From Sabellastarte sp. h YS-2021 (lineage: Eukaryota; Annelida; Polychaeta; Sabellida; Sabellidae), in the NCBI GenBank assembly GCA_964017235.1, contig OZ024935.1, positions 88,007,052 to 88,071,051 on the forward strand: 64,000 nucleotides of DNA, in the 5' to 3' direction. Position numbers and translations under genes: made by a program. Shown here piece by piece: positions 1-64,000 of this stretch; within the stretch, counting starts at the first letter, position 1; the number at the start of each line of letters is the position of its first letter. Under the pieces are notes generated by a model. It had not been told where the DNA came from and searched no databases. It worked only from the letters and a program-made list of their open reading frames with translations.

Positions 1-465
1 TTAGATGCTTCCTAACTATACTGTCAGTACGGGGGACCCAACGACCTTGCCTACATCTTGAGATCCTGGAACAATGGCCAGCACATCTTTTAGCGCTGTA
101 ACCAGGCATAGCCTGGAACCAGGCAGTACTGGGATATGAACATGTACAATCTTGCCCCTAGCCTGTAAGGTTTTGGACCATTTTACAAGAATAATGGCCA
201 TATCCTGAGAAAAAATTATATCACCTCTCGCCAGGTGTCTGGAAACATCACAATTTTTGAAGCTCTGAGGAACCATGTGAGACAATCTTAAAATGTAGTA
301 ACTTCTAAAATGTTAATCAACATATCTTGTGTAAGGACAGAGGTTTTTTGACCACAAGGGGTCTATTAATTTTGAGAGATCTAATAAACATCTGAATCTT
401 TTCATCTCTAAACGAGATGGTGGGAATGTTATAGATGACACAGTAAGCTCTAATACCAGCTAAAT
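1..465 (-). pseudogene. DIRS tyrosine recombinase, C-terminal part
   Basis: Translation gives blocks typical of DIRS-type tyrosine recombinases: an NYLAGIRAY block at about 460, RHLARGDIIF at about 235, a KWSKTLQ block at about 180 and a degraded LTDSIVRKHL block near position 10. The frame changes at least twice: near 300, where about 25 expected residues including FLRLSN are missing, and near 20. The catalytic HxxR and Tyr would lie left of the window. This part continues the N-terminal segment at 3635-3853 across the inserted LINE. Confidence 0.8.
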
Positions 466-478
466 AATTGGAAATATT

Positions 479-3400
479 AAAGGACTTAGACTTAAATCTT
501 AAAGGACTTAGACTATGTAAATCTTATAAATTCTGAACTCTCAAATATTGAAAAAGAAGATAACAATATACAGGATAAATCACTTCTATGGGATTTTATA
601 AAATGTAGACTGAGAGGTAAAACAATATCTTATGCAGCATACAAGGCCAAACAGCAGAGAGCAAGAGAAAGAGATCTACAGGAACAATTAGTGAAACTAG
701 AAAAAAGTCTTAATATAACTCCATCTTTCAGTGCTTAGAAGCTTACACTGAAGTTAAAGATGAACTCGAAAGCATCTATCTGGACAAAATCAAAGGGGCA
801 GTCATTCGCTCAAGGGCTGAGTTCATAGAACACAATGAAAAAAATTCAAAATATTTTTTAAATCTAGAAAAGAAAAATTTTAATATGAAATGCATTAAAT
901 GTCTACATATTGACAACAATGTTGTAACAGAAGAATCTAAAATCTTATATGAGCAAAGGAAATTTTATGAACAGTTATATAGTGATAACGATAAAGAGAA
1001 TGTCACTATGGACACTCTAGAGAATAGCTTTCTGAATAATACAGAGATTCCAAAATTATCGGAGAAAGACAAAATGCTCTGTGAAAACCCAATAGTGTTA
1101 AAAGAATGCAGTAAAGCTCTCTCGCAACTGAAAAACAACAAATCTCCAGGCTGTGATGGATTTCCTGTTGAATTTTATTAATTCTTTTGGAATAAAATTA
1201 AATACTTTGTGTATGATAGCTATATGTGGGCCTTTGAGAATAAGAAATTATCCACTGACCAAAAAAGAGGTATTATCACGCTTGTACCAAAAAAGGGCAA
1301 AGACTTGTGTCAACTTCAAAATTGGCGTCCCATAAGCTTACTGAATGTAGATTATAAAATTTTAACTAAAGCTCTGGCCATGCGTTTGCAAAATGTTCTT
1401 AACAAAATAATAAGCACAGATCAAGTTGGATACATAACTGGTCGCTATATGGGAACAAATATTCGAACAACAGCTGACATTTTAAACTATTGCAATTCCA
1501 AAAATGATGAACAAGCCCTTATTGCCATGTTAGATTTTGAAAAAGCCTTTGATTCTGTTAAGTGGTCTTTCTTGTACCAATGCCTAAAAGCATTCAATTT
1601 TGGAAATTCCTTTATATCTTGGGTAAAAACCATATATACAGATATAGAGAGTTGTGTAACAAATAATGGCTTTTCATCTAATTTCTTCAAACTGAAAAGA
1701 GGAATAAGGCAGGGTTGCTGCCTAAGCGCCCTCTTATTCATAATAGTGGCTGAGGTTTTGGCTATCAATTTAAGATGTAATCGCTCGATACATGGGATTT
1801 TGATTGAAAATAACAATTTCAAAATATGTCAGCTGGCTGATGACACCATGCTTTTTCTAAGAGATATTCCTTCACTAAAGTCAGCATTATCCTTGCTGCA
1901 GGACTTTTCCAAAATTTCAGGTTTAAAACTAAATAAATCAAAAACAGAAGTGTTTCCCATAAAGTTTACTTCAAATTTAGATGAGTCAATTGGTATATCT
2001 TGGAAAAAAGACAACTTTAAAACTTTAGGAGTTTGGTTTTGCTTGGATGAACTCCAAATGGTTTAGCTTAATTTAGAAGGAAGAATTGAAGAAATAAGGA
2101 ACACCTTAAATGTGTGGTGTGGTAGAAACATGACTATTTTTGGAAAGGTTATGGTTCTCAAGACATTGGTGCTGAGCAAAATAATAAATATATGTAGTGT
2201 AATTCATGTCCCTGATACATTTATAACGGAAGTAGATGCATTGTTTTTTGAGTTTCTCTGGGGAAAAGGGAAAAGAGCAAAGGTCCGAAGACAAATAGCC
2301 ACCAATGATAAAAATTTGGGAGGGATCAAGATGATTGACTTTAAAAATATGGTTACATCCTTGAAAGCCATGTGGGTTAAAAGATTATTGTCAGAAAATA
2401 CAGAGAATCCATACGTTGAGAAATGGAAAGTCCTTGCATTGGCCAATGCTGGTATCACAGCTCAAACTCTGTTACTACACAAACTAGACCCAACTATTTT
2501 TAGAAAATGCCAAACTAAATTCTATAGCGAGGTTCTAGAATCATGGTTTAAGTTCTTTGCAGTTGCTCCAAATAGCTTAGAAGAAATTCTCAATGAGAAA
2601 TTGACATATAATAAATACATAACCGTCGGAGGTAAAGTAATAGAACCTAGTTTTAGAGTCATTAAAGAGACAGAGATAACCAAAATAAGTCAACTATTTC
2701 ATCATCAAACTTTGTTATCAAGGCTTAATTTTGAACAAAGATATAACTGCCACCTGCCTGACCTTGACTTCAATCTTTGATATGTGCTATTCCATCAAAC
2801 TGGAAGGCTAAACTAAAAACAGAGAACAGGCTTGATACAACTCCTGACTGTTATGATATTACCCGCTTAAAAATAAATCTGAATAACCTCACAAATAAAA
2901 AGGTTTATGAAAGCATAACATACAAGAAAAGTATTCCTACTGCAGAGAACAAGTGGGTGGAGTATTACCCTTTTTTAGAAAAGACCGACTGGTCCACCAT
3001 CTATAAGATACCATTCAGAACAACACCAGATATTAGGCTGCATAGTTTACAGTACAAGATCCTTCATCGTTTTATAGGGTGCAATTACAATTTAAGTAAC
3101 TGGAAAATAAAAGATAGTCCCTTTTGTACATCTTGCTCACAGCTAGATACTGTGGAACATTTCTTCTACTATTGTGAAAAAGTACAAGTTGTCTGGAGCA
3201 GCCTAAAAGAATTAAATATCAATATTTTAAAGCTAAATTGCCAACTTACAGTTCTAGAAATTTTATTTGGAATCCCCTCAACAAGTTTACTTCACAAAGT
3301 ACTAAACCTATTAATATTAGTTGGAAAACAATGCATCTACTTGACAAAGAAAAATGAGAAAAATATTACTTTAAAGATTTTTATTAATGTACTTAAAAAG

Positions 3401-3621
3401 CAAATAGAGTGTGAAATGTACCTGATTGCATTAAATAAGGGTAAAAATGGTGAATGTCTATGTGAATTATATAAAAAAGTATTGAAATACTATGAAGCAA
3501 TGTGACAAGTAAATACAATCTAACGGTGGTAGAATATCTTTTTATTTGGGTCATATGTAATACAATGTACAAATAACCAATGTGCTATATTGTGAAATAA
3601 AATATTAAAAAAAAAAAAAAA
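479..3621 (+). mobile_element. L1/Tx1-like LINE, 5'-truncated, inserted in the DIRS
   Basis: A non-LTR retrotransposon ends in a poly(A) run at 3608-3623 and is flanked by the 13-bp direct repeat aattggaaatatt (466-478 and 3622-3634). Removing it restores the DIRS recombinase reading frame (ISNYLAGIR). It lacks the endonuclease domain and starts in the linker before the reverse transcriptase, the usual outcome of incomplete reverse transcription. Confidence 0.9.
560..3505 (+). pseudogene. LINE ORF2: reverse transcriptase and C-terminal zinc knuckle
   Basis: Reverse transcriptase motifs appear in order: NWRPISLLNVDYKI (about 1320), LDFEKAFDSV (about 1530), GIRQGCCLSALLF (about 1700) and the catalytic LADD (about 1835). 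A C-terminal CxxC...HxxxxC knuckle lies at about 3125-3180. It is disabled by a frameshift near 730, in-frame stops at 1179-1181 and 2064-2066, and a frameshift near 2778. The few lesions suggest a moderately recent insertion. The clade (L1/Tx1) is assigned from the motif spelling only. Confidence 0.85.
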
Positions 3622-3634
3622 AATTGGAAATATT

Positions 3635-4387
3635 TGAAGGAGCAAAGTTATTCTGACATAAATACTCCATAAAAGCTAATAATACATGGACGTTTACCTG
3701 AGATGGCAGCAGTCCAGCCACCACCAGAAATGCCATGAAGTCAGAGAACATTCTACTATAAGCTCTTCGTATAGCTGGCCTGAAGGATTGCAGTAACCGA
3801 TCAAATGCACTGGTGGTCAGCTGGACTGCTGCAGAAGGCATATCTACAATCACAAATCATGTTTTAACTTGGTCAAATCGATACGAGTGTGAATCTATAT
3901 AAAATTAGGGGCATGTTGTTGGAGTGATTGCCACGAGGCAGTATCAAACTTAAACCTAGATAAAAGGTCAGCCACAACATTTTTTTTCCTGGTATGTGCT
4001 CAATATGAATGGAAATATTGAATATGGCAGATATAAGCCATATATTATGGGCACATGATCCAAGTATAGGGTCTTTGGTCCTACCAGAGGTCAGAACGTC
4101 AACCACTGCCATATTGTCACATTTAATTTGTAATTTTTTACATGACCATTGAGTGGCCCAGATCTTGAGAGCTACCACTATGTTAAGCATCTCCAAATGT
4201 ACAATGGAGTAGTTATTAAATTTTTTTGGTATAGGAAGGGCATAACACTGATTATCAAAAATACCCCCAAAGCCTGTCAAACAAGCATCTAAATACAGCT
4301 CAGCTTGAACTGGTTTTACGTCATAATAGACCACGCCATTGAATTGTTTAAAAAAAGTGGCAAACCACTTTAAAACCCTAAAGAATT
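3635..4387 (-). pseudogene. DIRS RNase H and start of tyrosine recombinase
   Basis: The upstream part (about 4387-3960) is an RNase H domain: LYLDACLTGFGG carries the first Asp, HLEMLNIVVAL the Glu, and KCDNMAVVDVL the second Asp, followed by the conserved IPGK. The downstream part (3853-3635) is the helical N-terminal domain of the recombinase (RRAYSRMFSDFMAFL), which resumes at 465 after the LINE. A stop or frame change separates the two near 3860. The RNase H start was cut from its reverse transcriptase by the second LINE at 4401-6676. Confidence 0.85.
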
Positions 4388-4400
4388 CTACAGTTAACCT

Positions 4401-6676
4401 TTTTTTTCTTTTTTTTGAAACATATAAATTACATAATACAACACACACTGTAACAACTACACACAAGACAATGTACACCTAGAAGAAGTGACTACTAAAA
4501 ACATGAAGCAATACAAAATATCAATATTTGAATGATTATATCATGTTAAACATTCATACACAACAGAATTAGCCAGAAAAAATTGGCATAAAATCTCCCC
4601 ATATCTTACTAAAATTACCTTCCTTAAATTCCAGTTTGGCAGTATACTCCTGTTCCAAATATATTCTTTTCAAGAAAGTACAAAAACTAGGATAATTTAA
4701 AATATGATCTGATTTTGAAACTCGAAAAATATATAACTTAGCTGCGAGGTAGATGGTATTAAGTGGAATAACATTGATCTTTGTTAAGAGGTTTCCTAAT
4801 ATAATAGTAGAGGGGTTTATTGCTAGATCAATTCCAAGTATGAGTTGCAAGTGAGTTTTTAGGTCTGACCAAACTATTTTTACATCTTTGCACTGTACAA
4901 AAAGGTGTAATATCGTTTCTGAGTATTGTTTACAAAAACTGCATTTGCCATCATCATGGCTTTTAATTTTAAACAGTAATTCTTTTGTACCTAATATCCT
5001 GTACAGCACTCTGTACTGCATCCAAATTAAGTCATTGTCTTTTATAGTCTTAAAACACACTCTAAATATTTGTTTCCACATATCTTTATCTATGGTAATA
5101 CCTAGGGTTTCTTCCCAGAATGAATAATAAGTGGTATCATCTTTAGTGTTCTGATTGAACAATATAGCATAAAAGTCTTTACTTCCTTTATTTGATTTAC
5201 AAATGATTTTTATTTGATTTGGGATAGTAGGTTTTTTATGTTCTGTAGAAGCATTATTTTGTTTATTCAAGTAAGTTTTAACACAGGTAATGACTCTGTG
5301 GTATTCTAAAAAAATGGTTCTAATGTGATATACCATTTTAAAATCGTTTTGAGATATATAATTTCCATTTTCATAGATCATACCAGCAATTGATATAATA
5401 CCTTTATTGTACCAATATGGTGAGAAATGTTGTGTCTTAGATACCACTGGATTATTCCAAAGAGGTTCTGAAAGAGGATCATTAATACTTTTAATCGGGA
5501 TGTTATTGTTATGTATATTGTTATGTTATAAACTTACTCCAACAATACAGAGTTTCAGACCAGAATTTATTTGTTGTTTTTCTAGCCATATTTAAACTAT
5601 AATTTGACCCAAGTGAAATAACTTTATTAATTGATCCTAGATAAATGCTGGCTATATTAGCCCATGGTGTTTCAAAATTGTAGTGTAACCTTCGTATCCA
5701 AGTTATCTTAATAGCAGGTATAAATGTTCCAAGGTCTATCATATTTAATCCACCATCAAAGTAATGTTTTGATAAGGTTTTCCTTTTTACCTTATCCGGT
5801 TTTCCACTCCAGATAAATTTATAGAACTTTGTTTCTAATTGTTTCAATATATCCTTTCCCGGTGAAGGCAATGACAGGAACAAGTGATTCAACTTGGACA
5901 GGGCCAAACTTTAAATCACGGTTATTTTACCTATTGGAGTTAAGTATTGGTGGCTCCAACGATTTAAGAGTTTTTCAAGATTATTTATTGCAGGAAGATA
6001 GTTTAACTCAATCATGTTTGATAAATCTACAGAAAATTTAATGCCTAGAAGAGTAAAATCACTAGCACCCCATATCAAATCTTTACCCACATTAAGTTTA
6101 TCTTTAGAATGACATTTTTTACCTATCCAAACTAGCTTGGTTTTATCCATATTTACCTTTAGACCAGACATATTACCAAATACCTATAAGACATTGAGAG
6201 CGGCTAATAAGTACTCTTGCTTCCATTTAAAATTAAGGTTGTATCATCGGCAAACTGTGATATCTAAATTCATTGCCATTCACTGAAATACCTTTCAAAT
6301 TTTTATCATTTACAATTAAAAGAAACATTTTTTGTGCACACAGGTTAAACAGGTAAGCTGATATTGGATCACCCTGTCTACAACCACATTCTATATTGAA
6401 AAATTCAGATAATGTGCCATATTGAAGAATTGCAGCAGAAACATTAGTGTTTAAGACTCTGATCCATTTACAAAAACTATCCTTAAAACCAAATATAGTT
6501 AGAATAGAGTAAAGAAATTTCCATGAAACAGAATCGAATGCTTTTTGAAAATCGATCAACATGAGCAAACCTGGTATTTGATTAGAGTTTGCATAGTGAA
6601 TTATATTATATATTAGACGAGTATTTTCTCCAATAAAGCGGTTGCTCATAAATCGTGATTGGGTATTTGAAGGGTA
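4401..6676 (-). mobile_element. Second L1/Tx1-like LINE, 5'-truncated, antisense
   Basis: It is inserted in the DIRS between reverse transcriptase and RNase H. The 13-bp target duplication ctacagttaacct is exact (4388-4400 and 6677-6689), and the poly(A) tail is read as T-runs at 4401-4418. On the - strand it encodes an LIDFQKAFDSV block (about 6560), CRQGDPISAYLF (about 6370), FADD (about 6250) and a CxxC...HxxxxC knuckle (about 4955-4885). Frameshifts near 6260 and 5520 and an in-frame stop at 5911-5913 disable it. It is related to, but not a close copy of, the LINE at 479-3621. Confidence 0.9.
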
Positions 6677-6689
6677 CTACAGTTAACCT

Positions 6690-7700
6690 AGTGGAGGATT
6701 TACCTTCCATTGACCTAAGGAACTGGAGCATACGGTTTAGGAATGTTCTGGCTGGTCGGACACACTTTGACACATGTAAGAGAGATCCCAACAACGATTG
6801 TACCTCCCCTTTTGAACAATATATTTTATTTTGCCATTGGGCACACATCTGAATGATGTTTTCTAATTTTTCAGGGGAAACAGACATGGTTCTAGTCTCA
6901 GTGTCGATTAATATGCCTAGACACACCATAGAAGTAGTAGGAGATACTAGCTTCTTGATATTCAATGTCAAACCCTACTACTCAAGGAGATTGACTAATA
7001 ATTGAAAAGCAGGGTGAATTTTTGAGGGGGTGCCACAGTATATTATATCATCCACATGAATTGAAGAGATCAGGAAAACCATGTTTCCTCATGATGAATC
7101 TGATACTATCTGTCACTTTTTCAAAGAAAATTGAGCCATGTCTGTACCCAAATGGTACCGATTGATCGATATAATAGGAATCCAGCTTCAAACCTAACAA
7201 ATTTATATCACCTGGGTCAACTTTAAGTTGGCAAAAGGCCCGACTAATATCAACTTTACACAATAAAGATCCAGGTCCCAATTCAATAATTCTTTTAACA
7301 ATATCATCAACAGATGGGTAATTAAGAACAAAATCTGACCCTAAATATCTATCTTTTTGCACTCCAGCTCAAATCGACAATAGTACGCCTGGTGTCAGAG
7401 TCAGGTTTGTCCCTTGTCATAAAAGGTGAGATGTGAAGTGTCATGGGCTTATGTTCAAATGGTCCCAATATGACCCCATGTTTGAGCTCTTCTTGAATAT
7501 AAGTTTGAACATGAGAAGAAAACTGTTTAGCTGAAGCATGATTTTCTTCAGTAGAGATAAGATCAGTATTGGTGTCGAAATCGAGAAGGAACCCGAATTC
7601 CAGTAGGTCTAGCAACTGAGTATCCCAGTAATCCCTCAAGTGATATTTCCAACTATCTATATTAAAATTTGAAACCACTGGAACCCGAGCACCCAAAAAA
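6690..7700 (-). pseudogene. DIRS reverse transcriptase
   Basis: The N-terminal block SNFNIDSWKYHLRDYWD (about 7680) and TRRTIVDLSW (about 7380) are followed by YLGSDFVLNYPSVDDIV, VDISRAFCQLKVDPGD and PFGYRHGSIFFEKV. The catalytic box reads HVDD (about 7055) in a shifted frame, then GILIDTETRTMSV and LLGSLLHVSKCVRPAR. There is a deletion of a few codons with frameshift near 7360 and another frameshift near 7060. The order and spelling match DIRS rather than LTR-type reverse transcriptases. Confidence 0.88.
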
Positions 7701-8489
7701 TTTGGGCAACCAAAGCATTTGACAAAATTATGTAACCCTTAGGGGCCACAAATGGGTTGATTTTTTGTCTCTGGGCCTTCATACTTTAGCAAATTGCTTA
7801 GGGGTATAACCCCAAAAGATTCACCCATTTGATTTTTACACGCTACATAATCAGCACAATTTTTTGCTTGCATAATAATACCTGGGTCAACTCTGTTCTT
7901 TAACAATGCTTTGTCGAATTTGTCACAATCTTGCAAATTTTTATTATGAGACAACCTCACAGTTTGCCCAGTATCGCCAGGAGCAGTGTCCACTGCCTGG
8001 ATTTCACATTCTAAGATATCAATGTAATCTAAGAACAAATTGTCTTCCATCAAAGGTTCAAACCTGTTTTTACACAAGAGAACATTGTCGCTTGGACAGT
8101 TATTAGTGGTTTTACAAGGTCTAGCTTTCTGACTAGGAGTATGATGTGGAGTAATATGAGACAGCTTAACATCCTGCTGACCTGGTTTGCTTGCAACTTG
8201 AGTACCCACCAGAGGTGTAGCTTGCCCATGGCCTTTCTGGCCCAAGTTAGCCCTAACCACATCAGCAAAAGACTTGCCAGCAACAACAGGCTTATAACTG
8301 TTGCTGACGTTGAACCACTTAATCCACTTCCTTCTAGAAGCTTGACATTCAGTAACTACAGTTTTCCTACAAAAAGAACTGTTAAAAACATGCCTATCAA
8401 CAAACTTTTGATTTTAACAATAATTTACATCATTTTCCTGGACACAATCAGGCTGCCATGTAGCCTTACCAACCATGCCCAAAGTTATT
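7700..8489 (-). pseudogene. DIRS second ORF / gag C-terminal region
   Basis: An open stretch at 8260-7739 encodes a Cys-containing, poorly conserved protein (blocks VVRANLGQKGHGQ, EFNRFEPLMED-like, LLKNRVDPGIIMQAKNCADY). Upstream to 8489 the frame continues through KWFNVSNSYKPVVAGKSF with one in-frame stop near 8415. It runs into the reverse transcriptase at about 7700. I recognise it only by position in the DIRS; no enzymatic motif is visible. Confidence 0.6.
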
Positions 8490-10821
8490 CGTTTTTTTAA
8501 TTTTTATTTTTGCACTCTATGGCACTGTGGGCACTGATCCTACCATCCTGGGCAAAACATGTGCTACATATATGCCGATAGAAAACCCCTTTTGTCTCAT
8601 GATGTTTTTGAAAATTGCAAGAATTATCATTTTAGTACACACAGGGCACTGACTTACTTGCATTCTGGCCAGACTGATTTTTTCGAAATTTTTGTGAGTT
8701 CTACTTCTGGCTCTTTCAATGATGCACCGGATTCGTTGCCTCCTGCTTTCAATGCCTGTCACTGAAGATGAGGTCTATAAGTGTATTAGTGAATCCCCCA
8801 CTAAATCTTGCTCACTAGACCCTATACCTACATTCCTCCTTAAGGATTGTCTTGATATCCTCCTCTCTTCTATTACCAAGTTGATAAATCATTCTCTCAT
8901 TGAAGGATCTTTCCCAAATTCTTTCAAAAAGGCGGTTGTCACCCCCCTCGTAAAAAAGGCTTCCCTTCCCAGAGACGACCTTAAGAATTATCGCCCAGTG
9001 TCGGGTCTTTGTTTCCTGTCAAAGTTGGTTGAGCGAGTCGTTGCTAGGCAGCTAACGTCACAGATTAATAACAACAAACTGCACAATCCTCATCAGTCAG
9101 CATATAAGCCAGGACATTCTACGGAAACTGCTTTATTGTCTATAAGAAAAGAGGTTCATCTCTCTCTGGCACGCGGTGAACCCACAGCTCTAGTACTTCT
9201 TGACTTATCAGCCGCATTTGACACTATAGACCATAATATTCTCCTTGGTTACCTTAAATCCTGGTTTGGTCTTGGTGGAACAATTGTAAGGTGGTTTGCT
9301 TCCTACTTAAGAAATCGTTGCCAGGCCATTAAGATAGGCTCCACACTATCTGAATTAAGCAATCTCATCTATGGAGTTCTGCAAGGTTCTGTTCTGGGTC
9401 GTTTACTGTTTTCACTCTATACAACACCACTTAGTAAAATTATTCGCCTTCACCCGCATATTAAATTCCATTTTTATGTGGATGATACTCAGTTATACAT
9501 CCATCTCTCCCACAAGAATGCTTCTTCGGCTCTTGCCAAGCAAAATGCCTGCCTTCATGATGTCCAAGAGTGGATGTCTCTCAGTAAATTGAAGCTCAAC
9601 CCTGAGAAAACTGAGTTTATGGTCTTTGGTTCCAAGGCTCAATGTCAGAAGATTTCCTCTCACTTTCCTGTAAGCATTCTTGGTAGCCTTCTTCATCTGG
9701 TTGATTCTGTTAGAAAACTAGGTGTGTGGTTTGATGCAGATTTTTCATTCTCTGAGCATATCAAGAGGACTTGCAAAGTGTGCTTCCTTCAGATGCATGA
9801 CCTCACATCTGCCACTGTGGCCTAGCGGGTAACACACTTGTCTAGGAACTCAGAGGACGTGGGTTCAATCCCAGGTACAGGCAGATACATAGTGGCTCGG
9901 ATGGCCACTTAAAATGGCGGTCCTCTGTCATTGGGTCCTATCCCCAGTGGCAGGTAAAAGAACCTCAAGGACGTTGATAAATATTCATCCTTTAGCCTCC
10001 ATCTTCCAGTTAGGGGAATGTCAGTTACTTGTGAGTTGGGGCTGTACCTGTAGAGTCGGATTGGTTAAATAGCGCTTTGAGTCCTGTAATATATGGAGAT
10101 ATTGCTCTGAGTATAAATACATAATAATAATAATAATAAAAACCTCCGTAGAATTAGAAAGTATCTCTCTCCTAAAGTGGCAGTCCTTGCTGCAAATGCC
10201 TTGGTTAGTAGTCGTCTGGACTATTGTAACTCTCTGTTCAGAGGTTTGTCCGGTTTCAATCAGTACAAATTGCAAAGTATTCAGAACACCCTGGCTCGTA
10301 TTGTTACAAATCATAGAAAGTATGCTCATGTTACACCCATTCTACAGAAACTCCACTGGTTGCCTGTTAGGTACCGTTGGATTTTCAAAACTGCAACACT
10401 CATGTATAAATTTTTGCATAGTGGTTCTCCTTCTTATTTCGAACCGTTCTTGTCTTTTAGTAGTTGACCCTATAGTCACCCAGATCGTCAATACCTTACA
10501 GTTCCTCCTTTCCATTCATCAGTCTTCAAGTCAGCCAAACATTTCGGCCATAGTTTTGCCTTTGATGCTCCTAAGATCTGGAATGACCTCCCTCAAGATG
10601 TTCGCGGTGCAACATCAGTTGCCTCCTTCAGAAAGAAGCTTAAAACATACCTGTTTGCAAAAGCCTACCCACCATAGCCTCCCCCGTCACATCTGTGTCT
10701 CCTTGGTATGACCTGGCTATGTCCTTTGATTAATGCTAACTGCCTTGCTTTATGTTTAGATGCGCCTTAGAGTCCACCGGTGATGGAGATTAAGTGCTAT
10801 AAAAGTCCACATTAGATTAGA
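8490..10821 (+). mobile_element. CR1/L2-type LINE, 5'-truncated, carrying a SINE
   Basis: This LINE is inserted in the DIRS gag gene. A short ttatt duplication flanks it (8485-8489 and 10822-10826), and removing it restores the gag frame. The reverse transcriptase reads LKNYRPVSGLCFLSKLVERVV, LLDLSAAFDTIDH, VLQGSVLG and YVDD (about 9475), then RLDYCNSLF, LHWLPV and the C-terminal SFRKKLKTYLF (about 10620). It ends in attagattagatt, a short repeat tail typical of CR1/L2 instead of poly(A). A SINE splits it at 9805-10141. A frameshift near 8755 and a stop at 10465-10467 add damage. Confidence 0.9.
9805..10141 (+). mobile_element. tRNA-derived SINE inside the CR1/L2 LINE
   Basis: The head carries a pol III A box (TGGCCTAGCGG at about 9818) and B box (GGTTCAATCCC at about 9864), followed by a unique body and an (aat)n tail. 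It is flanked by acctc (9800-9804 and 10142-10146). Removing SINE plus one repeat rejoins the LINE frame through MHDLRRIRKYL. The tail before the microsatellite resembles the 3' end of the host LINE. A truncated copy lies at 18842-19075 in reverse. Confidence 0.9.
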
Positions 10822-10826
10822 TTATT

Positions 10827-11749
10827 TGAAGCCTGTGTAGGGACTACATTTCTCTGAGCATTTGCCTGTCTGATCCGATCAATTTTTTCCGTATCAGACC
10901 ATCTGGCCACCTCCCCTTGCTCCATATGGCATAAAAGCACAGCATGGCTGGCCTTGGCTGCCTGCGACGAAAAATCATTAGAATTGTCAAGGAGTGCAAT
11001 TAAGTAATCTAACATGTGGTTCCTAATTTTTGGCAATTTTCATCTCTCAAAATTCTACAGAAGCCAGACGTCCACTGTGTGATATTTAACTGATTATAAG
11101 TAATTCTGTCTTTGGTACTACCCGCCAGTACAAATTTGTGGGGCCATTTAACTCTTTCCTTGACAAAAATGTCCATAGAACCACCCCGCTGCGACTTGTA
11201 TTTCGGATCCGTACCTTTAACATCAGTATTTGACAGTTGCCTGATCCTAGTTTCGACCTGATCCTGAACGGATCTATCATGTCTCCTTGTATGTAATTCA
11301 GGTAATTTTTTGACCGAATCACCCTCAGTAAAACTTCCACTGAGACTTGAACTAGCAGTAAAAACAGTAACTTTTTTGGCCTTAGGCCGAGCAGCTGAAG
11401 CTGAACTTTCTTCAATAGCAGTCAAACGCTTACCAATTACGTCCAGTTGAGTAAGTATCCTCTCATTAATAACTGTCTGATCCGGTTGACTTCCAACTGT
11501 AACTTTCCTAGAATTTTTGAACCGTGAAGGTCTATCTGATTTTTTGAAATTTTTTGTGTGCACAGGCGATTCTTCAACAGAATCCTCACTTTCCTGTGAC
11601 AACAAAGTACCAATTTCCAAATCAATACTAGTATCAGATTCATTCAAAAACATATTATCATTATTTAACTGAACTTCTATTGGAATCTCAACTTTACGAC
11701 GCAAATTGTAAGAGTTACCTGCAGTTCTGTGCTTCTGATTCGCTGCCAT
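10827..11749 (-). pseudogene. DIRS gag-like ORF, N-terminal part
   Basis: It starts at ATG 11749 with GNSYNLRRKVEIP, followed by an acidic and low-complexity region. A conserved DIRS gag block follows: DIFVKERVKWPHKFVLAG, NITQWTSGFCRIL, then MLDYLIALLDNSNDF, KASHAVLLCHMEQGEVARW and EKIDRIRQANAQRN. A frameshift near 11035 separates the two open stretches. The coding sequence is cut at about 10826 by the CR1/L2 LINE and resumes at 8489. No zinc knuckle is visible. Confidence 0.75.
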
Positions 11750-12333
11750 GATTCATCAAGTAATCACTGGACAAGACCCCTAAAAATTTTTATGTATGAG
11801 CAAGAATAAATAAATAAATTAAATAAATAGAAAACAAATAATTTGTTGAAAATAAAACAGGTTTTGTCTTGTCAACTGCCAGTTCAAATCTGGCCATTCT
11901 CCCCTTGACCACAGCAAGGGTCAAACTTTTGACCAATCAGAAACGGCCATGTGGCCAGTAATCCCATTTACAATATGGGGGTGTTTTCAAACATTAGGGG
12001 TGGAGGAATGATTAAGGTTGGCACCGTAATGCCAACCCACAAATATCTCAATAAGGAAGTGATTTTGAAATATATAAACATGGATCTACAAGATAGAGGT
12101 TTTTAACAGGAAAAGCTATTTAAAATACTTTTTTCAATCTAATGGGATGTCCCACTGGAACTGATCCTCCCTGATCTTAAATGACTCTAGGGTCAGGAAG
12201 CCAGGAATTCAGCCAAACCAGTTGAAGCATGAAAATGAAGGACCAGTGATGCCCCATGACAATACATAGTACATCCATATTTTTACTTCACATTTTACTG
12301 GAACTTGACTAGAAATAAACAAGATATTAAGTG
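11750..12333. other. Gene-free stretch, probable DIRS 5' end then unique DNA
   Basis: AT-rich sequence with an aaataaataaat run near 11800. The part next to 11750 is presumably the DIRS leader and terminal repeat, but I could not match it to a second copy. The part from about 12000 looks unique. No ORF or RNA gene is supported. Confidence 0.4.
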
Positions 12334-12603
12334 ATAGGGACGATTCCAGGACATAAGCCCCCCTGACACAAGCCCCCCTGCTCTAACAGGGGGTGACAAA
12401 AGCCCCCCCTGACACAAGCCCCCCCCTCCATTAGGACATAACTCCCCCTCCAGCAACAGCAAGTTATTAAAAACAAAATCTGTGAACTCAAACATTTATT
12501 TCAGAAAAACACCAATGTAAAACATATACATATAACATTAAAAACATAAATTCATGCTTCACCTTATCAAAAGGTCTCTGCATTCAAAGATGCAAACTTT
12601 AAT

Positions 12604-14030
12604 CTAAAATCTAATGGTGTATCCCACAGCATTGATGAATCTCTTGATATCTTTTCCTCCATTTAAGTATTCTAAACACAGTTTTTTCAATTTTTTCTGT
12701 AGGTCTTGTGTGGCTTTTCTTTGCCGTTTTACAGGGGGCTCCCCTCTCTCCATCAAGGCCAGTGTGGTCCAAACTTCTTTGATATCCTTCTGCACACACT
12801 CTATAAACACCCAAATAGAAGGGTGGTTCTGACCAACAAGTCTCCTGAATGAATTGTTCCACCCTTCGCAAACATTGTTTGTTCATTGGCCATCACTCAC
12901 AGTCGCATCCAGCACATTCCACACTTCTGGGGCAAATAGGGGTGGGATCCTCTTCAGTATGATATTCTCTCTCCTGTTTATCCGTTTATAGGAGCCACTC
13001 ACATATGTTGTGTCGAAGTAATCTAATAGATCTTCAAGTTCTGGAGGGCAGGTTTCTTTCAAAAATTTTATTGCCTGGGGTAGATCTTTAACAGGGACAA
13101 AGGCTAAACTGTCTATCATCCCACAGAACTGCTTTATATCATCTTTTTTACGGTACAAACCAACAAGCCCAAATTCTTGAATCTTCCTGAATGTTGCTTG
13201 TGTCAAGTGGTAAAAGCACCCCTTAACTTTGACAAGAGAACCAAACACATTTTGTACAGTTTGATGTGCCGCCAGCTCAAAGTCCGTGTGAATGCACTCC
13301 AGGTCTGGGGTGCAGCCACTCCCCTCACATGCATCAACAATGGCTTGGAAAAATTCCTCATAATGCAATCTTTTCTTCCCAGGTAGTAGTCCATAGGCAC
13401 AGGTCACTGGTGTTACCTCTCTGATTGTACGGATCACATACGCTTGACAAAAAAGCTTTGGACACACTGAGAATGTTCCATCCACAAACCAGTCACTGCC
13501 ACTTCCAAGAGTTTCCAGGCCCTTCTGTGAAGCAAAAGCCAGCAGTCTCTCTTTTGATGTTTCTCCACTGTCATGCACAAGCATTGGTTCAGGATCGGCA
13601 CCACCTGTAGTCTTCCAGGCATCATCTAAGATGAGGTCCCCAGTGCACTTTGGCTCTGCTGGTAATGCAGCCCTGCGTTGTCTTCTTAACGACCTCTTCA
13701 CTGTTTCAGTCTTGCCAATTTTCAGTCTTGTGGCCATTGGTATGTCTGTGACTGCTTGTGCTAGGATTCTTGAAGGGTCATCTCTTGTCTTCTTAGCCAT
13801 GTCCCTCATAGTTTCCTTGACTTTACAGGCATCTATCATACTGGATGGCTATGAGTAGAAGTACACCTCTGAGGTCACCCAGCTGCAAGTCAGTGGTTAC
13901 TGCTCCTTTACATGAGTGTGCCTTTCGCTCAGAACACTCCCACCTGATTCTTGTTGGTTTAGTCGCCTTTTTGGTATACAGGTAGCCTTTATATGATATT
14001 TTAATGCCTCCTTTTTTATTTTTTTAATAA
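12604..14030 (-). pseudogene. MULE transposase with FLYWCH zinc finger
   Basis: The N-terminal FLYWCH-like finger (about 14015-13870) reads YKGYLYTK...RWECSERKAHSCKGAV with a HSHP remnant in a shifted frame near 13855. The MULE DDE core follows in one open frame from 13839: WFVDGTFSVCPKLFCQAYVIR holds the first Asp, ECIHTDFELAA the second, GCFYHLTQA the C/H motif, then the downstream helices and NNVCEGWNNSF. One in-frame TGA at about 12883-12885 stands where an Arg codon is expected; CGA to TGA decay would explain it. Beyond it the same frame runs to 12604 with FIECVQKDIKEV. The element is thus only lightly broken: one frameshift or stop after the finger and one stop. Confidence 0.85.
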
Positions 14031-14251
14031 TTTCCATTTCTAAATGAATATCACTGAATTGTTAATGCATAATTCTACAATGACTTCAAGAAAGACCAAC
14101 AGGGCTTTTATACTCAAAACACAGAGCTACAATTGTAATCAATTGCTATCTCCAGTGTACTCCCTGGGCCATAAAGGTAACAATGCTTATCTTTAATAAT
14201 TCAATCAAGGGCACACTTAAAGGTGTCTTTGATACAGTAATTCCAATGAGC

Positions 14252-14588
14252 CTCTGGAGTACACATAAAAGGGTTAAAATGTATGAAAAGGTATCTTTAA
14301 TCTTAGGTTCCAGAGTACACTTAAAAGGACTAAAATGTATGAAAAGGTATCTGTAATCTTAGGATCCAGAGTACACTTAAAAGGAATAAAATGTATGAAA
14401 AGGTATCTTTAATCTTAAGTTCCAGAGTACACATAAAAGGGTGAAAATGTATGAAAAGGTATCTTTAATCTTAGGTTCCAGAGTACACATAAAAGAACTA
14501 AAATGTATGAAAAGGTATCTTTAATCTTAGGTTCCAGAGTACACTTAAAAGGAATAAAATGTATGAAAAGGTATCTATAATCTTTGGA
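14252..14588. repeat. 56-bp tandem repeat, six copies, inside the MULE
   Basis: Six head-to-tail copies of a 56-bp unit run from ctggagtacac to the C-run at 14589. Each copy holds agagtacac, aaaatgtatgaaaaggtatc and taatctta. They differ at a few positions (aca/act, gtt/gac/gaa), so this is an older array and not a sequencing stutter. Confidence 0.9.
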
Positions 14589-14781
14589 TACCCCCCTCCC
14601 CCCTTAAAAATAGTGGGGCTTATGTTTAACAGTACTTCCTCAGTTACTCCTTCATTACTGACAAATATTTCTCAAGGGGGGCTTTGGTCACACCCCTTAA
14701 AAAAGAGGGGGGTTCTGTCCTATGCTTCTGAAAAAGGGGGGCTTGTGTCAGGGGGGCTTATGTCCGTTCACCTATAGGGAC

Positions 14782-15264
14782 AATACGATAATTGTGTGTG
14801 AAGCCAGAGTTGAGATGAAGAGACATGGTGGGTCAGTGAAATAGCAAACATGTTTAATATTTAACCCACCCACCAAGTAAAGTAGGGAACTCCTATCTAT
14901 CAGTAGCCTAACTTTCAATTTGTATTTTCTTTTTTTTAAATTTAAGTTTCAGAAATATTGACAGTGCAACTTGTATTTGGGTACACACGAATATTAGTAC
15001 ACCAGAACACCACTGACTAAAATCTTATAACTATAAAATCCTCAATGATTAAAACGCATCTATAAATAAAGATTTGGAGTCACTCTAAACTGAAATAATG
15101 AAATTTTACGGCAAATCCTCCAATGAGTTTTACCGCGAATGCTCCAGACGGCCAAACCTTCAGTATTCGTATCTCCTATATAAAATGGACGATAGTTTGG
15201 TAATAGGACTCAAAGATCTTATTTTCAAAATGACACAAGCGAATCTATGAGATTTGCAATAGTA
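14782..15264. other. Gene-free stretch
   Basis: No ORF, RNA gene or repeat recognised between the MULE and the 156-bp tandem array. AT-rich unique-looking sequence. Confidence 0.5.
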
Positions 15265-17040
15265 AAATCACTTGTAACTTGAAAACTATTGCATTTAGAG
15301 AATTTAGTGTAAAATATGTTATTCAGCTATTTTTGGGTCAGCTATAATATAGTAAAATTTCAGACCTGTAGCTCATGGCATAGCTGAGTAATAACTACTT
15401 TTAGGATATCACTGTTGAATAAATCACTTATAACTTGAAAAGTATTGCATTTAGAGAAATCATAGACAAATCGGCCCTTTGCCAAATCGGCCCCCATCAA
15501 ATTGGCACCCAAAATAAAATTACCTGGTCAAATCAGCCCCCTATAAAATAATATATGGTCAAATGGGCCGCCTATGTATTTTTTCACAATAACATTGGTG
15601 TTACCTGTGAGTTAAATTATAACATTAATAATAATAATAGTAATGATATTAATTATTTGGCGAATTAATTATTTGTATTAAAGTGTGGAGATGTGAACTT
15701 TGGTGCCAAATTCCTAATGCAATTCAAAGGGATAAATGCCTATTGTTCTATTTGATGTCCACATGGGGCGAGATGATATAATCTTCTGCATGGACATCAA
15801 AAGGAACAACCTCCTTTTAATGTCTAATACTGTTTGTTTAACACTTTAGCTAGTAATCCCTATATTAAACAAAAACCAAAGATCACTAAAGTTATAATCC
15901 CACCAACAGAGGCTGTTGGGATCACATCTTTCATAAGTGTTAATTACACTTAGTAAAACAACACATAAACAATTAACACTATTGTCATAACATTGTCATG
16001 CATATTTATCCACCCATTATTTTAATAAGAGCCTGATTATAATTAAATGATGCATTTCCTCTATAAAATGGCTTCTTGTTTTTCCAATTATTATTCAGCT
16101 TTTTCCTTGGAAATGTTATGTATGTGCTTTGTCTGTCTGTAAATAAATATATGTGGTACTTGTGTGTCCTGCTTGTTTTCAACTTGGGGGCCGATTTGCC
16201 GATGGCCGACTTTTTCAGGGGGCCGATTTGCCGAGGGCCAATTTTTTTAGGGGGGCGATTTGCGAGGGCCGATTTGGCAAAGGACCCATTCATCCAGCTC
16301 CCCATTTAGAGTATTTTAGTTTCAATATGTTATTCACCTATTTTGTGGTCAGGTATAACATAGTAAAATTCCAGACCTGTGGCTCATTGCATAGCTGAGT
16401 AACAGCTACTTTTAAGTTATCACTGTTGAGTAAATCACTTATAACTTGAAAAGTATTGCATTTAGAGTATTTAGTTTCAATATGTTATTCACCTATTTTG
16501 GGGTCAGTTATAACATAGTAAAATTTCAGACCTGTAGCTCATTTCATAGCTGAGTAATAGCTACTTTGAGGTTCTTATGCAACACTAAATCATTTATAAC
16601 TTGAAAAGTATTGCATTAGAGCATTTTGTTAAAATATGTTAGTCAGCTACTTTTCCATAGCTATAAAATGGTGAGTAACTACGGTATCTATCTCAATAGC
16701 TAAGTGAGTAATAGCTACTTTTGGACTTTTCAATAACTTCCATCATGAGTAAAATCACTTGTAACTTGAAAACTATTGCATTGAGAGAATTTTGTGTAAA
16801 TATGTTATTCAGCTACTTTTGAGTCAGCTATAATATAGTAAAATTTCAGACCTGTAGCTCATGGCATAGCTGAGTAATAGTTACTTTTAGGTTATCACTG
16901 TTGAGTAAATCACTTATAGCTTGAAAACTATTGCATTTAGATTATTCAGTTTCAGTATGTTATTCACCTATTTGGGGGTCAGCTATAACATAGTAAAATT
17001 AAAACTATTGCATTTGCAATATTTTCTTTAAATATGTTAA
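15265..17040. repeat. 156-bp tandem repeat array
   Basis: About six copies of a unit of 155-165 bp begin at 15265, 15421, 16432, 16587, 16752 and 16907. The second copy is interrupted by an 846-bp element, and removing it gives exactly 156 bp. Each unit contains aaatcacttataacttgaaa, attgcatttagag, tatgttattcagcta and cagacctgtagctcat. The last copy is cut short at about 17040. A single related fragment (gagtaaatcacttgtaact) occurs near 37700. Confidence 0.88.
15457..16302. mobile_element. Non-autonomous MULE-like element with 9-bp duplication
   Basis: It is inserted in the second copy of the 156-bp repeat. The 9-bp direct repeat catttagag lies at 15448-15456 and 16303-16311. The ends are inverted arrays of the word ccaaatcggccc (left 15467-15570) and its complement gggccgatttgg (right 16185-16288). 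No transposase is present. The 9-bp duplication suggests MULE mobilisation; no other sequence ties it to the MULE at 12342. Confidence 0.82.
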
Positions 17041-17199
17041 CTTACTTTTTACACCTAAACAGTTACCTTCTTATTTTCCTTCTGAACACCATTTCCAGGG
17101 CACAACTTTTTTGTCCTTTTCTTCTGTCACTTCTACTCTGAAACTCAAAACACACAGTCAGCTGAGACAGAGCCCGTTCACGGGCACTGATTACTTGTT

Positions 17200-18406
17200 T
17201 TTATTTTAAAATGGCTGTGTGTACGAGGCAAAGACACAGACTTTGAACAACTCCCTGTTGAAGATTTATGCCAAAATCTATGACAGTCCTACGAGGAAGT
17301 TAGCACAACAGATGGAAAAGAATATTCCAAATAATCTTTGGTTAGAATTCTTGCTGGCATCAACTACCACTTGCAAAATCCCCCTCATAACAGAATCCTA
17401 AATGTCATCAAGGATAGGGAATTCCAGCCTGCAAAAAAGGTTCTGTCAGGAAAGATTAAAACCAACAGAAGACATGCATTTCACAAGATACACCACAAAG
17501 AAGTTATTCCTCTGGGAGACATACAACAGCTCTATTCCTCTGGGGCCGTATTCACGAAAGGTCTTAGCCAAGTCTTAAGTTGGCTATATTTTTATACAAA
17601 AGTTAAGCCTAAGACTTGGCTAAGACCTTTTGTGAATACGGTCCCTGGAGTATTTAGCCACTCAAACCCAGGATATTTACAGTAAAATGTGTTTTTTGAA
17701 ATTTGTCTCCACTTAGGACATTGAGGGTGGGAAGGCTGACATGCCTTGAAGAAGGATTCATTTCAGTTTTGTAGATGATTCAAAGAAGAATTGTGAATAT
17801 GTGACCATTGCTGTGTCACTAAAAAACCATGGAATGAATTCTAGTACAATAGAAGAAAAATACCAACGCATGTGTGCAGCCCCAGGACATGATGATTGCC
17901 CAGTGAAATTGCTAAAGCTCTATCTCAGCAAATTCAGTAGAAAAGAGGAAAGCTTTCTTCAAACACCACACAAAGTTTACAAACTCGATGATAATGCATG
18001 GTATCTTGGCAGAATGGGGATCAACACAATTGAATATCTCATGAAAAAGATCCCAATAAAAGCCAAGCTCTCCAAGATATATACCAATCATTGTATCTGA
18101 GCAACAACATGCACTGTCTTGTCTCATTCCAATTTTTAACACTCCAACATCATAGCAGTTACATGGCATAAGGACTCAAGAAGCCTTTTGCCATACATGA
18201 TAAGTGTTTCCAATGAAATAAGAAAGGCAATGAGCATCACACTGTATGAATATGGAAGGGAGCCTTCAAATGAAGGAAAAGAAAATTGCCATTTTAAAAT
18301 GAGTAGCACAGGGCAAACAATGTCTACTGAGATTGGCATGAAGATATCTCAGTCAAATAATATTTCTTGTGGTCAATTCAACATACACTATAATTTTTCA
18401 AAATAA
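17200..18406 (+). pseudogene. Crypton-type tyrosine recombinase relic (DUF3504-like)
   Basis: Blocks match the recombinase of Cryptons and their domesticated relatives (KIAA1958/ZMYM-like). The N-terminal region is LVRILAGINYHLQ and NVIKDREFQPAKKVLSGKIK. A middle region around LYSSG/VFS is split by a MITE. The C-terminal part has MNSSTIEEKYQRMCAAPG, CPVKLLKLYLSK and YTNHCIRAT, which holds the HxxR catalytic motif (H-C-I-R at about 18090). Frameshifts near 17340 and several stops (17690-17790, 18100-18180) disable it. It lies upstream of the ankyrin gene on the same strand, but nothing links the two. Confidence 0.75.
17542..17645. mobile_element. Hairpin MITE inside the Crypton
   Basis: A near-perfect palindrome of about 104 bp has a left arm ggccgtattcacgaaaggtc (17543 on) and a right arm whose reverse complement matches it with few differences. 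The spacer is about 30 bp. A short ctgg/tgg duplication flanks it. Removing it rejoins the Crypton sequence LYSSG-VFS. Such ggccgtattcac hairpins are common in invertebrate genomes. Confidence 0.82.
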
Positions 18407-18841
18407 GTTTGAAATATTGACAATGACAACTTTTAGCTAGTTGAGTATTCATTAATTAAGTAATTATTGCAAAGTACACATTTCTGATGCTGTCTTATTT
18501 TTGTTTTATATTGTTAACGTATTGTTATTGTTTTCCTTTTATTATTGTTAAAATGTTTACTTTAAAATTTAATTGTGTATTTATTAGTCAAGTAATTATT
18601 TAAAATGACACATTTTAGATATTGTTTTAATCTTGCTATGTTATTTGTTCGGGATTAATAAAAGTTGCAGGTGTTCTCATTGCGTTCCAACTTTCTGGGG
18701 AAAAATATAGCTATGTTTGTGTTCATCTTCTCAGAAAATAAAATTGACCCAAATCTGCGGTTGTAAGGTACAATGGATGGAACAGCCTGTTGCTCATGTC
18801 CCCACAATGTAACAAACTTACGTGAACCAATTTATTCCTTG

Positions 18842-19075
18842 TTATTATTATTATTATTATGTATTTATACTCAGCGCAATATCTCCATGTACTACAGGAC
18901 TCAAAGCGCTATTTAACCAATCCAACTGTACAGGTACATTCCCAACTCACAAGTAACTGACATTCCCCTAACTTGAAGATAGAGGCTCAAGGATGACCAT
19001 TTATCAACGTCCTTGAGGTTCTTTAACCTGCCACTGGGGATAGGACCCAATGACAGAGGACCGCCATTTTAAGTG
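18842..19075 (-). mobile_element. 5'-truncated copy of the first SINE
   Basis: The reverse complement matches the body and tail of the SINE at 9805-10141, from cacttaaaatggcggtcctc to the (aat)n tail, here (tta)n at 18842-18860. The tRNA-like head is missing. This second copy confirms the element's 3' boundary. Confidence 0.9.
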
Positions 19076-19309
19076 AAAAAAAAATGAAAAAGTATCTTAA
19101 ATAAGCCTAGATGTCATCTCTTTAGGCTTCGTAAAATTATTACCAGAAGTGCTTTGTTAATGCTGTATACAAACAATCATCACTCGTGGATTATTTCAAC
19201 AATAAGGAAAATCGCGGCTTTTGTCAGTGTGTAAAAAAAATGTAAATGTGGTGGTTTATAGTCTAGTATCAGTATATATACTCTCACTCGACTTTACATT
19301 TACACCCTG

Positions 19310-19571
19310 GCCTGGGTTTCAGGACTTTATTCACACATGTTATCTGTTTCAGTTCCCTCTGGGAACATACTAGGGAGCTGCCACAATACAGCGCTCACAC
19401 TATGAACCCACTAGCAGCCAGGTACCCATTACTCCTGGGTGGAGAGAGGCACAGTCCAGGTTAACATCTTGCCCAGGGATGTTATCCCAAATGAAACAGT
19501 CGGCATCACCGGGGATCGAACCCACGACCCTTGGATTATGAGTCCAACACCCTACCAACTGAGCCACAAGT
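19310..19571 (-). mobile_element. Second tRNA-derived SINE family
   Basis: On the - strand the head reads as a tRNA-like sequence with A box TGGCTCAGTTGGTAGG (about 19565-19550), CAT at the anticodon position and B box GGTTCGATCCC (about 19522-19512). It is followed by a non-tRNA body. The tRNA is not a functional gene, because it runs straight into the body and lacks a matching acceptor stem. The 3' end is not sharply defined. Confidence 0.75.
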
Positions 19572-19892
19572 GTGCACATTTAGTGTGCACCAAAGTCGAC
19601 TGTATTTAATACAGACCTCAGTGTCTTTCTCTCTGCATGTGTTTGGTGCTCATGCCCTTTAACCTCTTCAGACCTGACTGATACCAAACATTTTCAAACC
19701 AAACACGACCATTTTATTGTAGGGCAGAAGGTCAGGCCTGTACGAACTAGAATCACTTGGATACAGGTCATTTGAGACACATGAAGGGAGAGGTGCCAAA
19801 ATTAATCCAATGATATATGAGAAATCTATTAAAGTCATTTATTGGATTTCCTTCACCCGCAAAAATGATCTCAAATTGGGGGGGGGGGGGGG

Positions 19893-19960
19893 TTGTTCAC
19901 ACGAGACCCTTTCAGTGGCATCACCAAGATCATCTGGCTCATTCAAGACACAGAATCAGT
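19893..19960 (+). mobile_element. Small DIRS reverse transcriptase fragment
   Basis: The 20 bases gagaccctttcagtggcatc also occur at about 53008 in the second DIRS, where they encode the RPFQWH motif of DIRS1-type polymerases. Only a short stretch is recognisable. A poly-G run precedes it at 19878-19892. The open frame that follows to 20186 resembles nothing I know. Confidence 0.35.
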
Positions 19961-21841
19961 AATGGCTGAGCTGACATTATGGCCTACTTTTGAAAATGTA
20001 CTAAAAGGAGTAGAGCTGCAGAAAAAATATCTTTGCAGATACCTGAAAAGTCTTTGGCGTTTCCTTAACTTAAGTCAACATCAAATCATTGTGGAATCTA
20101 CTAGAGTCAAAGCTACACATCATGTTGGAGCTACAACTCTCACACCAACAATGTCTACAACAGTCTGTCCTAACAATCACAGATAACACCACAGTTTGCA
20201 TTAACAAGAAGGAAACACTCCCTCAGATAAAATGTGTGCTATGTTTTGGAGAAAAATGTCTCTGCATCCTGCATGTAAATCAATCACACAAGTTCTTCCA
20301 GTAGAAGTGTTTTAAATGCTTTAAATATGAACTGGTCAAGTTTGACAGTATATGAATAGACCCTGACCACTCTCCTAGGCAAAGTTATCAGACAAATAAG
20401 ACACCATAGTCAGTGTGATAATCCTAGTTGTCCAGGCTGGCCAGGAAAGACTTGATACTGGGAACACGTATTGTTATTGGAAATACCACTACCATTACCA
20501 GTGTTCCTAACCCTTTAAAAGCAAAAACCCTTTAAATGGATCCATATCTTCATCCTAGCATGAAAGGCATTTAGATATGAGCAATTAAAAGAACTAGGGT
20601 TCTCTTCTAAAGAGGCAGACAGTATTACTGCCCCTTAGGGGCAATACACTAGAGCTATCTATTAATCGTGGTGATCCATTTTTATATTATTTTATTTATT
20701 TATTCATTTTATTAAGCGCAAGTTCCAGCAAGGTTCGCGCTTTTAGACATCACTTTTTTTTCCTTTCCAGGGTGATGAGTACCCGCTTTATCACTGAAGT
20801 TAAGGGGCAATGTACTATTCCAGTACTTGCATGGGAAACCGTCACTTTTCTAGGCCAGGTGGGCAATATGTCTGACTCAGAATTTGTTTTTCTTGGCAGG
20901 TTTTCATAAATTCTATTGCACTGCTCGTGTCTGTGATGGCTTTGTATCTTGACTTTTAAGCCTAGTTCATTTATTTGTTTATTTATTTTTGTTGAAAATG
21001 GTGTAAATATTGCAAGGGGTATTTTACCTTTAGAAGGCACAAACAGTTATTTATTTCACTGATACTAGATTCAGTAATGACAAAGATAAAGGTAAGATAA
21101 GGTAGTTTGTGGCAGTTTTTATATCAAAAGACTTCAACATAGATAAGGCTGGCATGAAAACTAGATTGTCTACAGTTATTTAAATCATTTTATTAAGATC
21201 ACCTTTTTCTGCCCATCTGAAATTGCAGACAACAAAACTGAAATATAGGAGATAGCCGGAAAGCTCAGTTAAGTTGGATTTTTGAATAATTAGGATATGG
21301 ATACGCAGGACTCCACTGCATACCAGTCACGTGGCAGTTTAAGTGACCCGATACTAAACAAAAATTGCAGCTACAGAACTAAAACTCATATTACAATTTA
21401 CATGAAAAAGTAGCTGAACAATTTATTGCACAAAAAGCTCAATTCCTTATAGTTTAGCAGTGATGGACAATATTGATTGTATAGGGAAGACATTTGATAG
21501 GAAATCAATCCCCTGTCAATCAATCGTGTCTTTCCATGTCGATGTGAATATCGACTGAGCAGTAAACTGTGGCAGGTAAATCTTAAACAGCTTCTCAGGA
21601 AAACTTTTCAAAAGTTAGTGTGAGAAAAATATTATAATTGTCATGGAACCTACAGAAAAGTTAAATAAATGCATGTGAAAAAAATTGTCATGCAACCCAA
21701 GAAGAAACACATCAAATAATTTCCGCTCTTGCAATATTAAACATGTTTTTTTCAGAAACTTTAATGTGACAGTATTACAGGACACAGATAGAAAATACCA
21801 TTTTCAAATAATGCTTAATGTTGACATAATTGTAATTACAG
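19961..21841. other. Gene-free stretch upstream of the first visible exon
   Basis: No gene supported. Around 20690-20870 there is an AT-rich tattttatttatttattc run next to aagcgcaagttccagc, resembling the tail of an antisense SINE, but no pol III boxes were found. Upstream exons of the ankyrin gene, including its start codon, may lie here or further left, and I could not recognise them. Confidence 0.4.
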
Positions 21842-21910
21842 GGAAAAGTGAGTGCATAGAGGAGTGTGCCACAGATACTTCAGAGTCCAATGCAGTGAAA
21901 TGCCTTCCAG
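21842..21910 (+). CDS. Ankyrin-pseudokinase gene, first visible exon
   Basis: A 69-nt exon is bounded by acceptor attacag and donor g|gtacttg. It encodes a short acidic peptide (KSECIEECATDTSES...). Both boundaries are phase 1, the same as all later exons, and the join to the ankyrin exon keeps one open frame (G plus aa gives Glu). It carries no domain; upstream coding exons must exist because there is no start codon here. An out-of-frame stop directly follows the donor, which supports the splice call. Confidence 0.6.
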
Positions 21911-22203
21911 GTACTTGATATCCTGCTATTTGTACATATGTCTGTTTATCCATAATATCAATTCAATAACTTCATATACTGCTGACATTTTCACATACAA
22001 CCAAGTCACTTTTCACTGTATACTTCATAAAAATCCAGTGAGGCCTTAGAAATAACAACACACAGATTTAAAATCCATGTATATTTACAACGTGGGTTTC
22101 TTTTCTTATATGCTTAATGTTGGCACTATTCATTGAGTATTGATACAACTCTAACATAAAATTAGGATTATTGTTTAAAAATTATTTATGGTTTTTATTT
22201 CAG

Positions 22204-22791
22204 AAAAGAATGACTCACCAAGTAGCATTTCTCATCCACATGACAAGGTACTAGTCTATCAAAATGAATATACGCGCACCAGTAACCATGGTTCTGAAAA
22301 TATAACAGTAACTGGAGTTCCATTACTGGACGCTATCAGGGGAAAACAAACAGAAACAGTGAAACTCCTGCTTGAGAAAAAGGTTGATCCAAATGCAAAA
22401 GCCATGACTGGTGAAACTGCACTCCGAATAGCGGTTGAAAAGCAAGTGCCTGAGATTTTGGGTTTACTTCTCAAACATGGAGCAAATGTGAATGAAGAAT
22501 ATGGCAAAGGCAGAACAGCACTCTTTCGTGCTTGTGCAAAGGGAGACATAGTGTCGGTAGAGATTCTTATACAACATGGTGCAGATGTAAATTACCAGGA
22601 TAACAATGGATCAACGCCACTTATGGCTGCAGCCCATTCCCAAAATCCACAACTTGTGGTGTACCTTTGCGAAAATGGTGCCAAAACTTCTTTGCAAAAC
22701 AAGCAAGGCTTAACAGCTTTGAAAATGTGTCCAGAGCGGAGTGACGTGAGTGAAGTATTGAAGAGACACATCAACAGAAATAAGCAAACTG
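22204..22791 (+). CDS. Ankyrin-pseudokinase gene, first ankyrin exon
   Basis: A 588-nt exon (196 codons) lies between acceptor ttatttcag and donor g|gtatca, phase 1 to phase 1. After about 40 linker residues it encodes five ankyrin repeats: TGVPLLDAIRGKQTETVKLL, GETALRIAVEK, GRTALFRACAKGDIVSVEIL, GSTPLMAAAHSQN and a degenerate GLTALKMC. The repeats show the usual TPLh/A and LLxxGAdvN signatures. Ankyrin repeats are protein-binding scaffolds. The frame is fully open, so the gene is probably functional. Confidence 0.85.
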
Positions 22792-23306
22792 GTATCACAT
22801 TACATATTTTCTATCCATTTAGTCATGTTATTTGATTATCAGCACATTAAGTCTTTACTTACGTACATTTTTAGTAGTCATATAAAGCTGATTTTTCGTG
22901 ACGTATGATTGTGGCAATTATTACAATTGGAAATATAGTAGACCTCTTATATATAGACGGTGTATTTACAGACATTAGATATGTCAATTTTGCTTCAATA
23001 ACAGTCGAAAAGTCTATTAAATATAATGACCTGGCATGTTAGTCATATATATTGTTTAAAATGCATACGTGCTTCAGATAAAAATAATTGATAATTGAAT
23101 GCCTGCTAAAAATATCAAATAATTTTATCAGTTAAGGTCTGTCAGTTGCTGTGGCAGATGGCCAAATAACAACTACTTTAAAAGAAAAATGAGGTGAAGC
23201 CTATCTTTTTAACATATAATATTATCACTGGATAATATTGTTTAAATATTCCTAAATATGTTTGTCTGTTTTTTTCATTGTATAATTGTGCAACATATTG
23301 TTTTAG

Positions 23307-23372
23307 AGATCCAAACTGATGACAACCATTTGCCTGAAAAAATAAAGAAGAAAAGAAAAACAACAGAAAAGG
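23307..23372 (+). CDS. Ankyrin-pseudokinase gene, short basic linker exon
   Basis: A 66-nt exon between acceptor ttttag and donor g|gtacaa encodes EIQTDDNHLPEKIKKKRK plus a short tail. It is phase 1 on both sides and so could be skipped without changing frame. The KKKRK run resembles a basic nuclear-localisation or phosphate-binding patch. About 90 bases of its upstream intron resemble the intron before the exon at 54749. The next exon lies 31.4 kb away. Confidence 0.6.
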
Positions 23373-24852
23373 GTACAATTTTATTTTGATTTGATCTTGG
23401 TTTTAATTTTCTCTCTTGTTTTCATTCAAACCCATTTGGTTTATTTCTTCTGAAATACTTTACATACATATGTATGTCATTAATGTATATTAATTACCAG
23501 TGGAGAAGTATTTGTAAAGTGCAAGGAGTCTGAGTCTTTGTTTTCTTGAAGACTATGCAAAGGGATAGGATAGTCTCTGTAGGTACATTTTTGACTGTTG
23601 TCTTAATAAGTCGACAGTAACTTAGGTTCAGATACCTGAGGAAGTATTCAGTAGGAATAAGTGTGGTCGCGGAAACCCCTAAAGCCACTTAGAATACTAA
23701 AATAAAAGATTTGACACAAATTAATAGTTAAGGGGCATTTTAGATCAGTGATCCATAGTTGTGGATGTGAAACAAGAGCAGGATACATAGTGGAAAAGTT
23801 TGAGTTGTTGAGGAGAGATGCAGTTGCGAAAAGCTGTATTATGACTGAAGTACTAAAGAAGAAATGCTTTGGAATTTGTTTACTTCAAAGTAAAAAGAGG
23901 TTATTTAAAGGAACTTAAATTTTGTACAGATGCATCTCGTAGTTCTAGACAATGCATGGATAAAGCTTGTCACTGAGATAAAACTGGTTGGCCATGATTT
24001 AAAGATATACTTGATCAGACCTATTTCAAATGTATATTCTCTTTTGCTCAGATCCAATGGAACTTGTCTTTGTAGAGTGAAAGACTGTTGTGAGTGCTGA
24101 ATGATCTTTTAAATACCCTGTTGGGTGATGTAGGTAAATACAAAAGCCATATGAAGAATAATGCAAAAATTTGGGAAAAACTTGAAATAAAATTAGGCTT
24201 GTAAATATTAAGTATTGACATGCAATTGACAACAATATGTTGTTGACTGGTAGAACAAATGTCATCACATTAACTGACCTGCAACAGTTGTTTTTGTTTA
24301 ACTTTTTGAACAGGTGCAAATTTTTGGCATCAATCTGAACTAAAAGCAAAATACAAAAAGAAAAAATCAGAGGAAAATAGGCAAGAATTCTTTTTCTAAC
24401 TTTTATAATAATGATTTTCTTGAAGAGAATTTTTTAGGGAACAAAACTCTTAAATTACAATGCAGATGCATTTTACATTTTACCTAAGACTCTCACGAAA
24501 TACTTCTTCTTGATAGGGTTTCAATTTTTGCCTATTTGACGGGGTTGGTGCATTGTTTTTTTGTCTTTACATACTAAATGGATATAAGACATGAATATTT
24601 CATTTTATTTTAACTTATCTGACACACGTTTTGGTATTTGAATGCAATAAAGTCCAAAATAAGCCCCTCTACACATAAAGTTTTTGCTTGTTTGAGATGA
24701 GTATAACTTTTTAAGGCCCTCACTAGTCACATTTTAGTTTTTTACATCAGTATCACATTGTTAGAAGAATGAATTCCCACGAGAAGGAGATTATAAAATG
24801 CCCCTTGTGTGTGAGTATATGTATGTTTGTATCTGTCATGTAATTTTCTGTA
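23373..24852 (+). other. Start of the 31.4-kb intron, no gene seen
   Basis: AT-rich intronic sequence without a recognisable transposon up to the Harbinger terminus at 24853. The intron as a whole runs from 23373 to 54748 and is made mostly of nested mobile elements. Confidence 0.6.
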
Positions 24853-27488
24853 ATGGGGGTGTTCCACTGGAGCCAACCCTACAACTGACTCTATGATGCT
24901 AGGGTCAGTTACAAAAGTCGAGGACAAAAATTCAGAAAAAAAGGGTGGGGAAAATCTGGGTCAGTTTCACCTCCCCAACAGGATGTAATACATCCCGGCT
25001 TGTCTGGATTTAGAGGCCGACCTGACTTGGAGTTAGGATGTTTTCTACACAAGTAGATGGGAAACTAGCAGGGCAAGCCGTAAACCCCTAACAGACAAGC
25101 TGTATCAGGCCACAACAAGCTGTAGTGACAAACTGACTGGACTGGAGAAATGTACAGAATCACCACGACCAGACTTGTAGTCAGTATGGCCATTACAGTT
25201 TTTGATGAATTTCTGGGAGAAAGAGGATCAAGTATCGACCAATCAACAAATTTTAAACAAGCAAAAATAAGGGTTTGGTCCCATGAATGTGAATAAAGAC
25301 CAATAAAATGCATAGAAATCAAATAAATTGATTTATGCCTATTGGATGGATTGCTCCAATATTCCACATCCACTACTGTTCATTTCTTCTTCTGTGAGCA
25401 ATTGATGGTGTTTTGTACTTGGGAGTGCACCATTCCAGTATAGAAAACCCCATATCCTCAGTAGAGTGATTATTTCCAGTGAAATGTTGTGAAACAGAAG
25501 TCACTCTACTATCCTTTGGTTTGTTAACTGACAGTTTGTGCTCAGAGATTCATGCTCTGAACACTCTGCCTGTTTCACCTACATAGTATTTGTTGCATTT
25601 TATGCATGTTATTAAATATACTACATCACTTAATTCAAATGATATTTGTTTGGGGAGATCTTTAGTTGTATATTTGTCCCCACTAATTTTGCAAGTGATA
25701 TCATCAAGTTTTTCGATGAGGCAACAGTATGTGCATTTGCCCAATCTAGAACAGTGAATGGGTACTAATGTTTTCATCTCAAGTACCTTTGGTGAGTATT
25801 CAATGGAGGCTTTTGTAAGTAAGTCTCTAAGGTTCGGTAGTCTTTTGAAGCCAATGATGGGATTATCTGGAAATGTTGGGACACAGTCTGTACTGTGTTC
25901 AATTATGTTCCAGTTGGCGTGAATAGAAACCTTTATATTGGGCGTTGTGGGCTGAACTCGGTGGTCATAACTGGGGTTGAATTAGATTCATTTTCTTTGA
26001 CTTCAGGTAAGTCAAGTTGACTATACTTGCTTGCTCTAAGCATATATTTTTCAACTACTTAAGCAGGTAACCGTTTTCATGTAATGTTCAATCACTTTGA
26101 TGCCATTTTCAATGAAGTCCTTATTTTTAAACATATTCTTCTGATTCCCAGGAATTGTCCATAGGGACCCTTTTCATGATAATGGCTATGGTTGGCTGAT
26201 TCATACTGAAGGTACAGATTTGTGCTTGTGGGTTTTTTATGTAGTGTTGTGTATATGGTGTTGTCTGTGTCAATTTTTACTGTGGTGTCCAGGAAATTGA
26301 CAGAAGTGTAACTGACCTCTGAAGTGAATATAATTGTTTTATGGATATCATTGTGATAACTAATGAAACATTCTAGTTCATTCTTGCCATGTGTCCAAAT
26401 CAAATCATGAAACATGAGCTTTAGTCTCAAATCTATCCATAAAGAGGTTGGCATAATTTCGTGCTACTGCTGTGCCCATGGCCGTGCCTCCTACCTAAGT
26501 AATCTTATCCATTAAAGGTGAAATTCATACTATGTAGTACCAATTCTAAAAGTCTGAGGATAAAGGGAGTGATAGGATCTTTGGTTCTATCATTCCTTAG
26601 TTGGGCTGCCAACATGAGCTAGTAATCCTTCCCTATTAGGTATGTTGGTGTACCGGGAAGATATATCCAAGGTGACTAATAATAAACCTGGAGGAAATTT
26701 GCCAATATTCTTTAGTCTACTGATAAAGTGCTGAGTATCCCTTACATAAGAGGCTGTTTTTGGTACATAGTCTCTGATGTGTGCATCCACAAATTTGCTA
26801 ATGTTGCATGTTAAGTGTCCAATAGAACTGCATATTGGTCTACCTGGAACATATTTTTGTGTATTTTAGGGAGAAGATAAAATCTTCCAGCTTTAGGGTT
26901 GCTTATCTTTAAGAAATCAATATTCTTCTCAGTGACAAGTTTAAGATTTTTCATTTCAGTTAATACCTGGCATATTTTCTTGGCTATGTCATGAGTTGGG
27001 TCTTGTCTGAGTTTGGTATAGAAGTTGGTATCACTTAATTGCCTGTATTATGCCCCTGTTCCACCAAAGGACTAAGGCCCGATCCTTAATCGTGGACAGT
27101 CGGTAAAAAAAAAGGTAAAATGGGCGGGAATACTGAATTGGTATCAAAGCCTGAGATTAAGTACTGATCGGCTTCAGGAAGCCTGAGGAGGCCCCAGGCA
27201 GCCCCAGACAGTCCCCGACTGGTCTGGGACTAAGAACCGATTAAGCCAGTTTTCTGGTCTCTTTCAACCACGATCCTGTCGTACACATACCGACTGGGTC
27301 CCAGGACACCTCAGGCCTCCTGGGACTAAGCCCCGATTAAATCCTGGCGTCCTCAGGCATCCTGAGGCCTCCTCAGTCTTCCCCAGACCATGATGGCCGA
27401 TTCATGTTTTGCAAAATAACTGGATTTTCTGGGTATATATATAAATTCCGTAATCTAATTATCATTACTTTTATGGGAACACAGTAGG

Positions 27489-28789
27489 ATGCCACCTTTT
27501 AATGGAAGACAGCTTCAGCAACAACTTACGGCTTTTTTAGTTTTTATTCAGTTACAAATAATGATGTATTTGCTATTTTTACGTCAACCACAGCAACCAC
27601 CACAAGCAGCAGCACCACCACCACCACCAGCCATACAGAGACCTAGAAGAAGGCACAATATGTGGGTCAGGCCATGGCTACTGCAGAGAGAGGAGAGGGG
27701 GGGCTACCACAACATTATGGCTGAACTGTATGCCACAGACATTCCAGGATTCACCAACTACATGAGGATGACCCCACAATTCTTTGAAATGATAAAGACC
27801 AGACTGGAACCACGTCTAGCCAGGCAGGCCACCAACTACAGAGCTCCAATCAGTGTTGGGGAAAAGTTAGCCCTCACCATCAGATATCTGGCCACTGGAG
27901 AGTCCTACACATCATTATCCTGTCAGTTCAGGGTTGGCAGATCCACCATTTCCAAGTTTCTACCAGAGGTCTGCAAGGCCATCCAGGATGAGTTCACCAG
28001 AGAGTACATCAGATGTCCTATTACTCCAGATGAGTGGAAAGAACTGGAAAGGGAATTCAGGATCAGGTGGAATGTTCCACATGCCCTGGGAGCCCTTGAT
28101 GGCAAGCATGTGGCCCTGAAGAAGCCCAAGAACTCTGGAGCCCTGTACCGGGTTCTTTTCCATAGTAATGTTGGCCTTGGTAGAGGGGCAGTACAAATTC
28201 AGATGGGTGGATGCTGGTACAGCTGGATCTTGCTCAGATGCCCAGATGTTTAATGCCTGTCAGCTGAAGAGGAGGATTGAGGATGGCAGGATAGGCTTCC
28301 CTGACCCAGCTCCTACGCAGGGTGGTAGAGATGGTTCCCTACTTCATTCTGGCAGATGATGCCTTTGCCCTGAAGACCTGGCTCATGAAACCCTATGGCA
28401 GAAGGATGTTAACCAGAGAGGAAAGAATTGTCAACTACAGAATATCAAGGGGCAGGAGAGTTGTTGAGAGTGCTTTTGGCATCCTGGTCTCAAGATTCAG
28501 AGTGATGTTGACTACTATTGAAGTACCCCCAGAAACAGTCAGGGATGTGGTCATGACCTGTGTGGTTCTGCACAACATACTGAGAAGCCAGTATCAAGGT
28601 CAACATGGTGGTCAAGAGCCTGGAGATGATGAAGATGATGATGTGCCTGGTGATTGTCGGCTGATTGGTGGTGCTGCTGGTGGTGGTCCAGACAGAAACC
28701 CTGCTAGAGAAGCCAAAAGACAGAGGGATTACCTCAAGGACTACTTCAATAATGAGGGAGCAGTGGCCTGGCAAGATGGCAGAATATAA
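27489..28789 (+). pseudogene. Harbinger 1 DDE transposase
   Basis: It starts at ATG 27489 with a Gln/Pro-rich leader, then a helical N-terminal domain (MTPQFFEMIKTRL) and a helix-turn-helix-like GESYTSLSCQFRVGRSTISKF. The DDE_4-type nuclease core follows: ALDGKHVALKKP holds Asp 1, WVDAGTAGSCSDAQMF Asp 2, and [11 protein letters not shown] and [11 protein letters not shown] the acidic residues at the end. Two frameshifts (near 28155, with loss of a few codons at YNYKG, and near 28320) break it. It ends at TAA 28787-28789 after an acidic tail. The stem-loop at 28807 begins 18 nt later. Confidence 0.9.
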
Positions 28790-28806
28790 CTCCTGCTGCA
28801 GTAACC

Positions 28807-28822
28807 AGTCCTTTTCAGGACT
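28807..28822 (+). promoter_or_regulatory. Histone-like 3' stem-loop after the transposase
   Basis: AGTCCT-TTTC-AGGACT forms a perfect 6-bp stem with a 4-nt UNUN loop, followed by ACCA. It starts 18 nt after the stop codon. The layout matches the metazoan replication-dependent histone mRNA 3' element except that the first pair is A-U instead of G-C. A cttcc-free purine element is not seen; ttccaaaaac follows 9 nt later. Confidence 0.75.
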
Positions 28823-28879
28823 ACCAAATATTCCAAAAACAATTAATCAGCTATGCTTGTTCAAAATAACCCAAACATT

Positions 28880-29100
28880 ACCAAACATACTTCACGCCAC
28901 CAACAAACAGACAAACCCCATGGCCAACATAATTCACCCACCCAACAAACAGACAAACACAATGCCTGACAGAAGTCACGCCACCAACAAACAGACAAAC
29001 CCTATGGCCAACATAATTCACCCACCCAACAAACAGACAGAAATAAATGCTAGTCATCCAACTAACAAACAGACAAACCCAGTGCTAAACATATTTATAA
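28880..29100 (+). repeat. Tandem repeat of about 84 bp, 2.5 copies
   Basis: The words caacaaacagacaaac and ggccaacataattcaccc recur; cgccaccaacaaacagacaa starts at about 28894 and again at about 28979. It lies just past the stem-loop between the convergent genes. No function is apparent. Confidence 0.75.
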
Positions 29101-29729
29101 AAAGAAACACACAAAGCCAAACATAGCTTCCTAAATGGAATAAATATTGCATATATTTTGAAAGATACATCCTAATTTTACTTACATTTGGTTTTTTGGG
29201 GGGAAAAATATTTGAAACAGAAATGTTTTCCTGGAAATCTTAAAATTAAAATCTTTTACTCCACTTCACAAATATTTAGGAAATATAACCACTAAACTGG
29301 TTTTCTTTACAAAGATGGGGGTTATGTTTGTAAAATAGTTTGTCAGTTCTTTGGTTTGGGTTCTGTTTGGTATTTGGTTTGTGTGTTTGAGGGTTGGTGG
29401 TTAGGTTTGGTATTGGGTTTGTGTATTTGTGGGTTGGTAAGTATGTTATAATGCCTTTTAACTCTAGGGATGATGTAGGTGTTGGACTTTTTTATTAAAG
29501 ATTTTAACCAATCCCATGGATTTTAAGCTAAAAATGGGCTGATTATTGGCCATATTGGGAGTTCATTTATTCTAATTTTTTTTCTATGTGGCCTTTTGTG
29601 GTTATGTGTGGTACCATGGGTTATTTGTTTCATGTTTGGGGTGGTGTAGGTGTTTGTACTGAACTGTTATGTTTGGGAGGGGAATTGGAATTACTTGCAG
29701 CTAAATAATTGTTTTTGGAATATTTGGGT

Positions 29730-29745
29730 GGCCCTGAAAAGGGCC
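29730..29745 (-). promoter_or_regulatory. Canonical histone-type 3' stem-loop after the MADF gene
   Basis: On the - strand GGCCCT-TTTC-AGGGCC is followed by ACCCA. This equals the metazoan histone consensus: G-C in the first two pairs, U-A closing pair, UUUC loop, ACCCA tail. It begins 32 nt after the MADF stop codon (29778-29780). Confidence 0.85.
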
Positions 29746-29777
29746 TGGCAGGTCAAAGACCTGCCCTGACTGGATGG

Positions 29778-30886
29778 CTACTGAGGAGGTTGCTGCTGTT
29801 GAGGCGGTGCTGTAGTGGTGATAACAAAGAGTTGCGGCTGCTGCTGCTGCTGCTGAGGCTGCTCAATGATCTGTGTAGATGTCAGATCTGGTAGCTGGCT
29901 TAGTATTCCACTTAAGTTGTGTCTACTGCCCTCGTCCTGTACTGTTAGAACTGATGGAGGGTTGCCAAAGCTAAGGGGGCTTGGTGTGTAGTAGATGTAA
30001 CTGCTGCTAGTTGCTGCTTGGGTGGAAGTAGATGCCTGTTGAGTGTTAGCAGTATGCCGACCCTCTGGGACTCCATGGTAATAGTGGCTGATTTTCTGGC
30101 TAGTGGTTGACATCTACAGTTGCTCTTAATGCTTTCAATATCTCTAAAAATTCTGCCCTTAAGATCCTCAAATTCCTCTTGGGTCATCTTTTCAGCCTCT
30201 GATGCCACGTAGTCAAAGAAGGGCTGCCTGTCTGACTTCTGCTGCAGGAAACCTGAGATCAATGTCCCCATCTGGTCAAAGTGCTCGAGTATCTTGGAGT
30301 CTGTTGAAACTGGTGTAGATGTGAACATAGGTTGACTCCTACTCTCTCTGATGACACTGGACTCAAGGTGTTCTGTATCAGTAGTAGACCCACGAGATTC
30401 TTCCTGCTTGTTGGTATTTGGACTGGCCTCGAACCCTGAACTTCTGCTGGCCCCCTTTCATCTGATATGGGTCTTAAGGAAACCCATCTGCTGGTAGACC
30501 CAGGACTGTCTCTTGGTCATCTCCCTTGGGGCTTGGCCAGATTGTAGTTTTGACAGCTTGCCATAACGCGTTCGCTGAGATTCGAACCATCTTCTGACAT
30601 CAAAGGGCTGGAGCTTCAGTTCTGCAGAGATTTATGCCCAGAGAGCCTCCTTCTTCTGTCTGTCGTGGAAACGTGCATGCTCCTTGTCATAGAGCTCTGG
30701 ATGCTCCTTCACAAACTCCACAATTGCAGTTTCTTGGCTGTCAGTGGAAGTTGAACAGACCCTGGTTCTCTTGGCTACCGAGTGACTCTCTAAATCCTCC
30801 TCACACCTCTCGTCTTCCTCGCAAGCTTCCTCAGTAAGTTCCAATCGCTCCTCAGTCTCTTGTGTACCATCCTCTGTACCCTCCAC
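29778..30886 (-). pseudogene. Harbinger 1 MADF-type DNA-binding protein
   Basis: An acidic N-terminus is followed by a MADF/Myb-like domain: AIVEFVKEHPELYDKEHARF, KKEALWA and, past an in-frame stop at 30632-30634, FDVRRWFESQRTRYGKLSK. The central helices (DQMGTLISGFLQQKSDRQPFFDYVASEAEKM) are shared with the Harbinger 3 protein. The C-terminus is poly-Gln. A second in-frame stop (near 30465) and a frameshift near 30110 disable it. In this superfamily the MADF/Myb protein binds the ends and assists the transposase. Confidence 0.82.
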
Positions 30887-33800
30887 TTTCCTTCTCCCTC
30901 TCCTCTTGCCTCTTATCCATCTTCTTCTTTCCTCTCTTCCCTCCTTTCTCTTTCCTCATAACTCCAGTCAATAGCAAAAAAAAAGTAAAAAAGTAAAATG
31001 TCTCCTAACTGTAAAATTTGCCTTAAGCTCAAGTATTATATGATATTTAAAAAAATGAAAACCCCTGCAAAACAGAGACACAGTAGGTCTCAGTAGGCAA
31101 CCAGTCAGTAACAACGAGAATGTGTGTGCAGTCGCTTATATAGTCCCAGACCCCCTCATTGCCTTGTTTTAATTTCCGACGCGTGGAAAACAGTCAGCTC
31201 TTAGTCCCAGGCCTCCTGGGGCATCCTCAGACTGTCGCGGACTAAATTTGTGTTGTCCCAGGCGGCCTGAGGACGCCGGCTTTTTGGATCGGTTAGGGTC
31301 GGCTTCTCTTAGTCGGGGCTTAGTCCCAGACCCAGATTTCTTAGTCCCAGGACACCTGAGACGGTCTGAGGCTTCTCGGGACTAATGAAACCAAATCACT
31401 TACACACGCATGAAACTTCAAAGATCTGTTATGAGTCGGGGACTGCCAAACAGGCTTCCTGGGACTAAGCTACGGAGGCCTGGGACTAAGGGTCGCAGGA
31501 GGCCTGGGACAACATAGGACTGTGTAAATTTGGGTCTGGGGAGGCCTGAGGAAGCCTGGGACTGGACATTTTGTTGTCAGTGGGAAATGAGAATCAGTTT
31601 GAGTCGTGAAAAATATCAAACGTGTGTGATTTCTCTCATGGCCACAACCGACAACTACCGACCCTTACAGGACGTCTGGGACTAAGCAAATATTTGAAAC
31701 CGACTCCCAAATACCCTTAATTGGGAAGCTTAGTCGTGTGGTGGACCACCCACATAATCTTCTTTCAAGTAATCTGTGGTGTTCATGATTTCTATTCCAG
31801 ATCCTTTATCTGCCTTTTTAATCACAATTTCTGTGTTGACCCTAAGTTCCTTCGGTCCCTTCCATTGCTATTTGGTTAGGTTATTGTACGAGTTGTGGTT
31901 TACCTTACATTCCAATAGGTTCATCTTGAATGCTCTTTTAAAGGTGTTAAGGGTTTATTGGGTGGGTTTGGCCTCCAAGAGGATTTGTTTTTAAATGACT
32001 TATGTATGTCATTGTAGTTGATTTTAGTGTCTTGTTCAGCATCTTCTGGCTTTGTATTTGCATTCATGAAGTCAATGATGCTTTGTGATATTTCTAGGTT
32101 GTTGCCATCTGGCTTTTAGTTGGGCCTGAAGAATTGAACTAATTCCAACTTAATGTGGAATTCTTTAAAGTCATTCCAGATCTGTCTGGCCTTTTTGGTG
32201 TGGGACAGGAAGTTAAGCCTTTTTCCAGGGCTGTAACCTAGTGTTCCTTGAGATCTACTTTAGAGATGTTAATGACATTATGACCTGTATAATTTTCAAA
32301 TTCAGTATAAGGGGGGAGAATACCAGGTGGTGTATTCAAGGCAGCTAATTCAATCTGTTCCTTTGATTGTGCCATGACTCTTAATGTGTATGTTGTGTAG
32401 GTACCTGAGGTCCAAATAAGAAATGGAATTGCACCTGTTTTACAATCCATTTTATTTTTGTGTACCAATGTGTATGTGATAAATATTCTTTATACTATCA
32501 AGGTGTATTTTGAGTATGAAAATAAGGATATAAAAGCTTAACTAAAAGATTGTAGAAGCAAAAATGAAACTTCAATTTAACAGTTTTTAGTCGGTTGACA
32601 AAACTCTGGAGCTGTTGTCCTTGGTTTGGTCTTCTATGTTTTGATGGGCCCAATTTCCTTTTTCTTTTTTTTGGGGGGGGAGGGGGTGTTTAGGTGTTGG
32701 TTGTGTTTTTGGTGGCTGATACTGTCTCTTGGTTTTGAGTTCTAGTATAGGCGCCATCCCAATATCTCTTTTCTTTAAAGAGTCCTTAAGTATTTGGGTG
32801 ACCTTTATAAAATATACAATAAAATGCTTTTATATAATGAACACAGTATCATGCACTCATCTTAAGTGCCAAATACACTCTGGTTCCACATAAACTCAGT
32901 GCTTCATTATATCCTGAACACTCTTTGTATAGTCCACACACATCATAACTTGAAATTGTAATTGAAATGTAATTCCAACATTGGCCAACAAGTCCACAGT
33001 TAAGGTCACACAGAACAGGACTATTAATCATATTTTGGCAACAGTGGACAACACATCTTCACCACCAGGTCAGTAATTTGACCCCTAAAAGGTCACAGAG
33101 GTCATACTACCTAAATTATATGTAACCGGTTACACATCACCTCAAAAAATTATGAAAAATATTTTTGAGATCTTAAACACCCTAGTAACCACTTACTCAC
33201 CAAAAATGGTAAAAGGTGCAATTCACCGCTTAGCACTGCACTGGTGCAATAAAACTGGTGCAATTGCATTTTTAAAAAGTACTTCAGTGGGGGTCTTTGC
33301 CATATTCACCAGCCTCTGATGAGAAAGTTCAAGCTTATGTAACTTTTAAAACACAATGCAAGGCATTAATATATTGTTTAAGGCACAACAATACACTTAC
33401 CTGTACAGAGTGATTACTACAACACTTTTCTTTTATTTACAAAGCTAAAACAAGGTCAAGGCTGAATCTTTAAATCACATCTCTGTTGAAATCGGCTAAA
33501 CATTTGATAAAGTTTCTAAATAAAACAGGTTTCTTGATTATTTACTGCATACATGTGGACTATTTGTATCTGTTACCTTCCAAATTATGATTACTTGCAC
33601 TGTTTTTGTCATTCTTAGCATATTTTTGTTCATATTTTTACCTTACATCATGCTGGAAATGGGCTGCAAATGAACTCTTCTTAAGTGACAAAAGACAAGC
33701 CGGTTTCATGCTAGGATAAGACTGGAAGTGATGAGGACCAGACTGGAAGTGATAAGACAATACTGAAAGTGATTAGGACAAGATGGGAAGTGACTAGGAC

Positions 33801-34327
33801 AAGCTGGCCAAACACGTATGAAATTTTCCGACCCATTCCAACAAGCCAGGAAACTACAACCAACTCTAATGGGGGTGTTCCACTGGACCCAACCCTATAA
33901 CTGACTCTAGGATTGGTTGCAAAGTCACAGAATGTTGGGTCGGTTACATCTCCCCTACATGACATAGCCCATACCAGCTTGTCTGGATCATGAAACCAAC
34001 CTGACTTGGGGTCTGGATTATTTTCTTCACAACAAGACGGAAAACTAACCTGACAAGCTGTAAACCCATAACCAACAAGTCGTATCAACCTCGGGCAAGC
34101 TATAGTGACAAACCAACAGGACTGGTCCATTTTACCGATTCACATGGACTAGACTGATTGATTCCTAGAGTCGGGATTTGAGTCAGGATCGATCCAACAC
34201 TATATAAAGCACCTCTGGTTCACCAAAACACATCGTTCGTCACAGCAAAGACACACTTCAGAGAGACTGCTTATATAAGCTAAGGGTACATTTGGTTTTT
34301 ATTGAGTTTCATATTTTGATTTGCATC

Positions 34328-35440
34328 ATGATTGGACAACAGAAAAGGACACATCTGAACCCAGCACCACCACCTGCCTTACAACCACCACCACAGCCAC
34401 AGCCCCAGCCAGACCCTTGGAGAAGAAGAAAGCCACCAAACTCCTGGGTTATGCCCTGGATTCTTCAAAGACAAGAAAAAGGATGCTACAGTAACCTCCT
34501 GACCGATCTCATCCATACTGACATCCCTGCACCAGAATTTTGTGAGGATGCCAGCCGCCTTTTTCATCTCATCAAAGAATGCATACACCACCACATCAAG
34601 AAGTCAGTCACAAATTTCAGGAAGCCATCAGAAGTTTAACTGGCAATAACGCTGAGACACCTTGCCACTGGAGGGAGCTACACCACCTGGCAGTATCACT
34701 GGCTGGTTGGCCGAACCACCATCTGCAAATTCATCCCCCAGGTCTGCAGAGCCATCCTTGCTCAATTCCAGGATGAATATTTGCTCTGCTCTATTTGCTC
34801 TGAGGAGTGGAAGAGGGTGGAGGAGAAGTTCAGAACCAGATGAAATGTTCCCCATGCTATAGGAGCAATAGACAGGAAGCATATCGCCATGACGAAGCTC
34901 AGGAAAACAGGCAGTGACTACTACAACTGCAAGGGCTTCTTTTCCCTGCTTCTCCTGGCCCTGGTAGATGGAGAATACAGATTCATGTGGATAAATTGTG
35001 GGTCAAGTGGTTCTTGCTCAGATACACCGATTTTCAGTAGAAGTGATTTGAGGGAGAAGATCGAGGATGGCAGCCTGGGGCTTCCAGCACCACTGGGGGG
35101 AAGAACTGTTACCTGCTGGGTGATGACGCCTTTGTTTGATGCCATGGATGGTGAAACCCTACAGCAGAAAACAACTTGTAAAAAGAATAGCCAACTACAG
35201 GATCCCCGGTGTCAGGAGGGTGGTGGAAAACACATTCAAGATCTTAGTGAGCATGTTCCGGGTACTACTTGGCATCATGAAGCAAAGGCCAAGGGTTGTG
35301 AGAGACATTGTGTTTACATGTGTGGTGTTACAGAACATGCTGAGGACACACCAGGGTGGAGCAGACAGGGCACCAACCCCAGGAAATGATGGAGCAGCCC
35401 TACAAAATGTACAGATGGTGTATGTGCCCAATGAGAACTA
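34328..35440 (+). pseudogene. Harbinger 2 DDE transposase
   Basis: It starts at ATG 34328 with a Pro/Gln-rich leader and SWVMPWILQRQEKGCYSNLL. After 34637 the frame is broken repeatedly. Recognisable core pieces are GAIDRKHIAM (Asp 1), GFFSLLLLALVDGEYRFMW, INCGSSGSCSDTPIF (Asp 2 position reads Asn), RIANYRIPGVRRVVENTFKIL and VRDIVFTCVVLQNMLR. It is more decayed than Harbinger 1 and 3. Confidence 0.82.
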
Positions 35441-35541
35441 CTGAAAAAGTACTTCAGTTACATGGGGGCACTTGCTGGGCAGGAGGACAGGATATGAGAT
35501 TGTCACCCAACAACACTGGGGGCAGAAGCTGACACCTATCA

Positions 35542-35579
35542 GGTCCTTTTCAGAACTACTGTCACTCCTTTTCAGGACT
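35542..35579 (+). promoter_or_regulatory. Two imperfect histone-like stem-loops
   Basis: GGTCCT-TTTC-AGAACT (35542-35557) and ACTCCT-TTTC-AGGACT (35564-35579) each have one mismatch in a 6-bp stem and keep the UUUC loop, with ACT after each. They sit behind the transposase relic. A ttccaagaac element follows the second at 35590. Confidence 0.55.
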
Positions 35580-36085
35580 ACTCAATTATTCCAAGAACTT
35601 TTATTTGAAGCTAGTGTTGCTCAAATGTCCCACAAATTTCAAAACCAAATCCAATCCAACAATTTGTAAAACTTTTTCAAACCAAATCAAAAGTTCCCTG
35701 TAAAAAATGACGAAGTCAAGTTATGAACAAATGATTCCCCCTAAACTGAAGAAAATTATAAAGATTTAACTATATTTTCGACATTCAACTTTATTTTCTT
35801 GCAAATTTGCAAGATATTTTCAAGTTCAAAATCCTCCAATTGTCAGGAGAAACAAGAAAGTTTCTCAAGGTTTCCCCAAATTGGCTGATGGCTGCTGACA
35901 TTCTTGCTGTGCGGCCATGGTGGTTGGAGGAAAGGCGGTTGATGCAAGCATGCCGGCTGGTGAAAATGGCTGCAGAGTGTCTATCTGCTGGTAACTCATC
36001 ACAGACTGAAGATGCAAAGAAACTTGAAAGTCCTGCAATGTTATGCTGGCTTTCTTCGCCTGTAGCTAAGGTAACTGATGGAGGG

Positions 36086-37124
36086 TTAAAGTGTTTCGTC
36101 TGCGTCAATGTAAAGGTGAGTGGTCTTGAATTTGCAGCCAGCCTGTTGGTCATCTACGACTATGAAGGAAGTCAGCTGCCATCTTGTTTGCTTCTGCTGT
36201 CCTTTGGTTGCCACTGGGGGTTGGATGACCTGGTTTACAGGCATCCGCGTTTCTGGGATGGCTAAGATGTATTCCCTTGCAGCTGGTGCTGGCAGCTGTG
36301 GCTGTTGAAAAGTCTGTCGCACAAAGATTGAAGTGATACTTGAGCTTTGTGAAAGTGTCTGTGGTTGAGGTTGCTGGACTTGACGACCATGACCTGCTGG
36401 TCGACTGAAGAGTGTCCTGAATCTGTGATGGGGCTGGTGACTTGTTGAGGCTGTAATGTGGTGTCTGCTCACCACATGCTGATCTCCATGCTGTCTGTGT
36501 GAAGCTTGTGATATGTCGTGTGCTGTCATAGCAGAAGGACTGGCTCCTCAGGCCTGGGACTGATTACCTGCACAGCCCCTTGCATCGAATGTACAACCTC
36601 AATAATCCTAACTTGTCCTGTGTCCAGGTCTGACATTCCATCATCTCTTTCAGGGCTTGTTCAGGCTTTGACTGCGTTAAATTGCCGTAACGTGTCCTCT
36701 GCGACTCAAAGCTGATCCTGCACAACTTGACAGAGTGCGAATGTTGGCAAACCTCTCCCAGAGACACTCCTTCCTTGCTTTGTCTTTGAAATGTTCACTT
36801 GTTTTGTCGTACAACTTGTGGTCTTTCACAAAATCAACTATTGCCTCCTCGTCAGAGTCTGTAAGATATATGTTGGCCCTTCTTGTAGCAAGACTGTGAT
36901 GTTCCCGCCTCTCCTCCAGCAGCCTCTGTTTCAGTGTCACTTCATTCTCTCCTGGGCCTTTTTTCTGGATGTCCCTCCTCTTTGGAGTGCAATTCCTCCA
37001 CTCTTGCCTCATCCCCCCTCCTTGCCTCATCCTCTCTGTTGCTGTTGCTGTGCCTCTTCGCTGTCTCTTGCCTCCCTCTCCTCCCCCCTCTGTTGAATAT
37101 CTGCAGCAGTGTTCCCCAGCTCAA
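36086..37124 (-). pseudogene. Harbinger 2 MADF-type protein
   Basis: A basic/acidic N-terminus is followed by a MADF-like block (EEAIVDFVKDHKLYDKTSEHF, KARKECLWERFANI). After a frameshift near 36740 it continues with SFESQRTRYGNLTQSKPEQ and a His/Gln-rich C-terminal region (about 36529-36100). Stops and frameshifts show it is inactive. I could not find a clear stem-loop after it. Confidence 0.72.
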
Positions 37125-37520
37125 ATTCAGGAACGCTGTCAGTGGAATCTTCTATCTTCCTTACTCTTCTGCCCTTCTTAGGACCAACTGTCAAGTAATA
37201 ATCAGCGTTTTCTTAAAAAACAAAAACCTAAAATATAAAGTCAGCCACCTTCAACTTAACACTGCCCTAGATGATAAAAAACAAATACCTATTCTTGAAA
37301 TGCTGCCACATGTAATCCGTCAAGATAGCAGATTCCAAATGATGCAATGTGCAAACTGACTGTCCTTATATAGTCACAGATTGTTATCCTCAGACAAGCC
37401 GTGGGCCGTAAACATGATCCCGGCTTGTACTACACAGTTCTGTTGTGTGACAGGTTTGTAAGTTTTTGTTTATGGCTTGTCTGTTTCTGTACCTGGCTTG
37501 TCCTGTTGGATTAAAGGTAT

Positions 37521-38189
37521 TTCTGTTGTAACAGTGATGTAAATGTGCAAATAGCATTTTTCCTTTTGTCACTATACAGTTACAATGTTTTGGTTAAAAT
37601 TTTTTTCAGCCACTTTTTGATTCTCTGTGTCATGGCAAATTTTCAGAGCTGCAGTAGTAGTTGTAAGTAACAGAGTAATAGCTATTTTGCATTTTGCATT
37701 GAGTAAATCACTTGTAACTTAGCACTTCAATTTAAAAGGCGTTTTGGTTGTGAGGTATTTTGCACAAATAAGATGCCTTACTTTCTTATGTCCGCCATAA
37801 TTTTGCTGCTTTCAGATTGCAAATTTCAAATGTTGTAGCGCCATAGATAACTGAATAAAATACATTGACATTTGCTAATGAGTGATTACGGGCAAATTTT
37901 GGACCCCATAGAGATAAGGAGTAATTTCTGTACACATGTTGTCTACGTATATGGAACTATCATAGAAGCAGATCCTGGGGGCCGTACGGTTATTTTCAAG
38001 CTATGGTTACAAAATGTTTACCATCCCATAGTTGTTCATATTCTGCAGTGGTGTTACAAGACAGTCTTTTGAAAACCAACCAAAGTATACCCACAATATG
38101 AAGTGGATTTTTGCATAAAAAACTTGCATTTCTTAAGAAATATTACAAGATAGTTCTGAGAAAATAAATCAGACTGTCAAGAATATCCA
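37521..38189. other. Gene-free stretch
   Basis: AT-rich. Around 37660-37730 a fragment gagtaaatcacttgtaact resembles the 156-bp repeat at 15265-17040. Nothing else is recognised. Confidence 0.45.
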
Positions 38190-38665
38190 CAATTTTGAAG
38201 CAATACAAGCATGTTTAGTGAATTGTGTCTATCAAATGCTAGAGAAGAAGGTAATAAACCGAGACAGATTGTGTACAAGTCAAGGATTTTACAGCAAGCT
38301 ATTTCTTGTTCCAAAAGCGAGGAAAATGGTCTGGTGATAGATTTATTAATCGTTTGAAACAATCACCTTACTATCTCAACTTTCAAATTGGAAACGGCAG
38401 AGGTGATCAGAAATTCACTCAGACAAGTGGGTAGTTTTGATAAGCTTAACTAATGCCTACTTCCATATCCCTTACATAAAAAATCGCAAAACCTCTTTAC
38501 CTGTTAAGGTTTCAGGTATCAGGTAAATTCTAAGAGTGCTGGATCTTTAAATTAGACATGGCAATGGCTCCTCTTGATTTCACTCATGTAATAAAAGAAG
38601 TAAAACTTATGTTAAAAAATAGAGGAATTCACATGCACCAGCATCTAATTGACTGGTTAATCAGG
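38190..38665 (+). pseudogene. DIRS1-type reverse transcriptase fragment
   Basis: Conceptual translation across several frames gives MLEKKVINRDRLC, GFYSKLFLVPKARK, a WKRQR/EIHSD piece, SLTNAYFHIPYIKNRKTS and, at the end, a VKLMLKNRGIHMHQHLIDWL block. These are the early motifs of DIRS1-type polymerases, up to the position where YLDD would follow. It stops where the CR1/L2 LINE begins. Confidence 0.7.
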
Positions 38666-39905
38666 GTTCCAGGCGGCCTTTGATGCTAAAGATCATTCCA
38701 CTCTTCTCAGCTGTCTTTAGGATTGGTTTGGTGTTGGTGGCTCTGCTCTCAAATGGTTCTCTTCTTATTTCACAGAAAGTTATCAGTCTGTTAAGATTGA
38801 TTCTACTTTGTCAGATTTACAAAAACTCCTGTTTGGGGTTCCTCAGGGTTCAGTTTTGGGTCCTTTGATTTTCTCTCTGTACACATCTCCCCTTAGTAAA
38901 CTGATCGGTAAACACAAAGGTGTAAACTTCCATTTCTACGCCGATGACACCCAACTTTATGTCCATTTGTCATACATGAATGCCTCAGCTGCTTTCGATA
39001 AGCTAAACAGATGTCTTCAAGATGTCAAGAAATGGATGTCGGCTAGCAAACTCAAACTCAATCTTGATGAAACTGAGTTCATACTTTTTGGTTCCAAGAA
39101 ACAGAGAAAGGTTAAATGCATGTTTCTCAATAGACATCTTGGGCAACCCTCTTCACCCCACCGAGTCAGTCAGGAACCTGGGTGTATGGTTTGACCGATT
39201 TTTCCTTCTCTAAACATGTCCAGAATGTTTGTAAAGGCTGCTTCATTCAAATGAGGGATTTTAGAAATATTAGGCAGTTCTTGACTCATGATGCATCTGT
39301 GTTGGTTGCCAATGCTTTTGTTAGTAGTTGGCTGGACTACTGTAACTCACTTTTCAGGAGTCTCTCCAAATTCAATTTTCATAGATTACAGTCTGTACAA
39401 AGCAGTGCAGCTAGAATTGTTACAAATTTGAGTAAATACACTTGGATAACTCCTTTACTCAGGAAACTTCATTGGCTCCCTATTCAATTTTGCTCAAGTT
39501 GACTACCTTGGTGAATAAGTTTATTCACACTAGTTTCCCTAAATATATTTTGCTCCACACCTATCCACATACTGCACTACTTATAATACAAGACGTATTG
39601 CCAATTTTCTTAATGTACCAAGTCCACTAAGCAGTTTGGCTTCAGTTTTGCCTTTGATGCTCCCCTTGTTTGGAATTCACTTCCTGAAGACATTCGTGCA
39701 TCACCCACTATTGCCTCTTTTAGAAAGAAGCTCAAAACCTATCTCTACGCAAAGGCATATCCTCCTTAGCTCATTTTCTCCTCTGGCTTCACCTTGGTGG
39801 TGACCTATTTTCTGTCCCTGGACTTTGAACTTGGATATTGCTATTGTGTTGCTTGTGCCTTAGAGTCTACTACTCAGTGGAGATTAAGCACTATAAAAGT
39901 CCAAT
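38666..39905 (+). mobile_element. Second CR1/L2-type LINE, 5'-truncated
   Basis: It begins inside the reverse transcriptase (QAAFDAKDH at about 38670). GVPQGSVLGPLIFSLY, YADD (about 38937), NLGVWFDRF, RNIRQFL, SSWLDYCNSLF, LHWLPI and, at about 39720, SFRKKLKTYLYAKAYPP follow. The 3' end ttagagtc..gtggagattaag..tataaaagtcc matches the CR1/L2 LINE at 8490-10821, so the two are one family. A frameshift near 39170 and stops near 39500 disable it. Confidence 0.85.
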
Positions 39906-41959
39906 TAGAATTCCATCATAAGAAATTTGATTGGATCAGTCCAGAGCTGGTCAAATTTATCCAAAAGCTTAGATTGGGAAAACCTTTCAAAATTTAGAGC
40001 TAACACCAATGCACAGATTCGATTTTGACAAGGCCGAAGTGTCCCTAATGGAGAGAAGTGGGGTATCCTGTTGAAAGCAATAGGTGTTCACAAACATGTT
40101 TGACAACCACTCCCAGAATTCTAATGTCATTCATAGGTTTACTGGGCAGAGTTTAATTTATTTTATTTATTTCGTTGAATGTACAAGAAAAATAACATGT
40201 ACACAAACACAAATTTTCAGTAGGATTGAAAGGCAATCCATATTAATTTAAACAAAAAGGTAGTTAACTTTTGTACATAAAATGCATATAAATACAGTCG
40301 CACTATGTATCAGTTGTTGCACAAAGAAAGTTAATTATTGAAGTGATGTTTAGTTTATCACTGGTTGCAACATAGCCATATCTTCACGCATGGCGGTGAA
40401 GTCTTTAATAACACTGGCATATTGAATATTGATTTATGTACGTACATTTTTATTGCATTTGGCTAAAACATTAAACAGTATTATGTTTTTGGCATATTTC
40501 CTTGCAATTTCTAAACGGTTGGTCAAGGCTTTTGATTTGCTTGAATATGTTAGAAGATTTTCCTTTAATTTCAAAAGAACAAAATCTATAGCTTTTCGGA
40601 ATCATACATATAAAGTTCAGGAGTACTTTAGGAGGTATCTCAGCCTGGTGTTTGGTCAGTTACTGCACTTAAATTTCCATATAATGTTGAAGTTAAAAAC
40701 TGTTTTCTTTTTGTTAAACTTAACAACAAAACAACATCATGAATGTTGAGATAAGTCACTGTTGGGGTTTGCTTTATGTTACATATCTTCTGACTGTATA
40801 CACATAAACTTTCTGGCCGGGATATGTTTGGCCCTGATGTTGATAGCATCTCTTCTAACTATTTAGAAGTTGAACTTGGTTTAATTTTTCTTAACTTGGA
40901 TGTTTAAAACCTTCTTGACTTGAATGGCTACACATAAACCATCTCATGGATCACCTTTTGAGGTTAAGGTCATGATGATTAGAATATCTTCTTAGGTTTG
41001 TCTTACCTGGAAATGGAAATTATTTCCTGGTTTTCATTCTTCCGATGTTATAATATAAAATCTTTGTCAAAGGCCAAAGCCCATGATGTATACTTTTATG
41101 AATGACAGATTGAGAGTATGCATTAAATGAGGAGCTAGGTTTTGTGGATTGGCACGGCATGTTGTAAAGAAGGGACAATCATTATTCCCACTTAACTTTG
41201 TTCTTCCTTTTTTCTTTTTTCAAATTTCTACTCCTTTTTATTGCTCTCAAGGCTACCAGGAGTATCATATCATCTACATATTGTGATATACACTTATTAT
41301 TACTATTGTACAAGAAACATTGAGTAACCATTACTATGGTGCTAAGCTCGTACATATACATCACTACTCTTCAAAGGGTTCAAAGGATTGGAGGTTAGTT
41401 TACTTGAAAATTATAACTTGTATGTTTTTTCGTCAGCTAAGTTGTTTTGTGTCACTTAGTCTTGTACTTTTCCTCACAAGAATATTTGGTATTGGTAGTT
41501 TCGTTTTTGATTGAAGGTTATTGGCAAATTATAGCTTATATATGTTACCTTTTGCTTAGTCAACCAACATGGTTTAATAGTAATAACGTGTTACATGGAA
41601 AGAGTTGCATATTTTAATGTTGCTTCAATATTTAGTAAAATAAGTCTCTATTATCAAAAGAATGCAATAAAACTAGCTGAAAAACATGCCCAAAAGTATC
41701 AGATAATATAAAAGATTTCAGTTGTTACTTTGGTGTAAATGTCATATGGGTGCTTCAACAAAGCAATCACATAAAATTATTTGCAACAAAATTCCAGTTA
41801 CAAGGATGGTATCAGTGGGTAATTCCCAGATGATTATGTGCTCACTAGATGAATTGGTAAAGTAGTGAATGACATATTAAGTGGTGATCATCCAATGATG
41901 TGATGTTTGCCACTTATTTACTTCATGATAACATAAAATTCAGTGATCACCAGATTGTA
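39906..41959. other. Intronic stretch with a faint LINE relic
   Basis: Mostly unique AT-rich DNA. On the - strand at about 41290-41240 ISQYVDDMILLVALRA resembles the catalytic block of a LINE reverse transcriptase, but no other motif could be placed. No gene supported. Confidence 0.35.
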
Positions 41960-42093
41960 TTGTGCTGACCAGTAGCAGCACACGACCTCTCCTCCTATCA
42001 TTACACAGCAGCAAGAGCCAACAAAGGAACCACAACAGCAGCCAACACAGCAGCCACAGCAGCAGCAGTAGACTTTTACTGCAACTATGTAAT

Positions 42094-42139
42094 GGTCCTT
42101 CTCAGGGCCACTGCAATATTAAAGGTCCTTCTGAGGACC
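42094..42139 (+). promoter_or_regulatory. Two histone-like stem-loops after a MADF relic
   Basis: GGTCCT-TCTC-AGGGCC (42094-42109, one G-U pair) and GGTCCT-TCTG-AGGACC (42124-42139, fully paired), the latter followed by ACCCA. Both keep the UNUN loop and the G-C second pair. They begin 23 and 53 nt after the poly-Gln stop. Confidence 0.75.
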
Positions 42140-42610
42140 ACCCAAATATCTCTAAAAAAATAAGCTACTACTTGTTTAAAAACCCAACTACCAAAACATT
42201 ACACCGTAAAAACAAATATAAAAGCTTCATACAAGCACACAAATGTGAGTAAATGACTCGGGGAGTGATGGGGTGAGTGGTTGGCTATGTGATTGAGGGA
42301 ATGAGTGAGACAGTAAGTGGTTGACTTAGTGGATTTAGGACATGTCTTCTTGCAAAGATTGTAAAGAAGTTTAAGGTTGTGGTGATAATGCTAAACATTT
42401 TTTTCTTTGGGGCCTAAAATGGCTAGGTTAAACTTTGTGAAACATTGTACATTGGTATTGGGATTTTTTCTTTGGTAATTTGCTTGTATAGGTTAGGGTA
42501 ATCTCAATTTTTGGTGAGTGTGAATGAAAAACTTCGTTGGTGAAGGGTACTGTTATTTTGGTTTGTTGAAAATTTGTTGGAAATTAGTTAATTTCTAGGA
42601 CAAATAGGGT

Positions 42611-42626
42611 AGTCCTGAAAAAGACT
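42611..42626 (-). promoter_or_regulatory. Histone-like stem-loop on the opposite strand
   Basis: Read on the - strand it is AGTCTT-TTTC-AGGACT followed by ACCC, with one G-U pair. It corresponds in stem sequence to the transposase stem-loops at 28807 and 48850, as expected if this is the transposase side of the remnant. Confidence 0.65.
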
Positions 42627-42640
42627 GATAAATGCAAGCT

Positions 42641-43178
42641 ATTTCTGTTCCCAGGGTGGGCTAATGTTACATCATCAGATCCTTTCATCCTGCTGAGCAA
42701 CTGCACCTTTATGGCTTAAGTAATCCTTAAGTAGGAGCCTTTGTTGCTTTACCATTCTTGAATCTCGCTGTTTTCATCTGCCTTACTCAATAAAGATCAG
42801 CTAAAGTTAAAGATAAATGCAAACATTTTAAGACAATCATTGATTTTGTCAATGCGCATATTTATAGCACAGCGAAAGCAGTCAGTAATTAATACAGATG
42901 TCTGCGAGTCTCTGTCTCTGTCAGGTTTTTTGTATTCATGTATTGTAAGGGGTGAAATAAAAAGATAGTGCATTTAGTAAAATCTATGGCTGTTTTATCT
43001 TACATGTACTGTGTGCTGAGGGATAAATAAAGCACATGGATTTTTTCCACTGAGTTTTATCGAGCCTATCTGAGTTAGCATATATTAAAAATTCGCACAA
43101 GTTTTCTTGATAAATTTCTCGGTATTTGGTGTCGTGAACGCACATATTTATAATTTAGTTTTGATTGTTTCAGTTTCT
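42641..43178. other. Gene-free intronic stretch
   Basis: No ORF or repeat recognised. Confidence 0.5.
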
Positions 43179-44790
43179 ACAGAGCCCTGGAAGGGGCATA
43201 GAACTGTTTTCCTTGCATTTTTTTATCTCGTTAGAAACAAGATAGCAAGTCATTCCCACAAGATAGGAAGTCGTTCTCACAAGTTAGTAAGTCATTACCA
43301 CAAGATACAAAGTCGTTCCCACAAGTTAGTAAGTCGTTACCACAAGATACTAAGTCGTTCCCACAAGTTATTAAGTCATTACTACAAGATACTAAGTTGT
43401 TCCCACAAGTTAACAAGTCATTACCACAAGATAGAAAGTCATTCCCACAAGTTAGCAAGTTGTTTCCACAAGTTAGCAAGTCGTTACCACAAGTTAGCAA
43501 AATCATTCCCACAAGATACTAACACATTCCCACAAGTTAGCAAAGTCATTCCCACAAGATAGGAAGTCATTCCCACAAGATAGGAAGTCGTTCCCACAAG
43601 TTAGAAAGTCATTACCACAAGATACTAACTCGTTCCCACAAGTTAGCAAAGTCGTTACCACAAGATACTAACTCGTTCCCACAAGTTAGCAAAGTCATTA
43701 CCACAAGGTACTACCTCGTTCCCACAAGTTAGCAAAATCGTTATCACAAGATACTAACTTGTTCCCACAAGTTAGCAAAGTCATTACCACAAGATACTAA
43801 CTCGTTCCCACAACTGAGTAAAGTTGTTACCACAAGATACTAAGTTGTTCCCACAAGATAACAAGTCGTTCCCACAAGATAGCCAGTCATTACCACAAGA
43901 TATGAAGTCATTCCCACAAGTTTTACTAAGTCATGCTTTGATGCCAGTGTACAGGCAATTTCTTTGTCTATGATACCTAACTTATATCGAGGTCACCCAT
44001 CTACTAGCATACCATTCAAGTTTACATATCCCTGTAGGCCTCCAGAGCTCGCACGTTTCCTGATATTTTACATGTCAAACTTTTATTTTATTAATTTTAA
44101 TGGTTATTCCTCTAAGTTACCTAATTAGTGACCTTCAGAGGTCATCTACTTATTGCTACAGGTATACTGCAATACTGTCTTTTAGAGGTTTAATACTAAT
44201 TGTGTTACAGTGTCTAAGGGGAGACCAAGGTAATGGGTATAAAGAAGGGGTTGAGAATGATAAGACTATGCAATTTGCAGCACAGCAAACACTAGATTTG
44301 CTGCATCCAGGTACATAGCTTGTATGAGAATCCAGTGGAGATACTGCAAGGTATACTGTGCCAAAAAGCACCCAGTCCAATGTAACATGCTGAAATATCC
44401 AAGGAAAGTGCCATAAAACAGGCATTTTGCTATCTTGTGGGAACGACTTGCTATCTTGTGGGAACGACTTTCTAACTTGTGGGAACGACTTGCTATCTTG
44501 TGGGAACGACTTTCTAACTTGTGGGAACGACTTTCTAACTTGTGGGAACAACTTGCTATCTTGTGGAAACAACTTTCTAACTTGTGGGAACAACTTTCTA
44601 ACTTGTGGGAACGACTTGGTATCTTGTGGGAACGACTTGCTAACTTGTGGGAATGACTTTCTAACTTGTGGTAATGAGTTGTTAACTTGTGGTAATGAGT
44701 TGCTAACTCGTGGCCACCACTTCTTATCTCATGGGAACGAGATAAAAAAATGCCAAGAAAACAGTTCTATGTCCCTTCCTGGGCTACGTA
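43179..44790. mobile_element. Foldback element with inverted 21-bp minisatellites, copy 1
   Basis: Terminal repeats of about 55 bp (acagagccctggaagggg... at 43179 and the complement ...gggctacgta to 44790) are followed inward by arrays of a 21-bp unit based on gtcgttcccacaagttag. The arrays are inverted relative to each other (43235-43925 and 44430-44740). The middle (43926-44429) is non-coding. Possible target duplication agtttct/agtttta. The same family occurs at 58216-60396. No transposase is present. Confidence 0.82.
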
Positions 44791-46079
44791 AGTTTTAGTT
44801 TCAAATTACACTAAATCTGAGAAATTATGGATCATATTCTTGCTTCAATAAAAAAAGTTTCGTCAGTGACACCCTATTTTTTTGCTGTGTTGGATAAAAA
44901 ACATCAAGATGAACTAATTCTCAAACTTTGGTTAAATTCTTAATGCTAAAAGATTTTAGTAATGATTGTCCTTAAAATTATCTGGAAGGCACACAATTCA
45001 CTCCGGAACAATCCTGATTTAAAATGTGCTTGTCCTGTTTGAAACTGCTGGTCCAATAGGTTTACAAATATTTATAGTGTGGTTTGCAAAAGTTTCATGG
45101 ACTTTTCATATGAAAAGATTAACCTCTCAAATACTCCAGAACAGCACATTTTCCAGATCACAAATCTACTGGGAAAGACAACCGGCATAGTGCACAGGCA
45201 TACAGTGATTTTTAAACTAACTCTTACAACAGCTTACAGTGTCTAGTATGCGCAGATTTTTCCTGCCACAAAACTATGATGTAACTTATATGTTCAAAGC
45301 AGTGTTAAACTCAACTGAACAATAAATAAATAAATAAATTTTAAGCTCAACCTCCCATGAAGTCTGATTTTAAAAGGTTGACCTATTTTGTATAGTTGAA
45401 CATGTACAGATGAATTACTTCACAATGACTCACATCATTATAAAGATAGCATGCATCTCAGAAGTCATTTCAAATCTAAATCCTACTTAAATCACAGTAA
45501 GTAACAACCATCTTACATTTTGGCATGTCAAGGGCATGTTTTCTTTGGTTGTCATTAAAGATTTTTGCACAATTTGTGTCTGGTTCTTATCTATGGAAGG
45601 TTTTGATTCTTTATGTGGATATTTTAATAGATACAAACAAGCTCTATACTATACAGCCAACTGACCCCAAAATACCCCATTTTGGCTGATTTTATGGATT
45701 TTCTTGCTTATAGATTTCTTAATTCTGGAAAGAAAATTGGTTTTATTTTCTGTGAATGTTAAATACTTTTTCATTGAAACCTATTTCATTTACAGTATTT
45801 GACTCAATTAGTTATCCTAATGATTGCTCTTATTTTTTATAATATATATTTTAGCAATTTTGGCTTCATTGAGAAAATCAATTTTAACTTGAAGGAGATT
45901 TATCACAACAGGTCTGTCAGTTATAGCCATTTTATTGCACTACAATAGCTTACCATTAGGGACTAGATGCTATCTCGGGCGCCTGCGGCCAACTTAAGAA
46001 AGAAGAGCATAATATTAATGGGGTGCCTTAATCGTTGAGTACCCGTGAGGTGACCTAGATAGTGACAAAGAATAATGAA
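44791..46079. other. Gene-free intronic stretch
   Basis: AT-rich. There is an aataaataaataaat run at about 45325. No gene or known element recognised. Confidence 0.5.
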
Positions 46080-47599
46080 TGATGAATGAACTGTTAGGTT
46101 ATCCAGAATTTGCGAGATATTTTCGGGGGGCTCTCCTAAAGATTTGTGACAATCAGTTGAACTGTTTTATAACTCCCCTCCAAAACCTTCTGAAGTCATT
46201 TATTCTGGCACACCCAAGATCCATCAGCTAGAGTCAGAGGCTTAATTACTGAAATCGTCCCAGCCAGTCTTTCAAACTCTTGGCAATGCCCTTCAAGAAA
46301 AGAATTGAACAGTTGTTACAACCATTAACGTATCAATAACCAGTAATGTATCATCAACCAATAATGTATCAAGATTAACCATTAATGTATCAATTCTCTA
46401 AACAATAATGTAAAAATCACTTGCTCCAATAACGTACCAACAAGTAAGCAGTAATAATGTATCAACCAATAATGTATTAGGAAATATTTCATATGCTAGG
46501 GTTTTAAACAGAACACAGGGTGTTAGCATTAAAAAGTAATGAAACTTGCCAACCAGCAGCTGGGGCATAGGTTTAACCTCAAACCACAAATAAACTGTAG
46601 CTCTATAGATCCAGGATAGTGTGATAAGCAAAGATTTGTTACAACAAGTCTTTGATTACCTTCAAAAATGAGGCACATGTGACAATGTAAAATTCTGTCC
46701 TTGTTTTACTACTGTTAAACCTACATGATGCATGGGCTGTTTGATATAAAAGTAAATAACCCAAAGGTGGCTGAACTTCCGAGCACTCATAAACTGTTTC
46801 AAAGCAACAATGACTGCAATCACTGCTTTAAATATGTCTGAAAGTGTATCAAACAATACCCCTGGTTTCCAACAATATCACTGGTATTAACAAGTTTCGT
46901 AGCAAACCACTGTTATTATGTCAACAGCTTAGCATGCATCGAATATATATTAATCTAAAGTTTAACTATTAAATAGTGTTTGGCAACTTTCCACTGATGA
47001 TGAGGTGGTTTACAGGTCACCAACTCAATGTAGATGGTTAGTTATTTAGATAGCTAGATAGTTGTGGGGCCGTTCCACTGGAGCCGATCCTATAACTGAC
47101 CCCATGACTCTAGGGTCGGTTGTGAAAGCCGTGGGATTGTAGAAAAAAGGCGTGAAAATGCAGAGTCGGTTTAGAACTCCCCGACACTTGCAAACAGGAC
47201 CTGATGACCTTATTGGCAAGACGCAGGGTCTGGGACATTTTTATCACAGTCAGTTGGAGAAGTACTACGACAAGCCTTAAACACGTAACTGGCAAGCCAT
47301 AAAGCAAACAGACAAGCCATAAAGACAAACAGACATGCTGGGAGCATGTTCCCAACCCATGCCAACAGGACAGATTGATTCTGAAGGTCGGTAACTACAG
47401 TCGGGATCCAGAATCTGGATCTGTGTCACACTATATAAACCCCAGGAACCAGGGATAGTGACACTCATTTCACGCTTCAATGATGACAGGAACACACCAG
47501 GAGGAACTCTTAGACAAGTTGAGGGTGCTTTGGTTTTTTATTAAGTTGAATATGTTATTATTCTTCATCCTTTCAAGACACAGAAGACAACTGAACCTA

Positions 47600-48816
47600 G
47601 CACCTGCCCAGCCAGAACCATGACAACCACAGCCATGCAGAAGGTAGAGGAAGCCACAGAATCCATGGGTTACACCCTGGCCACTGCAGAGGGAGGAAAG
47701 GGGATGCTACAGAACACTCTTGGACAAGCGAATCACAACTGACATACCAGGCTACAGGAATTTCACAAGGGCGATACCAGCCTTCTTTGATTTGATAGAG
47801 GAAAGAATTACCCCCGCCCCCTCCCCCCCACCTCAGGAAGTCAGAAACAAACTTCAGGAAGCCATTACAAGTGGGACTGAAACTAGCTGTTACATTGAGA
47901 CATTTATCCACAGGAGAAAGCTACACTTCACTGCAGTACCGCTGGAGAGTTGGAGGAACCACCAGCTGTAAATTTGTACCCAAGGTCTGCAAAGCCACCT
48001 TACTTGAATTTCAGAAAGAATATTTGACTTGTCCAACAGAGCCTGAAGACTGGAAGTCAATAGAAGAAAAGTTTAGAAACAGATGGAATGTCCCCCATGC
48101 AGTTGGTGCACTAGATGGCAAACACATAGCTATTAGGAAACCATGGAAGTCAGGCAGTGAATATTTCAACTACAAGGGCTACTTCTCCCTGGTACTGTTA
48201 GCTTTGGTCGACGCTGAATACAAATTTCTGTTGGTCAATGTGGGGGCCAGTGGTTCATCATCTGATGATCAAATCCTCAACCGTAGCAAGCTGAGTTGAG
48301 AATGGCACCTTGGGACAACCACCACCCAAATCACTGGGACCAGGAGGGCCAGATCGGCCAGATCTACACTACTTCCTGTTGGGGGACGACGCCTTTGTCC
48401 CCATGCCTTGGTTGGTCAAGCCATACAGCAGAAGACAACTGACCAGGGAGGAGCGAATAGCCAACTACAGAATCTCAAGGGGCAGGAGGGTGGTGGAGAA
48501 TGCCTTTGACATATTAGCGAGCAGATTCAGGGTACTGCTGACGACCGTGGAGCAAAGGCCAAAGGTGGTGAGAGACATTGTGTTAACATGTGTGATGTTA
48601 CATAACATGCTGAGAAGCCATTAGGGGGGAGCCGAGAGACCACCAACTCTGGCAGATGACATACAACCACCACAGAATGACCAGGGGGAGCAGGGACAAG
48701 ATGAAAATGTCAGAAATCCATCGGGGGAGGCAAAACATCAAAGAAACTTACTCAAAGAATATTTCAACAACTTTGGCGCACTGGCTGGGCAGGAGGACAG
48801 AATTTATGAAGACTGA
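47600..48816 (+). pseudogene. Harbinger 3 DDE transposase
   Basis: The order is RITTDIPGYRNFTRAIPAFF, then GLKLAVTLRHLSTGESYTSL with RWRVGGTTSCKFVPKVC, GALDGKHIAIRKP (Asp 1), GYFSLVLLALVDAEYKF, VNVGASGSSSDDQI (Asn at the usual Asp 2, though SDDQ keeps acids), YFLLGDDAFVPMPWLVKPY and [16 protein letters not shown]. Frameshifts near 47860 and 48300 and a stop at 48622-48624 break it. In the final frame the C-terminal block LLKEYFNNFGALAGQEDR reaches TGA 48814-48816. The stem-loop at 48850 follows. Confidence 0.88.
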
Positions 48817-48849
48817 GGGAGAAGAAGAAGCTGTCATCATTTATCAATC

Positions 48850-48865
48850 AGTCCTTTTGAGGACT
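48850..48865 (+). promoter_or_regulatory. Histone-like 3' stem-loop after Harbinger 3 transposase
   Basis: AGTCCT-TTTG-AGGACT is fully paired with a UNUN loop and is followed by ACCCA. It starts 34 nt past the TGA. The element ttccaagaac follows at 48875. Confidence 0.78.
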
Positions 48866-49678
48866 ACCCAAAAGTTCCAAGAACTTTTACTGAGAAAGTG
48901 TTGCAAAAAATAATTGCCCAAAGTGTGAGGCAATTTTACTTACAAATTGTTCCCATTGAAGCATAAAATAATAATTTAAATGGGCAAATTTCAAACCAGT
49001 ATCACCAAGATTCAAACCCAAGTAATTTAAAATCAAAATCAAACTTTAAAGTGTACTTGAAAGAAAAATATTCCTCCGATAAAAATATTTTTATTTCCTA
49101 ACCTATTCAAATAATTCTCAAAAAAGATTTCATTTTGATTTTCCAGTCCAAAAAACAAAATTTAGATCCAGCTTTGGCCAGAAAAAGAAAATAAAACATT
49201 TCCACATCTTAGCATTTAAAAAAAAAGAAATAATGTTTAATTCACTCACCAGGTGTTGCCTTACAACACCATTTGTTTGTCTCTCTGTCCACACAAACAC
49301 GCACACCAACTTTTTTGGCTTGTGATGTTATGTTTGACATGTTGTTTTTGTTTGTCTGAAACAACTTTTCTTGGGGGAAGTGACACTTTAACATTGTTAA
49401 GGGGTTGTGGTAGTGACACTTTCTATTTGTTGGGGGATTTGGGGGGACAAAGTGTCACTTTAATTTTGTTTACTTTTGGGGTGGGGAGGGTGGAGGAGAT
49501 ACGTTACTTTTTTGTTTTTGTGTGTGTTGGAAATTTATTTTTTGTGTTAATCATTCATTTACTCATTCACACAATTTTTTTTTTCGTGTACTGTGAGGAT
49601 GTATATGTGTTGGACAGTGTGTTTTTTTTGTTTTGTGGAAAAACATGTAGCTTAATAATTGTTTTTGGACGATTGGGC

Positions 49679-49694
49679 GGCCCTGAGAATTGCC
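49679..49694 (-). promoter_or_regulatory. Decayed histone-like stem-loop after Harbinger 3 MADF gene
   Basis: On the - strand GGCAAT-TCTC-AGGGCC is followed by GCCCA. Two of six stem pairs are mismatched while the loop and the 3' arm match the Harbinger 1 version. A downstream tccaaaaacaatta stretch is shared with Harbinger 1. Confidence 0.5.
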
Positions 49695-49699
49695 GGTTG

Positions 49700-51058
49700 G
49701 CGTGGCTTAATGCAGGCTGAATCTGCTATTTGGGCTGACTCTGCTTGCTGGACTGGCTGGGAGGTCTTGACTGTTCTTGATGAGTGGAAAATTACACTGG
49801 TGCTGGTTGGAGTTGAGAGGGTGAAAATGGCTGTGGTGTGTCGATCTACTGGTACTGTAGTACACTTGGGATCCGACGAAAGAGGCTCAACAATCCACAA
49901 CTGTTGTGCTGACTGTCTTCCGGTTGTCCTGATCCAATGGAAGGCAGGTTAGCTAGCTTTGCAGGATTCAAAGTGAACATGAACTCTCTGGAAGTCCCAG
50001 GCTGTTGGGCATCCACAACTACGTAAGAGGTTGGTTATGCTGATGCTGATGATGGCCTTACTGGTTGCTGTACTTTGGCAATCACTGTAGCAGGCTGAGT
50101 TGTGGCTATCTGAGAAGGCTGCACAACTGGTATGGAGACTGGTTGAGTATCCGAGATGGTGAGTATGTATTCTCGCCCTACTGTGGCCTGTATTGCTTCT
50201 GTTGAGTTGTAGTGACCTGTCTCTTGTGTTCTTCGGCCTTGTACTGTATTTCACCCAGAAGCTTCATTGTCTCATTCCTGAAGGTTAAAAGGTATCTCTC
50301 TTCAAGGTGTTCACTCTTGGAGTGGAGATAATTGCAGAATGACTGTCTTGGGCCTGGAGTAGGGTCTTGACTTGCACCAAGAAAACTTGAAATCATTGAC
50401 CTCATCTGCTGGAACTCATCTAAAACTGGATCCTGAGCAGTGGACGTGGCAACCGTAGCTGGTTGATGCAGAGGGCTTGCAGTAGACGGCTGATGGGTGA
50501 CATCTGATGCTATGCTGATTTCCATCTCTGATTCAGTCTCTTGTGAAGTATCAGGAACTGAAGCTTTGGCTGTGGCTGCTGAAGGTTGCAGTGGTGATTT
50601 GAAGCCACAACACTTAGACACTCCCTTCCTTCTGATGTGACCTCATAGAAAGCTGAAACTGTCCTTCAACCAGGTCTGTCTCTCAGTGTTCTTGGCTGCA
50701 GCTTGGTTTGGTTTGGTCTGGGTGAGCTTGCCATATCTGGTACGTTGAATCTCAACCCACTCAAAGAGTTCTGTCCCTTCTTCTGCCTGGATTGTGTGTA
50801 TTCTGTATCTGTATCAGTCCTTGGTCTCTTTTCCTCTCTGTCCTCTGTCTCCTCTGCTTCCTCTGACACTTCTATCATCTCTGTCTCCACTCTCTCCCTC
50901 TCTCTCTCCTCCATCTCTCTCGTCTCTCTATCCTCTTTCTCCTCTCTCTCCCTTCTTCTTCTCTCTATATCCTCAGCAGTATACCCTAACTCAAACTGTG
51001 GTTGAGTATCAGTTGGTACTTCAATCTTTCTCCTTCTATATCTTGGCATGCTGATCAA
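49700..51058 (-). pseudogene. Harbinger 3 MADF-type protein, domain largely deleted
   Basis: It starts at about 51040 with basic RYRRRKIEVPTD, then a long Arg/Glu run that is probably coiled. The expected MADF helices are missing, and the sequence jumps to WVEIQRTRYGKLTQTKPNQ (about 50760-50700). After a frameshift it continues with DPVLDEFQQMRSMISSFLG and SFCNYLHSKSEHLEERY, blocks homologous to the Harbinger 1 protein. Downstream C-terminal pieces are poorly kept. Confidence 0.75.
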
Positions 51059-52589
51059 TTATTTATACAGCTTGTAAAAAAACAAAACTTAAAACTCAAA
51101 ATTGAAACCACATAGAACAGATTTCACTCCCAACCAGTCCAGCCTAGCTCAAACTTAAGGTAATTTCCAAAAAAATGAAAACTTAAAACTGAAAGCTGCT
51201 CACCAGTTGTCTCTCGACAAGTCAAGCCCAAATTAAACAAAGTGCGTCTGCCGACTCGCCTTTTTATAGCTTCCACATATTGTAACCAACAGGCCATAAA
51301 GGTGTAAAATATTGCGGGCTTGTCAGTTAGAGTTCCCGGCTTGTCTGTTAATGTAACAGGCCTGTTGGCTTCTGTTTACGGCTTGTCTGTTTCACTTCCA
51401 GGCCTGTCGGTTGTAAATTTTCCCAAACCTTGGACCCAGATGTGAAAATTTCACCGAGTGGTCTTGAAAAGTTACAGGCCTATCAGGAACAGTTACAGGA
51501 AGGCCGGTTAATGTTACCAACTGTACGGTATGTTTTCCCACAAAGTCTGCTTGTCATCAAGTACAGTCAGGATCACCATATTTGGGACAAGCCAGATACG
51601 TGATACAGACAGGCCTGTTTCAAAAACCGAAAGCCGGGAAGTGTAACCCACAGACCACTAAGTTAACCAACAGGCCTGTTGCTAGGTACATGAATTAAGG
51701 GTCTGTAACAAGGGTCGGAAACGGTTGTAGAAATATCAAAAATGTTTGATATTTCACCAACTCTTACCAACAGGCCTGGGAACTACAACTGCCTGTAACC
51801 AACCATGTAAACAATGGTCCCGACCCTGAAAAAAAGCTAGTTACCGACCGGTCGGCTCCAGTGGAACGGCCCCATTAGACACATATGAGTATATGTGTGT
51901 AGGTTTGTGCTTTGGCATTTTATGGCAAGATTTGAGTCTATACCCTGTGTATTTGGAAGATATATAAGAAGCTCAGTGCATAGCAGGAAGGCCATGGAAC
52001 CCATGACCACTGAGGTATAGTAAATGGTATAGCAAATGTTGCCTAATACATTATTTCTGCTTACTTGTTGATACGTTATTGGAGCAAGTGATTTTTACGT
52101 TATTGGTTAGAGAATTGATACATTAATAGTTAATTTTGATACATTATTGGTTAATGATACATTATTGGTCAATTTTTGTTACATTATCAATTAGCTGATA
52201 CATTATTTGTTATTGATACATTAATGGTTGTAACAGTTGCTAGGCTCACAAATTCAACTACAGTGACAATAGAAAATGGGGGTCTTTCTGACTTCTATCC
52301 TAGAAGCTTTAATATACCGTCCCAACAGCAAAAATCCCTTAAAATTAAAGATAAAATTAAAGCGCCAAGTACTACAATTTCAAAACCCCTTCCGATTCAG
52401 TGGTGGGTCAGATCACTGAATTTGACAAAAAGCCTAGTCCAAGTCATAAATTAGATTTTCATCTGAATCATCTGATTCATCAAAATCCAAGTGAAGCAAT
52501 GGATGTGGAATTTGTTATGCCTCCACTACCACGTCATCTTGCCTGAGTCCACGAATCGGAACTGATTCATTCAGATGGAAGTATCTTTG

Positions 52590-54016
52590 GTTCACCCAAA
52601 GGTCTTAAATTTACCAGTTCACCTCTCTTCATTTCGCCCTAGCCACAATGCCACAAGTCTTCACAATGATAGAAAAGGAAGTGAAGCTAATGATTCTCTC
52701 CAGGGGGTCAGCTTTACCAGTACCTTGACGATAGGCTTATCAGTGTTCAATCTCAAGAAGACTGTGGTGGACTTAACCCAGTCCCTGGGGTGGATAATCA
52801 ATCAAGACAAGTCTGAGCTCAAACCCACTCAGGTATTTAGTTCATGGGCTATGAATACCACCTAGATTCGGTCACTTCAGATAGATGACTAAAACTTCAA
52901 GATTTGATCCTAAAAATAAAGTCAAAGCCTGCTCTGACTGCAAGATGCTTTATGTTGCTAAATTGGGTTGCTTAACAGAGAAGATGGTCCCAGAGGGTCA
53001 CCTTCACATGAGACCCTTTCAGTGGCATCTCAAAGAGTACTGGAGATAAAGACCACAATATTCAAATCTTTACCAGCACATCAAACACATATTTGGGGGG
53101 GGGGGGGTCACTTAGGGCAAAATCCAATAAAAAGTCTGTGGTCAGACAGGGAGAAATGGCTACACATAAATGTTCTAGAACTGAAGGTGGTATTCCTTGA
53201 CCTGAAACGGTTCAAGGACCAGTGTCAGAATCAGACTGTGTTGGTAGCTACAGACAACCCAACAGTGGTAGCCTACATAAAAACCAAGACAATCCCATTC
53301 GGCGAAGGTGTGTGCTCCCCTAAGGAGACTCATGACCTGGTGGCATCACCACAAAATAACCCTATCAGCCAGGCACATTTCAAGGCACCTAAATGGGGTG
53401 ATTGACTCACTGTCCAGGTCAAATCAGATCCAATCAACAGAATGGTCATTGAATCCGCAGGTGTTCAAACAGATCTATCAAAAGTGGTTCACACCTCAAG
53501 TAGACCTATTTGCCACTCATCTAAACCACAAGGTCCCACTGTACACACCTTCAGTTCCAGACCAACATACATGAGAGATAAATGCTCTGAACATAAACTG
53601 GTTGGGTCTTGTTGCTTATGCTTACCCTCCCATGGCTCTCCTTCACAGGGTGATCCAGAAAGTATGGCAATGCAATTGCCTCATCATACAAATAGCCCCA
53701 GGCTGGCTAGGGGTACCCCTGGTTTTGTAACGCTTCATGTATCAGTGTCAACAACACTTCTCATACAGTCCCACAAAAAAGTGTTCAACAGTAACCCACA
53801 AAATCTGAACCTCTATGCCTTGTGTCTAGGGGTGGACTAGTCCAAGAACAAGTCTTATCTGTGGACGTGACAGAATTGCTGTCCCTCAAAGGTCATCAAC
53901 AAGGACCATCTATAAGTGAAAGTGGGCTCTATTTGAAAAATGGTGCAGAGAAAATTAGGTGGATTTCTCCACACCCATGTGAAAGAAGTTTAAGATTTTT
54001 TCCTGTACCCTTTTAG
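52590..54016 (+). pseudogene. DIRS1-type reverse transcriptase, RNase H, recombinase start
   Basis: Assembled across frames: FTSSPL with FALATMPQVFTMIEKEVKLM (about 52610-52690), QYLDD as the catalytic box (about 52722), SLGWIINQDKSEL, RPFQWH (about 53010), and HINVLELKVVFLDLK with LVATDNPTVVAY for RNase H (53164-53280). Then HISRHLNGVIDSLSRSNQIQ, WFTPQVDLFATHLNHKVPLY and, last, WALFEKWCREN-VDFSTP, the start of the tyrosine recombinase. At least five frameshifts. It is a different lineage from the DIRS at 1-11950. Confidence 0.78.
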
Positions 54017-54748
54017 TCACATGGTGACACCTGTTATTAGTTGTCATTACAGTGAACTAAACATAGATTCAGTATTCGCATAAATAGATTCCAGTGGCAA
54101 ATTACTATGCCAAATGTCAAAGTTGAAAAGTAGCTTTAACTTAAATCGATAAGTGCATTTACAACTTTTAGGATATGTTATTTTGTTTCAAAAATTGGTC
54201 AAAGCAATATTGAATGTAACAGCCTGACACAACATGTGGTTGAAATTGTACATGTCTAAAACAGATACGGTGCAAATCATTAGGAGTGGTAAATGTTCAA
54301 ACTAATATTCAGATCGATTAAAATAACTGATACTGAGAGTCTATGAAAAACATATTCAATAATTACCTCTTAAAGGTCTGTCAGTTGATTTGACAACTGG
54401 TTAAGTAATAACCAATTTAATAGAAAAAACGAGGTGATGCTTAGCTGTTCAAAAGATATCTCATTCTGAATATATAACAGTTTCCTAAGTAGATTGATGC
54501 TCAGTATAAAAACTGTGTCAATTGTCGGGGGAAATTTCTGCAAATTTATAGAATCTTCTTCTTATAATGAGAATGTTAAACATTTATTTTAATACCCCCA
54601 CACCATGGTTTTTAACTTTATTGTAGATTTACATTAGAGTATTGCTGACATTAAAGGGCTTGAACACTTATAGATCTTTACAAGTCTTTTGCGGATTGTT
54701 ATTTTCTGAAGATTTCTATTTACTCTTGGTGTTTCTTTTTCTTTTTAG
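54017..54748 (+). other. 3' part of the 31.4-kb intron
   Basis: No gene. A segment at about 54371-54462 resembles 23133-23217 in the intron upstream of the exon at 23307. A pyrimidine tract (tttctttttcttttt) precedes the acceptor at 54747-54748. Confidence 0.6.
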
Positions 54749-55051
54749 CTTCGGATAAGCATGAGACAAAGAAGAATGTCAGTATGGAAGAGCCAAACAC
54801 TGAGGTGTCATCTCAGCAGTGTACTCTTGACCCAATGGTTAATACGATGACTGGCGTAAATGCAAAATTAAGCAAACAAGAAAGGAACCAGATCCGAGAC
54901 CTGTCGCCCATCCTATCTGCACCAGAGTTCCAGGAGGACAGGGACAAGCAGGTGCCTTCTCCTGAGGAGCCGAGCTCTAATTTCTGCATCCAGACTGAAA
55001 GCGAGAAGACATTAGATCCCTCTGAAAATGCATCTCCCCTTGTACCAAAAG
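54749..55051 (+). CDS. Ankyrin-pseudokinase gene, Ser/Glu-rich linker exon
   Basis: A 303-nt exon (101 codons) between a strong acceptor (cttttttag) and donor g|gtaaaa, phase 1 on both sides. It encodes a hydrophilic, probably disordered linker rich in Ser, Glu, Lys and Pro (SDKHETKKNVSMEEPNTEV... SPEEPSSNFCIQTESEKT). No known domain. It joins the earlier exons to the second ankyrin block. The inclusion of this exon is inferred from frame and splice sites. Confidence 0.65.
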
Positions 55052-55649
55052 GTAAAAGTACTGATACTTTTAAGTCTGGTTGTTGAGAGCTGGTATTCAT
55101 GGGTTTCACATATTATTACTTGCTTACAGGGTTGCAGCTATTTCACTGTTCTTATGCAGGATGCCAGAGGTCCCCTTTTCCTCAGTTTCTTGTAATATGC
55201 TATCATATTACAAGAAACTGATCCCAAACACTTGCAATAGAGACAACTGTAGCGCTCCAAACCATGGCCTTATTTCGGTGGGTTTTATGTTGCTTATTTT
55301 TTCATTGTTAATGGGATACATGGTAGTAAATAAATTGTTATGCTCCCAAGACAAATAGAAATTGAAGGCTGTAAAAATATCAAATGTGAGGATAGAAATT
55401 TTAAACTCTGTAATGAGGGAGTTGAGACTGAAAACCACTTCGTTTTTTTGTATTATATTCTAAAGAAAGAGAATTGTTTGAACTTATTTCTTGTTTCAAA
55501 ATACAGCAATTGGTGTAGCCTTGATGTACAGGACTATCTCAATATACTAATGAAAAGGGAAAATGATGTGTCTTTAATGAAATATCTCATCATTAATTCA
55601 TCATAAAACCAAACCTTTTAGAATCAAAGTAAACTACTTTGTAACTTTA

Positions 55650-56920
55650 CAGGGTGTTCCACTAAGGATTTTTCAAGGATTGGGAGCAATGTTTACAGCG
55701 TCTGTAAAGGGTCGGTTGTAGATTCCAGTCTTGTTGTGAAGAGTCATTAAAATATCAAACATGTTTGATATTTCCCCAACCCTCTTCAACTCTTCTTACA
55801 GACAATGGCTCCGCCCACCTGGAACCAACTTGTCCTAGTCACTTCCCGTCTTGTTTTATCAGTTCCAGGCTTGTCTTTATCAGTTTCATTCTTGTCCTTA
55901 TCACTTTCAGTATTGTCCTATCATGGACCCGACTTGTCGTTTGTCACTTCAGTAGTGCCCATTTGCAGTCCATTTCCACAATGTTGTAAGGTAAAAATAT
56001 GACCAAAAATTATGTCAAGAATGACAAAAAGCAGTGCAGGTGACCATAATTTTGAGGTTAAGGTCCACATATATGCTGTAAGTAATTAAGAAACCCTAAA
56101 AATGTGTTTTATTTGGTCACATAATAATCAAATGTTCAGCCCATTTCAACAGAGCAATTTCTGGGCAAAAACAGGATCAAGTGTGGACTAATCCACACAA
56201 GGTCTAAAACTAGGTCAACAGTAAATATTTGGATTCAATTACATGACCAGAAATGCAGCATGATTTCTTTTTCGTCCAGAATAGGGTCTTTCCCAGAGGT
56301 ATTTCTCCCCCCTGTCTGTTTAAACAGGATATAACATTGTTAATATATATTTTCGATTTTGGTGGCTTTTTTGTCATAATCTGAATCAGAAATAGATCGA
56401 TTCATTTCTTACATAATATTAAAGCAAAAAGCTGAAAACCATGATTAAATTACAGAAATATCAATTTGGACATTTTGGGCACGTGGTGGGATCCAAATGT
56501 TCAGCCTTGACCTAGTTTCAGATTTATTTATTGGTCGAGACTTGATCCTCCTTTTTCCCAGAAATTCATCAAAACTATGACAAAACCGACTGCATGTCCA
56601 GTCATGGTGATTCTGTCTAATTCTCCAGTCCTGTCTGTTTGTCAGTACAGCTTGTCGGGACTCGATACGACTTGTCTGTATGGGGTTTACGGCTTGTCCT
56701 GGTAGTTTCAAGACTAGTCCTGTACAAAAAATGCCGATCCCACGGCAGGTCAGCCTCTAGATACAGACAAGCCTGGATGTATCCCTTCCTGTCTGGGAGG
56801 TGAGGCTGACCCAACAATATCCCCCCTTTTTGTGGATTTTTGTCCCCGAACCCAAACTTTTGCAACTGACCATAGAATGGTAGGGTCGGTTGTAGGCTCG
56901 GCTCCAGTGGAACACCCCCA
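55650..56920 (+). mobile_element. Non-autonomous Harbinger MITE, 1271 bp
   Basis: It starts cagggtgttccact and ends with the complement of TGGGGGTGTTCCACTGGAGC. It is flanked by an exact TTA (55647-55649 and 56921-56923), the typical 3-bp target. Subterminal cttgtc/gacaag words recur as in Harbinger 2 and 3, which are the likely source of transposase. It contains no ORF. It lies in the intron between the exons at 54749 and 57112. The interrupted copy at 24853-33866 is its homologue. Confidence 0.85.
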
Positions 56921-57111
56921 TTAGCAATGCATGTAAATCCATCTTGCCTAAACGTTGGTGTAATGTGTACCATTTGATGTATGTTTTTATAGTGGTTATA
57001 TTGGGGGTCATAATTTGGAATGTTTTACCATGATACTTTATTTGAAATGATATAATTTATATATTTCTCCAGAAAAAATTTCAAAAATTACTTTTATATT
57101 TTTATTTACAG

Positions 57112-58185
57112 ATTTGATTGAAACGTATGGCCATATTGTTGAACTTGTATTTGGTGTAACCAGCAAAAAACAACATATTGACCAATGGCTTGGCTGTGGT
57201 GATAATTTGAATAAACAAAGCAAACCTGATGGTAAAACTTTGCTCCATGAAGCTGTCTCCAGGGAACTAGAGGAAGTTATAAATTTTTTGCTGGATATTG
57301 GAGTTGACACAAACATAATGGACAGAAACAAAATCACGCCATTGATGATAGCCACAGAGAAAGGAAATCTCCATGTTATTGAAATGCTGTTGGAAGAGGG
57401 AGCAGACCCAAGAGCATTGTGTGAAGAGGGGAAAAAAGCAAGCGACTATTGTCAAGACAAAACTATAAATGCATTACTCACAGCACATTCTAAGCAAACT
57501 CCTGAACAATGTGAATTGTTAACTGCGTGCAAGAAGGGGGATCTTGCCACTGTAAAATGGCAATACAGCAAACGCACAAAACACATAAGCGACAATAAAG
57601 GGAATTGGTTACTGATTATTGCTACAAAGGGCAAACATCAGGAAATTGTGAAATACCTCCTGGATGAAGGAGCCAATCCAAACCAAGTTAACCATGCCGG
57701 CAAAACAGCTATTATGATCGCTTGTAAACAAAAAGATTTGGATATTTGTCAACTTCTGATAGATAACAAGGCATTATTGTGCATAAGAGAACAAAAAGAT
57801 GGTCAGTTTGCATTAAGCTTTGCTGTTAGTGGAAATGCACCAGGTATTTTGAAGCAATTACTATCCAGCAATTCAGCCATTGTAAATCAGGCCAATTTTT
57901 CAGGGCGAACAGCTCTGCACTGTGCTTGTGCAGAGGGATATCTTGAATGTGTAAATATTCTGTTGGAGTATAGGGCAAATGTAGACCTGCCTGATTGCAA
58001 AGGCTATACACCTGTTATGATTGCAGCTAGTGAAAGCTATGAAACTATAGTGAAACTTCTTTGTGAAGAGGGATGCGATGTGTCAATTAAAAATAGTGAA
58101 GGAAACACAGCACTGGACGTGAGCAAAAACAATGAAGTGAAAAGCCTAATATTGCAACGTGGATCGAACAGAGCGATGGAAAAGG
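57112..58185 (+). CDS. Ankyrin-pseudokinase gene, second ankyrin exon
   Basis: A 1074-nt exon (358 codons) from acceptor tttacag to the strong donor g|gtaagt, phase 1 on both sides. After about 35 residues it carries nine or ten ankyrin repeats, among them DGKTLLHEAVSRELEEVINF, ITPLMIATEKGNLHVIEMLL, GNWLLIIATKGKHQEIVKYL, KTAIMIACKQKDLDICQLL, GRTALHCACAEGYLECVNIL and GYTPVMIAASESYETIVKLL. The third repeat is degenerate and two lack the TPL turn. The frame is fully intact. Reading through the donor runs into the foldback element 30 bp later. Confidence 0.88.
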
Positions 58186-58215
58186 GTAAGTTCTTTACTT
58201 ACTTGAAGACTTCAT

Positions 58216-60396
58216 ACGGAGCCCAGGAAGGGACATCGAACTGTTTTCTGTCATTTTCTTTATCTTGTTACCATAAGATAGTAAGTCATTACCACAAGTT
58301 AGAAAATCGTTCCCACAAGTTAGCAAGTCATTACCACAAGATAGTAAGTCGTTCCCACAAGTTTACAAGTTGTTACCACAAGATATTAAGTCATTCCCAC
58401 AGGTTAAAAGTCGTTACCACAAGATACTAACTCGTTCCCACAAGTTAGCAAAGTCGTTACCACAAGATACTAACTCGTTCCCACAATTTAGCAAAATTAT
58501 TACCACAAGTTACTAAGTCGTTCCCACAAGTTAACAAGTCATTCCCGCAAGTTAGCAAGTCGTTACCACAAGTTACTAAGTCATTCCCACAAGTTAACAA
58601 GTCATTCCCACAAGTTAGCAAGTCGTTCCCACAAGATAGCAAGTCGTTACAACAAGATACTAAGTCATTCCCACAAATTAGCAAGTCATTACCACAAGAT
58701 AGCAAGTCATTACCACAAGATATGAAGTCATTCCCACAAGTTTTACTTAGTCAGAGCTTTGATGCCAATGTACAGGCAATTTCTTTGTCTATGATACCTG
58801 ACTTATATAGAGGTCAACCGTCTACTAGCATACCAATCAAGTTTACATATGCATGTAGGCTTTCAGTGACCTTGGCAATTTTAATGGTTATTCTTCTTAG
58901 TAACCTAACTAGTGACCTTTAGAGGTCACCTACTTAATATTACAGATACAAAGACATATAGAAACATGTATATTACTGTATTTTAGAGGTGCCTGTTTTA
59001 TGGCACTTTCCTTGGTTCTTCTAAGATATTTTAGTATGTTACATTAGACTGGGTGCTTTTTGGCACAGCATACCTTGCAGGTTCTCCATTGGTCATACAA
59101 GCTAAATACCTGGATGCAACAAAACTCATGTTTGCTGTGCTGCAAATTGCATAGACTTTTCATACAGTAAATTGCATAGTCGTATCATTCTGGAACCTGT
59201 AACAATAAGTAGATGACCTGTGAAGGTCACTAATTAGGTAACTAAGAAGAATAACCATTAAAATTGATAAATGATAACCATAATGATATAAATGTTTGAC
59301 AATGTACAGTAACAGGAAACATGCAAGCTCTGGATGGCACTAAAAGTAAGAGCATGGGAAAGGTAGAGGTTTACTACTAATTGGGTTATAATGTCTGCAT
59401 GTTGCACCTTAGGGGAACCACACCATTATGTGTTCATATATGTTGTAAATAATTTTTCTATCTATCTGTTATCTAATTATAACTAAATAACTAGATGTTA
59501 TCTAGTTATTTCCGTTATAACTGTTATATATAATAAATATTTTTAACCCCTGTTTGTATATTATAGGTCCCTGGGAATGAGTCACTAAGTGGTGGGAACA
59601 GGTAATAAATGGTGGGACGAAGACAGTAATAGGTGGGAATGAGATAGTAAGTGGTGGGAACGAGATAGTAAGTGGTGGGAACGAGTTAGTAAGTGGTGGG
59701 AATGAGTTAATAAGGGGAGGGTATGAATGAAAACAAGGATTTTTATCTGGTGGTAACCACTTAGTATCTTGTTACCACAAGTTAGTATCTCATTACCACG
59801 ACTTACTAAGTTGTGGGAATGACTTACCATATTGTGGTAATGACTCGCTAACTGGTGAGAACGAGTTTGTATCTTGTGGGAATGAGTTTGCATCTTGTGG
59901 TAACAACTTTCTAACTTGTGGGAACGACTTGCCATCTTGTGGGGACGACTTTGTAACTTATGGGAACGACTTGTTATCTTGTGGGAATGACTTTTTAACT
60001 TGTGGGAATGACTTGCTATCTTGTGGGAACGACTTTGTAACTTGTGGGAACGACTTTCTAACTTGTGGGAACGACTTGGTATCTTGTGGGAACAACTTTC
60101 TAACTTGTGGGAACGACTTTCTAACTTGTAGGAACGACTTGCTATCGTGTGGGAATTACTTTCTAACTTGTGGGAACGACTTGCTATCTTGTGGGAATTA
60201 CTTTCTAACTTGTGGGAACGACTTGCTATCTTGTGGGAACGACTTTCTAACTTGTGGGAATGACTTTCTATCTTGTGGTAACGACTTAGTATCTTGCCGT
60301 AACAACTTTCTATCTTGTGGGAATGACTTACTATTTTGTGGTAACGAGGTAAAAAATGGCAGAAAAACAGTTCTATGTCCCTTGCAGGGCTACGTA
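58216..60396. mobile_element. Foldback element with inverted 21-bp minisatellites, copy 2
   Basis: The exact 7-bp repeat acttcat flanks it (58209-58215 and 60397-60403). The ends are acggagcccaggaaggg and the complement ...gggctacgta. The left array of the 21-bp unit runs 58265-58740, the inverted array 59800-60350. A different 21-bp minisatellite (gtggtgggaacgagatagtaa) fills 59590-59710. It occupies most of the 2.6-kb intron between the ankyrin and pseudokinase exons. Non-coding; the long frames inside are repeats. Confidence 0.88.
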
Positions 60397-60786
60397 ACTT
60401 CATGAATGACATATATGGAAAAATATATCACAAGTATAGATGATAATATCATACAAAGCCATATATATTTAGTTTTTCACTTTTAATGTAGAGACTGAAG
60501 GGCGAGTATGCACATTGCTATTCTTTAAGCTTTAAACCTGGATTCTAACGTAATTTGTAATCCTCCTTTGACATGATATTCTCCTCTTGAAATGACGAAT
60601 TATTATGTGATTTCCTATCCCTGAGTAGGAATATTTTTCTGATGTATGACAACACTGTTTGTAAACTTACTGCCTTTATTGTCCACAGTGGTACTACATC
60701 AGTAGAATTATGTATTGCTTCGAATGAACAGTTGAAAAGCAAATATCATGCATTAAGGATAATATGTGTGTCAAATGTTATTTCAG

Positions 60787-61676
60787 GATTACAGAAAAAC
60801 TTCAACATCGATTGGCATGATATCCAAATTGAGGGAGTCCCATTACGCAAAGGTACCAAGGTTTTTAAAGGATACTATGCAGGACATGTATATGCAATGA
60901 AGCGTATTTTTTGGAAGACAAAGGAAAAGGAAGAGGTTCTGCGAAATGTAGCAAGATGGGGCAGTGTAAGTCATGAGAACATAGCAGCTTGGTGTGGGCA
61001 AACCCAACCTGAAGACTCGGGCATGTGTGTTTTGATGGAGTTTGTGCGCAGGAGTGACCTGGCAAGCTATATTTCACCTCAGTTCGGCCAAAGACCATTA
61101 CAAAAAGAGCATGGCATTGATATTATGATAGGTATTTCTTCTGCTGTATCATTTTTGCACAGCAATAAGATCATCCACGGAAACCTTAAGCCATCCTGTA
61201 TTATGGTATCAGACATAGCTCACAATGTGAAAAATAATCATCCTGTGAAAGTCCTCTTGTGTGGTTTCCCCACATCGGTGACAGGAGCTGATACAGAAGA
61301 TCGGAGTACTTTTCAAGATGCTTTTTACATGGCCAAAGAAATTCTTGTGAAAAATGAAACACCCACAGAAGAGTCTGATGTCTGGAGTATGGGTGTGATA
61401 GCATTTGAAGTCTTTGTGGAGAGGGAATACTGGCTGGAGACTGAAATTAGGAATGTTAAGGACAAAATGGATAATGAACAACATTCGCCACAAAGAGAAA
61501 AACTTTACAATATGCAGAATCCACCTCCATTTTACAAACCCATTTTGAGGGCTTTAAAGTATGCTAAACCCGAAAGAATAACATCAAAAGCAATGGCAGA
61601 TTCCTTTAAGGAATGTCAAGATGAAGTAGCTATCAGGGGAAACGAGAAACGGAAGAAAAAATATGAAAGAAACTGA
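60787..61676 (+). CDS. Ankyrin-pseudokinase gene, terminal kinase-fold exon
   Basis: This terminal exon runs from acceptor atttcag to TGA 61674-61676 and holds a complete kinase fold of about 270 residues. VYAMKRIFW keeps the ATP-site Lys. Helix C is EVLRNVARWG, followed by SHENIAAWCG and a hinge near VLMEFVRRSDL. The catalytic loop reads HGNLKPSCIM (Asn for the catalytic Asp) and the DFG position reads CGF. YMAKEIL replaces APE, and DVWSMGVIAFEVF keeps the structural Asp of helix F. It is therefore a predicted pseudokinase. A basic tail (NEKRKKKYERN) ends the protein. The ankyrin-pseudokinase layout recalls RNase L, but no RNase (KEN) domain follows. Confidence 0.88.
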
Positions 61677-64000
61677 AAACAGAAGGAAATGTATGACAGG
61701 CTTTTGTTTTATAGTCAGCATGTATTGTTGTGTTATTTTATAAGATATAATTTTGTGCTAACCTTTTGTAATTGTGCTTTGTGTTCATTTACGTTGTTCA
61801 GTTTATGCATTAATTTGCCAGTTAATGGTAAATTCAAATGGTATCACACCAATTTTTATACAACTTTTTTACCTCTGTCTAGGAAAATTTGTTAATAGTG
61901 GCTGTTTCTTTCATTGTATATTTTTCTGTGTTGACAATTACTCCAGAACTTATGGATTCCTCTTTATAATTTTTATGTGGTTAAAGCCTAACCTAAGGCA
62001 GATGTGGTAAAATTTTGCGCAAGATACCAAGTCCCAGATTTTTCAAGCATTTGTTTTCAGCTATTGTATTCTGAGAATAGTAGATGAAATCGATTTTGAC
62101 TATTCTTTATCATACTTACTTTTACCTTATAAGCTATGTATTCTCTAAAGCCTCTCTTACACCCCAGCATACATGCACGTGCATCCTGGTTACAGAGAAA
62201 AAAATGGTCATTTTGCAAAGGAACCCTCAAAGTAAACTTGATATTTTATAAGAGAATGTCAAGTTTGCAGAGACCCCACAATGAAAATTGGCATGCACTT
62301 TATTCTCTGCGTGCTTGCAGTATAGCTACAAATGCATCCATAGCTTAAGGGTAACTTACGAGATACTTGGGCACGTGCATTCACCGTTGCAAGTGTTGTA
62401 TGTTCTCCCTATTTACTTACATTGTTTACCTTGCATGCATGAACTTTCAGCATTCCCGGTCCTTTACTGTTGGTCTAGGCATTCAGATAACAAAACTGGG
62501 CCTTCTTCACATTTTAATGTAAAAACATATTTCAGTAAACTTTTGACATTTTTAGTGAAGAACCCCATTCCTAGTCTTTTGAAAGTATTCAGTATTCTTT
62601 GACCTTCTCTGCTTCTGTTCTCCCACACTGGTATTGTTTTTCCCTGTGCATCTATTTGAGCTAATTTTTACTCTTAATAAGTCCTTTGGGTGTTTTACTC
62701 TGGTTTCTCTTCTTTTATATGTACAGGAAAAATTCATCTACAAGGTTCAAGCAAAACTACAGATAAACTACATATTTTTAAAGTAAATACCCTCCATCTC
62801 TCCCACCCTTCCACAAGTTGCTTCCATGCTGCAAAAAATTGACTGTAGTCAGTGAGAGCATAAATGTCAAGCTGAAGAGTAAATTGTTGTCAGTAATAAA
62901 GTACTGAATCGTTAACTCATCAATTCTAGATAATTTCACATTAATTGTAAGAACTTATAAACATCAGATTTGGCTATATTTGACATCAAGTAGATGTAAC
63001 TGATACAAGTGAATTACGTTACTACTTTGTGAATTACGTTACTTCATGTTAAATGCAATAGTAAAACAATGTTCACTGCACACTAATCTTTAATACTGCT
63101 CTGATTGAAAATTTTATATCTACTCTAATACTTACACACTTCTCCCATACACTTTGACAGGGTACATAAAAATAATCTATGACATAACGACCTAGTACAA
63201 TAATAGTTATTTTTAACAAGTGTTGTGTGCAACAGAATGTAAAATAATAAAACTGTCTAATTCTGTCATTTCTTCTATGTGGTCTTCTCCATGCTGCAGT
63301 CAACTGCTTGTGAAAAATATTCCTATTTTCTTCAGATCACAGAAACGTAATTCACAGTAACATAATTCACTGAATTATATTAAATCAAATATAAAACTGA
63401 GAGCTTTGTATTGATATTGTTGTAATTCTGATACACAACAAGGGCCAACATATGCTTGTCATATATAGTCTTCTTGTCATCTTCATATCTTGAAGAAATT
63501 TAAAATGACTGGTAATGTAATTCACATGAGAAAATACAGAATTCTATTTTTTGGAATTTCCCTAAAAATTGCTTGTATTTGTAATCTTCTGCTGAAATAT
63601 TGCTTTCACATTCTGATAATCAACTAATTCAGGGATTATTTGCACTAAAAAGCTAGACTTTCCAAATTACCAAATGTGTAAAAATTAAGTGTTTGTACTG
63701 GTAATGTAATTCACAAGAATATTTTGGACATTTCCAAATTGGGAAAAAATATAATATTTTGCTAACCTCTTTCAAAAGTACTTTTGATATTTGCATGGTG
63801 GAGATTAACTGGAAGCTAAGCAGTATTGACTTAACCCCAGTTAACCACATTAAAGAGAAAAAAATGTTATTGAAATTTTATTATCCAGGCTTTGTACACT
63901 GTTTTTTGGAGTTATACTTCAATAGTAAGTTTCAGTAATAAAAGTACACTAAACCATATCAAACCATATATCACCAGATTCATCAAAATCTATGTCTCAT
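61677..64000 (+). other. 3' UTR and downstream sequence
   Basis: No further ORF is credible. Candidate poly(A) signals AATAAA lie at 62896-62901 and 63246-63251, far from the stop, so the true 3' end is unknown. From 63009 to 63720 the word gtgaattac/gtaattcac recurs in both orientations, possibly a degenerate inverted-repeat element. Confidence 0.4.

Follow-up and report, generated by a model that had tools for sequence, protein, structure and literature searches.

The histone stem-loop is regarded as exclusive to replication-dependent histone genes, and the genes of PIF/Harbinger transposons are expected to have ordinary poly(A) ends. A Harbinger element of Sabellastarte sp. h YS-2021 raises the question of what histone-type 3' stem-loops are doing at the ends of both of its convergent genes. 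The element lies in the window analyzed here, a stretch of 64,000 nt on contig OZ024935.1 (GCA_964017235.1, positions 88,007,052-88,071,051). Judging from sequence, we consider it probable that a PIF/Harbinger lineage ends both convergent genes in the replication-dependent histone 3'-end signal of its host and uses the histone pathway. What was observed directly is the anatomy of the signal, its placement after the stop codons, the compensatory changes in its stems, and its occurrence in almost every sampled copy of two clades.

Harbinger copies in the window

Copy 1 is bounded by terminal inverted repeats, reading TGCCCCTGTTCCACCAAAGGACTAAG on the left and, on the minus strand, TGTGGGTGGTCCACCACACGACTAAG on the right, and its left terminus recurs letter-identical at the ends of other copies (Table 1). 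The transposase contains a PF13359 match (28295-28789, E 6e-16), and its pieces are, piece by piece, 84-94% identical to the frame of another copy, L047. The stop of the convergent second gene lies at 29780-29778 on the minus strand; the single piece of this gene that was tried (29945-30457) gave no Pfam match.

Table 1. Coordinates of Harbinger features, numbered from the first letter of the window
Feature	Position	Strand	Remarks
Copy 1, whole element	27051..31754		Terminal inverted repeats at both limits
Copy 1, transposase gene (DDE_Tnp_4)	27489..28789	+	Frame broken; stop 28787-28789
Copy 1, transposase-end stem-loop AGTCCT-TTTC-AGGACT	28807..28822	+	17 nt past stop; then ACCA
Copy 1, downstream element of transposase gene, TTCCAAAAACAATTA	28831..28845	+	Same letters as host H1 and H3 genes
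Copy 1, second gene (MADF, Myb/SANT-like)	29778..30886	-	Convergent with transposase gene; frames broken
Copy 1, second-gene stem-loop GGCCCT-TTTC-AGGGCC	29730..29745	-	32 nt past stop; then ACCCA
Copy 1, downstream element of second gene, TTCCAAAAACAATTA	29706..29720	-	Same letters as host H1/H3 type
Copy 2, two decayed tandem stem-loops	35542-35557, 35564-35579	+	Past transposase end 35497
Copy 3, transposase-end stem-loop AGTCCT-TTTG-AGGACT	48850..48865	+	Past transposase end 48804; then TTCCAAGAACTTTTA
Copy 3, second-gene-end stem-loop	49679..49694	-	Decayed (two pairs lost); downstream element CCAAAAACAATTA intact
Copy 4 (probable Harbinger remnant), two tandem stem-loops	42094-42109, 42124-42139	+	Past CAG-rich gene end
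Copy 4, stem-loop of facing end	42611..42626	-	Strict pattern; nearest to clade C transposase ends

The two stem-loops of copy 1 were first pointed out in an earlier note on this DNA, whose letters, coordinates, and distances agree on recheck. Scored against the Rfam model Histone3 (RF00032, gathering score 34 bits), the transposase-end stem-loop reaches 31.0 bits (E 6e-5), just under the gathering score, and the second-gene stem-loop 35.8 bits (E 1e-6), the sole gene end of the window above it. With a host-histone covariance model, trained only on seven histone gene ends of this host, the corresponding values are 43.9 bits (E 1.1e-7) and 59.1 bits (E 2.3e-11). In the window, the six highest-scoring matches of this model fall at five ends of Harbinger genes and at one probable remnant; the next match has E 0.32. 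A strict stem-loop pattern occurs at five sites of the window (28807(+), 29745(-), 48850(+), 42124(+), and 42626(-)), as compared with a mean of 0.03 and a maximum of 1 in 100 dinucleotide-shuffled windows. The identification, in that same note, of the two copy 1 hairpins as histone-type 3' elements is supported; they are not products of chance. The note overlooked the host-type downstream elements, the stem-loops or remains of them in further Harbinger copies of the window, the tandem stem-loops at transposase ends, and a clade that lacks the stem-loop at its transposase end.

Stem-loops or their remains are also seen in the other Harbinger copies of the window. In copy 2, assigned like copy 3 to the transposase by tblastn only, the tandem pair (26.5 bits and E 0.0019 for the region with the host-histone model) is followed by TTCCAAGAACTTTTA, which comes close to the downstream element found in host H2A/H2B genes. 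The transposase-end stem-loop of copy 3 scores 27.1 bits with Rfam, under the gathering score, and 38.7 bits (E 2e-6) with the host-histone model, which gives its decayed second-gene counterpart 29.5 bits (E 0.00036). A fourth copy, at about 41960-42640, is probably a Harbinger remnant, a designation based only on two facing stem-loops and a CAG-rich gene end, outside of which no match to Harbinger was found. Its plus-strand stem-loop at 42124-42139 falls just under the Rfam gathering score (33.7 bits), the region 42094-42139 scores 30.3 bits with the host-histone model, and the plus-strand stretch aligns by blastn with Harbinger loci at 71-72% over 84-101 nt, matches that vanish when the stem-loop spots are masked. 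On the minus strand, the Rfam score is weak (18.2 bits, E 3.8), and blastn finds transposase-end stretches at 75-82% over 45-73 nt, stem-loop included.

Gene ends across the genome

To see other copies independently of the hairpin, samples were chosen by their transposase, from the 150 best-scored of 9,874-12,743 transposase candidates; because of this choice, older copies are under-represented. In clade A (20 copies), the model places a stem-loop at the transposase end of 20/20 copies and at the second-gene end of 17/20, with no other model match at E ≤ 1 in 25 kb. The corresponding counts for clade C (20 copies) are 18/20 and 10/20. A stricter hand-made scan retains 20/20 (clade A) and 16/20 (clade C) at the transposase end, and 11/20 and 5/20, respectively, at the second-gene end. 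Clade B (14 copies) has the stem-loop at 0/14 transposase ends and 5/14 second-gene ends. Clustering of model matches at the gene ends of other copies, the check put forward in the earlier note, was therefore found for both genes in clades A and C and for the second gene only in clade B. No stem-loop occurs in 27,800 nt of sense-strand sequence taken from the interior of the clade A and clade C copies. At the transposase end, two or three stem-loops stand in tandem in 14 of 20 sampled copies; copy 1 of the window has one.

The transposase ends of clade B lack the stem-loop, and Harbingers therefore do not need the signal at this gene. Four clade B copies have an AWTAAA motif within about 30 nt of the transposase C-terminus, and the transposase gene of this clade may have an ordinary poly(A)-type end. 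In the 20 copies of clade A, the first AWTAAA lies 195-548 nt past the transposase stop, so that a poly(A) fallback is possible. Among the 150 scored transposase matches, 31 fall inside an open frame no shorter than 430 aa and contain no stop, so that the transposase gene is intronless over this length. Histone genes are likewise intronless.

These elements resemble PIF/Harbinger transposons in their PF13359 gene (E 2e-32 in L047; E 7e-13 in L001 of clade B), in the PF10545 second gene of clade A, and in terminal inverted repeats, which were examined in clade A only and found there. PF10545 is above the cut-off in the second genes of six clade A copies (L031, L039, L041, L042 with E 2e-11, L044, and L047) and below it in L045 of clade C. 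No PF10545 match was obtained for the clade C second-gene fragments of L008, L034, and L035, nor a MADF match for the clade B fragments of L001 and L009. Because MADF is absent from these clade B fragments and weak in clade C, we use the term "second gene" for all clades. The 3-bp TWA target-site duplication of the superfamily is not clean here: among the five copies in which both ends could be compared, TAA stands on both sides in L032 (1/5), whereas copy 1 of the window, L033, L043, and L049 (4/5) have TTA on the left and TAA on the right.

Genome-wide, Rfam Histone3 gives 75 scored matches, 32 of them in an H1 array (assigned by reading the H1 gene itself in L012 and, for the rest, by period and equal score), 5 at core histone genes, and 38 elsewhere. 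All but one of these 38 adjoin a frame resembling the Harbinger second gene; at the remaining one, L059, no second gene was recognizable. Histone3 matches in animal genomes hence call for caution, given that here 37/75 are located at the genes of such transposons. The host histone genes with an Rfam match have one stem-loop each; a sixth histone frame at L050 (a second H3, 7369-8103) has none. Two types of downstream element occur in the host, CAAAAACAATTA in H1/H3/H4 and CAAGAACTTTTA in H2A/H2B, and both are present in the transposons.

Conservation of the stem-loop and rival explanations

Clades A and C share their prevailing stems, namely AGTCCT/AGGACT for the transposase gene and GGCCCT/AGGGCC for the second gene, the host stem being GGCTCT/AGAGCC; the stems of the two genes differ by compensatory pairs. 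Pairing is complete (100% of cells) in 23 rows chosen by their stem-loop and stands at 95.7% in 35 rows, 30 of which come from transposase-chosen copies that have a model match; in both sets, three of six pairs are changed on both sides. The number of doubly changed pairs was often as high in shuffles (301/500 and 358/500), but the count of cells both paired and doubly changed never reached the observed value.

Earlier clade comparisons, including a blastn set, used copies chosen by their stem-loop and were thus biased, so they were redone on transposase-chosen copies. Over 360 pairs of clade A and clade C transposase ends (38 copies with a model match, L084 and L088 dropped), the stem-loop with ACC is 93.6% identical (shuffled 47), the downstream element 71% (shuffled 53), and sequence further downstream 57% (shuffled 53) and 51% (shuffled 49). 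In the stem-loop-chosen blastn set, all but 46 of the 146 pairs could be aligned. Of the 112 between-clade alignments near the second-gene end, 92 overlap the stem-loop, and the majority of the remaining 20 fall 0.3-1.1 kb beyond it, at the transposase-end stem-loop.

These comparisons bear on the possibility that an ancestral element passively took up histone UTR sequence and that the signal has no present role. In keeping with such capture, the downstream element of the transposons differs little from its counterpart in host histone genes, and acquisition of host sequence has been proposed for the Tm1-HH elements discussed below (PMC3169594). However, role-less sequence should have drifted like the flanks, which between clades A and C approach shuffle level while the stem-loop was kept. 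The paired stem substitutions, the prevailing stem that each gene has in common across these clades, and the 92 stem-loop-overlapping alignments (from stem-loop-chosen copies) likewise argue against capture, which we regard as unlikely.

Alternatively, the main role of the hairpins could be early, histone-type termination of convergent transcription, which would avoid dsRNA and small-RNA silencing, with cell-cycle coupling as a by-product. The genes do converge, and their stem-loops face each other at a distance of about 0.35-1.1 kb; such a role would be compatible with use of the histone pathway, yet clade B is also convergent and has the stem-loop at one gene only. As the main explanation we find it distinctly unlikely. 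Being short inverted repeats within a transposon, the hairpins might instead work at the DNA level, or as RNA structures with no relation to SLBP, for example as binding sites for the transposase or as ordinary terminators. We consider this very improbable in view of their strand asymmetry (on the sense strand, ACC and the downstream element come 3' of the stem-loop), their place just past the stop, and their recognition by the host-histone model. Chance, which so short a pattern might suggest, is refuted as the origin of the stem-loops by the shuffled windows (mean 0.03 against 5 sites) and by the transposase-chosen samples, with their 20/20 and 18/20 transposase ends and their stem-loop-free interiors.

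Host machinery, known systems, and implications

Use of the histone pathway remains the preferred reading, and the transposon mRNAs are most likely made by it, without poly(A). Host SLBP would bind the hairpin of the transposon RNA, and the histone cleavage complex, comprising CPSF73 and a U7 snRNP bound to the downstream element, would cut a few bases past it, leaving an mRNA that ends without poly(A). Synthesis of the transposase and its partner would be tied to S phase and to cells that divide, in the germline or early embryo, a time at which a cut-and-paste element can multiply by leaving replicated DNA for a site still unreplicated. Where hairpins are arranged in tandem, an mRNA cut past the last of them would retain several SLBP sites.

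The host has SLBP: PF15247 matches at G000:C6:90391325-90402289, as two neighboring matches that together cover the profile and are read as exons. For U7 snRNA, RF00066 had no match in the genome, where the family control likewise matched nowhere. A pattern combining a stretch complementary to the downstream element with a U7-type Sm site gave 27 matches versus 20 in the reversed control; 20 of the 27 were inspected without a convincing snRNA (of the seven left out, five belong to a single type of repeated sequence and two contain long gaps). We infer U7 pairing at the transposon downstream element.

The gene ends share with histone mRNA 3' ends (RF00032; SLBP/HBP, U7 snRNP) the 6-bp stem, the UUUC loop, the U-A closing pair and G-C second pair, the ACC(C)A flank, the place shortly past the stop, a downstream element with H1/H3 letters, and an intronless transposase frame. 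They differ in what is encoded, a transposase and its partner, in stems that depart from those of the host by compensatory pairs, and in up to three tandem stem-loops at the transposase end.

The earlier note knew of no DNA transposon described with this signal. This is not exact, because the Tm1-HH elements, Mutator/Foldback elements of root-knot nematodes (Meloidogyne), carry a histone hairpin and a conserved 3' sequence (PMC3169594). That paper regards the eight Tm1-HH elements of M. incognita as non-autonomous, draws three in detail with no obvious coding, and treats transposase-coding Tm1 as a separate class; the Harbinger signal, by contrast, stands at the ends of protein-coding genes, and open transposase frames are numerous in its family. 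What holds of the earlier statement is that our literature search found no coding transposon genes, and no Harbinger, with histone-type ends. Viral contigs contained neither the exact pattern of stem-loop plus downstream element nor transposase relatives, and phage records no transposase match. Homologous proteins number 1665 at E ≤ 0.001, and among the 120 listed, 8 read through the stem-loop in frame; they come without DNA or species, so nothing follows from them about other species.

Taken at the level of sequence, the gene ends suggest that these elements borrow host machinery for tail-less, S-phase mRNAs. A bolder proposal, which we favor with some reserve, is that a whole autonomous DNA transposon lineage is wired to the histone mRNA cycle, with both genes expressed as tail-less, SLBP-bound, S-phase-limited mRNAs and with tandem hairpins tuning transposase expression; these would be the first known mobile elements with protein genes on the histone 3'-end pathway. 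If true, they would offer natural signal variants for studies of SLBP and U7, and poly(A)-selected RNA-seq could miss such elements. A large, partly intact transposon family with the full signal would show that the histone pathway can be hijacked and, if the proposal is true, would possess a direct mechanism coupling transposition to DNA replication.

Histone-type ends of the Harbinger copies

Harbinger 1, a PIF/Harbinger copy, pairs a DDE_Tnp_4 transposase on the forward strand with a convergent second gene of the MADF type on the reverse strand. The earlier note had described, from the sequence alone, a histone-type 3' stem-loop (a hairpin followed by ACC) after each of these genes, and both are indeed present (see table). 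The transposases of copies 2 and 3 share 47-58% protein identity, by piece, with that of L047, a relative of Harbinger 1 elsewhere in the genome. At the transposase end of copy 2 stand two decayed stem-loops, and none was found at its second gene; copy 3 has one good stem-loop and one decayed. In a further stretch two stem-loop ends face each other, and blastn similarity to Harbinger loci is confined to the stem-loops; this stretch is probably a Harbinger remnant.

Features in the window
Feature	Position	Strand	Remarks
Harbinger 1	27051-31754		PIF/Harbinger; both ends present, frames broken
Harbinger 1 transposase-end stem-loop	28807-28822	+	17 nt past stop; Rfam Histone3 31.0 bits (gathering score 34)
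Harbinger 1 second-gene stem-loop	29745-29730	-	32 nt past stop; Rfam Histone3 35.8 bits (gathering score 34)
Copy 2 transposase	34679-35497		protein match to L047
Copy 2 transposase-end stem-loops	35542-35579		two
Copy 3 transposase	47922-48804		protein match to L047
Probable remnant	~41960-42640		facing stem-loop ends
Paired hairpins in remnant	42094-42139		partly decayed
Palindrome	17535-17652		several miRNA-family matches, all under gathering scores; looks like a foldback element
Short-repeat arrays	43200-43940, 44420-44720, 58300-60400	opposite orientations	TTCCCACAAGTTAGYAAGTCG-like, read by eye; some within long open frames beside ankyrin-like and kinase-like genes (by eye)

The host-histone model is a covariance model built solely from seven aligned host histone 3' ends (H1, H2A, H2B, H3 and three H4), and it takes in the element downstream of the hairpin, presumed to be the U7 site. 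Of its six top matches in the window (59.1, 43.9, 38.7, 30.3, 29.5 and 26.5 bits), the fourth is in the probable remnant and the others all fall at the ends of Harbinger genes, five in number; the seventh match has an E value of 0.32. The downstream element is TTCCAAAAACAATTA at host H1 and H3, one letter off this at H4, and TTTCAAGAACTTTTA at H2A and H2B. Both genes of Harbinger 1 carry the H1/H3 type (TTCCAAAAACAATTA), as does the second gene of copy 3, and the transposase ends of copies 2 and 3 carry TTCCAAGAACTTTTA, nearly the H2A/H2B type; the transposons thus hold both host types of presumed U7 site.

Distribution in the host genome

Searching the 1.79-Gb host assembly with the Rfam Histone3 model gave 75 scored candidates, every one above the gathering score, of which 32 lie in a tandem array with a period of 1932 bp, five at core histone genes and 38 at neither. 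The array of 1932-bp units occupies G000:C4:31445721-31509289 on sequence C4, and the unit that was read (L012) contains an H1 gene; the core histone genes are separate, on C2. Their cluster (L050) has six histone frames, five with a single Rfam match each; at the sixth, a second H3 (7369-8103), there is no Rfam Histone3 match and no stem-loop after it. A frame resembling the Harbinger second gene adjoins 37 of the 38 non-histone matches (tblastn E <= 1e-5, self-matches excluded). The exception, L059, is a good match (34.6 bits); neither a histone gene nor a transposon gene can be recognised upstream of it. The top match of the 75 (L001, 43.6 bits) belongs to a Harbinger element whose PF13359 transposase faces the stem-loop.

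Nucleotide similarity sorts 28 stem-loop-chosen loci, together with Harbinger 1, into three clades: clade A is of the window's type, clade B of the L001 type and clade C of the L008/L034/L035/L045 type. Comparison between clades by blastn gave 112 alignments; 92 overlap the stem-loop, and the other 20 lie mostly 0.3-1.1 kb further on, at the transposase-end stem-loop (exceptions: L035/L040, 247 nt, and L035/L049, 66 nt); 46 of 146 pairs gave no alignment. On the transposase side of L035, a 652-bp stretch (L035:3925-4576) is bounded by Harbinger-like ends of both types and is perhaps a nested non-autonomous copy.

Loci chosen by transposase provide a fair test because the hairpin has no part in the choice; each sample was drawn only from the 150 best-scored candidates of its search. 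In clade A (150 scored of 12,743; every fourth row to row 78, 20 loci of 1251 nt), the host-histone model finds the transposase-end stem-loop in 20/20 and the second-gene stem-loop in 17/20 (L064, L066 and L074 lack it; that of L061 is clipped at the edge), and none of its 37 matches at E <= 1 in the 25 kb scanned lies away from gene ends. For clade C (150 scored of 11,282; every seventh row to row 135, 20 loci) the counts are 18/20 and 10/20, with a weak second-gene match in L098 and a stray match in L083 (E 0.41); the transposase-end misses are L084, where the stem-loop is interrupted, and L088, which shows no transposase end. In clade B (150 scored of 9,874; 20 chosen, 14 loci fetched) the same model finds the stem-loop at 5 of 14 second genes, plus a weak one in L111 (18.7 bits), and at 0 of 14 transposase ends, which serve as an internal control, the method being identical. 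A stricter hand-made scan gave 20/20 (A) and 16/20 (C) at transposase ends, 11/20 and 5/20 at second-gene ends, and none in 27,800 nt of interior sense strand. These counts place the second-gene stem-loop in three clades and the transposase-end stem-loop in two; the clustering at gene ends of other copies that the earlier note had proposed as a check holds for both genes in clades A and C, and in clade B for the second gene and not for the transposase end. In four of the 14 clade B loci (L101, L104, L106 and L108) an AWTAAA motif lies no more than about 30 nt from the C-terminus of the transposase; as clade B second genes can retain the stem-loop, 3'-end types can be mixed inside one element.

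Stem pairing and tandem hairpins

The prevailing stem differs by gene and is shared by clades A and C: AGTCCT/AGGACT for the transposase, GGCCCT/AGGGCC for the second gene. That of host histones is GGCTCT/AGAGCC, and the differences among host and transposon stems are paired. Across 35 aligned rows (5 host and 30 picked from transposase-chosen copies having a model match), 95.7% of cells pair and three of six pairs have changed on both sides, while shifting the partner by 1-3 columns leaves pairing at only 9-58%; in 23 stem-loop-chosen rows, 100% of cells pair and three of six pairs are again doubly changed. Shuffled 3' letters equal the count of doubly changed pairs in 358/500 trials (35 rows) and 301/500 (23 rows); the totals of paired cells and of doubly changed cells are never reached in 500 trials.

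When transposase ends of clade A are compared with those of clade C (360 pairs among the 38 loci that have a model match), hairpin and ACC are 93.6% identical and the downstream element 71%. Further out identity is 57% (shuffle 53) and 51% (shuffle 49), and because these flanks are near shuffle level, the identity of the signal needs either selection or repeated exchange. That the stems are gene-specific argues for inheritance.

By the stricter scan, 13 of 20 clade A transposase ends have two hairpins, one has three and six have one, some of these with a decayed neighbour; Harbinger 1 has one. Two partly decayed hairpins also stand at L002, L003, L036, window copy 2 and the remnant. In clade A tandems the ACC and downstream element follow only the last hairpin, and the spacer is AATAACC. 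Tandem stem-loops (2-3) at transposon gene ends, as in L061-L080, L002, L003, L036 and the two window sites, form a naturally occurring series that could be used to study SLBP dosage.

Precedent and proposed 3'-end formation

The earlier note's statement that no DNA transposon had been described with this signal is not exact: PMC3169594 describes Tm1-HH, Mutator/Foldback elements of root-knot nematodes that bear a histone hairpin. Tm1-HH is the one precedent found in searches of open-access papers for the histone stem-loop or SLBP in connection with transposons; PMC9710019, on PIF/Harbinger co-domestication in insects, does not contain the word "stem-loop". What appears to be new is a transposon family that has open transposase frames and has kept, despite divergence, histone-type ends on its coding genes.

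In the established histone pathway (see also PMC1924863), the hairpin is recognised by SLBP and the element downstream of it by base-pairing with U7 snRNP; the transcript is cut a few bases past the hairpin without polyadenylation. The host has an SLBP (PF15247, two adjoining matches on C6); U7 snRNA was not found in its genome with Rfam RF00066, for which the control was also blank, or with a pattern complementary to the downstream element. AWTAAA motifs lie further downstream of the clade A transposase ends (20 copies), so poly(A) ends may form there. By analogy with the histone pathway, we infer that Harbinger mRNAs would be bound by SLBP, paired with U7 and cleaved without poly(A) as histone mRNAs are. 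An open transposase frame of at least 430 aa with no stop in the match occurs in 31 of the 150 scored clade A rows, and such long frames are in keeping with a family of recent origin and with a gene that, like histone genes, lacks introns. Fast termination between the convergent genes may contribute to the benefit, which is likely to be expression in S phase, when a cut-and-paste element would gain copies by moving ahead of the replication fork.
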